The notes under the pieces were generated by a model, which saw only the letters and a program-made list of their open reading frames with translations, was not told where the DNA came from and searched no databases. From the NCBI GenBank assembly GCA_950295325.1, contig OX485807.1, forward strand, positions 3,722,501-3,786,500: a DNA stretch of 64,000 nt, read 5' to 3'. This document shows positions 1-64,000 of the stretch, in pieces (position 1 is the first letter of the stretch; every line of letters begins with the position of its first letter). The translations under genes were made by a program, and so were the position numbers. The DNA comes from Polytrichum commune (lineage: Eukaryota; Streptophyta; Polytrichopsida; Polytrichales; Polytrichaceae).

Positions 1-793
1 CCTGCGAAGAACAAGAAAAATAGAAATCTATCAGCAAATCTTGTGTGTCTTCATGCACTGGGAATCAATCACTTGATTTAGTTACTATACACTACCTAAT
101 TGCTGGACAAGCTCTTCTCAAGACTTGGAGTTTTGTGCTGTCAACATGCCAAACAAGGAAAGAAGGAGATAGAGAGAGAGAGAGACTACCTTCTTCTTGT
201 TGACAGCAAGTAAGTTGAGGTTTGAAAAGACTGCAGCTACTACATTGGTGAACTCTTAATAACACCTGCTCAGGGAGCCTGGAAGAAACATCTACAAAAT
301 CAATATTTACTGACACAAAGTCGTGAACTAGCAATGAATTATAGCTCCTTGTCTAATAACCTCTTCTAGATCAATCAACTGCATAATACAAAGATGCCAA
401 CGATAGCCAAGATCTCAGTGGTGTTCAACCATGAAGAAGGGAAAACCATTTATGCTATCCAAAAAGAGAAGAACAAATGTAAGTTCACATACCTACATGA
501 TCAGGGCAACAATCCATCCATTTATCGATCTTATTGATAAATGACATAGTTATTTTAAGGTATGGCTCTTAAATGCTTCTTTACTCTGAAACAACACAGG
601 ATAGTGAAGATGTTGAGCCTGATTGCAACAATAAAGCTAGCCCAACCAATCTAGCTTATTATATACATTTACATAAAGTATGGAAACAAGATGCAATATC
701 TGGATTATCCGACCAGTTTACCTGTTCCTTCAGGTTTTGAAGTCACCGCATACCATCATGGCAATACTTGAGGACTTTTGAATGCCAGTGACT
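1..793. other. 3' flank of the kinase gene, no gene seen
   Basis: No convincing coding exon on either strand. It should hold the 3' UTR and downstream flank of the minus-strand kinase gene. A short GA microsatellite lies at about 165-186. Small reading frames here have no recognisable motif. Confidence 0.5.
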
Positions 794-2505
794 TCAATTT
801 GCACATACTTCCAACCCAAATTGCTCAAGCTTGCAGAGCCACAAATCTTTGCAGATTTGTGAGAAGTCGGGTCGATCAAGGGGCTCCGTGGCCCAACATC
901 TCTTGATAAGTTGGGTGACACAGGTGGGAAACCTAGAGTCTATGCTTGGTCTCTCTCCTGACTTGATCTTTTCGTAGAGCTGACTAGGTGAGACGCCCTC
1001 AAAAGGTATGTCACCTGTGAGTATCTCAAAACAGGTCACCCCAAAACTATACACATCAGCAGGCCACTTGTACTCTGTTGAGCTGATGTCAGCTTTGAAA
1101 ACCTCAGGGGCCCTCCATGGCCCTGTTCCTGCCATCTTTGTCATAAACCTTGAGGTATGAGCTTGATACTTGGCTAACCCAAAATCTGCAAGCTTCACTA
1201 CAAAGTGGTCTTCTTTTCCACGCAACATCCACTGCTTCACTTCCTCACATATCGCTTCCTTCTTTCTCGACACCGGGGTTTCATAAGGGTTTTGACGACT
1301 CACCAAAATATTTGCTGCTTTCAGGTCCCTATGCAAAATTCTGCATTCTCTGAGGTGTTGCATTGCCTCTGCAACTTGTAGCATTATATCTATGCCAACA
1401 ATAACAGGAAAAGGGCCCACTTTGTCAGGTCCATTACGGCTGTTGATTAGGGTTCGTACATCGCGTTCCATGAGCTCCATCACAAGCACTCCGGTTGAGT
1501 CTTTTTCGACGAAAGAGCATCCTATCAGATGTACGACGTTTGGGTGCTGAACAGTTGCCAAAATTGCTGCCTCAGCCTCGAAAACTTTTCTGTGAATATT
1601 TTTCATTTGTTTTACAGCCACCTCCTCTCCCATCCACTCCATCTTCAGCACGACTCCAAAACTTCCGTTACCCACAACCTCCTTATAGATCAGATCTTGA
1701 TGATTAATTTGGGTACTGTATGAAGCGTAAGTTGGATGTGGTGTGGGTCCTTCGAGTTTCATCTTCAAGAAACTTATAATCTTCAGTTCTTGTCGTTTCA
1801 CTTTCGCTACCCACAGCCACGGGCAGCAATTTGATTTGAACTTGTCCAAAATATTGTCGAGGCTTGCAATCAATTCTGTAGAATCTTTCTTTCTACCTCC
1901 ACCAAGGATTCCATATTTATTTCATCGCTTTGATCTTTCAGATGAGAGTCATGTCCATCGATGAACAACAACCTAGGTTTCACATTTGACCACTTGAATG
2001 ATACTGTCTTCAATTTGAAGGCATGAGAAGATGTGAAGTGCTCCTGGACAACACCAAATGCCAACTTTACGAGATCCAAGCTCCACTCACATTGATGTAA
2101 CACGACGCAAAACAAGTTTCGTTGTCCCTTTTTGAGATTCGATGTGACATTTGGCATCCTTAAAACTGTCCTCCACCAATCCTTTCTCCTACATGCTGAA
2201 AGAAGTACTAACCCGTGCTCAAGTGATTGAGCCAACTCAACAAGCGACTGAATGCAAAATGTAAGCACTTTTATCCCCGCTTCCAGATCTTTATCCCCTT
2301 CTTTTGGAACCAATCCTCTGAGTCTCGCCATTATAGAGTGATAATGGCTGAATTGCTCAACCGTTCTTGTTGATAGTGAGTTAACAAGATACTGCCATTG
2401 TGAGCAGTATACCATTACAAATTTTTGTCCAAGACGCAAATCTTCAAGCATCCGTTCACATATTGTCATGGCTTGAATGATAAGAGTGTACTGCTAGATT
2501 GAAGT
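794..2505 (-). CDS. Protein kinase domain region (Ser/Thr or dual specificity, TKL-like)
   Basis: The kinase is complete by motif: glycine loop GNGSFGVV, VAVKQM lysine, FEAEAAIL helix-C glutamate, HRDLKAANIL catalytic loop, DFG in LADFGLA, activation-segment end in PWRAPEVF, DVYSFGV, and the RCW...RPDF subdomain XI arginine. About 30 residues lie between the catalytic loop and DFG. The stop is TGA at 794-796. A ~170-residue helical segment precedes it in another frame. The frames can be joined by an intron from 1972 to 1863 (donor AG|GTTG, acceptor CAAG), or the gene has a one-base frameshift near 1880. All catalytic residues are present, so an active enzyme is expected if it is expressed. 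Confidence 0.85.
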
Positions 2506-4625
2506 CATTTTGTCCACAGACAATGTTCCTATTTACGTTAAGCTGATTAGATTTAGAGGCTCCTCCACAAGTATTGAACTTTACTAACCAGGTCCTGTCA
2601 GGATCCTCAACATCCCTTAATCTTAATGCTCGCGGAACATTGTTGTTTGAAGTCGCAAGTATATCTCTGCAGTTCAAGCAGAACGTCAACAAGCATCTTT
2701 GTTCTCTAAAATCTCATACACTATCCTTCCTGTTGACCTAGATCACATCAATTGGAACCCTGAAAACATTGGAACAGTTAGTACATATGCACATCTTAAT
2801 TGTTTAATTTGTTTTCACTCCCAGAATTTGTAAATTTTCAATATGGGTCCAGTGCAGGAAAATCTTAGTTTTGGATCCTCCAAAGTGGTTTTCTAAAAAC
2901 CCCTCTTTCAACATCACAAATTGTCGGTGTAGAGAGCCATACAAAAGAATAACAGGTAGGTCATTGGCCATTGGGTTCGTTCAAAGGTTTAGTTCGGAGG
3001 CGAGTCAATGCAAGTGAATTAATGGTATCTTCATTACTCTGACGCAGTCATATTCACTAACTTCAGCAGTTTCCAGGTGTGGATTTAACAAGAGTATCGT
3101 CATCTACTTTCAAACGTATACAAATTATAATGCAAAAATCTTTGTACCAAGTTTTAGTCACAAATAACACAAGCATGGACAGGACTTGGCAGTACGTTTT
3201 TCATGCTCCCTTGATGTTCGCTCAAAAACTAAGACATATAGTTCGTAAACAACCAAAAGGTCTATGTGCAAGAATCTACTGATTACTCATGTAGCCATGG
3301 ACAACAATAATAATGCAGCTATTAGTCTCCAATCAAGTACGTATAGGAAGAAGTATAATTTTTTTTTGTCTAAACATGATTCAAGGAAGGAGAAAACTTA
3401 CCGGGAACCTTGCAACAGAGGAAGGACGTACACATTCTGCGACACCTGGCTGAAACGACTCAGATTGTTAGCTTTATGGTCAGCATACAGTAATGCTTCC
3501 GGTACCTTTAATGCCACCACTTGATATTGCTTGGGGGATGAATTACCAATAGGAAAAGGCCCTTCTTGAAGACACGTTCTCAAAACTTCTTGTTCTTCAT
3601 TTCCAAAGGACAAAGGTGGTTTTGAATGAATCTGGTCCACAGCGGCTTCAATAAGACCAGTCAATGTCCTCAAAGCACTCTTTGACAAGATGACTGGATT
3701 ATTTCTTCCCTGGAAATCAGATTGAAATTGATTGCGAAAGGCTTTGTACAAGTTTGCCATCCCCATGCCACCCAGGCAATATACTCCCAAGAATTTGATT
3801 GCAGGCTTTGTAATATCTGGATGTTCTTTCTCAAACATGCACAAAACCATCTGCACACCCACAAAATAACAGCAATCAAATAAACAAATGTGACACTTTG
3901 TCATTCTGCACCCTATGCTTTAAGATCTCAAGGAATTCTTAGTCAACGCTAAGATGTGTGATAGTATGCAATGATATTTCAGTACATGTTTGTTTCAACT
4001 AAATATTTTTTTCTCTGGGAACTTGTGATGTTCCCAGTTACTGTAAGATAAGATTCTGTCCATAAGTATGCATACCTTGCTCGAGCAAGGAGGAGCTCGT
4101 ACGGAAGATGTACCATCTGCCAAGAATGGCCGTGTGATATTTGTTATTGCACTCACCACATTTGACCTAAACTGATGTTCTGAATTTCCATCAAAAACCA
4201 AACCTCTGGTTGAACGCAAAACACCAATTGCCTGTATCATCAGTGCAATGTTGATCGTCTCGTCTCCTTCAACCAACTCTTCCCAGTGTTCCTTAGAAAG
4301 GTGCTCTTCACTAAGGTCACTTGGCAAGAAATGGTAATAAAGTGGGAGGAGTTTCAAATCAGGGTTCTCTGTCTTTTGAAATTGCACAAACGCGGTCAGC
4401 TCTACCATGGCCCACTTAATAAATAAATAGTCTTTCGATAAAACGATCACCACTATCGAACATTGTCGTGCTACTTGTTGGATCAAAGATGCATAGCTCT
4501 CTCCTTTTTGTGTACTATCTGGTCTCTTCTCAGAAAATGCAAATTGTTTCTCTTTTTCCAAGTCCACGGAAAGTCGGGTCACAAAATCCTTCTGGCGACG
4601 GCTGTGACTCAGAAATATGTTGTAC
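794..4625 (-). CDS. Candidate TIR-NB-protein kinase gene (multi-exon, 5' exon not found)
   Basis: All parts lie on the minus strand in N-to-C order. The TIR exon (4625-4076) ends in phase 0 at AAG|GTATGC. It joins an NB-ARC-like exon (3850-3402), which ends in phase 2 before GTAAGT. That joins an exon starting at 2666 in the matching phase. The NB block has the LGVY-type lead-in and a P-loop region reading GGMGMANL where GGIGKTTL is expected, so the Walker A lysine is gone. The next junction restores GSRDILATS, like the RNBS-B GSRIIVTT motif. A helical region (about 2500-1973) and a full kinase domain (1862-797) follow. The link between about 2600 and 2500 is unresolved: only a 46-nt intron keeps frame there, which is very short. 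The link at 1973/1862 can be a 110-nt intron. If it is one gene, it is an intracellular immune-type receptor fused to a kinase. Two adjacent genes remain possible. The start codon must lie upstream of 4625. Confidence 0.55.
4076..4625 (-). CDS. TIR domain exon
   Basis: The exon opens after a TTGTCCAG acceptor with YNIFLSHSRRQKDFV, the TIR box-1 pattern (hydrophobic residues, FLSH, then a polar run). KRPDSTQKGE and VVIVLSKDYLFIKWAMVEL match TIR box 2 and the following strand and helix. The domain fills about the first 130 of 183 codons. The glutamate in MVELTAF is at the position usually needed for TIR NADase activity in plant TIRs, so catalysis is conceivable. It ends in phase 0 and is followed in phase by the NB-like exon. 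The first exon, carrying the start codon, was not found; a Mutator-type MITE sits about 230 bp upstream. Confidence 0.75.
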
Positions 4626-4856
4626 CTGGACAATATTTTCCCAATTATGCAAGGATGAGTATAACACAAACCCAATCCATGACATCAATAGCTCCTGACG
4701 TTGGTGTATACCTTTCAACCGAACTGCTTTATACAAAGAGTAAAGAATCAGTAGAAAACATAGCTATATTTGTTTGCCCAACCGAATAAACACTTAGTGC
4801 CTTGAAAATTACTTTAGGAACGACATAAGAGAATGCCTTGATTGACCCCAATTTGC

Positions 4857-5144
4857 GGATCTGCCTAAAAACCCCCATCGAGCGTGGCTCGGAGGCTAGG
4901 GTCGGGAGGGGGTGGCAGGGTTGGGGTAAAACTTGCCCCCTATTTTTTTAATTGGGTGGGGCCTTACTTAATCTCATAGGGGGCTTCCTAGAGTAATTTG
5001 GGGCCGCAGGACCCAAATTTAGCAAAAAAAAACCAAAAAAATTCCCCAAGGGACCAAAACGGGGAGGGCCAGAAAAATGAACCCCACCGAACCTGGCCTC
5101 CGAGCCTGACAGCTGCAACGCTCGTCGGGGGTATTTAGGGAGCC
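4857..5144. mobile_element. Mutator-like MITE with 11-bp target duplication
   Basis: A 288-bp non-coding element. The left end (GGATCTGCCTAAAAACCCCC) and the inverted right end (GGCTCCCTAAATACCCCC) form a long imperfect terminal inverted repeat that continues through GAGCG and GGCTCGGAGGC. CCCCAATTTGC flanks both sides (4846-4856 and 5145-5155). Long TIRs with a 9-11 bp duplication are typical of Mutator-type elements. Confidence 0.75.
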
Positions 5145-5319
5145 CCCCAATTTGCTACCTCTCAAGATCAGATTCTCTAACCCTCTCTAAGCTTGGCAAG
5201 TTGCCTTATGTTGTCTCTCACTTTCAAAAGCAATCTACCCAACATGTGCATGAAAGAAATCTAGGAGTGAGGACAAATAATATTTTCTCACATAGGCATG
5301 ACATACCGTCTGCCTGAGC

Positions 5320-5707
5320 TTGAGTTGTCGTCCATTTTTGCTATTTGATGAAGATTCCAAGTCAAGAGATGTGACCGTGCCCTACTCTGTCAACACATCT
5401 GTCATCAAACTATCTCCTCCGAGTCATGTAGTTGTTGGAGTGATTTGGAATGGTAGTGAAATAAAGGCTGGTGAAACATATACAGGCGTGTGTATATATA
5501 TAGATATAGATATATATTCATCATGTTGTCTGAAGATTTCAGGCTGCCAAAGTAGGAGATGGAAAAATGTCACTTGAGAAGGACAGCGGTGCAATTTCCA
5601 GAGATATGATTACAACTATCTCAGAAGCAAATACATTGCTGACTCAAATACAAGGATTTGGAATATATCCTTCATGGGAAAAGGGTCACATATTCTTGCC
5701 AAAATAA
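5320..5707 (+). CDS. Hypothetical protein, two candidate 3' exons
   Basis: I do not recognise the product. An open stretch to 5487 contains DVTVPYSVNTSVIKL and GVIWNGSEIKAGETY and ends GGC|GTGTGT. After a 55-nt AT-rich interval with a TTTCAG acceptor, frame is kept from 5543 (AAKVGDGKMSLEKDSGAI) to a TAA at 5705-5707. The join is in phase 0. The intron would be very short, and no 5' exon or start codon was found. It could be the 3' end of a real gene truncated by the nearby MITE, or chance open sequence. Confidence 0.3.
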
Positions 5708-8170
5708 TAAAAAATACTACAAAATAACAAAACTAATGCACATGAGGCATCTGCGCCACAGAGGAAGAAAGTTTCACTATTCATCAACACAGAACTTCAA
5801 ATGTTGATTTCGCAGGTTCTAGAATTCTTTCAGGAAAAAAAAAAAAAATCCTTTCGCATAGCTTTTTTCAGAGGAGAAACAGGTGGTATTGCTACTTGCT
5901 TCACAGGAATCCATGCAATACCTCCTTGTGAATTTTGAAGAAAGAGAAAAGGTGAGAAGTGGCACATCACTATAACGACAATTTCAATCCAAGAGCAAAG
6001 AAAGCAAGGATCTGTGTATGTATCAATACAATCAGCAAGTTTAACCCTCCAAGGAGAACATGGGAGCCCAAGAGAAGGACAGAAAGCCAAGATTCCTCAA
6101 TACCCATAACCCAAGGAAACACTAGCCCCACGTTCCCGACAACCTGCCAAATTGTTGCACAGGAGAGCAATCTACTAGATCATCAAAAACATACCTCAGG
6201 AATATTTACCTAGTTGCACCAACTGCCTTAAATCCTCTGCCCAAGAGGGTTGACTACTCCATGGCTGGGGGGATGAGGATATCATAAGTTCCATCTATTA
6301 CAACACTTTTAGAGTCTGACAATCATCACAAGATCATTGAGCTTATGAGTAAGAGACCTAAGAATTGATGGATTGTTGTGCAAACACACAATGCTACATG
6401 AGGTCTCCAAGTTCTGTAAAGAAATCATAGAACTACTTATTCGTTCAAGAAGCTTCAAGATGAAAAATCAAGAAGTTGCTATCTTTGCAGCATTCACAGA
6501 CACAACAGACCAGTGTTACAATTTTTGCATATAACTTAACTCCAGCCTCCCCAGACTCGGATTAGTATTGGTTCATAGAGAGCTGTGCAGGTTGGGAGCC
6601 AGGGGTTTCACCTTCTTCCAAAAGATCCCAGTCACGGCCTGTCCTACCTTTTGGGGTGATTCGGAACTAAAAATCTGCGCTTGAACTCTCAGGGGGTCAG
6701 GTTTTGTGAGGAATCTGTCACTCTTTTCTCTTGCTTTTCGCAAATCAACAAGCTCTCACACTACCACCTTACACTCCGACTTGAGGTAATCTAGTACGAT
6801 TCGTGAATGCGTAAAACTCATGAATGCTAAATGCTAGATGCCAAATGCCAAATGAATGGGATTTTGCACAACTTTCAACACATGCTTGCGGTGGGATCAG
6901 AAAATATGCAATATTGGGTTGGGTAGTTTGAAGTCTTTACTAATGTGAGAAAGAGGCGGCTACGGTGTACCTATTTAATGAAGGGTACAATGGACAAGAA
7001 GGATCCGAAATGATGACATGGATTCCTATAGAATAATTTTTCTTCTAATAAAAAGAGCAAGTGGAGGCCGTATGTGCACAAGGCCAGCAAGTCCACCAAA
7101 TTCCAGGTAAGGCAGTTGAGCCTAAAAGCGGCACTTAAGAGACTTTTGCTAGTTCAGACAGGTTAAAGAGCTAGGAGAATTTTCAAAAAACTTCCATAGA
7201 TTAGCAAATTTATAGAGAGTCTGCATTTTTTTTCATAGAATAATAAATACATATGCAATCTATAGAATTCGCAAAGTCGTTCTCAGAGTTACACCTTTTA
7301 CTCACCCCATGGGGGGGTCATTATTGTTAGATTGCTAGGTGCGAATCACCACAATATCAACCTTATTGCGGGTGAAGATCTTCTATGAAATGAAGGTGTT
7401 GTCCCCCTTTTTTGAATCGCTTCTCACACCCGCCTTGTTGAGCGGATATACCCCTGATTAACCATTGTGATTGGGCAAAGTTGGTGCTCTTCATAACCCC
7501 TAAGCCGGGAGAGGGGGCAACCAGGTAGAAATGTAAATTTCCATAATAACATGGTCTTAGAAAATAATTGTCTAGAATTGTGCCTAGGGCTAGATCCAAC
7601 CGTTGGATCCTCTAACATAGCCCCGACATTTTCATCCAAATTGGTCAATGCCTCATCACTTTTTATAAGTCATGAACACGACCATTTACAGATTCTTGGG
7701 CTTGCCCGTAGCGGGCAACCACCCCTAAAAGCCATACAATAATCTTGAATACAAGCATGGAATTTTGGAATTGGACTTAGCTTGCACATGTGAGTCCTGC
7801 TCTACCAGAGTGCCGACTCTGGGATTAGTTTGATAAGATCATGTCACCTAATAACAACTTGCAATTAGGTGCATATACACATACATTGGCTATTTTACCT
7901 TGCCTCCAAAAGCATCAAACACATGCCCAGATTTGAGTCTTGAATGATGGATGTGTCAGACTACTCAACAATTGTCTAGATGTGCAAACAATTCCTTAAT
8001 CAGACATCCTAAGTGCTAATTAGCATGTATACTTAGGCCTCGAGCAGGGTCTGGGACTGGTTTTAGGGTTCAAGATGGGTCCAAACAATAGGCCTAGTGT
8101 TGCTTGTCCCACGATCGGCTTGCCACATCTCTCAACCACGCATGCATTTTGCCACAAAGTAACAAAGTAG
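5708..8170. other. Intergenic, no recognisable gene
   Basis: I see no supported exon or transposon protein. There is a poly(A) run near 5835-5847 and scattered short open frames on both strands. Unclassified repeat debris is possible. Confidence 0.4.
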
Positions 8171-8172
8171 TA

Positions 8173-8410
8173 CTCCCTCCGTCCCATAATAATTGTTCTT
8201 GTCCGACGTTTGGCGAACTGACCATTGACTGAGTAGTTGTGAGTATGACTCTTAAAATAAATAAAAACAACACTATTCCGAAACATCCCCCGAAGTTGCG
8301 GTGTCGAAAGACTTCTTGATGATGAAAGTATGGCTCGAAAATATTCGACTTTGAGGCTCTAATTTCTAGCCGAGCACATAAACCGGACAATCATTTTGGG
8401 ACGGAGGGAG
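8173..8410. mobile_element. Stowaway (Tc1/mariner) MITE
   Basis: A 238-bp element with perfect terminal CTCCCTCCGTCCCA and its inverted copy TGGGACGGAGGGAG, flanked by TA on each side (8171-8172 and 8411-8412). This terminus and TA duplication are diagnostic for Stowaway-type MITEs of plants. No coding capacity. The inverted similarity continues inward through the first ~30 bases. Confidence 0.9.
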
Positions 8411-8412
8411 TA

Positions 8413-9146
8413 CCATCAATTGGTTGACATGAGCAACAGTCACCTTCACAATTTCAAATAAAATCATGACCAACTTCAAATGCCGTAAACCTACGTAGCA
8501 TGAATCACAAATAATCAAATGTCGTGTGCAATTATGCGACGCCATTGGCACAATTTGGAAGTAATTGGCAAAATAGCTTCGAAATTGTCAATTACATGTT
8601 TGAGTAACTTTGGGTCATATTGAAGCTATAAGGGTCACCCGTAGCTTGAAACTTTGAACAATAGACATGGAGCCTCAAGTCAAATTCATGATATTGGAAA
8701 ACCGTTGAAATAATTATCGAAATTCCTGAAATTCTTCCTAGCCTCTCGATCATCCGACTTGAATCAGTGAATAATAAATAAAGGTTGGGATTATACCTTG
8801 TCAAGCAAGGCTAGGTGTATGGTTCTTGGTGAAACATGATCGCAAACATTGGTGGACTCCTCCACATAGCTCACAACATCCAATTCATACATGTATGACA
8901 ATTTACACACTTCCGCCTCAAATGGCTATGAACATGTATATACATTATAGGACCTTGGTTGGATTTGTAAATGGAATCCATTGTATACCTTCCTCTTCAT
9001 GTACTAGTCAATGCCTTGCCATACCAATTTCAATTTAGAGGTTTGACAAAGCATATTTTAGGGTTCCTCTTTATTTCACAACATCTTTGTGGACTAGTCA
9101 CATGTTTACAATCAAGGTGTCTAATTCTTATTTTTGTTTTAAGTCA
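8413..9146. other. Intergenic, nothing recognised
   Basis: No exon or repeat signature was found on either strand. It probably includes the 3' flank of the decayed piggyBac copy. Confidence 0.4.
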
Positions 9147-12100
9147 CTACCACCATTTATATGACCTAACTTGACAAGAGTACATACCCCTTAGTTGATT
9201 AGCTACATCAACTCCATGCATTAAAGTGGTGTATTGGAAATGCACTAGTGATGTTGGTAAGCTATGTTGGATGCCCTTAGTCCATCTAGGCACAGTAACC
9301 TCCTCCCCCTCATTTGGTAATGGATGTTGGTGGGTGGAAAAGAGAAGCACGAGTTTCTTATCCATTTGTTCTACAAAACACATGCGTCTAGAATCATGCA
9401 TCATCCAATCCAAAGCACCTTGGGAATGTTCCCAAATTGCTTGGTGTTTGTGATGGATTTGGGTAAGCCTATCATATTGGCTATTATTGTACCATGTTTC
9501 ATATATCTCATTCTCCTCCAATTATGTGGCAATTCTATTGAGGTGAAGAAATTTTTCATGGCTACGACATATCCTCCACCATATAGCCCACCAACCAAAT
9601 TCATAGCAAATATTTGACCTTGCTTTGCCTCCCCCCTTCTTAGACCCTTTCACACCACCATCTTCCCCATTCGTTTTGACATAGACATCAAAGTTGTACA
9701 CATATTTGTAATCGGCACTACTGTCGAGGCCACCTTCAACCCTCAGCCTTAGACGGTGTAACCCGCTGCTGACCGGTTTACACAGACACTACACCTATCC
9801 AAATTAGCCAATTTATATCTTTTGAACTTGAAGGTGGTCTGATGCATAGAATTCCTAATGTGATGTTTCCTCTTAGTGAATCTCTGAGGAGTAGGTGCCC
9901 TAGGATTTCAAGTTAATGTTCCCCTAAAGCCTAATGTCAAGGTTAAGTGTTCTTGGAGGAACTCCATTCTTGTATACAATATCTTTCATGGTTTGAATGC
10001 TTAAGACCGATTTTATTCTCTTAAATATTCCAAGAATGCTTTGTTTAAGAGAGTAGGTAGCTTTGACAGATTTCAAGCATACTTCCTCACTAATGTAATT
10101 CCATTCACTTAGAGAATATTTAAGTACAAGGATTTCTCATTCCTTCATCATCCCTACTTGTCCATCAATCTCAATGATCCGGGTATGATCTAATGCATTC
10201 AAAGTATTAGTTCAAATGTCTTATAAGAACATTCCGTTCTTAGTCCTAAATTTAGTTGGATGATACTTGATTATGGCCGATTCCAACTTGTCATGTTGCC
10301 TCTTTCCTAAGTTCTCGGATCTTCCAAAGGTCTTGAGAGAACTTAGATCCTCTAAGGATGATAAGAATCCTTAGTCTTCCAACGTACTCTCATTCTTCAT
10401 TTCCGAAGGTGTTATGAGATCCTTGATTGTTCTAAGACTCATGAGAGTCTTAGTCTTCTCGTCTTTGATTTGTTGTGTCCAAAAATCTTCTTTTTCGTCA
10501 AATGTCTTTGGCTTCGATTTTTCAAAGATTCCTACAATGTCTTTTGGTCTTCAAGAGTATCTCTTTAATTCGCCTTACTCTTACAAAGATGCCCTCGGTC
10601 TTCAAAAATGCCTTAGTCTTTAATTTGATCTTTGTCTTCAAAATGGCTTAGTCTTTAATTCGATCTTCGTCTTCCAAAATGCCTTAGCTCGTAAGGATCT
10701 TCTTAGTCTTCAAAACGACCTTCTTCTTCTTCAATAATGCCTTAATCTTCAAAATGAGCTTCGGCCTCGAAATGCCTTAAGTCTTCAAAATGATCTTCGG
10801 CCTCGAAATGCCTTAAGTCTTCAAAATGCCTTCGGCCTCGAAGTCCTCCGGTCTTGAAGTCTTCAAAAGTCTTCAAAAGGTCTTCAAAAAGTCTTCGTAG
10901 TTCTTCGCGACGCTCACGTTGAATGGGCCGTGCTTGAATGAGGTGCTTTAGGTGCTCTAAGTCCCCTCCTTTTATTGGGTCTAATATCTACCAATTAATT
11001 GATATGGCGGTTAGGCCTTAGTCCCCTAATGCCACATGTACAAATCGTCTATTTTAAGCCTGAAATATAGATGCAGTCTAATTTTAACCAGACGGATCTA
11101 TTTACAGTAGCAACCACGTGCTAAATTTGGATGTACTCATGAGGTGGATTTGTTGTCATTCATTTGATTTCCTAGATGTGCCGTGTGGATACGGTTTCCT
11201 TCCGCATGCTCCGTTCATTCAAAATACCAATATTCATTGCCGGAGGTTGAAATAGTTATGTTCATCCAAGGGATTCTCATCCCTTGGGTATGTCTTTCAT
11301 CTACATCCCCCAAAAGGATAACTACGTGTCTACTAGTTCCTAATCCTAGTTTACTAATATGGACGTCCCGAAGCACTAGGTAGCGTTCCCGAGGTACTAG
11401 GTAGCGCTCCCGAGGCCTAAAGCCCTTAACCAACGGCTCTATGGTGCTTCCACGTGGCCGGCTCCCATCGCTTCCTGTCTTGGTACCCGGCCCCGTACCC
11501 GCTCAGTACCCGGTCCCGATGTCTGGTTTGCTCCCAGGTCACAGCTGCTGCTCGCCTTCGTCCTTGTCGCCGCTCGCCTTCGCTCTCGTCTTCTCGCCCT
11601 CAACGCTCTTTCTCTCCCTCTCGCTGTTTGGCTATCTCTCTCCTCCTCATCTCTGTTCCACTTCGATGCTCATTCCTGTGACCTTCGGTGGCGTGTACAA
11701 CTACACAAACACCGCACCTACACAAATATGGAACATCATGATGATGGATGACATATTGCAATGATAATATGTTTGTTTGAAAGGTTTCACCCTAAATAAC
11801 ACCAAAGTTAAAATGAATAATGAATTAAACCATGACATAGTTTATGGGTACCTAGCAAGGAAGTATTGCCAAATGACAAACAATATGCAATAAGATGTGC
11901 ATTGCATACCTTCAATCCCCACTTCACAGGTTTGTTAAGCAAGTATTGATTAATGGGTCAATATTTGGCCTGGTAGCGTACCATCATTTCATTGGTTGTT
12001 AACTCCTTCCCTAAATTCCAATGGGCTTTGCAACATTTGATTCAAAATTCATCCAACAACTGACACTTGTCCACGTTGTCATAGTTAGGAGATGTCCTAT

Positions 12101-13014
12101 CTTTGTTCACAAGGTTGTCATCAACCAAATGCAAACATCTATAAATAACTAAAAATCTATCTCTAGTCATGACATTACATATGATTGGACTCCATAAAAC
12201 AAATTCACTTCTAGCCCAATAGGACTCTACACAAGGATGTTTTTTACACCATGTACAAATGTATAGTCATGAATGCTTTCATTTCATGTGCTTCAATTGG
12301 AAACCTAGCTTCTTCCAATCTTTGTGAACCATCTCTCAAGACTTCACAAGTGTACCTATTTGTCTATTGTTTGATTGCACGAAGTGTATACTTAGTCCAA
12401 ATAAATTGAAGAGTTGGAGGAAAGTGGGCAACCCATCCCATGTGCGTGTATGACCAACGGGAGGGCCTGTGAAGTCCGCCTTTCAAAGGGTTGGAAGTCT
12501 TGAATTTTTTTAACCATATTTCTCCCCTAAACTCATACTTGATATTTATAGCATCACTCTTTTGCCTTTTAGTTGGTCCATTTCATATTGGTGCCACATG
12601 GATCGGGTAAATACCAATGTGGGAATCATGGTTGTTGGACACACATGCTACCAAAGATGGTCTATTTCTTTTCTATGTGGAAAGTGTGTCTTGAATCGGA
12701 TGCTCACATATACCATCATCATCAAAGTCCCCACTACAATCACTATCAACTTGAGGGTCATAAGGTTTGGATTCAGAGTTTGAGAGTTCTTCATCACATG
12801 ATGAATAATTTTCTCCTTGAAGACCAATTTGAGTATCCGAATCATCCTCACAAATGCTCCCCATGGCATAAACAATGTCATCTTCAAGTCTTAAATAAGA
12901 ACACAATGAGATGCATACAAAATGACATATTCTCCATTTGATAATGTGACTACATACATTTGGTTTCCATTGTACAAATCTATGTAGCATGAAGTAACAA
13001 GCCCTAAAACGCAT
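9147..13014 (-). pseudogene. piggyBac-like transposase pseudogene (DDE_Tnp_1_7)
   Basis: Read on the minus strand. An acidic N-terminal stretch (DSDCSGDFDDDG) at 12700-12800 is followed by a TNRY segment. A block at about 12230-12070 carries VESYWARSEF, PIICNVMTRDRFLVI and CLHLVDDN, the usual YW/RF/LH pattern. At about 12010-11920 it reads TTNEMMVRYQ then YLLNKPVKWGLK. After about 2.2 kb it resumes at 9715 with DYKYVYNFDVY, GGYVVAMKNFFTS, GTIIANMIGLP, LLFSTHQH, MHGVDVANQ and RSYKWW. Stops and frameshifts are frequent. The first catalytic aspartate (DE) reads NE and the second (DNFFTS) reads KNFFTS, so the copy is dead. The gap between halves begins at AAG|GTATGC and may be a long intron or an insertion. 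No terminal repeats with TTAA were identified. Confidence 0.75.
10400..10900. repeat. Degenerate minisatellite based on (A)GTCTTCAAAATG
   Basis: Repeated short variants of GTCTTCAAAATG, CTTCGGCCTCGAAATGCC and CCTTAAGTCTTC fill this stretch, with periods of about 15-38 bp. It lies in the gap between the two halves of the piggyBac pseudogene. No coding signal. Confidence 0.6.
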
Positions 13015-16000
13015 TCAATGCTTGCATCATTTTCACCTACAAATTATGATTGGGAAAACCTAGCTATCACATCATAGGTGAAGTGACACATGGGGGTTTT
13101 CACTAGTGAAGGTAAGCATGGCTCCATATATTCATTTTGTTGATTATCTACTAGTTGTTAGGTACAAGGTCTTCACTGGACAATCTTGGTATGTGTCTAG
13201 TTGATAATACTTGTGCTTCAATTGGCTCTCTTTTATCATTTCCTCAAATTGTGTTTGCCTTGGTTTGTCTTCATGACTTGGATGTAGGGAAACCTAGCAA
13301 GGCTTGCATGAACCCTTATAGCTCTTTTGAGAGATTTTCCTTGCCAATGTCATCACCCTTATAATCATTGGTTGCCTTGGAGGTTGAGGAGGGAGGCCAT
13401 GAGTGGCTAGAGGAACCACTACTCCCATTCCTAACGATGGCAGGGAGGTAAATATGTTGAGATACTAACATCAAACGTGCATTTGCCTACAAACAAGTGG
13501 TGAATGAATGTGTGATCCATCAGAAGGACTTTGAAACCTTAAAGGAAGAGGGATTTGGAAACCAACTAATTGAAATTGGGAGGGTGAGCACACAATCTCA
13601 TCAAACTATAGTTGGTTAGGAATTTGGCTTTTATGTGTGAAGGTTGGGGGTGCCGCAAGGTCTTGCTGGCAAAATTGGATTTTGGTATTAGAAAGAGCAA
13701 AATGCAAGGGGTTCAGAGCAATGACCTAAAGCGCATGATGAATTGCAACTTGACCTGATGGTTGTATATGTGGCTCCCCCATGATTGTCCTGTCCACATA
13801 GCCATTTTGATAGAGGTTGACGCATTCGTGTGGGAGCTGCATAACTTGCAGGACCCTTAGATGCCTAGGTCTTGAGCTTTTAGGTTGTAGACTTGTAGCA
13901 TCTTCTTTTGGCTTGTCATGCTAGATCACTTTGCAGAGTTGGTCAATAGCCTCAACCAAAAACCCATCCTCATTGCTATTCTCCCTCCTTTTAGTCCACC
14001 CAAGGCATTATGAGACATGTCTTTGCCAATCATATCGGTAGGTTTTGATCATGATGTTGCTCCTAAAAAATTTGCATGTTTTTGTTTCATCATGGCTTAC
14101 CAAATGACAACAATGGATGAAAATGTGAATTGGATGAAACTAACACATCTATATTCAAGTTTTTCCTCTAAAGCTTAGGGCCCCCTTTTGTACATCTACC
14201 ATTATTTTAAGTTTCTTAATAGCCTTTTTATATGACAAACTAGAGAAATATAATACCTCTCCCTCATGTATATTATTACGCTAATGCCTCAAACATACCC
14301 CTTCTTACACTCATGTTAGTTGGTATGCACCATGAAGAGTCCACCCCCGGGCTTACCTCTAAGTGTATATCAATACTTAATGTACTATTGAAATTATGGA
14401 CTATAATTCTATTTCATATATTTATCACAATTCTTGAAGTTCAATGATTATGAAGCGATCATATTTTTTTATAAAAATTACTATTATATTGATGTGATCT
14501 TAGAATCATTAGCAACAACTTTTCTTTTAGGTACAATAGAAATTGAGCTCTAGAAAGCTTACTTTTTAGATGATCTAATGAAACCACAAGACGCTCCAAG
14601 AATTTAAGGGTTAAGGTAGTTGCACCTATTCTTGACATTTTTGCTAGTTTGAATAATGTAGACAAGATTTGAAGGGGCACTTCTTATAACTATCATGCTT
14701 TTTCTAGGATGATAAGCATGCAATAGATGCAAGATGGTTTACAAATCCAAATCCATGTATTGACGTGGAAGCCGTTTTTCTCATAGTTTTTGGACTTCAT
14801 TTGAATATCGAACTTATTATCCAAGTGAAGATTCCCAAGCTCTCTTTAAATAATCATATTGGTCCCCCAAATTATGTGTACTATTTAACCTAGAACAATT
14901 AACCAATTATGAGCACACATATTTAAACACATGTGCTTTTAGTGTCCGCACTGAGTCCCACACACCATTCAGTTATATGTGTTTGATCAAGATAAGTATC
15001 CAAATTAGAACCACTGACCTTACTTATAGTGATCCAAGTTATGTGCCAATTGTCTCATTCAATTAGCCTTTGAAGTGGTATGGAAGACATGCGGCTCAAA
15101 ATGTTTGACCCATATCTCAACTTCTCGCGGAATCCAAGTTGCAATATTTCAAACCTTATTGCGGTCACATAGGGGCATCCATTTCTGCTACCCACCTTGG
15201 TCATGGTCCAATATTCCAAGCATGTGATAAAGTGCTCTTTGAATAACCAATCATGGCATTGGTCACATATCTAAATGTATTTGTACACATATTTGCACAT
15301 GCCACACTTGCTCGTCAAGTGTAAATATGGCAGATGCATGGCCTGACCCATGTTGGAGACTTCATTCACTTATTTATGCCATGCGTGCTAAGTGGTGGAT
15401 TTGAAGTGTGTATGTATTCTATTCTATGCCTCCACTTGGTTAAATTTATGTTTATGGGAACCATGTAACATATGCTTTGTGTCCAGAATACTTTCGATTT
15501 AAGTGTCCATGATAGACAAACGAGACAAACTGAAATAGGTGCACCTACATTAGCACACAATGAAGGAGACAAAGGTAGAGACGATTGAGTGGAGGCTCCA
15601 ATGTAGGTAGGGCTATATATTTTGCCAACTTTATATTAGAAAACTATATAGAATTGGGCATCATAAGGGGATCATAAGCATGTGTTGCATGTCACCCCTT
15701 TGTGGTCCTAGAGTCTCACGGTCATGAGATTTATGAGATCATGAAAAAACTATTCCAATGATATAATCGACACATAAATCAAATCACTATGAGTACCCAA
15801 ATTCGCTAAAGTGTCAGAACCCCGTCATAAACAAGTGCGAATTCCTAGACTTAAGTTATGCCAAGTGTTGAAAGGAAGAATTCTTAAGAACTTGAAATCG
15901 ATAGTGTCTCATGTGTAGGTAATTTGGACCTTGATCAATACTCATTGGAGAATACACCATGGTCAAGTTAACAATAAGAAGCATTGTTTTTTTTAAACTT

Positions 16001-18840
16001 CAACTACACGGCTTACGGTAAATTATGTGGGCCACACTATATACAAGGAAACCAACACTAAAAACATCAGAGATAATATCGTGCATGCCCACTTCTTTGA
16101 GCTTGCTCCCACTGTTGTTACCGAGCTAAAGAAAGTCTAGTAAAAACATGACCCCAACAGATTCAGGGTTAGTTCATCTCGAGTGGGTCCTTTTTCACTA
16201 ATTCCGGGACCAAATTGACTTTAAAAAATAAATATACATGCTCTAATAGAATTGGCTGTCTTTTCGCCTCAGGTCATAGTGGCAGGGCCCAACTCAAAGA
16301 TGTGAGGGCCTAGCCAGTGTTTGGAAAGATGTTTGGGCATAATCGGTCAACATCCTAGTGGTTTCCAAGTCCAACCGGTTACATGTTGTGATCTTTCAGG
16401 CTTTGCTTTGTCTAATCAAGGTATATTCCATAGATTCCACCAAAAATGATGGGTAATGTTCCTGAAGTCGTGAACTTCCAACCGGTAATTTTTCAAACTC
16501 AACCGGTTCATCTGTAACTAGTGGTCGATTCTCCCCATTCAATGCTGGTAGTAATTGCTTTGGAGTGTCTCAAAGGTCCCTTCCTGATTAGCATCCAAAT
16601 GGGCGTTTGCCAAAAGTGCATATAACTTATAAGTGGGCCACTTTCCTTTGACCTTTTGCAGTTTGTGATGTGTGGCGTTTTGACAAGCTTGTCTTCTGGG
16701 TCCTTAATCCATTCTTGAAGGTGCTGGTTTGTTGGCATAAGATCACATATCCAGACCAAATAAAGAAGAATGTTAGGATAACAAGGGTGTCACACAATTC
16801 GAGCACAATGACACATTATTCAAGGGTTTCCTCGGGCTGCACCTTTCATTCAAACCAAGAATCACGTGTGTTTGCAACATACTCTAAAAACCCCTACATA
16901 CGATTTTTATTTTTGGGGTAAAATTAAGCAATACACGTATTACTTCAATGATAAAAATGTTTGATATTATGTATACATAAAAGATTTCACATTCATAAAT
17001 AGTCATTAACTTAGGTATACCAAAAAAAAACATCTGAATAAAATTTAACCCCTATCATATGTATAATGCAAAACGCTAGCATTCACCAGTGAAGTTGTTT
17101 GAGGGTTTTTCATCGGACACTGGATGTAACTCATAAGCATCTAAGTTTGTAATATATGTTATAGAAGGTAATGCAATTATTGTTTCTAAGTCTACCATCA
17201 AATCATCAATAACATCATATGTCCACTTGTAATTGGTACCTTTTTTGATATCAACATAAGCTAATCTCTGTGTTTGATGGACGGCCCATCGAGTCAATTG
17301 GATCCCTGTAATCTAGCTTATGAATGCCAAACTTTCTATTGTATACTATAAACCCTCCCAACAAACCAAACGTTAATCGGAGTCGTTTATTTGGTCTACC
17401 CCGTTTTTGTTTTATTTTAGCCTCACGTGCTTTCAAACACACCACAATGACAACCAAGGTTTAACATAGCATCATGGTTTACAATGGTAAAGAGTTTCGG
17501 CTTCATATATAATATGCCAACCTTAAATAAGAATCGTCAATCTTTAGATAAAGTTGGATTGTCATTCAATCGATGGCAAATGTACTTTTGAAAAATCTAG
17601 AATTGCCTACATCTACATAAATCACAATGGACTTCACATTAGATTGAATAGATATTTCATGGCTTTCATTTTCATCAACTAGAACATCCAAGACATGTTG
17701 AAGCTCACTTTACATCTTGTTAGAATGTTCATTATATTGGAGTGAATAATGAAGAACATTATTCATTGTTCTTCATGTAAGTCATTTCGAGCTTGTGATT
17801 GCACCCGTTCAGTCTCTATGACAACATTCTTGCATATGTACGCTAAAACTCAAACCCTATTACTGCTTCTTCAATACATGCTTGATGAGATAGAGTTATA
17901 TTTTTGATTTTTTCCCATCATAGTTTCATTCAAAATAGAAAGCTATAATGCTATAAAGTCTAGTGACACCAATATACAAGTAAATATTTTATTTTACATT
18001 AAGGGTCTTCCGTATGTTATGAATATAACTACAAGTTAAATTTTATAACATATGTATACGTAGTATGGCAAAGTCCAAATTAATACTCTTTTTGTGCACT
18101 CATGCATAATCCTATGTGTTTAGTATAGTGCACCCCCAAATGGGGTTCACGTACAAAGTTTGGGGAAGTCTCTTAGTTATGACCTTAAATTTTCTCAAAA
18201 AAGATTATTTGAGAAGTTTTGATGCACTGCTGGAAGGAAAATTGACCTTAGTAAGGTAGAAATACCCAAACTAGTTAACCACCCTCTACCCATGCACTAG
18301 ACCACCGTCATGATAGTGAAGTGCCATTTGTGAAACCGATCATGGCGAGGCTGCCAAGTCAATGCGTGTACACTTAGTGTAGCCAATGGGAGTCAAGTTT
18401 AATGTACTCATGAGTTAACTGGTTTAAGTGATGTTTTGTATGGAAATGCGGATTACCATGTTCGGTGTAGGGAGAATCTAGTGAACGAGTAGGGGGTTTG
18501 ACAACTTTCCACTTTGAAAAATTGTAGAATTTTTTGCACAGCGTAGAAAAATATGAAACAACTTGCATTCTTCATGAATCCTTCTCGTCTATCTTGGAAA
18601 ATTATCTCATGATTGTAAGACCATATCTTCAATGCGAATCACCTTATTTTCATGGTTATGGTATTTCTACCTTATATGGGCTTAGTAAAGCCATACTTTT
18701 CCCCACTTACAACTTTATATATGCACTGCTTTCATACATTCTATCAATATCTGGATAATATGAATGCAATTTGCCATCGCCCTTTGTAGTCTTGTGTGAG
18801 TCTAAAGAGACTGAGATGCTTCTCATTTTGTCTTAGGGCC
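13015..18840. other. Long intergenic stretch without recognised genes
   Basis: No supported exon, RNA gene or element boundary. Short frames exist on both strands; one minus-strand frame near 17400 encodes an AT-hook-like KRGRPNKR, but with no gene structure around it. The base composition is AT-rich, as expected of old repeat-derived sequence. Confidence 0.4.
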
Positions 18841-18841
18841 G

Positions 18842-19413
18842 GTTTACACCATGGACCATGAAGTCGGACCATGGAAGATGGCCCTTTTCCATGGTCCGAC
18901 TTCAAGGTCCAACTTTCATGGTCCAATTTCTCAAAAATTCAATTTACAAAGCCTTTGGGCCCCTCACTAGGTGTAAAGCGCACGTGGACCAAGAGGAATG
19001 ACCATGCACCAAAAAGTGAATGTGCTGATTTTTTAAATATATGTCCGAAAAAGGCAGTTTTAGAAGAAAAAAAAATTAAATCAAAATTGACCATTCTTTT
19101 GTCTTTTCTTGTCTTCATCTTCTCTTCCCCCAAAAAAATTCATGAAAAATATATATTATAAAAATATATATCTACCATGGGCCCTTGTTTTTTTTTTACC
19201 TGAGCACCTCTTTTGCCTCTCCCACCGCAAAACCCATTGAACCATGTCAATGGATAGTGTAGGCCTTAAAATATGTCTTTTGGGGACTTTGAACTTCATG
19301 GTCACTCTGACATTTTTTCCTTGATGTAAACTGAAATGGTCCCGGGACAAGTTCAACAACTAATCACAAATTTCACAAAGCCTTGGGACGATTCCATGGT
19401 CCATGGTGTAAAC
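18842..19413. mobile_element. Non-autonomous TIR DNA element with inner palindrome
   Basis: GTTTACACCATGGACCATG at 18842-18860 is perfectly inverted at 19395-19413. Just inside the left end, AAGTCGGACCATGGAA at 18861-18876 pairs with a perfect inverted copy ending near 18903, giving a nested 16-bp-stem hairpin. No transposase fragment is present. I could not define a clear target duplication, so the superfamily (hAT-like or other) is open. Confidence 0.65.
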
Positions 19414-20006
19414 AACCTCGTAGGATTAAAATTTTGGCAACCCAAAAGCCCTCAAAGATTAGATCGTGGGTCTGATGACATGACATTATTCAGCTGCTAT
19501 CAACCGTTCCATTCTAATAATATTTAGTGGTAGTGCTTCATTGAATCTCAATCGTTTTTCAGGTTGAATCTAATTAATGACAAACATCCGTAAGTTTTAA
19601 TTCTAGCACCTTACATGACATATTCCTGACCCCACCCAACATGGTCACTCACTTCAATAATGTTAAGCAAGGATGTTCCCTTCACTTAATCTGTAAAATT
19701 GAAGGAGCTTATGGTGGGATTAAAGTTTCTGCTTGTTTTCCACTATAATTTGTAGATATGTTTTTCATATGTGGATTCGACATGCATAGCATTACTCAAC
19801 ATTAGGGTGTTACACCTAGTGTTGAAAATTTTGCAAGCTTGATTCCCCACTTATATTAGGCCATCCTTACAAAGTGAACAATATTGAACACCGTGAATAT
19901 TGTTCACTATGCAAGGCCGAATAGGTAGGTGACCTTTTGAATGCTTGAGTCACCAAAAAAGAAATTCCTATTTAGTGTTAATTCTCCAGCTAGCTAGCTT
20001 GCCGCG
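19414..20006. other. Intergenic, nothing recognised
   Basis: No exon or element signal between the TIR element and the Harbinger left end. Confidence 0.4.
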
Positions 20007-20446
20007 TTAGGGCATCGCCAGCCCTGTCCCTGTATCTGCTCCCGGCAGGGCGGGATGCAGGGAGCCCGGGTTTAGGCCGGGAGTGATTGGCGGGAGGGGG
20101 GTCCAGCCCATTGCCCGGCAAGGGCCCCCCGGCACTGTGGTATCCGAGCCACGTAGGCCCCCCGGCACACAGGTGTCACAGCCACCATGGATAAGGAAAT
20201 GTGGAGCCCGGGTGGAGCCCGGGTGTGAGTTTCAAAGGATGGAGCCCGGGTTAGGGTTTAGTAGGAGGTTTTGCTCAAAATTCTTCCTCCAAGAGTTAGC
20301 AAGAGCTACCTCCAAGTTCTAGGGTTTAGGTTCCTCCAAGTTCTTGTTTTCTTTCATAGTTGGTTCCCTTTGTGTTGTAGTTGGGATTCTCATAGTAGTG
20401 GGTACGTATGGAGGCATGGAGGAAAGAGGTCTAGGCGTCTATTGAC

Positions 20447-21706
20447 ATGGCATTACAAAGTGATGAAGATGAAGAGGAGTATGAGGAGGCATTTTTCTCA
20501 ACTATGGTTGCAGCAGTTGTGGAAGAGGTGGAAGGTGAGGCGATGGTGAGACGGAAGCCTGGTGGGAGTACAATGGGGAGGCAGAACATTTTTCGTGACA
20601 GGGAAGCATACCATAACCTCTTGTATTAGGATTACTTTGCGGAGAATCCCACCTATGGTCCGACTCATTTCCGTAGGCGATTTAGAATGAGACGGGAATT
20701 GTACGTTTCCATTATGGATGCAGTGGCGACATGTGATCCATGGTTTGTCCAAGGTGTTGATGCAGTTGGTAGGTTGGGATTGAGCACATTGCAAAAATGC
20801 ACCGCAGCATTGAGGATGCTTGCGTATGGATTGCCTGCAGACGCGTGCGATGAGTATTGTAGATTGGGGGAGTCCACAGCCCATGAGAGCATGCACCGGT
20901 TTGTAAAGGCAGTGCGGGTATGTTTTGAGTCCACTTACTTGAGGCAGCCCACACGTCAAGATTTTGAGCGTCAAATGGCCATCAATGAGGCCCGTGGCTT
21001 CCCCGGTATGTTTGGGAGCATTGATTGTATGCACTGGATTTGGAAGAATTGCCCGGTTGCGTGGCAAGGGCAATTCCAGGACAAGGACAAGAACCGCTCT
21101 ATTATCCTCGAGGCCATAGCTGATCAAAGCTTGTAGATATGGCATGCATTCTTTGGACTCCCCGGGGGAAATAATGATATCAATGTTCTAGATAGATCAC
21201 CTCTTGTTTCCAACCTACTTCGAGGAGAAGGCCGCGATCTCAGCTTCCAAGTCAATGGACATGTCTACCCTCGATTCTACCTTCTTGCAGATGGCATTTA
21301 CCCGCCGTGGGCGTGCTTCGTGCAACCGATCCATGAGCCAATTGGGGAGATGAAAGAGCACTTCACTAAGTGCCAAGAAGGTGCCCGAAAGGATGTCGAG
21401 CGTGCCTTTGGCGTATTGCAAGCGAGGTTTGAAATTTTGAAAAACCCCGTCCGACAATGGGATCTTGCCATAATTGAGGACATCATTATTGCATGTATAA
21501 TCTTGCACAACATGATCATAGAAGATGAGCAAGGATTGTCACTAGAGGCTTTTGGTGATTGGGGCCTTCCGGTTGAGCGGGTGAGGCATCCGCTATCATT
21601 TCGAGAGTTGCAATCAGGCACTAGGGAACTTGAGAATGTTGAGGCACACTTTGCTTTGCGCAATGATCTCATTGAACACTTGTGGATGGTGAAAGGAGGG
21701 CTGTAG
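20447..21706 (+). pseudogene. Harbinger transposase, two in-frame TAG stops
   Basis: A single frame runs from ATG at 20447 to TAG at 21704-21706 and is broken only by TAG at 20627-20629 and TAG at 21134-21136. Motifs: FRRRFRMRRELY; GSIDCMHW with the first catalytic aspartate; PGGNNDINVL with the second; KDVERAFGVLQARF with the glutamate; then LHNMIIEDE near the C-terminus. The expected residues at the stops (by family pattern, Gln or Lys before DYF and Trp before IWHAFF) suggest C-to-T or G-to-A transitions. There is no frameshift, so inactivation is recent. It would cut and paste the element with the help of the MYB-like protein. Confidence 0.88.
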
Positions 21707-21762
21707 ACTTAGATTTACACCATAGGGCTGCAAATTTGAATTCTGATAATATGAGACTCTCT

Positions 21763-22119
21763 TTATTGTGAAAAAAATTGGGCATTGAGGTTTAGGCCAG
21801 TCCCACCATTTCTGTAACCCATCATGTGATTCTCACTAAACGCACCTTGATTTTGACTTAAACCTACACTATGCAAACCATACATAACATTTGTATGTCC
21901 AAATGCACTAGGCTGGGAGCACACATAATCAGTTTGTGGCACTTCTACACTTAGCCCTGCTCTAAAAGTTCTACACTGACTAGGTCCTTCGAGTCTTCTG
22001 TCTTCGCTACCACTGATCGTCTCGTCGCGTTGTGACTCCCCTGCAGCCACTTGGGTGTCCGGGATTGCCGATGTGTCACCCCAGTTCGAGTCCTCTTGAT
22101 CTCCTGCAATCACATGCAA
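21763..22119 (-). CDS. Unidentified exon-like reading frame inside the Harbinger element
   Basis: A 118-codon minus-strand frame rich in Gly, Ser, Gln and Asn (for example DQEDSNWGDTSAIPDTQ, ending NLNAQFFSQ stop). A possible splice acceptor (TGATTGCAG) lies at its start, so it may be a terminal exon. I do not recognise it. It could be the tail of the captured gene, of a second captured gene, or of a Harbinger accessory transcript. Confidence 0.35.
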   Translation of the reverse strand: MHVIAGDQEDSNWGDTSAIPDTQVAAGESQRDETISGSEDRRLEGPSQCRTFRAGLSVEVPQTDYVCSQPSAFGHTNVMYGLHSVGLSQNQGAFSENHMMGYRNGGTGLNLNAQFFSQ

Positions 22120-22778
22120 GTTACACGAATATCAAACACCATAAATAAGCGACGAGTGTTCCAGGAGTATGCCTTCCTGCGTGGAGCATTCTGTCCGTAC
22201 ATGGAGCAATCTGCAATTAAACAACCAATGCTAGTTAGTACTAATCGACCACAGATCGGCTGGGACAGAAAATGCGCATTTCTGGAGACAATTGTGAGGG
22301 AGTTTGGCGTAGCATTCACTGAAATGAGATGGCAAGCAAATACCGAACAACAACAATACAAAGCAAATTGCTTCTACATAAACTACACATACCATGTGTC
22401 AAGTTTGGGCACCACAGTCTTCTCGCTTCGCAGTAGCAAGTCAATATCCTGTAAATGCTAATTACCATTGGTATCTGCCTCACCCCACCTAGGAACTGCA
22501 AGGACAATCATGATGTTAGTTTTTGATACAGTTCTACACACAAGATTGTCACACGTTGGGAATGTCCTGTAAAGGCTAATGATATCAATCTCAACTTCTA
22601 CCTTGTTCAACATAATTATTGAAATATCATCCCTGTTGAGCATGTTTGAAAATGAAAAGGAAAAGTATGGAACGTCTATGATGCCACTTAGTTGACACGC
22701 TTAGGAGTTCAGCAGCAATCTTACCTTCAAAGCCATTCAGCCCAGCCCTGTGCCAATCTGAGCCTGTCAGCAGGTTAC

Positions 22779-24891
22779 CTTGATCACTTTCGAAATGAGC
22801 ATCTCCATGATCGTTCGGGTCTCATAATCACCAATTTGGCCTTCCCGTAAGATATCGGCAGCAACAGGACTTCCACCATATGGACTTTGAATTAGTGCTA
22901 GCCCAACCACTTTATCTTTCAATTCGTTCCAAAACATGGAGCAAGCAGCAGCTGCATCTACTCCTCCTTTGGAATGGCCCAATAACACGACTTTCTTCTG
23001 TGTTCCCCAGTAAAGCTCCTTGATGTGCTCCTTGATCTGTGCTGCATTCTTCTCCACAGCAGCCTATAAAATACCAAACATCTTAGTAAGAAACAACCTC
23101 TCACACTCCATAAGCTAAACATATATTAACTGGTTACTTTCTGTTGTTTGCCATAATTCACAACTTAGGATTCTTCTTGAATCCGCAAATGTGATATGAG
23201 AATTTAGCAACAATCTATAGGCTAATTTGGTTTCCCATGTTGCTGCTACGATTTTTCAACAGCAAAAGTATTGGGGCCATAAAATGAGTATGTTGAGTAT
23301 GGAGCCTAGAATGGTGAAAAATCTTAAGCACATAGTCCAATCTCTTTTATAAACATGTCTTCTTGGTGTCCGTTCTTAGATCCATACTTAATCACATACC
23401 ACACAAACTTAGGTGTCTGATTACGATAAGTAACCGAATTAGGCATGTTCACCTTACTAACTTTCAGCAAGTGGGTATGATGAACATTTCACAACAAGAA
23501 GAAATATTTGGTGGTACATTAGACGTGAATGACGTGCTTTTCTTAAATGGGTAAAATATTATGCATTTGTGAGTGACACATCACTTGCCTCACTATGGAT
23601 TTTTGCAATGTGACAGGCTAGGCCCAGCTTTGAGAAGTGCCTCTTAGTGTCAACAAAATATAGGGGCCCATGATTGCTAAAGAGACCTGCATGATCACAG
23701 ATAACACAGATGATAGTCACTAGCTTCCTACTTAATCTCGCATGCATATGGGGTCTACCTCTTGCACAGTCTTCACCAAAATATAAAGATTGGCTGTAAC
23801 CTTGGCACCAGAAAAAAAAGCTCTCAATGACATGCAAATAGACCTCTCGATGTCGATTGAGACACTTTGTATCATCCTTTTCGCCAATCAATAAAATTAT
23901 TTCTAAGTGAATGAAGCACAATTCAACGGTTCATAACTAGCATACCTGGAATGAGAAGGTATGTAACTGTGTTGGGAAGTATGTGCACACCGTGTCTGCA
24001 TGTAGAACAAAGCTGGTCCTAAGTTTCATTTTGAAGAAGCCACATCACTCAGATGCTAGTGAATGAAGGAGAAAAAACAACCACCTGCGTAGAAAGATAT
24101 GATACTTTACCGTATCTACTCAGAAGACACCACATGCTCATCCCACCCATAGTAATATATATCATAAATCTGCACTTGCCGCCATTATTGAGAGAGAGAA
24201 ACAACCCTCGGTCACTAAAGAGAAACAATATTTGAGGGCCAGTAGGAGTTTAGAGGGTTGCCTCACTCTCAATAATCGATGGGCAATAAAGATTTGGATA
24301 ACATTTGGGCTTCGTGGGTGAGAAGAGTATGCAACTTCACTCCAAAACATACCTTGAAAACCAACTATAGAGAGAAATATTGTACAGTGATTGTTGGACA
24401 ATGCTAACAATGCTTACAATTCAAGGACATACTCTAAAAGCAAAAAGCTTACCAACAACTTTGGCAATCTGGCGCCCTAAATTGGACGCAGACTCCGCAA
24501 ACCTCACTGCAACTCCATTAATCATTGGAAGTGGTGGTAAACACCATGAATCCATGCCTAAACCCAAGCGAGATGAGACCTACAATTTTTTTGTAAATGG
24601 TAAGTAACAACCACTTTGACAATTGGCTAACCTCGCCAGTTGGTCCACATTGCCAATTGCCATTGAAGAAAAAGAAAAAGACCGCCCCCCCCAAAAAGTA
24701 AGGCGAAGGAATGAAGGAAGGCAGACAAACAAAAAAAAATGCAATGTCAATGTTGCAGGCTACAACCTGCAAGTCATCAGATTGTGCGCCAACCTGCACA
24801 GGTAGCACCTGTGACTGGGAATTGATGCTTGGAGCATCAGAAGTCATCTCTTCCATTTGCAAGACTTCATACTGCCCTAATGCTCCACCCT
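22779..24891 (-). pseudogene. Captured alpha/beta-hydrolase (lipase-like) gene fragment, five exons
   Basis: Exons on the minus strand: 24891-24767, 24579-24453, 23995-23946, 23686-23589 and 23063-22779. The last three join in frame. They give HGVHILPNTVTYLLIPG, then LFSNHGPLYFVDTKRHF and HIAKIHSE, then AAVEKNAAQ, YWGTQKKVVLLGHSKGG with the nucleophile elbow GHSKG, and SPYGGSPVAADILREGQI. From memory this resembles a plant alpha/beta-hydrolase family of unknown substrate. The 23589 donor is AG|GCAAGT, a GC-AG intron. The second exon ends in phase 1 while the third needs phase 2, so one exon seems lost. No exons follow GTAACC at 22778, so the catalytic Asp/His part is missing. It lies wholly inside the transposon. 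Confidence 0.8.
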
Positions 24892-24956
24892 CTGCATGTG
24901 GGAGGACATTAGCTTTTACAAACGACTTTTCATTTCAGTATTCCAAGAAATTTACC

Positions 24957-25270
24957 TCCGCAACTACTGCATCGATAGGCAGGATGTGGCTAGTACAGAA
25001 TGACCCGAATTTTTTCACACGGATTGATACACCTACTTTCTCAATCTCTAACAACAAGTGATGTTGAGTCTAAAGATGAGTCCTACTTAGTTTGTGAAAT
25101 TTTCTGTCATTGAGAACATCAAAATAATAAAGCTAGAATTTCCATTAAAACGGAATGGCATGAAACGCTGCATCCATTGGAAGGATGTGGATAATACAAA
25201 ACCACCACAGATTTCTTCGCATAGTGTGATCCACCTTCTTTCTCAATCTCTAACAACAACAATTGTTGAG
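24957..25270. repeat. Tandem duplication of a ~100-bp exon-like segment
   Basis: The stretch ending CTTTCTCAATCTCTAACAAC occurs at about 24960-25056 and again, diverged, at about 25170-25260. On the minus strand the first copy encodes EIEKVGVSIRVKKFGSF and ILPIDAVVAE before a GTAAAT donor-like site. It may be another captured exon, but its phase does not match the next exon. Confidence 0.45.
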
Positions 25271-25888
25271 TTCTACACTCCACTATAGGTAAACAACACC
25301 TCTCTTCACTCTACCTCGCACTTATCATGTTGAGATGCAGGAAATACGGTCCACTTCTTAGGGTTTTGCTGAAGTTTCCGCCAACATCTCATATTTAATT
25401 GGAAATGAAAATGCACCATATCTCCAGATGTGCTGAATCCTTCTCCACATCAAGAAACGTGAAAGAAAGAAAGCAGGACAAGAAGACTTGAGTACCAATT
25501 CTTTGCTGCTGCGGCTGCCGAATAGCGGCAGCTCCATTACTTGCATTCGATTTCATAGCTTCGTATGGTTAACAGCGATTCTCATGGCCACCTTTTTCCA
25601 ACCTGTTTCTGGGAGTCCACGAAAGAGTGCTGCATCCAGCATCACAGCTTCACAGACTTGAATCGTCTCCGAGGTTGCGGTGACCAGGTCCGACAATGGA
25701 TTCCCAGCATTCGGCGAAATCGGAGGTGGTGTCGGCACCCAGCATTCGGCGAATTCCTAAACCCAAAAACGCCCTAAACCCACAACCAACAATCCCAGCA
25801 CCCTTAAACTAAACCAACAATCAACAATCAACCAACAATCCCAGGGTTTCGGCATTCACCTGTGAAGACGGGCAAATTGCGAGGAGTA

Positions 25889-26950
25889 TCATCCGCAACT
25901 CCAGCGCTTGAATCCAAATTGGTCGGAGAAGGTGCCCAGGGTGGTGCAGTGGTGTCGAAGGGCCACCACAGGGACTGCAACGCGATTCCTTCGCGAGTTC
26001 GACTCCAGGTTGCGGTCCTTGATGAGCTTCGAATGTTCAAGCTCCTCTAGCTCCGCAGCACGCCTCTCCACTCTCATTCGGCGCTCCAGTCTTTCAATCT
26101 CCTCCTGCCGACGGAGGGTGAAATACCTTCTAGCCTCCTCGGTGATGCCCTCTTCCAAGGGCATGGTGAAGAGGGACAATGCACATTGGTCCTGCAATGC
26201 ATTAGCCTTGCGAAGGCTTGCTTCGGCCATAGTTTCAGTAGCTCGGGCTTGAGCGGCCAATACCTTCTCCCGTTTCTTCTGCTGCAACAAATCCACCTTC
26301 GCCGACTTCGACCCCTGCGGCCTGGTGGGACGGGGGGGAAACCCAGTGGGACTCGCGGCGACAAACCTCCCCGCAACAGGTTCATCTGCCACAACGACCT
26401 CATTTTCTTCGGCACTTCGTTCATCTGAGGTGCCAACCTCACCAACAATTGTCGGAGGAGAAGGAGATTTCCGCTTCCCCATGCTTTGCCCTCTAGGGCT
26501 AATCTCCGCTGATCGCCTTTGCACATCCACAGGGGAATCCCACCACCTCGGAATCTCCTTCAAAACATGCCAACAATGCAAGTAAGCAAATTCTTGGTGC
26601 TTGGGATGCCTATCCCGATAAAATTGGAGCGATTTGTCAACAACATCGTCAAGGGAGGCGCCGGACTCTCTGCAATCAAACACTTGCTTGTACGCCCCAC
26701 AAAATTTGCCCACATCGTGTTTGATTTGACCCCATTTTGTCTCTAGCGACCTAGCTGGTCTCACAGGATTTGAGCGTGGTTTGTTATGATTGAAATGAGC
26801 GGTGATGCGATCCCAGAATGCAGAATTGCGTTGACCATTGCCACAAATTGGGTCTTGCGAAACAGCAAGAAAACTCCTACACAAGCTTCTCTCCTCATCG
26901 GCACTGAAATTTCTTCCCTTGCGTGGCTTTCCCGCCATTTGGTGTGCCAT
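25889..26950 (-). CDS. Harbinger MYB/SANT-like accessory protein (NAM-like)
   Basis: An intact 353-residue frame from the ATG at 26950, chosen because it is the first ATG (followed by AHQMAGKPRKG). The N-terminal trihelix/SANT-like part reads GRNFSADEERSLCRSF, ISAFWDRITAHFN-type residues, then LETKWGQIKHDVGKF and YRDRHPKHQEFAYLHCW, as in the MYB-like proteins of PIF/Harbinger elements and the plant NAM-associated group. The middle is basic with a putative NLS (MGKRKSPS), and the C-terminal third is a charged coiled coil (RRQEEIERLERRMRVERR). Family members bind the subterminal DNA and carry the transposase into the nucleus. It is convergent with the transposase, at the far end of the element. 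Confidence 0.85.
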   Translation of the reverse strand: MAHQMAGKPRKGRNFSADEERSLCRSFLAVSQDPICGNGQRNSAFWDRITAHFNHNKPRSNPVRPARSLETKWGQIKHDVGKFCGAYKQVFDCRESGASLDDVVDKSLQFYRDRHPKHQEFAYLHCWHVLKEIPRWWDSPVDVQRRSAEISPRGQSMGKRKSPSPPTIVGEVGTSDERSAEENEVVVADEPVAGRFVAASPTGFPPRPTRPQGSKSAKVDLLQQKKREKVLAAQARATETMAEASLRKANALQDQCALSLFTMPLEEGITEEARRYFTLRRQEEIERLERRMRVERRAAELEELEHSKLIKDRNLESNSRRNRVAVPVVALRHHCTTLGTFSDQFGFKRWSCG

Positions 26951-27785
26951 GGTGGCCTCGTAGCGGGAGGACAAGGTCTCTCGGCAAAGTAAAAAATTAT
27001 GCCGAGAGCGGGAGTCCCTTTAGCGGGACCTGGTGCATAGCGGGCTTGGTGCCGAGCCCGTTGGCCCGAGCCCGGGCTACCTATTCACGGTAGTTGCCGT
27101 TGAAGGGACAGGGTTGGCGATGCCCTTAGTGGTGGTCATTGGCTAGGCCCATTTGCCTATAGTATCATATGCCTGCTAACAAAAATAAGCCTTCATTGAT
27201 CTACAACCATTACTTGGGCACCCCTTATAGAAAAGATACCAACCCTAGTAGGTTACTTAATCTTTTGTGGGGCCTAACTTCCAATTTTTGGTGTACGTAA
27301 CATTACTCAAGCTATGGAGCTTGGTCCCTTTTTCCAAATGGGGAAGGGTGCTCCATAGTTGAGAATCCAACATTAGGTACTCCCTCGGAGTTTCCAACGA
27401 TGTCACACTTCATTGTGCCAACTTGTGATGATCCCAAGCAAGCCGGCAATGACTCTCCTATTTATTTTTAATACAAAAAACAATTTCCGATTACAAATTT
27501 TGGGATAGCTTGCCTAAGTGTCAATTTCCCTCACATTGTGAATAGTACTTAGGCTCAAACTATTCATTTTGTGAGGGAGGCCAACATAAAAGGGGCGTAA
27601 TGCTTCCCTAGTGTTGAGTAATGTTAAACCACACACCAGTGGGAATAAATTAAAGATTATGAAATGAATTTTCGTACATATATCCATTTGAGAATCCAAA
27701 CCAAGAAGGAATCACACTTACTATTAAAAATGCTCCAATTTGTGAGTTTGAGACAAACTTTGCATTCCTTGCATCAATGATCTGT

Positions 27786-28346
27786 CACGGGTAGGTCACT
27801 CTAAGGCATTTTTGTGCACCACGTGCGGCTGAGGGTTTTTTTGTTTTGGGGCTATTTACCTTCAAGGGTTGAATTAAAGCCTCCCTTTAATTACTTAAAT
27901 TTCAAAAATGGCCCATTTGTTTGCACCCTTCCATTACTTATATTGTCCAAGTCACTGCAATTTTTTGTACTCTATATTCCTTTTAAGTAATAAAAGCTAA
28001 TCTACTTCCTGACGCATTGACGAGTATTAAGGGAAACCATGGAAACAAAGAAGGGTGCAAACAGTAATATCATTGCAAACAAAGTTATGAAGAAAACACA
28101 TAGGAGACCATAGCAAACATACTAAACATACCTTCTAGGATCCTTATCTTCAGCCCCTATATTAATTTTACAAAAAATAATGGCCCACATTTTATGTCCA
28201 TCTAACTTACTTATAATGGGATTGTCTACATTTAATGGCCCCTTCATTATTTGGAATTCCTTTATAATTTTTATTTCAAATGATTTTAATCCTCTCTATA
28301 TTATGCCGCATGTCGTTTTTAAAATGCACTAAGTGACCTACCCGTG
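27786..28346. mobile_element. hAT-type MITE with 8-bp target duplication
   Basis: A 561-bp element with ends CACGGGTAGGTCACT and inverted GTGACCTACCCGTG, flanked by TGATCTGT on both sides (27778-27785 and 28347-28354). An 8-bp duplication is the hAT signature. It is AT-rich and non-coding. A related diverged copy lies near 44450-44680, and a short relative near 61490-61560. Confidence 0.8.
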
Positions 28347-28354
28347 TGATCTGT

Positions 28355-30960
28355 CAATACAACCAAGGCTACATTTCCATTTACATTATTAAAGGTGATA
28401 CAAAAATCCTTTATGCTATGGAATTAGTGCCATCAAAAGATGTAGGAAACATTGTTCATACTTGCACTTGGCACTATTCATTGAAAGTGTTGGCACTTGG
28501 CATGAAAGTATCGGCGCTTAGCACTTTTCAATGAAAAGTGTTGGGACTTGGCACTATCCACTGACAACCATGTGGCAAGCACTAATCACGTGCATGCACT
28601 AATTTGCTTGAAATCTATGGTACATGAACATCTATTCATGAATTTATTGTCACTTGGTAAAACAAATTAGCCCTCAGTAACTTTGAGATTCAGTTAGATT
28701 GTGTTAACTTTGTGACTTGAATGAGTACCACCCTCACTAATTGGTATACATAGCACTTGTAGTTATTATACACAAGTAACCATCTTACAACCCATAGCAT
28801 GGCAACATGTGTATGATCTTGAACATAACTCTCACCATGTTGCAATCTAAGGTCACTAGCTATAGTCTATATTTGTCGTGTTCATGTCCAATGAAGGTAG
28901 GACACGTCAACAAGATTTGAGATGATAGACGTTGCGAGCAAGACATCCACCTACTCAAAACCATTTTAGGGCATAATTGGTTTGTTCATAGACAAACATT
29001 GGAGGTAATGGATAGATAGATATACACGCCGGCTCCTGACAATGCAAGCATGAATGAAGAGCCTCGTTGCCCGCGGGCTCAGGTTATGGATGAAATGCTC
29101 CTTGTGTGGATAGAAAAGCATGGGGAGGTATTTGAAGTGCCTCCTCTTGATGAGCAACTAGATATGGAAACTAAAGTTTGAGCCCAAAGAGGGAGCAATA
29201 TATTAGTAGTATCATCTACAATGTGTGTGCCCTATTTGTTCGCTCTTCTTAATGAGACGCTTATATTTGAATGGTATATGACAACTTAGATTTCTAGTTA
29301 AGAGTAGGACACAAAAATGACATGTGTTCCAATGAGATTGAAAAGCATGTGCTCAAAAGACGCTAACCATTCTAAGTTCAATAGTGAACACAATTGGGAG
29401 GGCCCACCTCATTCGATCATTACTCAAAGAGAAAGAGCCGAATCTTCACTTTAACCTACTAGCTATAACTTTGGATCGTAACTCCAATCTTGAAACTTGA
29501 ATTGCCAATCTTCGTGATTCACAATTGCTCACAAGATGGCACAATCCCCATTCCGATCCAATGGTCCAAGTGTTTGTGGAGTTGGATGTGCCCATAATAG
29601 GACCACATAACTTACCTCACTACACCCATCTTGACACTCGTCAAGCTCGACCACAATACTCTTGAGTTGTTTTACATACCACCCTAATTTGCAAAGGAGA
29701 TAATGCACGAGGAGTGTTCTCTTCGACATATATACGCACCTTCAAAACCATTCCAAATTACAAGAAGGGTATGCTAAATTGTGAGAAACTAAACAAGATT
29801 GAGAAACTAGCAAACAAAGTGCACTAAGAAACGAAACCTTTATTGATTTTGGTAGACAGAAGAATATCTAGAATTGTATGCATAAGTGATTCATCCTTTC
29901 AGCGAGGATGCCCAAAAACACTTTGAGCTTTGTCAGAACCATGATTGAAGTAGTCTTGCTCAATACAACCGCTCCTAAGGTATGGCGTGCTTCACGAAGG
30001 GCCATCCATGCAACAAAATGATGCAATGCACTAGGTATTACATTCGAGAGCTAACAATCGTGCTAAGTAGGTACCAACACCACTACTTGGGAATAAGACT
30101 CCTTGAAAGAAACGGAAAGTGAAAACCATGCAGTTTCATGCATCATCAACTACCTAGGTACGACAGAAGGACAATTCTCTTCTCAGCATCTTCCAAAAGA
30201 TTGAAAGTGACTAGTTGCCATGTGCACGCCTACATCTCAATATGTAAGGTGCGAGTTCGCTCTGACTTGTCATCCAAATTGATCAGGTTTATTTGTTCTA
30301 ACATGAATTCCATCGGTTGCAGCTGTGCATAGACTGTAACATTACGATTCTCACCACCAGATCGTTAGAATACAATAATCAAATTTTTATTGCGTACATG
30401 TGAGGCTGAGAATTGATCCAATGTGGACCTCAAAGAGAGATTCTACTGGACCTCTGCTCCCTCACATAATCCGTTCATAGTTTACATACAACATTGAAGG
30501 ATCAGCTCACCGTTTCAATTTGTGTACATACGTTATCGCTTGTGAAGCTGTAGGGGGTGAGATTACTAAACCTTGCCGATGAACAACACTTATTCAGGCG
30601 CCTACATAAGTTCATCAGCTACAATGGAGTCATGTCCGATCTACTATGGATCTTATTAACCTACTGCGGTAGTACTCAAAGTTGCATCAGCCGCACATAC
30701 CAGGTAGCAAAAGATCTGTCCTTGCTGCTACGCAATTCTACACTGGAAATCTAAACCAATTCTAAAACATTATACTGCTTGTTACATCGACAGTCACATC
30801 AAATCTCTAACTGCATCCGTGGATAACTACATCGGATGAGTCATCAGAGCCCACAGAAACAACAATTCATCAATATCACAACAGTAGCCAGCTGAAACGT
30901 GCTCGGCCACATCGATCCATCACCAGGTGATAATTATGGTCATGCCACAGGTGATGGCAT
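28355..30960. other. Intergenic, no recognised gene
   Basis: No supported exon. A plus-strand open stretch near 29060-29180 (QVMDEMLLVWIEKHGEVFEV) could be transposon debris but has no family match that I can name. The right part is the 3' flank of the STIG1-like gene. Confidence 0.4.
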
Positions 30961-30968
30961 ACATGAAT

Positions 30969-31457
30969 TTAATAATGCTCTTTACCCTCACCGTACCCGC
31001 ACAAGCCATTCTTACACGGCAGGTTGTTCTTGCACTTGTTGCCACAGAAGCCGCAGTTTTTAGCATTGCTCTGGAAGTTGACACACACACCGCTGCAGCA
31101 AAAGGTCCCGAATGCACACTTGGTGTTGCAGCTACCGCAATTGTCGTTCAGGTTGGCTCCCACGTCGAAGCACATCTTGATGTTGTCTTTTTGAGTGCAG
31201 CAGGTTGCGTTCTTGAATGCAGGGTTCAGTTTCTTACATCCGTAGTCCGGTGCAGATCCTGATCCGCATAAGTTGAAGTTCAGAAGGCTACGTCGGCTTC
31301 CTCCTGCAGTGCTTGTGTCAAGCAAGAACCGGTTTCCTGTCCTGGCCATAGCTGCAACATTTTCCTGCACATCAGAGCTGGCCATGGCCATGGTCACGAA
31401 CACTAGGCACAATGCCACCGTCATGGAGCTGGTGAATGAATTACGAAGGGAAGCCAT
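30969..31457 (-). CDS. STIG1-like secreted cysteine-rich protein
   Basis: A single-exon 162-residue protein with an ATG at 31457. Residues 1-26 form a signal peptide (MASLRNSFTSSMTVALCLVF, then small residues). The mature C-terminal half carries the STIG1 cysteine pattern: CCTQ, MCFDVGANLNDNCGSC, KCAFGTFCCSGVCV, NCGFCGNKC and PCKNGLCGYG, with 16 or more cysteines. Family members (Pfam Stig1) are secreted to the apoplast. In seed plants the founder acts in stigma exudate and pollen-tube growth; in other plants the role is unclear. Length and lack of introns are typical. A TATA box and a set of tandem repeats lie upstream. The C-terminus is short and charged (GEGKEHY). Confidence 0.92.
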   Translation of the reverse strand: MASLRNSFTSSMTVALCLVFVTMAMASSDVQENVAAMARTGNRFLLDTSTAGGSRRSLLNFNLCGSGSAPDYGCKKLNPAFKNATCCTQKDNIKMCFDVGANLNDNCGSCNTKCAFGTFCCSGVCVNFQSNAKNCGFCGNKCKNNLPCKNGLCGYGEGKEHY

Positions 31458-31615
31458 GGCAGAAAGCTAGGGCTACAAGAACCTCCAAGAAAATTAGCTA
31501 TGCAAGTGCAAACACAAAATCTGCTGCGCAAGACGTCGATCAGCGGAGCAGAAGCTGTGTGCTAATGGCTTGAAGGTTCAGATGAATGGATGAGAGATTG
31601 GTGAGAGCGCTGTGG

Positions 31616-31623
31616 CTTTTATA
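31616..31623 (-). promoter_or_regulatory. TATA box of the STIG1-like gene
   Basis: On the minus strand the sequence reads TATAAAAG, about 160 bases upstream of the ATG. It is the best core-promoter match in this interval and fits a 5' UTR of about 130 nt. Confidence 0.6.
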
Positions 31624-32001
31624 TGTGAGCAATTCATCGTACTTTGAGGGCTAGGTCTGCACTCCTCTTGTTACACATCCTCACGTCGGATCAGAGTACT
31701 AAGTCGTGCGCTTCTGTCGTGATATCGGATGCTGAATTAGCGGAGTTTTGTCTGAGGCGTGGAGTAAGCGTTGATTCCAACGAGCTGAAGGTTTAGCAGC
31801 GAGCGGGGATACAAAAAACGTGCTCTACTTATCGCCTCCTCAAACATACTGAATGATCACATGCAACTGATGAACTCGAGAGGTATAACCGGGCAGCCCC
31901 TACTCAGCTTAATCTTCAAATACCGTTTCGGTCAAAATCCGAATTGAAGTATGTTATATGCGACATGTGTAAAAGAATTGCAAGACCAGTGAAACTAAGG
32001 C

Positions 32002-32690
32002 CTGTGCATCGTGTTACATAATATTAATGATACAGTATCCAAGAAACGATTTGACAGCCTACAATTTCAAGTGTAATGTAGTGCGTACTAATGGCATAGT
32101 CCGAAGAAACGACACTAGATCTGGCATGTTGTTACTAATACGATGAAGTCAGGCACTGGATCAGTACGTTCCATACGAATCTTCGGAAGAATCGCTAGAG
32201 CAATGGATATGTATGTGTTCGAACTAGGCTGCTGCATCGTGCTACAGAATATTAATTCAGACTCCAATATTCGATTTGACAGCCTACAGATTTCAAGTGC
32301 AATACAGTGTGTAGAAATGGCATAGAACAAATGACACTGGACCTGGCATGTTGTACTAATACGTTGAAGTCAAACGCTGGATCAGTAAGTTCCATACGAA
32401 ATCTTTGGAACAATCGCGAGAGCAGATGCATGTGTATGTGTTCGAACTAGGCTGCTGCATCGTGTTACAGAATACTACTGCAGACTTCAAGAAACGATTA
32501 TAGACAGCGTAAGAACTTTATGAAGTGCAACACATACAGGGCGTAATAATTAATTTGCATACAACAAAAATCACAGACAATGCATGTTTCAATGTGTAAC
32601 AAATGACAAAATGTAGGCCTCATGGCATGATGATGATGTTGTTGTCACTAATACAATGCAGTTAGGCTTTGGATGCAGTTTGAGAGGAAT
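32002..32690. repeat. Three tandem ~225-bp repeats upstream of the STIG1-like gene
   Basis: Copies start at 32002, 32229 and 32452 (spacing 227 and 223), each opening with CTG(CTG)CATCGTGTTACA-like sequence. Copies 1 and 2 share GGATCAGTA(C/A)GTTCCATACGAA and GTATGTGTTCGAACTAGG; copy 3 is diverged after its first ~60 bases. They begin about 550 bp upstream of the start codon. No protein is encoded. Confidence 0.8.
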
Positions 32691-33051
32691 GAATGCGGCA
32701 GCCGTACAGGTTCATATTATATTCGTAAACGAGTACTGTATGATCTGCGCCATGACATGCACACGTCCAGAGCGTCGGTTTTGGCAGACAGCAAGTTTTG
32801 CACAATGCCGTGGGATTGAGGAGTCGTCTGGTTTGCCAATCACGGCAGCTTTTGTCCACCTGGTTTAATGAGGGTCGTGCTTCAAGCTGTGCATCAGCCG
32901 GGTCGTGCTTCGACCTCTCCTTAATATATGCATGTCTCTCTCTCTCTCCCCTCAGTTTATTGCGAGGCACAAGTTGCATGTATGTCAGACATATACAAAT
33001 GTATAGGTAAACATTCTTGAGTCTGCGCGTCCTTCCCTTTATCCTTTTCGA

Positions 33052-34223
33052 AGGTCCCTTTTACACTAGAGCTTGGCCAATCCTCAAGCTCTTAACAGTT
33101 TGAACAAGTGCAAAGGAGCCATGCTCCAAGTGAGATCTATCTAGTTTACACTAGAGCTCGAGTTGAAAGCTTGAACGTGCCATTTTCGGGGTTGTGGAAT
33201 TGACCAGCAGCTTGAACATCTGAAGTTCAAAATTATTGAGGGATTGACCAATTTACAAGCTCTCAATAGTTTGAACAAGTGTAAAGGTGCCATGCTTCAA
33301 GTGAGATCAATCAAATTCACGCTAGAGCTCGAGTTGAGAGCTTGAACACCCCACTGTCGGGGTTGTGGAAATGCCAAGTTTTGGACATCTGTAGTTCAAA
33401 ATTATTGAGGGATTGATCTATCCTCAAGCTCTCAATGGTTTGAAGTACATTAAAGTTGCCATGCTCCAAGTGAGATCTGCAAAAAGGGGGAGAATGATGA
33501 TATCGGTCCTTCAAGGTCTAGGGGATGTATTTATATGGGATTTGTATGAACCGAGCCATAATTGGTAAGTATTGAAATGAGAATCCATGTTTTGCACAAC
33601 TTGTTACAAAGAGGAAGTGAGTACATAGTCATATGTGAAGATGGTTATTAGATATAGGGGATATATATTTGAGTCTAAGTCATTGATATGAGCTTGAATC
33701 TTTCTATGGTTCATTAAAATACTTACATGCTCTTATTGGTAGATTGTTTATGATAAATGGGATAATTTTAGAAAAGAACATTTTTGAAGTTTTAATTCTA
33801 CAATATCAATGGTTAATCTTAAGCCCCTCCATACAACGCCTTCAAGTCCATAATGATGGGCTTCTCAGGTCTTTAAGGGTTGATCAAAGGAGAATTCATG
33901 ACAAGCCAAAGAATGGTTGTAAGCCCATTGGCTTGGGATCCAAAAGAGCTAAAACTCTCAACATTCTTAAACAACCTCCACAAGACAACTTTGAATTTTT
34001 TTAAAATGACAAAGTGTTTGTTATAGTTATTCCACATGGGATGCATGAAGGCACCATGTAATCATTGTAAGTTTTACTATAAGGTTCAAGCTCTCAAGTT
34101 GAAAGTTCAAGTGTAAGGTGAACTTGAGTATACAAAAGTAGTATGGGGCTCCCAGCCAATGAGAAGGCTCCTTTCTTTGAGTTCTTAACCTCTCAACCTA
34201 CTTCTCTAGTGTGAAGGGGGCCT
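33052..34223. mobile_element. Non-autonomous TIR DNA element
   Basis: AGGTCCCTTTTACACTAGAG at 33052-33071 matches the inverted right end AGGCCCCCTTCACACTAGAG (34204-34223) at 17 of 20 positions, all differences being transitions. The left side contains tandem repeats of subterminal sequence. No transposase similarity was seen, and no unambiguous target duplication, so the superfamily is unassigned (hAT-like is possible). Confidence 0.6.
33076..33480. repeat. ~170-bp tandem repeats inside the TIR element
   Basis: Two full and one partial copy start near 33076, 33250 and 33420. Each begins CTCAAGCTCT(T/C)AA(C/T)(A/G)GTTTGAA, continues with CATGCT(C/T)CAAGTGAGATC and CTAGAGCTCGAGTTGA, and ends ATTATTGAGGGATTGA. 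Confidence 0.75.
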
Positions 34224-34624
34224 AATTGGTTACTAAACACATTTTTGACCTTACCATAAGTAGTGTAGAGTGCAAGCATAAATGCTCCCAAGTGTTGCAT
34301 GAGTCCCTATAACTAGCCTCAAATATCTTGAAAGGACCGCCATGTGCTCCCGTATTTAGTTAAATATATTGGATTACATGCAGCTTTATACATACATACA
34401 CGCAGGAATGTAACCCCGATAGGGACATTATCTCTAACAAACCAACCATTCAAACACAAATCTCGGAATCCAACATATACGACCCAAATGGAAAATACAT
34501 AACCACCATCACTACGGAAAGACTACAATAGCTATGGAATCAATTCACCCACAACAACTCCCCACAACTAACCAACTTCCTACAACCACCCCCACAAGAG
34601 TTTGAAACCGAAATACTATGGCTT

Positions 34625-35863
34625 ATGCAAAGATACATAACTATACTCCCCACGAAAAAATCCAAAAACATCCAACCACACAACCGACACCACACACTAC
34701 ACCCAGAAATCACCAAATCACTAATTGAATCATTTAAAATTACACACTCCTACTATTCATCCCCCCTCACCTGCCCCATTCAACTTACACACTATAGCGC
34801 ACCCCATAACCGAGACATGCTATTCGGCTCTTTAGGAAGAGCACAATCCTCCATATGGGAGGGAATAGGCATAGCATTTCCTCCGGACCATAATACAACC
34901 CTAGAAGCCATCCATTGGGCTAGAATGGCCGCCAAAGAAGATACACAAACAAGCACTATACTCATAGTCAACCACAATGATTGGACGCCACAACAACTCC
35001 CACTCACAACCAACACAGACATCCACATCATAGCAACCATCCCACCACACACTATACACTACAACCCCACGCCAGAATGGCCTCAATACTACCAACATAC
35101 AGAACCATCACTCACATCCATCATATGCATACAGAACCAAGTGAATCCAACAGCAAACTTCCAAACCCCACATGAACTACAAGGAATACTCAAAAGAATA
35201 ACAAACACACATATAAACACGTACCCGATCAAACCTACAATCCCACACTACAACGTTAAATTCTCCAATGCATGGAAAAACGCCCCCAAAATAAACACCA
35301 TTACTCACAACAACACAACTACAACACCCCTACCCACCGTATACAACCACATCCATCCCCTCAAATACCCCCCACAACAATGTATATACATGGACGGATC
35401 ATTCATCCCACCCTCCAAGAACTCCGAAGGCCAAATAATGGGCAACACTGCAGGCTCGGGGGTATATAGCCCATACAAAAATACCCGAATTTCGGAAAGA
35501 CTCCATGGATACCCAAATATCTTAAGAGTTGAGCTCAACGCAATACTCATTGCCATCCAAAATATACAAAACACACAACAAGATACGTACATATTCACAC
35601 ATAGCCTTAACAACATATATTTAATTAATAATCACATACAACACCCAACATCCCAACACCATCACCCAGATAAACTACTCATAGCAGCCATCGTACGACA
35701 AATATACTGGACCCCACACATGATTCACATACATAAAGTAAGAGCGCACACATGCATTAATGGCAACGAAATAGCAGACACACTAGCCAACGAAGGAACA
35801 CTAAAAGAAAAACTAGACACGACCCCACGCATACACATAGCTCACACTACCCCTACTGGCTAG
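34625..35863 (+). pseudogene. LINE ORF2 fragment: conserved block plus RNase H
   Basis: The first ~110 residues match the other copy: SYYSSPLTC, LFGSLGRA, EAIHWARMAA and STILIV, a block I cannot assign. From about residue 255 comes RNase H: CIYMDGSF (first acid), LRVELNAIL (second), IFTHSLNNI where TDSL is expected, so the third acid is lost, and RAHTCINGNEIADTLA (fourth). RNase H of LINEs removes the RNA template during second-strand synthesis. The frame stops at 35861-35863 because of a one-base shift; the same protein continues in another frame as YWLASCPIATHDRAI. Confidence 0.8.
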
Positions 35864-36810
35864 CAAGTTGCCCAATAGCCACACATGACAGAGCCATACG
35901 CAACTTAGGCACATTCATAACAAAAACACATGAAAGTTACGAAGCTACATTAGCCAAAAGGAAGTTCCCATACGTCGACAAATGGCTCTCAAACGAACAA
36001 ATCAACCAAAAACTCTCCAACCACTTTTGGAAGATTGTAAATGTACCAGATACCCAAATTACCCAAACTCTAAAATTTAGATTCGCCCAATACATGGGTA
36101 ACCATAGGAAAAATATTTTCTGGCCCCTCAACTACCCAAACCCAAATTGCACAGTGTGCCGCAACAACGACAAAGACACGTGGCCTCACCTACTATCAAC
36201 ATGTGAACACCCGTATCTAAAGGGATTAAGAATTGCAAGACACAACAAAGCAACACACCTCATTACCCAAACACTGCAAGCCAACAAAAATACCAGATTC
36301 TACACTTTGACAAAAGCTGGCAACTTAAACAACCAACCCCCAGACCCAACAGTCCCAAAATGGCTCCTCAAATGCATATGCCCCCAACAACCTTGTCAAT
36401 GCCAAGCCAAATTAAGACCCGACATCCATTGCATACTTGATGCCCCCAACCAAATACAAACACCTATCTCACCCTCCACAAACTACACGGTACAATTCAT
36501 CGAATTCACATACTGCCATGATAGGTTCCCAGAACAAGCCAGAACACACAAACACACCAAATATGACCCACTAATCCACAATATACAAAATAACGGATGG
36601 AAAACCAAACCCCTCATCACAATCACTGTTGGAGTAAGAGGGGCCATTCATGAACACTCTATCGAACAACTCAACAAACTTAAACTCCCAAAGTCTAGCA
36701 TTAAAACACTCATGAAAAAATTACACCAGAATGCCATCAAATACCTCACCTACCTAGTCCTAAACAAAAGGAAACTTGATAACAAACAAACCCCCGTCCT
36801 CCCTCCCTAA
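35850..36810 (+). pseudogene. LINE ORF2 C-terminus: zinc knuckle and PD-(D/E)XK-like domain
   Basis: It continues the RNase H frame after a shift. The knuckle CTVCRNNDKDTWPHLLSTCEHP-type stretch (36149-36213) has CxxC, H and C ligands. A further cysteine cluster CICPQQPCQCQAK follows. Then LRPDIHCI, VQFIEFTYCHDRF and HTKYDPLIHNI occur in the order PD ... E-x-T ... K, followed by GWKTKPLITITVGVRG. This order resembles the restriction-like endonuclease of R2 and Dualen-type LINEs. The stop is at 36808-36810. Confidence 0.65.
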
Positions 36811-36830
36811 AGGGAAGCTGACTAAAGTTA

Positions 36831-38398
36831 CACCACCGGATCCCACCTCCCCAAAGAGGCATAACGCCCCATACTACATCATGGGCAACATGATCAGTAT
36901 CGGGTTAACGGGCTCGCATTCATGCCAGTACATGGTACGGGCATTATTTTATTTATTTATCTTTTACATGCAACTTTGTGCTTCTTTGGTGCACTTTTAT
37001 CCATTGAGTTGAGGGATTGGAGGTACACAATTATTAAAATGTTGCGAAATTTAGAGAGGTCAAGAGTCTAATTGCTTTGTCTCATGCTCAACAATCGGGT
37101 ATCCATACAAATCTTTAGATTAATGTTGTTTCATTTGAGACGTCATATAGGTCAATAGAGTTAATGATGGTGCCCCTGCAAACATCTCAAGTGGGTTAAA
37201 GAATGCCAACAAAACTATCAACCATTAACCCTTAATAGTGCTTAGGGGAGTAGACCAAAATAAAGAATGTATCGTAAAGTGTATGTTACAGGTCCAATTT
37301 GATCTTGGCTTTCAAACGGATCTCATCTTGATGAATCTCATTTCAAACAAATCTAGTCTAGGATATCTAAAACCTTCACAAACTCCTCTTATATTGAGTT
37401 CTCCAATGAAAGAACTTTTTGGACGTGAACTTCTCTTACTTTCTGAACTATGCATATGGCATTTGATCATGAGACATATGCCATTCGAAAACAAATTTTC
37501 TTGTGAATCTAGTGATGTATGGAGTGACTTCTATGATGCCTCCTACCGGGAAAGGATTGTTTGAAATGATCCATCAACCACTACATGGCTTTTTGGGCAA
37601 TTTCATACATCCCAAAGCCCCATTATGGACTTGAAGGCATCATACCATTAACCTTACCACCCCTACTTATAATTTCACATTCTAGCCACCTATACAATAC
37701 CTACCTCCATAGAAATGGTTCTTTAAATATGCAAAAGTATTTAAGCAATAGAATGCAAAAAAATAGAACATAATTGGATCCAAATTAATTCGCGACACTA
37801 TCACCTCTAACCCCTTCTTGTATGTTACAAATTCCATATCAAATAAAGCACCTACCATAGGCTTTTCAATAACACACAACATTATTGGTAACTACACTAA
37901 ATATGCAATTTAGTGTCACTCACTATTTGGATATACACAATGCTATATCTTTTTACCATTGATGTCATTTTTTACCAAGTTGTTGATGTTCTATAGTGTC
38001 CAAACAACCTATTTAACATTTGTTGGTAAAATACAAGATTTACAGTAAATAGATATGGCATTGCATAATTTCAAATAGTATGCGACACTAAGGATCATAT
38101 CTAGTGTAGGAAGAAATAGCTAAGCAATGCTCTTCAACATCTCATTGGGTCAACTCGTTTGAAGGTTTCCTTGTTCTTCAAGGCTCAAGGGCTTGTGTGT
38201 ATGTCTACTCATATACTTCATCTTTTTGCAAGTCAAACAAATATGACTGCAACCTTGAATACAACAATGTGTTGACCATGGAGTTTGATGTTTGATGCCC
38301 ATGCACATTATTATTATCTACATTATGAATGCCACATCCCATATTCAGAGGTATTTCAACAATCTCAGAATCAATAACTAACGAAATCGGCTATTGAC
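36831..38398. other. Intergenic, no gene recognised
   Basis: Contains the 3' flank of the LINE copy and of the F-box gene. No exon or element structure is supported. Confidence 0.4.
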
Positions 38399-41300
38399 TC
38401 AGATTCCCTTCATTTCTCTCTGCTTAGGGACATTCCACAACCGGAAGAAACTACGCTCTGGGTTGTCATCTTCATCTTCACCTGAATCGCTACTACTGGA
38501 ATCCGAACTGCTTACCATGTCTTCATTTGCCACGTATCTCACAACCTGCAATATGTCAAATTACAAGTGAACCACATGGGGCATCTTAGGGTCCAGTACA
38601 AGTCTATACATTTACAAGCTTACTACCAATTCTAGAAGTCAGTGACATGTTTATGATTTTGATTTAGTAAGTTGACCCGCAGTAAATCCTACATACATTT
38701 GGGTGGCTAAAAATGACATATGGCAACAAAATGCTTGTTACACTAGGTGAACAAAGAATACCTTGAAGTTTTTAGGAACCCAGTTATGACCTTGTCGAAA
38801 ATGAAATGAGCTTCAAAGGCATTCAATATGGGCTCACTACATACTAAGCCCATTATTCTTTCTACAATCTTAAAAAATGAGCGAAGTACATGGGTACATG
38901 GGTGAACCTGGCTGGGAGTCAAAGGCTTTGGAGAATGATGGTCCAAAATTTGTTTTCTGGCAACACACTTGCCCTTAGCAGGTATATAAGGGGGCTCTGC
39001 TAGCCATATAATTTCCTTGCAAACCTGGCATTGACCTCTATTTGACATGAACAATGCAGATGAGCGGCCTGCATACAAAACCATCAATTGAACTCAGACT
39101 AGGTCCTTACAATAGAAGTCATTTGTGCAATCAAGAAATTGCAGGACCTTGTACACATTCAGATGAATTACCAGGAACCTAAGCCAAGTGTCATGAAAAA
39201 TTTCCAACTCAAAATCATATATGGAAGATAGTCACAAAACAATCCTATAGCGAAGATTTTACCTTTTCTCGCAAGGTGGAAGGCTTTGCGCCAAATTCCA
39301 ACGGAGTCATTGTGCTGCTCTTGCAATAACTGTTCAATTCTGTCTACTTGACCTGCTCCACCATCGTCTTTATGTACACCATGAACTTTTGCTGAATTTG
39401 TGCTCACTTTTGAGGTGCCAAAGAGAGATAAAAAATGCCTATGCCATAGCCGATCATCACTTGCAGCAACATTCCATGCCCTGCCAGAGACCAAATAGTC
39501 ACTGCACTGTCAGTATTAACTTTGAAGATTTTAAATCGATGTCCCAATAGCATTTACATCCCCAATGTAATGGACCGTAATTAGACTCGAGACTAAGATT
39601 TTCAAAGGTATCAATCTTGAGTCCATGACATACCTGCAAACAGCTGAAGCTGTGGCCAGAGAGCAAGCATCTAAGTACTCAAATACATGGAGAAGAATAT
39701 CCCCAGACAGCTCCAAATATTCTGCAAAAGAGCAACCAAAGATATCAATAAGATACGCGGGCCTTTCATGATCACTGTTTTTAATTAAACAACTATATTT
39801 GAGTGGTGTGTGCATCTAAATACAGACACCAAAAAGACATGCGTTTCAAAGAGATTGAACAACATATTCAAAATTTGTTAACCATTCTAGGCCCAACATA
39901 ATTTGTCAACATAATTGGGGGGGACCTAGATGACCATGTAATGAGCTCAAGAATCTTTACTTCGATAATGAATAAGATTTCCATATAAGCTCCAAAAATT
40001 GTGAGGCCATTGGCTACGAGCATGATTTGGAATTGGTGATCATCTTGCACTAATTGCATGCTTTGCGTCCTAGGAGAAGTGGGTGCAGAGCTAAAAGTGT
40101 CCATTTTAGCTTCCTCACAGAAAGCAAAGAAGCTATGCACACAGCACAAATATAAAGCCTTATAAAACACTGTGCATCACGATGCCTCTCCTCGTTATAC
40201 AATAACCAGACAAGATTTCTTGAATGGCCAAAATAATTCAGAGAGGGAGATAAACCAGGTAAGGGTTCTCGGTTTTTATATTGACGGTGCCATGCTATTA
40301 TTGAACTTTTATAAAGTTGGGCGGCTGCAGCTCGGCGATGCTTAGGAAAGACATCCTCCACCGTATGCAAGAGCAATTTTGCAGCTGCCAATTGACGGCT
40401 TGTCTCTAGTCTGCCATCATAATGATATCCACATGTTAACCTCAACCGCACAACCTTTTAATCCCATTGTTACCGACACAAAATACAAAGGCCCGTTACC
40501 ACACAGGCTACCAACCGGGAGGTTTTCTTCCGCTAGGGTGGCAACCTTGTTGGCATCATAAGGCAAATTTATCCAATGGAAACACCCCTGTCTTCCAACT
40601 CCTACTATTCCTCTCCATTTCTGGGATTTCTGGGCAATAGTGCTCAGAAGTTTCTAGTGCCACTCCTTTGTCATGTTGCTTATGTTTTTGCCACATGAGA
40701 TTTCCAAACCTAAATCCAAACCGAAATAGTATTTATGAGTCATCAAGCCCACACCATTGCCTTTCCTCTCATGTGGTAGCAGCACTAAATAGTCCTATTA
40801 GTGTGGAGTGGAAATTTAATGTGGAAATAATGTGGGCCACTCTAATTGTCTAGTGAAGATGGAATAGCATGAGCCCGAGACCCCAGGTCTTCCCCTAAGT
40901 CTCCTTGACACCTCCCACGAACACCTTGAGTATTAGTCCAAGGACAAAAGTAGCATAACTAACTTCAAACTAGAGATTTAGCGTGAGTTGAAAATTAATG
41001 TGGGTCCTAAAGAATTACTGTAACTTGCAATAATAGGACTCTATAGTGTACTTGCCCCCAATTACGAATGAGTGTAATCCCTTTTCAGAAACTTCCAGTC
41101 ATGTGATAAGGACCCAAGTTTGTAGAGAGAATGCATGTGTGCCATGGGCATAACAACACCTCCCAATAGAACTATGGTAAGTATTAACAGGTAACCTAAG
41201 ATTCGCAAGTTGAACCTCAGCCCTTACACTAAGAAAGTGCACAGAGCCTCATGTACCAGTGCAATTGCTCAAGCAACATCATTGACTCAATGATTAAACT

Positions 41301-42286
41301 TGTTTGTTGATCTAGCCAAGTAGCTTACCAGTAGCTCCTACTCATGTTTGTAATGTCTCCCAGTAGCAATAAGGCAATTCCACATCCACATTGATAGACA
41401 TATGGCCTCATCCCATGGTTATCTTAATTATGCCTGCCTGAATGCTTCAAGTGGGCTTAAGACCAATAAAATACTGGAGAAGGTTAAGGTCTGTACTGTG
41501 GCAAAGTGCGGAAGGCATGGAGGATGTCCTCAAAAATGAGTGCTTGTAATGGCTTTGATGTGTTTACATAAACAGCTTTCACAACACCTTGTAGCTCCTT
41601 ACATGCCTCTACGTAGTCATTTCTGCAATCGTCAATCTCATTGCATAAGAATGCTGTACTTTTACTATTAAACAAATTCCATCACAACCCACTCGCTTGG
41701 ATGCATGTGTACACAAGATTTCAAGCTCAACTTGGATAGATGGGTTGCTTAGAGTGCACAAGTATCATCTCGCACAAAAATGGGCTTACAAGGTGGCTGT
41801 CCTTAATTCAGACGGATTGTAACTCTCAAACCTAACAGCATTCCACGTGCAATTAAAAGGGGAAAAGATTTATATAAGAAAGCATAAACATATTTATCAT
41901 CCCGTTTGACTCACTATCAACAGTGACAGCACCACTCCAGGAATTTCACTAAAACTAAGGGAACATGAATGTGTACTCTGTCAACCATATTCTAGCGTTA
42001 GAGAATCAACAGAACTAAATCTGATCCAACAATTCTACAGAGCCTTTGCATGGGATGGTTTGCTTGCTCAGAGATGGCAAGAACCATGTTAAACCATAGG
42101 CATAGATATGCAATTCTATGGGCTGAAAATCTGTCACAAATACTAGAGCTTTGATGAACCGGATCAATGTTACTTGACATCATTATAAAGTAGAAAGAGA
42201 ATTATTTTATCGTACCTTCGAAGAATAGCATCATGCAGGTGCAACTCTTGATATCGCCTTTGCATACTTTGGCTGCTCGACAGATT
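38399..42286 (-). CDS. F-box protein, At5g52880-like, seven exons
   Basis: Exons: 42286-42216, 41622-41497, 40410-40256, 39721-39634, 39480-39263, 39068-38791 and 38545-38399 (TGA at 38399-38401). All phases match and the joined frame is 361 codons. The N-terminal helices read RRYQELHLHDAILR, NDYVEACKELQGVV, ALIFEDILHAFRTLP and AAAKLLLHTVEDVFPK. The F-box is split over exons 4 and 5: YLELSGDILLHVFEYLDACS, then AVCR/AWNVAASDDRLWHRHF. A CxxC segment follows (GQCQVCKEIIW), and the tail is an acidic Ser-rich run (SSSDSSSSDSGEDEDD) ending RLWNVPKQREMKGI. Family proteins bind SKP1 to give an SCF ubiquitin ligase; the substrate is unknown. The donor after exon 6 (AAG|GTCATA) is weak but is the one that keeps frame. 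The initiator may be the ATG in exon 1 (SMQRRYQ) or lie upstream. Confidence 0.85.
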
Positions 42287-44440
42287 CTACAATTAAGTGA
42301 CAACAGCATACAATTCAAATGAGGATATGTATATGAAAATGTCTGACAGTGGCAGAGACATTTCAATTATTAAGGACGACCATACAGTCAAGAGTAACCA
42401 CTTATACGAATCCTTCATACCCAACTCCAAAATAAGCCAGTGCAACCAAAATCACACAGTAACCTCAACACAATACTGTGAAAACTAGTTTGAAAGCCTA
42501 AGATGATGTACCCATATTAAACAATCACTGCACTAATATACAAGAAAAGGACTTGTTTATCTCTCTCAAGGTAAACTATACCGTGAATTACACTGCACTT
42601 GATTGTGGCACTTTCTGAATTGAGATTTCGACACTTCTAGATTGATATTTGAGATTTGAGTACTCCAAAACTTCTGAAATTCGGCAGAAGATTGCAAAAT
42701 CCTCATCTGAGCTTAATGGATTTTCAAATAGATTCCATTTCTTTTTGAGGTTTGGACACTTTTGAGACATTTAAAACTCTGCCTATCGGAGTCCTGATGA
42801 CATCAGACACTAACTAGAAGGCACTCTTTTGCTTGCTGCTGTGGAAACTAAAGAAGGAAAAAACTGGCCTGACGTGCCTAAATAAGAATGAGGTGCCAAC
42901 TCAGCTCAACTCAACTGAACCTAACTCAGCTGCCGAGCAAGTATGCTTACCCTAAATCTTATCACACAAAGAGGTTACGCACAGAGAGCATTGCCAGAAG
43001 GATACTTAAACTTTGATTTGTTCTTCCAAGCCCTGCATGTTGCAGTACCAAATTAATCTTCTCAAGAGTTCAATAGAGGGGTGAGACGGACTGAGATGAT
43101 AAATTATATTGAACTTTTTTAGCTTGGGAACCTCACCCTGAGCATCAGAGGATTCGACGAGATCCAACTCCAAACAGAACGCCTGTCAAGGCTCCTGTAA
43201 GTGAAGGATTACACGAGAATTCCCGTGAAGCGCCTTACAAAAAACAACACTCGAGCCAAAAAGACAAAAATGGTTGAAAATGAGAAAAAATCACACCTTG
43301 TTGAATTGTTGTTGCTGATTTCAGTATCAATTCCTTGTAGATTAGCTTGCACTGTATTGTGCGCCTCTTGTCTTCAACAACGTACAAGGAAACAACCTTC
43401 AGGATTTCAGAGCGACTTACGATTCAGCAGGAGTTTGACCTAAGTTCAATAATCCCACACAAAGCGGAGGGAGCGAGACAAAATTCCAAGGAGCGTTCCC
43501 TGACGTTCCCAAGAAAGTTCTCAAGAAGAGAGAGAAAAAGAGAGAGAGGACACCAGCTTTTGGAGCTGGCGTGAATGAGGTACGCTTCATCTTACCGTAA
43601 GATTTCCCAAGTAAAGTTAAGGTACGATGTGGCTTTATTGTGGGCACTTTCAAATTCACACACAATTTTGGTTGTTGAATATATAGAAAATTGTCTTATT
43701 TGGTAAGCAGTTGTCAATCATGAAGATTGATGTTTCAAGTTTGAAATTGGAGTTGAGATGCAAAAGATATGAGAAGTCAATGATCAGGGCTTTCAAGGGA
43801 GAGGCCACAATAGACCTCAACCTTGCACATGTGCATTCAGTGATCTCAAGCGCTCTACGATGGTAACTCCGGGAGGAAGTTGGCAATTTGGTGGCACTTT
43901 ACTACCTGCATGCGGCAACAACGTAGGGTCAGGTATGTAGCTTTTGCATTGAGTTTCCATGTCAGTTTGGGCTACCAAAATTTGCAGACTTGCCCAGTAG
44001 CATTTCACAGTTGAGATTCAGCTGTAAGGTCACAATTTTGGCACTTGCTGGGGTTTGAAAACTCCCACCCCAAATCGCTTGCATTGTCTACGCAATGAAA
44101 ATTGGGCAATCTCTCTATACTTGCTGCCGAATGATTATGAAGTCCAATCGGCAACTTATCTTGCTTGCTGCCAAATAATTCCCAATTGAGCATGCTTAGA
44201 TTTGAGGGTTAGGGTTGGAGCACAATTAGGTCAAATATTTGGATAGGGTTGTGTGCAATTCCTTACTCACATACATGTACTCTCCTAGCCCAAGCCTTTT
44301 GCATGTTGTTGTTGTTGTTTGTTGTAATTGTCCACATTTGCGGTTTGGACTCTCTTTACTTGTTGTCAAATGTTTCCCAAGTCAAACTTGAAAGATTACT
44401 TTGAACCTTTGTAAATTTAAGGTCATGATTGATGCAGATT
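42287..44440. other. 5' flank of the F-box gene, no other gene
   Basis: No supported coding exon. On the minus strand a CT-rich tract (43525-43548) resembles the pyrimidine-rich leaders of plant promoters and 5' UTRs, so transcription of the F-box gene may start near 43.5 kb with an intron in its leader. This is inference. Confidence 0.4.
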
Positions 44441-44449
44441 TATGCCAAT

Positions 44450-44680
44450 AAATTTAGGCATGGGTGGGCACTTTACAAGTGGGGCAAAATTTTGTGCACC
44501 ACTTGTGGCGGAGGGGTATTTGTTTAAGGGTTTGTTTACTTCCAATGCATGAATTAAAGGTTCCCTATAATTCTCTTAAATGACCTATTTGTTTGCACCC
44601 TACCAGTACTTTTATTTCCCATGCCAATGTAATTTATCATAATCTATATTCCATTTTAGTAAAAGGAGAAACCATGTTCA
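44450..44680. repeat. Diverged copy of the 27.8-kb hAT MITE
   Basis: Shares TTTGTGCACCAC(G/T)TG(C/T)GGC, GAATTAAAG, and CCATTTGTTTGCACCC-like blocks in the same order with the element at 27786-28346. Its own ends could not be defined. Confidence 0.6.
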
Positions 44681-44716
44681 TACATACTATTGCAAACATG
44701 GTTTCATACAAGCCAC

Positions 44717-44737
44717 TAGATAGATAGATAGATAGAA
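44717..44737. repeat. (GATA)n microsatellite
   Basis: About five AGAT units, followed by an unassigned GC-rich patch to 44900 that contains a short hairpin around CCGGTCCCTGGGGTAGGGGC. I could not identify that patch. Confidence 0.7.
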
Positions 44738-45064
44738 ACTCCGGTCCCTGGGGTAGGGGCCGGCGTGAATAAAGTGTCCGTTCGTAATGCCAATAACCCG
44801 ATGCCCACAGGACAAAGGGAAATTGGAGCTATACTACTCTCCCCTTTCGAGGATGGACACTATAGTAGCCAGAAACCGAATAAAGAAAGCTAGCTGCAGC
44901 TGGCAGCCGTTTACTATTGTTTTGTTGGTGTTATAAGGTGTGATTTTGTGGCGTTGGTGTTTGCCAAGTCATGTTTCCTCGGTTGGTTGAAGGAGGATGT
45001 TATCAAAGACTATGCATCAAGTTCGTTGTTTCAAGAGCAAATTTCCTAACCACTTTGCGTTCAC

Positions 45065-45335
45065 ACTTAAACGTTACTAGTTATTGGGTGTATTTGGTTC
45101 TATCTTTGGTCCATTCTATGTTAATGTGGATGTTAACTATAGTTATGCGTTACTAGTTATTGGTCTATTTGGTTTTTTCTATTTTTTCTCTATTCTATTT
45201 TAATGTGGATGTTAACTATAGTTATACGTTACTAGGTCTTGGTCTATTTGGTCTTTTCAATTTTTGGTCCATTCCATTTTAATGTGGATGTTATCCATTC
45301 GAAGTTAATGTGGATGTTAACTATAGTTACATATA
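45065..45335. repeat. ~75-85-bp tandem repeats upstream of the zinc-finger gene
   Basis: Three to four diverged copies of CGTTACTAGTTATTGG, TCTATTTGGT, and TTTTAATGTGGATGTTAACT, ending ATAGTTA. They lie about 280 bp upstream of the 45618 ATG. Confidence 0.65.
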
Positions 45336-45617
45336 TTATATGTATCTAGTCAAGTATGTTTGTTTTTTAAAGATATTTGGAACTACCAGTTGAAAGAAAT
45401 TTTGACTCATAGTTGTATGTAATATATAAGCCCTAAGGTTGGGTGGAACATGCCTCTTCAACCTCATTATTATGATATTCGCCTTCGTATTTTTGCTTTT
45501 GTGTCTACTTCATTAGTATTTTTTGCTTTTGTAATCTGTTGTAAGTGCATTTTTCATATTTATTTGTTTTATTTATTTATAGAAAAATCAAACTGCTACC
45601 TTAATAGTTGACTTACT

Positions 45618-46713
45618 ATGGAGTATAGATGTGATGTATGTGATAGAATAATGAAATCTCAAGCACAGCTTGAATTTCATTATAAATCTAAAAAACATAT
45701 TAAAATGATTGTTAAATCCACATTATATGATACTAAAAATGTTACAACTCCGGATGAGGTTGTAATACAAAAGTTTCGATCACAAGGAGTTTCAATTCCA
45801 ATTGGAATTTGTCATGTGATCTATGTATCTAAAAAGGTGGATTCTTTAGATGCCTTTACTGAAATCACTACTTTTGCAATTTTGGTTGAAAATGAAAAAC
45901 TAGTGGCAATTATTGATTTCAATTTTTTTTCAAATGAATTGATAAACATATTGACCAATGAATGTAGTATACTATATACTGCAGGAGAAATAGTAGAAAG
46001 GGTGTAAGGAGAAGAGTGGTGGGGATATGGTTGTTTTTTTACGGAGAAATTGCTATGCTGAAGAATTTGGCATATATAAGCAAACTAATAGAAAAGGTAA
46101 GGAGAAAAATATGAAAATTTCAGCTGCAGATTTAAACACACTAAGTGCGCGAACAATGACTAGAATATTTGACGTGTTGAATATTCAAATGTCATCTTGA
46201 ATTTAAGATTTGAAAATTTTAGTTCCGAAAGAGTTAGGGACACTGTGGCGTCGTATTGGATATACTCCATTCACAACGATGACCGTGACAGAGAACTATT
46301 GGTCTCCTGACCATATAGATGACAAAGATGGAGGTTCTGGATTTATATTTTGGGTCCATGAAGGTAATTTTCAATTACAAAGTTTATTTTAAAACTAGTA
46401 TAAAAGTATGTCATCGTATGTTATACTAGAAGTTAAAAAATGTTGGATTCACTAGTTTCTGATGTTGTAATTAAATTCAACATATTTTGCAGAGATTCAA
46501 GACCACTCTCGAATTGAACGGGCACAATTCCGTATGAAGGACTATGGGTTATTTTTTCGTCCAACGCGTGGGACTTTAATATGTTTTGATGCTTCAAAAA
46601 TAAACCATGGTACAACTGAAAATACGGGGTATAAGCAATATGGAGTTGCCGTCTTAGTAAAGCTCATTGTTTTGAAAGCAGGTTTAAAAGCATTAAAAAA
46701 TTTGGTATTTTAG
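45618..46713 (+). pseudogene. C2H2 zinc finger plus 2OG-Fe(II) dioxygenase-like protein, one frame break
   Basis: The N-terminus has a U1/matrin-type finger (YRCDVCDRIMKSQAQLEFHY, then KSKKH; CxxC with two His). Coding runs to GEIVER at about 45999, where one extra G in a GGG run breaks frame. It continues CKEKSGGDMVVFLRRNCYA to 46096 (donor GTAAGG), resumes at 46226 (PKELGTLWRRIGY), breaks at 46363|GTAATT and resumes at 46493, ending in TAG at 46711-46713. The last part has TENYWSPDHIDDKD, with an HxD iron-ligand pair, a GTLICFDASKINHGT distal histidine and GYKQYGVAVLV. This order resembles the double-stranded beta-helix of 2OG dioxygenases, possibly TET/JBP-like. The substrate is unknown. 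The single frame break may be real or a sequence error. Confidence 0.5.
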
Positions 46714-46732
46714 GTACTAGTAGAAAAATACT

Positions 46733-46905
46733 AGCACATGTACATGTTAGTAGCCATGTTGGGACTGTATTGTCTTGTTGATTGTTGTTAAATGTCCCTG
46801 CATTCATGAGGGTGTAGCATCTTAAATTTTGTGATGATAGGATTAGTTTTTTTAATTCTCATACTGCTTTGTTATGTCTTTTGGTTCTGAGGGCGTGTAT
46901 GTGGT
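46733..46905 (-). repeat. Small duplicate fragment of the LINE 3' region
   Basis: Nearly the same as 47641-47814, in the same orientation (shared GCCATGTTGGGACTGTATT, GAGGGTGTAGCATCTT and TTTTGGTTCTGAGGGCGTGT). It corresponds to the segment between the zinc knuckle and the PD-(D/E)XK-like domain. Confidence 0.85.
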
Positions 46906-47000
46906 TATATTTTTATACATATATTATTTGTACACCATACTTGAAGATTAATACCTTTTTAATTACTAAAAACTGTTATTCTTGTTTTGAGTATGTTTTA

Positions 47001-47186
47001 CCTCTGAGTATGTTTTTTGCAAAAACCGCTATTTATGTAAAAACGTTTTATCTCTAAGTATGTTTTTCGCAAAAAACCGCTATTTATGTAAAACATTTTA
47101 CCTCTAAGTATGTTTTTTACAAAATCCGCTATTTATGTAAAACACTTTACCTCTGAGTATGTTTTTTGCAAAAACCGCTATTTATG
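47001..47186. repeat. 50-bp tandem repeat, 3.7 copies
   Basis: Units at 47001-47050, 47051-47100, 47101-47149 and 47150-47186 (partial), each containing CT(C/A)(T/A)GAGTATGTTTTTTGC-like sequence and CCGCTATTTATGTAAAA. It directly abuts the 3' end of the large LINE. Confidence 0.9.
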
Positions 47187-47216
47187 TTTTTATTTTTTTT
47201 CATTGTCTTGGCTTAT

Positions 47217-47960
47217 TTATTCTGTGGGGATTGCTTGATTGTTTTCTATACATCTTTTGTGTAGGAGGATTGAGCTAACGAATTGTATGGCAATAGTGTT
47301 TATTGCTTTGAATGTATTTTTAACATTGTTTTCAGGGATTTTAAATGTTTGTTCAAGTTGTTTCATTGATGGGATGTACGTAGTTCCTCTAGCTTCTACT
47401 GTTATGACTATAAATGGGTATACTTTCCATCCTTGTTGGGTGATGTCGTTAATTAATGGTTGGTATTTTTGGATTTTGTTGTTGATTGTATCTTGTGAGA
47501 ATCTATCATTAGTGTATGTAAATTCGATGAATTGTACCGTTAGGTTGTTGGTGGGGTGTGGTGGTGGGGTGCTTTGGTGCGGGAGTTCTTTTATACATAG
47601 AAGGTCAAGTTTGAGTCTAGCGTTGCAGTGGCATATTTGTTGTGTACATGTACATGTTAGAAGCCATGTTGGGACTGTATTTTCTTGTGGGTTGTTGTTA
47701 AATGTTCCTGCGTTCATGAGGGTGTAGCATCTTGACTTTTGTGATGATAGGATTAGTTTTCTTAATTCTCATACTGCTTTGTTATGTCTTTTGGTTCTGA
47801 GGGCGTGTATGTGATGTTGGTTGCATTTTAATAGTACGTCTAGCCATGTGTCTACATCTGGTGAGTTACAGATTGGGCATGTAATGGATAGGAATCTTTC
47901 TCTGCCAAAGAATAGTTGTTTTCTAGCGTTACCCATATATTGTCCGGTACGGAATTTTAG
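47217..47960 (-). pseudogene. LINE C-terminus: zinc knuckle and PD-(D/E)XK-like domain
   Basis: At about 47900-47830 the minus strand reads CPICNSPDVDTWLDVLLKC (CxxC ... C). From 47717 one frame runs to TAA at 47217 and contains CTCTQQICHCNARLK, LKLDLLCI (LD where the other copy has PD), VQFIEFTYTNDRF, IQKYQPLIND, GWKVYPFIVITVEARG and a helical tail. The VQFIEFTY and KY blocks are shared with the 36-kb copy, so they are under common constraint. The loss of the PD proline may matter little; the aspartate is kept. Confidence 0.65.
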
Positions 47961-48082
47961 GATACTAGTCTTTTGTGAATCTGTTATTGTGGGGTTAGAC
48001 CAGAAGTAATTAGATATTTCGTTGTCTATGTCTGGGTTTGTTTTTCATTTGTTAATGTTGGGGAATTGTATTGCCAATCTTT

Positions 48083-48760
48083 TTAGGTTGTTATCTCTAT
48101 CGTGTTTAGTGAGGTATGTTTCAAGGCATCAAATTGGGCCTTTGTCAGGTCTTTTGTTGGGTCCCGGCCATGTGTCTTTTTGGAAGTAGTATGGTGTGGT
48201 ATGTGCAAATTCATATGTTTTGGCAGCAAATCTATATTGTTTTTTAGTGCCTTGCTTTGCAAGTTGGTCAGCTTGTTCATTTCTGTCAATGTTTATGTGT
48301 GCTTTTACTTTATATATTGTAGTGGGTTGTGTTCGGTTTTTTAACGTTTCAACCATAGATGTCAGTATGATTTTGTCAGCATGGTTATTATGATGAGTTG
48401 GGTGTTTTATTTGTGTGTTGATTACATATAGGCAGTTTAGACAGTCTATAAAAATGTGTGCAGGTTCGATCGGATATTTGGTTGTGATTATTTTGAGGGT
48501 TTGTGTATGGCCATTAATTCGGCTCTAAAGCTGGTTTGTAGGCCGGGCAATCTTTTTGATATACGTATGTCTATTTTCGTTGGGTTATAGATATCATATC
48601 CAACTTTTTCTTTCTTCCAGTGCTCGTCATTAGCTTTTATGGGTGGGATAAACAAACCGTTGGTGTAATAGCTATATTGTGGTAGGAATTTTAATGTGTG
48701 TTGGGTTTCGTAGTTTGGTATTGGTGGTATGGGTGTAATTGATGGGTTATTATGTGGTGG
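48083..48760 (-). pseudogene. LINE RNase H, broken
   Basis: Fragments in several frames: TNGLFIPP (first acid changed D to N), SFRAELMAI (second acid kept), FIDCLNCLYVIN (third kept) and YKVKAHINIDRNEQADQLA (fourth kept). It is followed by FAHTTPYYF, the same junction that is frameshifted in the 36-kb copy. Stops and shifts separate the blocks. Confidence 0.7.
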
Positions 48761-49045
48761 GTAGAATAGTTTGTTCCATTTAATGTTCTTGTTTACGGGT
48801 GTATTATTTGGTGTGGGTGGAGTTGTTTGTATATGGTATTGTGTTATTTGTAGGTTTTCTATTGTTGTTTTGATTGTGTCTATTTGGTTGGGAGTGCCAA
48901 AATTATTGTGTTGGTGGTGGATGCAGAGTATATATATTGCTAATGGTTCTATTTGTGGTTTATTGAGGTTTTGAGGGTTTGTTGGTACGTCGTATGTAAT
49001 GGTATCTGTGGCGAAATGGGCTAGGACATGTGTGTCTGGGAACGG

Positions 49046-50239
49046 TCATGTATGTGGTGAGTAGTTTTGGTACCAATTTGGGTCTGGTGTGACTATTAGT
49101 GTGACGGTGTCTGAGTCATTTCTGGCTGCTAGGCGTGCCCAGTGTATTGCTTGTTGAGTCATTTCTTCGTTTTGTAGGTGGGCATAGCCAATTCCGTGCC
49201 GTTTGTATTGGAAAGCGGTGCCTAATGATCCAAAATTTTTATCTCTTGTGAATTGTGAGAAATATTTTGTAATATGTGTAGAGCATGTTATTGGTGAAGA
49301 GAAGTAGGAGTGTGAAATGTTAAATGCTTTTGTAATGGAGTCAAGGAGGTTCTGTGGGAGAGTGTATGGAGATGTTTTAAGTGGATCTTTTTTTGGTATT
49401 TTAGAGTTGTATCTTTGATATAGCCAGACTACCTCAGTTTCGAATGGTTGTGGGGATGGTATTAGGCCGTATGTCCTGTATGTGTCTTTGTTGTATTGTT
49501 GCCATAGCCAATTTAGTCTGGTGGTTGGGATGGTTATGAGATATCTCCCTATGTCTTCGTATATGTGTGTTATTTCGTTTTGTGTTTGTATAGTATGTTT
49601 CGTTGTATTAATGTCTCTTTTTGGGTTGCATTCTATTATTGATATTTGGGTGTGTGGTGTTATTCTAGGTGGTGGTATGAATCTTGGGTCTTTGGTTTGT
49701 ATGGGGGTTATATGGGTATGTATTAGTTTGTTGTAGTGGTTGTGTTGTTGTTTTGTATAATATTCTTTTAGTAGGTTTATGTTGTGTTCGATTACTAAGG
49801 GATGGTTTGGTGGGAATAGTTCTTTTTGTGGCATCCACTTGTAGTATGTTGCGTTGTTTTGGAGTGACCATTGGTATAGATATGTGTTAAATTTTTTTGT
49901 TATTTTATATTTATCTTTCGTTATGTTTGCTTTATGATTTAGTATGTTGTATATGGGAAATTTGATTGGGTTATTTGTCATGTTGGGGGGTGGGTTTGGT
50001 TGTTGGGGTTGTTGTGTTGGTGGCGGGTGTAAGGGGTTGTCCAAGATTCTAGGTAGTAATTCTCTATTATCTGATATGTATTTTTCTTGGAGGGTACGGG
50101 CTTGTGGGTGTCTATTACATTGGATTGGACAATTTTGGTTACAACTTTGTTGGCAGAAAAGTTGTTCTGCTATGTGTAGTGCGTTTTTTATTAGTTTTGT
50201 CGGGGTTTTATAGTAGGTTTGAAAGTCTGTTGGTGACAT
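49046..50239 (-). CDS. LINE ORF2 middle segment of unknown function
   Basis: A 397-codon open frame. The N-terminal part has a cysteine cluster (CQQSCNQNCPIQCNRH). The last ~110 residues (NISHSYFSSPITC, FGSLGTAF, AIHWARLAAR, TVTLIV) match the 34.7-kb copy closely. It lies between the RT and RNase H, where most LINEs have only a short linker. The residue order of the conserved block is vaguely like a phage-type adenine methyltransferase, but I see no clear DPPY motif, so no function is claimed. Confidence 0.6.
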   Translation of the reverse strand: MSPTDFQTYYKTPTKLIKNALHIAEQLFCQQSCNQNCPIQCNRHPQARTLQEKYISDNRELLPRILDNPLHPPPTQQPQQPNPPPNMTNNPIKFPIYNILNHKANITKDKYKITKKFNTYLYQWSLQNNATYYKWMPQKELFPPNHPLVIEHNINLLKEYYTKQQHNHYNKLIHTHITPIQTKDPRFIPPPRITPHTQISIIECNPKRDINTTKHTIQTQNEITHIYEDIGRYLITIPTTRLNWLWQQYNKDTYRTYGLIPSPQPFETEVVWLYQRYNSKIPKKDPLKTSPYTLPQNLLDSITKAFNISHSYFSSPITCSTHITKYFSQFTRDKNFGSLGTAFQYKRHGIGYAHLQNEEMTQQAIHWARLAARNDSDTVTLIVTPDPNWYQNYSPHT

Positions 50240-50409
50240 TAAGTGTGTGCCATTGGGAAGGGAAATGTGTTTTATTTTTTGTATGTTTAGTGTTAGGAGT
50301 TTATATAGTAATTTAAAAGATAGTTCTTTGTTTAGTTGTGGTAGTACGACTGTGGCCTGGGATTTCCATTCTATTTCAAGTTCAATTGCATGGAGCTGGA
50401 AATTTGTTT

Positions 50410-50883
50410 CTATGCTTTTGAGGTGAGCTCCTCCTTCTTTTTCATAAGAAATAGTGTTCGTGTTGTAGGTGATCTTGTGCAGTCGTGGTATTTGATTCTT
50501 TGTATGTCTTCTGCGCCTCCATATTTTGCAAGGATATGTTGTATAAGTCCTTTGTAGATTATGCCAAGTCTGCCGGGATCATTAAGTGCATTTCTGAGTT
50601 GTTCGCTAATACATCTTAGGTAGGCATTTTTTAATGAGAAGGCTTCCAGTCCAAACAAGTCATGTGGTAGTTGGGTTATTATATTTGCTGTACATTTAGG
50701 TAGACCACATATTACTTTTTGGATTCTTATAATTTTTTTGTCTAATTTTTTGATAGCTGGCATTGAGTATGGGACTGCATAAAAGCTATATGCTATACCG
50801 GCTCTTATGACAGTGTCTACCATACTTATTTTTTGTTTGATTGTAACTGGGCAGTTTGTTAGTAGTTTGCATTGGTTTATCAT
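50410..50883 (-). CDS. LINE RT C-terminal (thumb/connection) segment
   Basis: 157 codons with the typical LINE post-RT pattern: KISMVDTVIRAGIAYSF, MPAIKKLDKKIIRIQKVICG and LFGLEAFSLKNAYLRC. In LINEs this segment follows the palm domain. It is separated from the RT frame by about 160 bp in which frames change, so the ORF is broken there. Confidence 0.7.
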   Translation of the reverse strand: MINQCKLLTNCPVTIKQKISMVDTVIRAGIAYSFYAVPYSMPAIKKLDKKIIRIQKVICGLPKCTANIITQLPHDLFGLEAFSLKNAYLRCISEQLRNALNDPGRLGIIYKGLIQHILAKYGGAEDIQRIKYHDCTRSPTTRTLFLMKKKEELTSKA

Positions 50884-51048
50884 TTTAGTTGTGGTGATGT
50901 GTGTTTGGAGTTTCCATTTTAATGATGGTACTAATTGTATGCCTAAATATACGTATGGTTCGTTTTGGTGTAGGACGAGTAGTGGTTGGTTTCTGTAGTG
51001 GATGTTTTGGGCTTGGATTTTGGTTTTGAATATTTCAAGTTTTATTTT

Positions 51049-52245
51049 TTATTTATTTGGGCATCCCGTGATGGCACATTTTGGAACTCCCAGGTCCATT
51101 CCGGCCCATTCGCAGTATTTGTCTAGTTTGTGTAATTGGGTCTGTATTGATTGGAGATTGCTTGTAATGGCTGCTAGATCAGCTGCGTATGCTACAGAGC
51201 TGATTGTTAGTTTGGATGTACCGAATGTATACCCATTATTCCCTCGTTGTAGCCAACGTAGCAGTGGTTCTAAGAATATTAGGAAGAGGTATGGACTGAG
51301 TGTGTCACCTTGTATTGTGCCTCTTTGTATTGGTATGAGTTTTGTTTTTCCGAAGTGTTCTCCTGTAAATATGGTATTGGAGTTTGAATAAATATTTCCT
51401 ATCAAAGATACGGCATCTTCTGGATATCCTAAGTCCTTAGTTACTGCTAATAGTCGTGCGTGATCAAGAGATCCGAATGCGTTTTTGAAATCGATATATA
51501 ATAGATAGATGTCTTGGTTTGTAAATCTTGCGTGTTCTAGTGCTGCTATGAGGAGTTGGAGTTGTCTGGATGTGTTTCTTTCTGCTCTGAATCCTTCTTG
51601 GCTGTCGTGGAGAATTTGGTATTTTTCTCCATATGCTAATAGTATGGATGTAAGGGAGCTCGTAAAGAATTTGTATATTGTGTTTGCAAGTGCGATTGAT
51701 CTGTGGTTTGTTAATTTTGATGGGTCTCCTTTTTTGTATAGTAATATTGTTAGACTTATTTTCCATGAAGTTGGTATTTGTTTTCGTCTATAACAGTGGG
51801 AGAATAATAAGGAAAGTATGTTGTGGAAGCTTTCGGACATGTTTTTTAAAATTATGTTGGGAATTTTGTCGGGGCCGGGTGTTTTGTTGTTTGCTAGATT
51901 CTTTAAACACATATCGTATGTTGCTCTGTCAAAGTATTCATGTAATGGAGCTTTAGAGTTTCTTCTTTTTTCGATGACAAATCCGTCTAGGTCGTGCCAT
52001 GGGTATTGTCTAATACCACATGTGCACTTTGGTGTGTGTTTTGGTTGGTGGTAGCATATTGGTACGGTGGGTCTATTGCTAATAGATTGTTGGTTGTGTA
52101 TTTCATTGGCTATGTCTGTGGGATTTGTAAGTACGTTGTTGTTTACGTCTGTAATGTAGTCTAATGGGGGTGTTTCTTGGTTTGTGAAGACTCTTTTGTT
52201 GATTTTCTTGGGGTTTTTGTCGTATAGTAGTCTATATTTGGACAT
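51049..52245 (-). pseudogene. LINE reverse transcriptase with YAAD active site
   Basis: A 398-codon frame covering the RT palm and fingers: LANNKTPGPDKIPN, PTSWKISLTILLYKKGDP, NHRSIALANTIYKFF, QEGFRAERNTSRQLQ, DIYLLYIDFKNAFGSLDH (first catalytic Asp), RGTIQGDTLSPYLFLIF, then SVAYAADLAAI. The last motif should read YADD; here the first Asp of the pair is Ala (GAT to GCT), which should abolish polymerisation. Downstream GMDLGVPKCAITG follows. Otherwise it is intact. Confidence 0.88.
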
Positions 52246-52719
52246 GGTTTTTTAATGCATTCTTGGGTGTATTTTGTGGTAATTTTTTGGGCATGTATAT
52301 GTACGGTTTTGGCGATTTGGGCTAGTGTTGCTATCCATTCAAGCTGATTAGGTTCTTGATTGGGGGGGGTGGGATGGGGGTTTGGATATGGTTCCTTAGT
52401 TCTTCGATTATGGGGTGTGTTTGCCAATTTGGTGTGTTTTTTATCAGGTAAATTGCTTTCCTAATTAGGTGGTAGGTGGAAAGATAGTTTTTTCATTTCT
52501 TTTGGAGTTTTCTTTGTAGAAAACCTCCTTGTTGTGATGTACAGTTTGTGAGGTCTGGGAGAGGTGGTGCACTGCATGTATCTTGGATTTTGTCGGAGAT
52601 TTTTTTTGTATGATATGTTCAAATTTTGTGCATGTTGTTTGCCATTGTTCATTTGTTAGTTGGTCTTGTATTAGGGTGTTCGTGAGTTCATTTAGCTGTG
52701 GTGCATTTTCTTCAAAGAA

Positions 52720-54222
52720 TTATGTATTGAATTTTTCGATGTTTATCTGTGGGATGGGGTTTGGGATCCTTGGGGGTTTATCTGTAGTTGGTGGTGGACA
52801 GCGGGCTAGTAGTGTATTTGGTGGGATGTGTAGTGTTACTGGGGAGTGGTCTGAGTTGAGGTTGTGGTCATTGTTTATGGTTGATGTGTATAGGTTGTTA
52901 TTGGGTGTTTTGATGTAATATCCATTTATTAGGCTGGTTTGGTTGTAGTTTTGGCCTCCTTGTCTAGAGTATAGGTTGTTTGTTTGGATGTATGTAAGTA
53001 GTAGATTGTCTGTGAATGTGCGCCATTCTGTGTCTTCTGCTTGTGGTGGTGTTGTGGTGTAATCGTTTTGTCTTCCAATTAGGGCTATGTCCCTGTTAAA
53101 GTCTCCGCATAGTATGTGTATATGGTTTGGGTGGTTAATGGTTTGTTGTGTTATGTTTTGTTTAATTAGCGGTATGGATCCTATGTCTTCTTCGTGTGAT
53201 GGCATATACATGTGTATTATTAGCCAGGGTTGTAGAGGTTGGTTATGTATTTTTATTATTTGTAGATATGGTGATATTATAGCTGGGGTAGGTATTTTGG
53301 TGATATTACCTGGGTATGCATATTCTTTATTTATGAGTGTGAGGAGTCCACCTCTTGCAGGTGTATATGGCCTTCTTTGTTGTATGCATCTTGTTAGTGA
53401 GTATGTATTATTAAATATTAGTTTATATTGTGGGAATAGATTTTGAATGTATTTCGTGGATTTGGTTGCCGTTAATTTAGTTTCTTGTATGGTAATAATT
53501 GTTGGTTTGTTTGGTGTATGGGATATAAGTTGATGGAGGTTTGGTAGAGTTGTGTTTAATGATGAAGCGTTCCATGTGATTATGTGCGTGTTGTAGTTTG
53601 TTGTATGATTTTCTTGAGGGTGTAGGGTGGGTGTGGTGGGTGGTGGTGGGGGGTGTGAGTATTCGTGGAGCGGTTCGTTGCATTTTAGTGCTTCTGTAAG
53701 TAATTGTAGTGGTAAAAAGGGAAATTTGTCTGACATTGTTTGTATGGTTAGTGGTGTATTACTTTGTTTAATGAAATCATATAGTTCTTTGTGGATGGTG
53801 GTGGGTGGGTTAATAATGTTTTGGTTTGTTTGGAGGAATTGTGTATATGGGTGCATGGTTATGATGTGTCTTTCCGGTGGGTTTTGGAGTGAAGCCATAC
53901 GTTCTAATACTATTGTTGTCCAATTTGGTTTTGGGGTTTGTATTAATATATGATTACATGTTTCTATTATTGGGCTAATTGTGGTAATAAGTGCGTACAA
54001 TATGCGTGGGGGTGGGTGGTGTTGGTTTCTATAAATGTATCTTGATAGGTATGGGTAGGCAGTAATTGTGTCTTGGTGTTTGGGGTGTGTTAGATTTATT
54101 ATAGGAGAAAATTGTTTTGCTAGGTGTTGGTATTCGGGTTGTAATTTGATTGTGCACTCTATAAAGTAGCTTTTGCATCTATTTCTATGTGTGGATGGGT
54201 GTGTTTGTAGGTTATTGGGCAT
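52720..54222 (-). CDS. LINE apurinic-like (APE) endonuclease domain
   Basis: A 500-codon open frame, starting with the ATG before PNNLQTHPSTH. The first ~200 residues are unassigned. The APE fold follows: HIITWNASSLN, ITIQETKLTA (catalytic Glu), RGGLLTLIN, WLIIHMYMPS, HILCGDFNRD (Asp/Asn) and LNSDHSPVTLHI (Asp-His pair). All catalytic residues are present, so this is the best-preserved enzyme of the element. It nicks the target DNA in APE-type LINEs. The link to the RT (52.7-52.25 kb) is frameshifted. Confidence 0.87.
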   Translation of the reverse strand: MPNNLQTHPSTHRNRCKSYFIECTIKLQPEYQHLAKQFSPIINLTHPKHQDTITAYPYLSRYIYRNQHHPPPRILYALITTISPIIETCNHILIQTPKPNWTTIVLERMASLQNPPERHIITMHPYTQFLQTNQNIINPPTTIHKELYDFIKQSNTPLTIQTMSDKFPFLPLQLLTEALKCNEPLHEYSHPPPPPTTPTLHPQENHTTNYNTHIITWNASSLNTTLPNLHQLISHTPNKPTIITIQETKLTATKSTKYIQNLFPQYKLIFNNTYSLTRCIQQRRPYTPARGGLLTLINKEYAYPGNITKIPTPAIISPYLQIIKIHNQPLQPWLIIHMYMPSHEEDIGSIPLIKQNITQQTINHPNHIHILCGDFNRDIALIGRQNDYTTTPPQAEDTEWRTFTDNLLLTYIQTNNLYSRQGGQNYNQTSLINGYYIKTPNNNLYTSTINNDHNLNSDHSPVTLHIPPNTLLARCPPPTTDKPPRIPNPIPQINIEKFNT

Positions 54223-54229
54223 GGGACCT

Positions 54230-56350
54230 GGGTTGGTTTCAATATCTCGGCTAAGTAGTAGTAGTAGGTGTACGATAGGTGCTTGGTTTATAGGAAGGTT
54301 TTTTCGTGTTTTAAGGTTTATGTTCCGTTGTTTATTGTTTCTTATTTTATTGTCTGGGTTGGTTGTATGTCTTGGGTGTTTAGTGGTGTTTTATTTTTTT
54401 GCTTGGTATGCGTGGTTTTGTATTGGTTTCTTCTTCTAATTTTGTTTATTTGGTTTTGGGCGAGGCCGGCAGGCCTAGCCTTTTTTGTTTTTGTTTTTTG
54501 TTTTATTTGGTCAGAGGTGTTACGGGATGCTTTATTATTATTTTTTATGATTTTGGGTGTTTGTGTTTGTTTAGGGTTTTTTGAGCCATTCTTGTTTTGT
54601 TTTGGGCTATCGTTCTTATTTTGTTTTGTTTTTAGCTTTGTTCATGTGTAAGTAATGCGGGATGTGGTCTTGGTGATTTGTTTGGGTTTGGGTGGATTTG
54701 TTTTGGGCCTATCTTTGTTTTGTTGTGTGCTTATTTTAGTATTGGATAATGTTATGGGATATAGTGTTAGAGTAGGGGATATTGGTGTTTTTTTAGGAAT
54801 GTTTTTCTGCACATGTTTGATGACTTTATTGGTTGGGGGAATGTGGTTAGGTATTGTTTTTTGTGTTTTGTATGGTGATGGTTTTTTGTGTGTGTCTTTA
54901 GGTCTTTTGGGGTGTTTTCTGGTTATGTTTAGTTGTTCTTTACTTGTAAGTTTTGATTTTGATTTTGGTAAGATTTGATTGCCTTTATGTAGTATTAACA
55001 GTAGGTGTAGGGGAGGTGTTTGGTCTATGGGAGGATTTTTTTGTTCTTTGTGGTTTGAGTTTTGTTGTTTATTTTTATTGTGATTTTTTGTAGAGTTTAA
55101 GGTTGTTATATGATTTGGATGATTTGTGTTCTCTTGATGTGTTTGTTTGTTGATATGTGTGGTTTTATCTAGGTGCTTTCTAGTTTGTTTTATTATTTTA
55201 TTATTTTTTTGGTTACTTTGTTTTGGGCGAGGCCGGTAGGCCGAGCCCGTTTTAGGTGGTTTTTATTGGTACTCTGTGTTTGGTTCTTTTTGTGTTTTGG
55301 TTTTTTTGGGTATTTCTCGAAGGGAGTGTGTTGGTGTTAAAGTTTATGTGTTTGTTTGCGTGGTTTATTGAAGTAGTGTATCTAGTGTTAGGTGTGTTTG
55401 TTTGTTTTGTTCTTTGTTTTTTGTATGTTTCCGGTTGTTTGTATGTGTTTATGATTTTGAGAGGGTGTTTTTTGTTTACGTTTTTTTCTTTTTTACGAGG
55501 TTTTTTGGGGTTGGGTTTATGTTTGTGTGCTTTTGGGATTTTGGGATTTTGGGATTTTGTGTGTTTTATTGTTTTTTATTTGTGTGGGGGCATTAGAAAG
55601 TGTTTTCCCTTTGTTATGTTTTATGTTTTTGTGTGTTTGTGTTTGTATGGAGGGTTTAGGTTTTTTGTTGTTTTGATGCTTGGGGCTATGGGTTTTTATT
55701 TTTTGTGTTGTTTTTGTGGGACCATTAGGAGGTGCTACCTTTTTGTTTGGGGTTTTTGTTTGTATTGGATTTGTTTTTTGTATGTCTTTTTTGTGTTGTG
55801 CTTTTGTTTTGCCAAGAATGTTTGTGTATAACCTAAGTAGGAGGTGTAGTGGATGTGCTTTGGGGTGGGGTTTTATTCGTTTATGTTGTGGGTGTTTATT
55901 ATTATTATTATTATTATTGTTTTTGGATTTTATGTTTTTGGAGTTTGTATGTTGTTTGGGCTTATTCTTGTATTTTTTTTGGTTCCGGGCGAGGTTGGTA
56001 TGTCTGGTTTGTTTGAGGTCTTTGTTTGTTTTTATTGTATTTTGAAAGTTTTTTCTTTGTTTCTTTGTTTGATGTGTGTTATAAGGTGGTGATGTGTATA
56101 TCCTTTTGTGATTAGTTGTGTGTTTTGTTTTTTTGGTTGGGTTGGTTATGTTCATTCTAAGTATGTGTGTTGTAATTTTTGGAGTATGATATTTATGGTT
56201 TTGTATTATACTTTTGCTATAATTTTGTTTGGATGGTGTTTTGTGTTTTTGTTGTTGTTGTTGTTATTATTATTATTATTATTTTTGAATTTTTATCTTT
56301 GTTATGTTTATATTTGTTTTGTACTTGGGCGAGGCCGGTAGGCCGAGCCC
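54230..56350 (-). repeat. ~0.76-kb tandem repeats with a conserved hairpin in the LINE spacer
   Basis: A GC-rich motif, GGGCGAGGCCGGTAGGCC followed by GAGCCC, recurs at 54458, 55225, 55987 (diverged) and 56327 (spacing 767, 762 and 340) in otherwise T/G-rich plus-strand sequence. Flanking GTAGGTGTA and GTGTTTTT-type blocks recur with the same period. The motif folds as GGGC, GA, GGCC, tetraloop GGTA, GGCC, GA, GCCC. ATT and GTT microsatellites occur in two units. Confidence 0.7.
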
Positions 56351-56776
56351 GTTTTATGTCTTGGGGGTTTTCCCTAACTTTCTTTTGATGCGTGTTTTGG
56401 TGTTTGTTAGTTATTATTTTGTAGCTTTTTGTGTGTAGGGTTTGCTTTATTATGTTGAGTTTGTATGTTGCTTTGGTTTTGTGTGTTTTGGGGTGTGTTA
56501 GTTTTGTTTTTGTTTGATTGTTGTTTTTTGTTTTTGGTTGGTTTGATATATTTTGTTTATGTTTATGTTGATGCTTTTGTTTTTGTTTTAGTTTATATAC
56601 TTGTGTGAAAGCATTTAGGAATGCTTTGGTTTTATTTATTTTTGTTTTAATTTTTTGTTTTGTTTCTTTATTGTTAGCATTTCCAAATGCTATTGGGTTA
56701 TTTTTTCCTTCTTCTTTTTCTTTTTGTGTGGGTACACACATTTTTTGTAGGTGGGCTATTTGATTGTTTGTCCAAT

Positions 56777-59503
56777 CTAATTTTCCAATTGGGGTTGTGT
56801 TGGGGCTAGAATGGAGTCAAGTGCTTTTGTTGTCATATTAACTGCTTGCGATGTAAGTGCTAGTTGTTTTCTTCTTTCCGCCAGTTGATTTTTGACATGT
56901 GTTGTCAGGTTTCGGGTGATTCTTTCTTCACGTACTCCCATTTCCTTGTGGATTTCTACTGTGAGTTCTGTTTTGAGCTCAATCATGAGTTGCTCATTTC
57001 TTTTGTCCATGGCGGTTTCCACCAATGCATCTAGGTCATCGTGTGTGATCATGGTACTTTTGTCGCAACCCTTGCTAGCCCCCCCTTGACCATCTTGCCA
57101 ATTTTCAATTCTAGCAAAGGTTACGAGTGGCTAACCCTTCGCATACCGCCATGCTAATGGTTAGCTCCTCTAACCCCGGACCATTAGTTCATAGGAGGGG
57201 AACCAACCCTCCTACTTTGATTTCGGGACTCACCCCTTTAATCGGTAACCAATCCTTAGATGTGGACTTCCATCCATGGAAGTCCAATCTTATGTTGATC
57301 ATCGCGTTGCCGGAGCAACACTACAACAACCCGAACCATACTAGGCAACTATGGCCTCACATTGGGCCAATGCCCATGGAGGCCGTGCCGTTCGGCCTCG
57401 GGTGGGTGAGGCCACACCACCTCACCCATATAAGCCTCTAGGACTTCACGCGGGGCCCCTACCCCACCGTCAACCAACCTCTTGTCTCTCTACCAAGAGT
57501 TGGGGCCAAGTGGACATTTTCCTTTAGCTGCTCGGCCTAGAACCCCCTAGCAGCTTCAGACCATCATAACTTCCTTGTATGATGTCTGATCATAACAACC
57601 AACCACTCCATCTTCATCTACGCTTCACGTAGATGCCGATGGACTCCTCACTTGCCCCATTCGGCCAAGTATTGAGGACGTTATGCCTCTTTGAACCTTG
57701 GCAGTCCCGGGAATCACTCCCAGGCACTGCTGTACCAGGGCGCTGTCCCGGGACAGCGCCCCACTCAAATGGCCATAACTCCTAGCTCACACCTCCGATT
57801 GAGGTGTTCTTGAGCTTTCTAGAATCACCACGCCATGAGCTACGCATAACTCATGGCCTTACCCTTGTGCCTCCTAGTCTTCGTGGGTGGGAGGCGTTCC
57901 CAACGCCCGGGGCCCTCACCCACACTAGGATCACTTGGGCCCTCTCACCAACGGCGCCACAAGTCCCGGGTGTCACTCCGGGGTCCCCCTTGTGCCCATG
58001 GTGTTTCGGGCACTCCTCATGGAGAGGTGCGCGACAACTTTTCCCTTTGTTTTGTGGTGCATTGCGAGTTGCCTCAAGTGTATGCGCAATGGTTGTGGAT
58101 ATGTCACAAAACCCAAGTTTTTCTTGTTCCTCTTTGGTGGGTGGTATTGCACCTTGTAAGCTTTTTGGATGAGGAGTAAAGCTCACATGCTTGCCAAAAA
58201 TTTCTATGGTCTTGCCTACCCATTGTCTATAGACAATGACGTTGAGGCATTGAACATTGGCCGTGCCCTTGTGGAGATTACCTACTTGGCCTGGAAAGTA
58301 AAAAGATGCTACGTTCAACTCACCTAGAATTGCTTTGATAGAGTCCTTCGTGTCCTCAATTTTCTTCATTTTGTGAAGACCATAGAGGCATAGCATGGTG
58401 GCATTTTTCTTTTTGATTTCTTCCTCAGTGAGCCCTTCTCCGCGACTCCTCCTCTCTGCTTGAGCTGCTTGTGGTGTGATGACATGCATGAGTTCTTTTT
58501 TGTATGGAACTAGGTATTGTATGATTCTGTTTGTTTGTGTAGGCGTGGTTGAGATAAGCCATCCCCATGTTTCCTCTTTGACTTTTTGCACACTTGCAAT
58601 CTCATAGTCATACCCACGTCTAAAGTTTTCAATTAGAACATCTCTTTGTAGCTCACTGGAAGATATGAGGTGTAGTTTGGGGTTTTCAATCTTTGTGGAT
58701 AGCAAAGTGTTTCTTGCTACCGAATCATAACATTTACAAATTTTGCCTAAGGTATTGGTGTTATCTATTGTCAAGATAAAGGGGCGTAGCCCCTTAAGCA
58801 TGCCAATGCCATCTACTTTAGGGTGCTTGAGGTGGATTTTAATGGTCCCTGTCCAAAACTTTACTTTGCTATTTCTCTCTTTTTCTTTGCATGGGATGTG
58901 GATGGGCTTAGCCAATCCTATCCCCAATTCAATACCCATCTTTGCTAGTCTAGCTGTGGCCATGTTGAGAACCTCATTGTGAGTATAGTCTGTGGATGGT
59001 TTGTCAAAATAAGCAGCTATGTGGTAATCAAGAGAAAGTCCCGTGCCAGGATCGACCTCTGTTTCGATGGGTAATTGGGTTAAGTTGAAGTGTTGCCCAC
59101 CTTTCCCATCCGGTCTCTCTAGTGGGTAGAGTAGTTGTTTCACATGCGGGAATGCAACCTTGAAGATTTGACTCATCTCCTCTGCTTCTTTCTCCGATAT
59201 GCCCATTTCAATGAGGTCCTCCTTCTTCATTGATGGCCTACAATCCTTGGCTTTCACCCCTTCATCAATGGCGAGCTTCTCCATAGCCACAATCCCTAGC
59301 CAAAAGTCTTTCGGTGTGTCCTTTAATCCGGTTGTAAGCTCCGCACTCTTCTTCTGCTTGCTTGAGTTGCTTCCTTTCTTTGTCTCTTGTGTCCTCTTGG
59401 TTTGGTGGGCCTCTATTACCATTGTGTCTTCTATCTCTTCCATGTTGGTGTCGGTGGGGCTCCTCATGATGGCATCATGTACTGCCTTGCCTCTATTTGC
59501 CAT
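56777..59503 (-). pseudogene. LINE ORF1-like protein, interrupted by a solo LTR
   Basis: The start is the ATG at 59503 (MANRGKAVHDAIM), preferred to the upstream open sequence, which is made of a minisatellite. The protein has an acidic and basic N-terminus, SMKKEDLIEMGISEKEAEEM, VKFWTGTIKIHLKHPKVDG, LRPFILTIDN and ETWGWLISTTPTQTN, and then is broken at 58041. After the LTR it resumes at 57055 with THDDLDALVETAMDKRNEQL and a coiled coil to a stop at 56777-56779. LTR plus duplication is 981 bp, a multiple of three, so the two parts share a frame; the uninterrupted length would be 581 residues. No RRM or CCHC is obvious. ORF1 proteins bind LINE RNA; that role is inferred. Confidence 0.6.
57061..58036. 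mobile_element. Solo LTR with 5-bp target duplication
   Basis: A 976-bp insertion starting TGTCGCAACCC and ending GGTGCGCGACA (TG ... CA with a 6-bp inverted terminus), flanked by ACTTT at 57056-57060 and 58037-58041. A TATAAG lies near 57429. There is no internal gag-pol, so it is the product of LTR-LTR recombination. Composition differs sharply from the LINE sequence around it. Orientation is unproven; the TATA favours plus. Confidence 0.82.
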
Positions 59504-59744
59504 CTGTTGATCACAATGATTGCTAATGTTTTGGTGAGTAGTTAAGGTAGTGCTTTTATCTCCTCCTCCTTTTTGCGCATGCAATCGGGCTTTGTAGAGG
59601 AGATTAGAGCTTATGTTTGTTTGGTTATAATTTTTACACATTATATGGTTTAAAAGAGGTTTTATGGACGTATGTGCTACTTTGCTTGAAGGTGTGTTAG
59701 ATTGTTGTGGTAAACTGAGTTTAGTAATTATCCTAGATATTGGA

Positions 59745-59860
59745 ATGAAATGGAGGGCATGTGCATGATATGATGGTATGTGCATGAAATGAAATGCATG
59801 TGTATGAAATGGAAGGCATGTACATTGAATGAAAAGCATAAGTGTGAAATGATGGTATAG
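59745..59860. repeat. ~20-bp minisatellite upstream of ORF1
   Basis: Repeats of (G)TGCATGAAATGAAATGCATG-like units. On the minus strand they give a spurious His/Phe/Met-rich extension of ORF1, which is why I did not use an upstream start. Confidence 0.7.
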
Positions 59861-60054
59861 GTTAGAGGACTTACCTGGAGTGCTGGATTCGTGTTCGAGT
59901 GTCGTTGTTGCAAGCTTGACTGTATGTGATTCGGTGTGGATTGGCCTCTGCATGTGTTGAAGGAGGGGTGGAGTGCTTGGAGGAGCTTTGGCCTATGTTG
60001 CTTTCGGTGGTGAGGCTGACTTAGGTAGAGTCAGTGTGTTTTTACAGTGAGTTG

Positions 60055-60142
60055 CTCATTCATTCATACCGAAGCCATTGCCCAACTACAATGTAAGCCC
60101 CCCATCACTCTCAGTTTTAGGACTATGGTTTGAATGAATGAG
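60055..60142. repeat. 16-bp inverted repeat
   Basis: CTCATTCATTCATACC at 60055-60070 and GGTTTGAATGAATGAG at 60127-60142 pair with one mismatch around a 56-nt loop. It lies upstream of ORF1 and could be part of the LINE 5' region. Confidence 0.6.
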
Positions 60143-60357
60143 CTTCTCTTACTGTTTAAACGGACCTTAGTCTACCTTGCTAGCCTTACTTTCCTGGGTG
60201 TTGGTTAACTCCGGACCAGAATCACCCTCATCGCAATTAAACTGCCCAAGCTTGGGTCACCGAAAATATTTATAGGTGTAATGTTCGTTGGGTCGGCGTT
60301 AGAACCTGGATCTCGGTCCCTCTCGAGCCACTAACCATTACCTTCGATCTGCTACCT

Positions 60358-60590
60358 CCGGTCTCTGATCTGCAAACTTCCGATCTCCGAACTGCGGGCC
60401 TTCGGACTTCAATCAGCGAACCTCCGGTCTTCAATCAGCGAACCTCCGATCTCCGATCTGCAACCCTCCGGTCTTCAATCAACGAACCTCCGATCTCCGA
60501 TCTGCAGGCCTCCGGTCTTCAATCAGCGAACCTCCGATCTTCAATCAGCAAACCTCCGATCTCCAATCTGCTAACCTCAGCCTCCTGTCT
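60358..60590. repeat. ~21-bp minisatellite (AACCTCCGATCTCCGATCTGC type)
   Basis: About ten units alternate between CCTCCGATCTCCGATCTGC and CCTCCGGTCTTCAATCAGCG. It has no coding function and may be the repeated 5' leader of the LINE. Confidence 0.8.
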
Positions 60591-60599
60591 GTTGGTCCA

Positions 60600-62598
60600 G
60601 TTTCCGACAGCTTTCCTCGGCCAGCCTTACGAACACCCTTACGAAGAACTGTGACGATTAGTTAGCTTTGCGGACCGGGATCACCCTCAGCGCTCCGAAA
60701 CTTAGATCGTCACATTTCTCTGCCAAAGCCCCTCCTCTCCACCATGTGGGTCTCAGTGAGCTGCTCCGCTCATCTCCCCCGTGTGCCGTTCCATCACCTC
60801 TACATACTACTCCTCAGCCAGGAGGAACACAATGATACCTCCATTACAAGCCACTACATAAAACTTGTGCTTGAGGATCATATTACAGAACACAATAACA
60901 TTATTTGACCATGTAATACAATCTTGAAACAAAGACACCTACTTCCATGTGTTTACACATTACACCTAATAAATTCCTTTAACCATGAAGACTACATTTC
61001 ATTATTGGCTATTGGATTAAAATGAAGGATGAAGAAGACAAACACTTGCAACTATATCATTCTAATACATCAAACAAAACATAGCCATATCACACTTGCA
61101 TATCATATACATGCATGTAACAATTAAAATATCATTCATCATATGCAATACAAAAATGTAGATGTATTCCAAAAAACAAAAAACGCTCATGTACATCAAA
61201 GCATGACAACCTCATATTTGCAATTAAGGGCTACCCAAACTTGCACATTTTGTATTGTAATATGGCCATCACCATGAACATACTCATGTTGCCAACCTAA
61301 TTTTAGGTGTAGATGGATGGCGTAAAGGTCAATGACGTCAAGGCATGAGAGTGGACAAATGCAGAGGCAGTCAAGCGTTGGGTTGTTGAAAACCCATGAC
61401 TATCTCTAGCAACTCCATGTGGATGTCAATCCAATGTGCAACCTGCTTATAGACAAATCATACTAAACATAAATTCTCAGATCCTAAAATTCAACCCCTA
61501 TATTTATTCTACTAAAAAGTAATGACCCACATTTTATACCTAGATTATACCTTAAGTTTTTTAGGGCTCCATAATGGTTGTTGTATACAACCGGACAGGA
61601 TATGGCCATCCTCCCTTTAACATTGTTTGATGAATAAAAAAAACAGGAAAGCTTAACAATGTTGAAGTGGATGGGCATTTCACAGTGTAACCTGTACATG
61701 GGAGACTTAACTACACCAGGTACTTATCAGTTCCCAACTCTGATGATCATAAATTCAACACATAAAAATTCCGACCCAAGCTGGACTTAGATTCTGAGCT
61801 TTGAATAATAGATTATACGACAACGATGACAAAGAAGAAGACATTCATTGTCAAAATGATATTTAAATAGTTATAACTTAAACAGGGCCTCTTGGCACGT
61901 GTTGACAAATATACTATCAACATATGTCATTCATGGGTTCAGATCATTGGGTTCTGCTCTTACAAGCAACATATCATCACAATTCCTCCCAGTGAGGGCT
62001 ACAAATAAGATAATTCTCCACCTATCAATACACGGAACCAGCAAGCGGATTTGGTAATAAAAGATGCAACTCTAGTCGGTTTAATTGCTGGTTTATCAAA
62101 TGGTGTGAGCTACACATAACTTCTAGGGGCTTTTTAGTTGGTGTCCCTTATAAAACCAACAAATTTTTTTTGAGAATCTCCAGTCCCCAGAGTTCAACAA
62201 TGAAATCGTGTTGTCAATTGTGATGTTCTTTGTCCTCTCAACTTCAGTGACACAAATGGTGACCAGCTACTTTTGTCGCACGTCATCAAACACTCATACT
62301 GTGCTGTGATAAATCTTGCAATGTAGATAAAACTAAGAATACCACAAAAAACCCAGAAAACCATCATAATCCCAGCCCTGTACTCAGCTTGGAAAATAGG
62401 TCAAAGCCTGAAAGAATCCATAGGTATTGAGACCAACTTTATTTGATGAAGATAATGTGTTCTTTAGAGTGGCAATTGTTTGGAAGTCAATAAGTTCTCT
62501 GGACCTCCAAGATGTTGTGTATGGAGGTGAAAGTTGTCACCCTGTCGCAGAGAAAATTATTGATGTCCCAAAATATCACTGTACAAGCACGAACAATG
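60600..62598. other. Intergenic, no gene recognised
   Basis: No exon or RNA gene is supported. A short stretch near 61490-61560 resembles part of the hAT MITE at 28150-28220. The right side is the 3' flank of QPT. Confidence 0.4.
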
Positions 62599-63995
62599 TC
62601 ACGCGCGTTTAGTGCGCTTGCCTACTTCCACTGCCAACTCTGTGTCCACATTCAAGGAAATGTCCAGTGCCTTCACCGAATGCGTCAATGCGCCACTGTT
62701 CACATTCCAACATCAATCCTTTAACCCCTGAGTGTTCAAAAGGCCCAATCTGGGCCTCTCCATTGCAAAAACATGTGTATTTGAGATACATAATTCTATA
62801 TTTAGGTAATTGGGTCAAAAATGACCCTATCTAAAATTAACTCATTTTTCAAATGCACTTTTCAGATTGGTTTGAATACTTTAATGCTTTTGGAGATTTG
62901 GGTTCAAATACACAGCATGGGTGCTCTTGGACGCAAACTCGTACTTAATATATTTGATCATCAATGTCCGACATATATATAATCTCCTTGACATAAGATG
63001 ATGTACTAAACATGATTTTAAGACTTGGTGAGGACTCATAGAAAATGTGTTTATAGATTGTACATTTAAGGTTAAGATCACATGAAGCTCATCAAATGGT
63101 GGTCTAAATGGCCAGAGATTCACCTGGAAATGTAGGTTACATGAGTAGAACCAATTTTTGAAACTGTGTCCAGTGTGACATTGCCCGACGCCTGTAAAAC
63201 AACAAATAACATACTTATTTTCTGAGGTCTTCATCAGCGATGAAAAGAAATATGCATCTGCATGAAAAGGATCAATATTACTGCTTGAGATTTAGGGTTT
63301 AGGACAGTTACCTCAGTTTCAATTTTTCCACCAATAAGATCAACGGCTTCTTGAAGCATGGAAACATCCACATCCCCATTGCCTAATGGCACCACCATGT
63401 TGTCAAGCATGACACGTGTGACACGTCCGTGACCCTGTGCCACACAGTCCAAAACCTCTTGCACTTCTTCTAATGTCCTTGTCTCAATCTACACCAGAAT
63501 TTCCACCACCAATTATGTGTGGCAATTAGAACTTTTAAAGTTAGGAATCCAGAAAGTTACCTATATCATTAAATTCCCACACACATGCTCAAGATGACAT
63601 TTTCAAGAGTGACAAAGGTTAACAATAGAGAGCAGTTTGGAACGAGAGTTAGTAGAGACATTAAGAACAATCAAAACAGTCACCACACTGAAGTAATTTA
63701 ATAGAACATTAGTAATCAACAATGTCAGTTGCACCATAACAAAGATCAACATCATTTAGCAAGATGGAGAAAGCTACACTACTCTCAAGCTTAGATTCAG
63801 TGAAGGTTTTGTATTAACACATGGGCAAAGTGTGTGCAATACCTCAACACCTATGTCCAAATTTTTGGAAGTTAAATAGTTTTCCACAGCTTGGATTGCT
63901 TGTTTGATGCCTCCAGCAACAGCTATGTGATTATCTTTGACCATAACCATATCATATAAACCCATCCGGTGATTCTCTCCTCCTCCTATTAATAC
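62599..63995 (-). CDS. QPT: Quinolinate phosphoribosyltransferase, last four exons (partial)
   Basis: Exons 63995-63843, 63488-63312, 63191-63124 and 62695-62599 (TGA at 62599-62601) join in phase to 164 residues; the 5' part lies beyond the window. Sequence: [20 protein letters not shown] then [38 protein letters not shown], the [13 protein letters not shown] junction, [19 protein letters not shown], and the end [15 protein letters not shown]. The enzyme (EC 2.4.2.19) makes nicotinic acid mononucleotide from quinolinate and PRPP in the de novo NAD pathway, in plants usually in plastids. The KDNH and ASGN-containing substrate and PRPP-binding regions are intact, so the gene looks functional. 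All donors and acceptors are GT-AG. Confidence 0.95.
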
Positions 63996-64000
63996 CTGCA

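What the first reader, a model, noticed from the sequence alone, without database searches (positions are those of the whole stretch)
47217..54222. LINE apparently carrying two endonucleases (APE and PD-(D/E)XK-like) plus RNase H
Seen: in order on one strand, an APE domain with all catalytic residues, an RT, RNase H, a CxxC...C knuckle, then a domain with (P/L)D, VQFIEFTY and a KY motif, conserved in both copies. Known: APE-type plant LINEs (L1, RTE) lack a restriction-like endonuclease; the Dualen/RandI group described from green algae has both. Inference: a land-plant member of a Dualen-like group, or an independent case.
Basis: partly seen in the sequence, partly recalled or inferred. Interest (0 to 1): 0.85.

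Follow-up and report, generated by a model that had tools for sequence, protein, structure and literature searches.

The report
Dual-endonuclease LINE in a land plant
This is a very large, recently active "copy-and-paste" element in a land plant that carries two unrelated DNA-cutting enzymes, an arrangement so far reported mainly from algae, together with a degenerate RNA-cap methyltransferase domain that I could not find described in such elements.

Summary
The window has one full-length decayed element (44719-60844, minus strand, perfect 12-bp target-site duplication) and one 5'-truncated copy (34389-36963, plus strand). ORF2 order: 2A-like motif, APE, RT, chromo-like segment, PCIF1/CAPAM-like domain, RNase H, CCHC, C-terminal nuclease. 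The predicted fold of the C-terminal domain matches R2 restriction-like endonucleases best in the PDB (VIA rows 1-7; Foldseek E 8.7e-6). The RT lies outside the L1 clade. The 408-Mb genome holds at least 116 and 150 matches to the two copies; nine listed ones have open frames of 2038-2919 aa. One 11,965-bp copy has a perfect 12-bp duplication. The domains tested are under purifying selection. It works like Dualen/RandI; RT membership in that clade could not be tested, because no Dualen sequence was available. New here: a land-plant host, a PCIF1-like domain lacking the NPPF motif, 2A-like motifs and a covarying 3' RNA structure. Verdict: a real, new variant of a known kind.

The parts
44719..60844 (-). 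copy A: complete element (5' end 60844, 3' end 44719 with (CTAT)n tail), 16,126 bp including an extra segment in its 3' part
   Evidence: perfect 12-bp TSD on both sides and 3' end homologous to family C
60845..60856 (-). target-site duplication, 5' side of copy A (TAGTGGCTTGTA)
44707..44718 (-). target-site duplication, 3' side of copy A
57854..59992 (-). ORF1 of copy A (open frame 713 aa; a Met at 59503 precedes the conserved part); no Pfam match; 37% identical to ORF1 of family C over 405 aa
54223..54264 (-).
52837..53583 (-). APE endonuclease (PF03372/PF14529), catalytic residues present
   Evidence: compare
51067..51732 (-). reverse transcriptase, RVT_1 match; active box mutated to YAAD at 51169-51192
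49805..49966 (-). chromo-like segment (weak: Pfam Chromo E 0.029 and CDYL2 E 0.17 with relatives; three strands and a helix in the model)
49085..49456 (-). PCIF1/CAPAM-like domain without the NPPF motif (PF12237 match)
48246..48679 (-). RNase H (split over two open pieces in this copy)
47772..47879 (-). CCHC region of the R2 type (His changed to Asp in this copy)
47217..47768 (-). restriction-like endonuclease of copy A (PD changed to LD)
   Evidence: fold from the relatives and copy B
46996..47187 (.). 49-bp tandem repeats after the ORF2 stop codon
34389..36963 (+). copy B, 5'-truncated: part of PCIF1-like domain, RNase H, CCHC, RLE, 3' UTR
34374..34388 (+). target-site duplication, 5' side of copy B (TTACATGCAGCTTTA; 3' side 36964-36978 TTACATGCAACTTTG, 13 of 15 bases equal)
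34823..34897 (+). PCIF1-like core of copy B
35381..35797 (+). RNase H of copy B
   Evidence: motifs
36148..36246 (+). CCHC of copy B
36412..36564 (+). RLE active-site region of copy B (RPD, VQFIEFTY, KHTKY)
36820..36960 (+). structured 3' UTR of copy B (multi-branched helix, terminal hairpin, T-rich tail)

Best explanation
An autonomous, recently active non-LTR retrotransposon (LINE) of a land plant that carries two endonucleases. Inferred: one transcript of about 12 kb holds ORF1 and an overlapping long ORF2; ORF2 is reached by translation through or after ORF1, and a 2A-like ribosome-skipping motif releases the enzyme. Inferred: the RT binds the conserved 3' UTR fold and primes on nicked chromosomal DNA (target-primed reverse transcription). 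The two nucleases divide the work; my guess is that APE makes the first nick and the RLE with its CCHC makes the second. The staggered cuts give the 12-15 bp duplications seen. RNase H removes the RNA. Inferred: the PCIF1-like domain, which lacks the catalytic motif, binds capped RNA or the transcription machinery. Shown here: anatomy, predicted R2-like fold of the RLE, predicted PCIF1-like fold, selection on the domains tested, TSDs, 3' RNA covariation and recent copies.
For: Domains by Pfam in two long open ORF2s, L021 and L023: RVT_1 4e-26 and 1e-32, RNase H 2e-16 and 1e-14, APE PF14529 1e-7 in both, PCIF1 5e-6 and 3e-6 (these two below its curated cut-off; copy A 39 bits and L036 36.5 bits are above it). 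RLE fold: Foldseek ranks 1-3 are R2 proteins, probability 1.00; VIA rows 1-7 are all R2, Z 10.0-8.2, 181-206 residues aligned, next row Z 5.9. P150, E178, K194, K197 and Y198 are invariant in 18 of 18 aligned rows and D151 in 17 of 18. APE catalytic residues are invariant in 6 of 6 aligned rows (L025, whose frame is broken in APE, was left out). dN/dS in 7 pairs of diverged copies, where dS could be computed: RLE 0.07-0.16, APE 0.10-0.19, PCIF-like 0.08-0.17. TSDs. 3' UTR: 8 of 34 pairs have compensatory changes in 14 sequences. Recent activity: 99.7% identity over 3,129 bp between two copies; three 2625-aa frames.
Against: No activity of either nuclease, of the 2A motif or of retrotransposition was measured. 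The RLE model has mean pLDDT 62.9 (125 of 279 residues at 70-90, none above), and by sequence alone the link to R2 is weak (E 0.38; a single sequence found nothing). Several copies have a changed PD (copy A LD; L012 RPN; L016 RPY; L017 RLD; L028 and L034 PN), as expected for dead copies but also possible if the RLE is dispensable. Of the R2 proteins, Bombyx R2 scores lower with the RT profile (86.7 and 82.5 bits) than human L1 (94.0-89.9), although the other R2s score 134.0-149.6. Strict D(V/I)ExNPGP is kept in 5 of 9 loci looked at. L021's RT lacks about 47 residues after YADD. Which nuclease cuts which strand is not known.
Confidence: 0.87

Rival explanations
1. An ordinary plant L1/RTE-type LINE whose C-terminal tail only resembles a nuclease.
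For: APE and RNase H occur in plant L1s, and the genome does hold many zf-RVT elements of the L1 type. Human L1 RT scores above Bombyx R2 with the RT profile.
Against: RT outside the L1 clade (100/98); best RT score with turtle and finch R2 (149.6 and 134.6 bits); R2-like fold of the C-terminus; no zf-RVT match in L021 and L023 at E up to 1.
Confidence: 0.03
2. An R2-group element (RLE type) that independently gained an APE domain, not a member of the Dualen/RandI clade.
For: RT scores best with some R2s; with two group II-type maturases as outgroup the dual clade joins R2, but with support 53/17 only.
Against: Both nucleases with RNase H is the make-up of Dualen as summarised in papers (order recalled); two independent gains are less simple. 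The tree does not decide (dual+L1 p-AU 0.159).
Confidence: 0.17
3. The RLE is the only working nuclease and makes both cuts as in R2; APE is a relic or serves another role (or the reverse).
For: R2 makes both cuts with its RLE (recalled).
Against: Both nuclease domains keep catalytic residues in the aligned copies and have low dN/dS.
Confidence: 0.3
4. Domain juxtaposition is an assembly or nested-insertion artefact.
For: The window copy is interrupted and carries an extra segment in its 3' part.
Against: The same order is in single open frames at other places and elements are bounded by TSDs.
Confidence: 0.01

Closest known systems
Dualen/RandI LINEs (green algae; also annotated in cryptophytes)
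   Same: APE and RLE in one element (passages in PMC4640811 and PMC3636483), RNase H (PMC4640811); short simple-repeat tails, (ATT)n or (CTATTT)n in the table of PMC3747384, against (CTAT)n and (CTTTT)n here
   Different: land-plant host; PCIF1-like domain, chromo-like segment and 2A-like motifs (whether algal Dualens have them I could not check); no cysteine protease found by Pfam (Dualen's is recalled from the 2005 abstract)
R2 LINEs
   Same: CCHC plus RLE fold at the C-terminus; best RT match among solved proteins is an R2; structured 3' UTR (R2's is recalled)
   Different: APE, RNase H and ORF1 present; inserted at unrelated sites, not in one rDNA site
plant L1
   Same: APE, RT, RNase H, two ORFs
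   Different: RT in another clade; RLE at the end; other tail
PCIF1/CAPAM cap adenosine methyltransferase
   Same: predicted fold (the first five Foldseek rows) and PF12237 match
   Different: NPPF catalytic motif absent in 31 of 31 rows read; part of a LINE polyprotein
2A-like motifs of APE-type LINEs of animals and trypanosomes
   Same: D(V/I)ExNPGP upstream of the APE
   Different: here in a plant dual-endonuclease element, in some copies twice in tandem

Membership tests
Dualen/RandI | APE upstream of RT | tested here: met
Dualen/RandI | C-terminal RLE with CCHC | tested here: met
   fold and motifs
Dualen/RandI | RNase H present | tested here: met
Dualen/RandI | RT in the Dualen clade | not testable with these tools
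   no Dualen sequence held; tree with R2, L1 and group II-type maturases only; two scans of viral contigs found no relative
Dualen/RandI | cysteine protease domain (recalled from the 2005 abstract; perhaps not defining) | tested here: inconclusive
   no peptidase among Pfam matches to ORF1 and ORF2; the paper itself was not held
L1 | RT in the L1 clade | tested here: not met
RTE | RT in the RTE clade | not tested
   no RTE reference was used
R2 | RLE as the only endonuclease | tested here: not met
   APE with catalytic residues in 6 of 6 aligned rows
R2 | single target site | tested here: not met
   3' flanks of the copies printed differ from each other by eye; the three TSDs found differ
PCIF1/CAPAM | fold of the methyltransferase | tested here: met
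   Foldseek ranks 1-5, E 7.7e-6 to 1.3e-4, probability 1.00; model confidence low (mean pLDDT 43.6)
PCIF1/CAPAM | NPPF catalytic motif (recalled) | tested here: not met
   0 of 31 rows after leaving out 2 opposite-strand chance rows; some rows are the same place fetched twice, one (L034) is broken there, and copies not fitting the search pattern were not seen
2A | D(V/I)ExNPGP | tested here: met
   5 of 9 loci strict; the other 4 have NPGP with E replaced
2A | ribosome skipping | not testable with these tools
   needs a translation assay

The most novel reading that the evidence does not exclude
A land-plant LINE clade that kept both endonucleases and also captured a cap-specific adenosine methyltransferase (PCIF1/CAPAM), which lost catalysis but is kept by selection. 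It would serve as a cap- or Pol II-binding module that ties the 5' end of the element's RNA to the integration complex, so that one protein holds both RNA ends while two nucleases cut the two strands.
Probability: 0.25. Interest if true: 0.82.

Novelty: new variant of a known kind. Interest (0 to 1): 0.64.

Why it matters
How LINEs passed from restriction-like to APE endonucleases is an old question. Dualen was read as the intermediate (PMC4640811, passage). A 2015 table lists it only from green algae among the groups compared (PMC4438587), and a 2025 paper annotates it in cryptophytes (PMC12747079). A land-plant genome with hundreds of matches, several families with long open frames and recent insertions gives material in which the roles of the two nucleases could be tested in a multicellular plant. 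The PCIF1-like domain, if its role were found, would be an unexpected use of an RNA-cap enzyme in retrotransposition. It also warns that plant repeat annotation limited to L1 and RTE (as in the review PMC9033089) can miss a major element in some genomes.

Tried and rejected
Two scans of viral contigs with the RLE profile and the RT profile found no relative. A search of solved structures with the single C-terminal sequence found nothing at E up to 10; the profile gave Bombyx R2 as best at E 0.38; only the fold comparison was decisive. Rooting the RT tree with two nuclear intron maturases failed: long branches, dual+R2 53/17, dual+L1 not rejected (p-AU 0.159). I considered and rejected: L1 with a chance tail; nested insertions; a working methyltransferase (NPPF absent in the rows read). 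The open frame upstream of the 2A motif may be partly non-coding: the strand is poor in T, identity there is low and dN/dS is 0.47 and 0.57 in the two pairs measured. Literature searches. In one search six papers hold both 'Dualen' and 'plants': four are TE or genome papers, whose passages with 'Dualen' I read and which do not report it from land plants; two are psychology papers by title. Searches list no paper that by its title treats PCIF1 in a retroelement; those listed were not opened, save passages of PMC9033089 (other terms) and one passage of PMC7641849. In one search I saw only the 25 listed of 528 papers, only 20. These searches cover open-licence papers only. Rows left out of the RLE alignment A2 (18 rows kept): loci with stops or a gap in the domain, repeats of the same place, and L005, L012, L015, L016, L017, of which L012, L016 and L017 have a changed PD and L005 has KH for KY. 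Three of the five plant rows in the RT tree (L041, L042, L045) were picked by their RVT_1 match and called L1-like from the tree; only L043 and L044 lie at zf-RVT matches.
Full report
What was claimed.

The observation. It is correct. Pfam finds APE (PF03372 7.8e-7; PF14529 2.4e-4), RT (PF00078 1.8e-21) and RNase H (PF00075 1.2e-5) in the successive open pieces. The last piece has no Pfam family but carries the motifs named, and the copy on the plus strand has the same domain. A paper passage says that this family is not a WW domain but a CAPAM-like methyltransferase (PMC7641849, one passage).

True borders. Copy A runs from 60844 to 44719 on the minus strand. A perfect 12-bp duplication TAGTGGCTTGTA lies at 60845-60856 and 44707-44718, and the 3' end (GGGACCGGAGTTTCTATCTATCTATCTATCT) matches that of another family. 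It includes ORF1 (57854-59992), which is 37% identical to ORF1 of that family over 405 aa. Copy A is dead: ORF2 is broken into pieces, the RT box is YAAD, the first RNase H Asp is lost, PD reads LD and the His of the CCHC is Asp. Copy B spans 34389-36963 and is 5'-truncated; its duplication is TTACATGCAGCTTTA against TTACATGCAACTTTG, 13 of 15 bases equal.

The family in its genome. The genome (G000, 407.8 Mb, 64 contigs) was searched with the C-terminal domain. Copy B finds 116 scored places, 72-100% identical; copy A finds 151, 63-100% identical among those listed. Both lists are cut by the tool and are lower bounds. Five of the 116 rows have an open frame of at least 2000 aa without a stop in the match (2422, 2305, 2123, 2038, 2372 aa) and a sixth has one stop (2638). 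Four rows do (2919 and three of 2625). I fetched eight of these ten places. Three families emerge: B (copy B, L021-L026), A (copy A, L035) and C (L036). One family-C copy is bounded by a perfect 12-bp duplication, TCCATTCTTAAC; from the coordinates I work out 11,965 bp. Its 5' part is 99.7% identical to that of another copy over 3,129 bp. So the group was recently active. The host is a land plant: contig C8 carries matK beside psbA (recognised by eye), there are 42 dirigent matches and a Stig1 gene lies in the window; the meaning of dirigents is recalled.

The C-terminal nuclease. An alignment of 18 rows from families A, B and C keeps P150, E178, K194, K197 and Y198 in all rows and D151 in 17 of 18. 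Rows dropped before that alignment include some with a changed PD (listed in Tried and rejected). AlphaFold2 gave a model with mean pLDDT 62.9 and a helix-strand-strand-strand-helix-strand core. Foldseek against the PDB ranks three R2 retrotransposon proteins first (E 8.7e-6 to 3.6e-5, probability 1.00), then cap-snatching endonucleases. VIA-align puts seven R2 entries in rows 1-7 (Z 10.0 to 8.2, 181-206 residues) above a gap to Z 5.9. By sequence the best PDB match of the profile is also R2 (Bombyx), at the CCHC/RHNK part, but with E 0.38 only. Together these make an R2-type RLE very likely.

The other domains. APE keeps N21, E50, Y142, D177, N179, D236, D261 and H262 in 6 of 6 aligned copies (L025, broken in APE, was left out). 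The PCIF1-like domain was tested three ways. Pfam: 39 bits in copy A and 36.5 in L036, over the cut-off of 31.1; 26.7 and 27.4 in L021 and L023, below it; and in the genome 150 listed matches at 41.9-55.6 bits (I did not check for each whether it lies in such an element). Fold: the five best Foldseek rows are human or zebrafish CAPAM/PCIF1, E 7.7e-6 to 1.3e-4, probability 1.00, although the model has mean pLDDT 43.6. Motif: NPPF (recalled) is absent in 31 of 31 rows read; 30 have AFP, AHP or AHL forms and one is broken. So it is probably a degenerate methyltransferase fold. Before it lies a chromo-like segment: residues 1-50 of that model form strands and a helix with block pLDDT 67-74, and Pfam Chromo and CDYL2 match weakly (E 0.029 and 0.17). 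This stays a suggestion.

Selection. Nei-Gojobori dN/dS between diverged copies (six B-B pairs and L035-L036), where dS could be computed: RLE 0.07-0.16, CCHC 0.04-0.05, APE 0.10-0.19, RT 0.04-0.07, RNase H 0.06-0.15, PCIF-like 0.08-0.17, chromo and linker 0.17-0.38. In some cells dS was saturated and no ratio could be given. The pair L023-L025 is too similar to judge.

Reverse transcriptase. The RT profile scores two vertebrate R2s at 134.0-149.6 bits, human L1 at 89.9-94.0 and Bombyx R2 at 82.5-86.7, so nearness to R2 as a whole is not shown by scores. A tree with five L1 or L1-like elements of the same genome, human L1 and two R2s gives three clean groups: dual 100/100, L1 100/98, R2 100/100. 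With two intron maturases as outgroup the order is not resolved. This fits a deep lineage outside L1 but does not place it in Dualen, for which no sequence was available.

Translation and RNA. A motif of the 2A type (GDIELNPGP, SGDIETNPGP, CGDIEPNPGP) lies between ORF1 and the APE in the nine loci looked at, strict D(V/I)ExNPGP in five. L025 and L026 have it twice in frame, 462 bp apart. In L021 no in-frame AUG lies upstream of it within the open frame, and ORF2's open frame overlaps the end of ORF1 in L035, L036 and L026. Conservation between families rises at this motif. I infer that ORF2 protein is released by ribosome skipping. That 2A-like motifs occur and act in LINEs, and that 2A works in plant cells, is in PMC4981915 (passages). 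The 3' UTR of family B folds into a multi-branched helix and a terminal hairpin before a T-rich (CTTTT)n tail; 8 of 34 pairs have compensatory changes among 14 sequences. Flanks after the tail differ between copies.

How it works. Shown: anatomy, predicted folds, selection, duplications of 12-15 bp, recent copies. Inferred: target-primed reverse transcription with the 3' UTR fold as recognition signal, and two staggered nicks shared by the two nucleases. Which cuts first is a guess (APE first, about 0.45). That the PCIF1-like domain binds a cap or the polymerase tail is a guess.

Known or new. Dualen/RandI has both nucleases (passages in PMC4640811 and PMC3636483). A 2015 table lists it from green algae only (PMC4438587), and a 2025 genome paper from cryptophytes (PMC12747079). 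A 2022 review of land-plant TEs names only L1 and RTE LINEs (PMC9033089, passages). The 2005 Dualen paper was not held. In the searches named under Tried and rejected I found no report of Dualen in land plants and none of a PCIF1-like domain in a LINE; closed literature and Repbase were not searched. I therefore call it a new variant of a known kind.

Noticed in passing
window 45540-46735: Inside the 3' part of copy A, on the opposite strand, lies a fragment with a C2H2 zinc finger (PF12171 1.6e-8) and a TET/JBP oxygenase-like piece (PF12851 E 0.0014, below cut-off). A genome search gives 19 matches, the window's own and 18 others at 91-95% identity, some of them parts of one place; one (C1:67781534) sits beside a copy-A-type RLE match. 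In L058 it is next to the 49-bp repeats, but no RLE matched in the stretch held. It may be a captured host gene carried by a subfamily.
   Followed up: partly
window 46736-46903: 95% duplicate of the RLE-coding piece 47646-47813 downstream of ORF2; I saw no second copy of it in the relatives L028-L031, whose matches there are the main RLE piece.
   Followed up: partly
L025 and L026, about 2.0 and 2.4-2.5 kb on the element strand: Two 2A-like motifs in tandem in one frame, 462 bp apart. The window has further open frames with HLLL-type stretches at 54642-56263 without NPGP (by eye).
   Followed up: partly
L050/L051 5' end: The family-C element in L050 begins GAAGATCTGACTCCCCCAAC at its duplication; L051 holds 2.1 copies of a 48-bp unit with this sequence, perhaps promoter repeats.
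   Followed up: no
families B and C, 3' end: The last hairpin before the tail shares ATTCA(C/T)GCCGG between families, which could be a common RT recognition element.
   Followed up: no
window 20630-21703: Transposase pieces (PF04827 Plant_tran 1.1e-53 on 21137-21703), probably Harbinger-type (recalled).
   Followed up: no
window 797-4684: Minus-strand kinase (PF07714 9e-51) and TIR domain (PF13676 1.3e-11) pieces close together, perhaps one gene.
   Followed up: no
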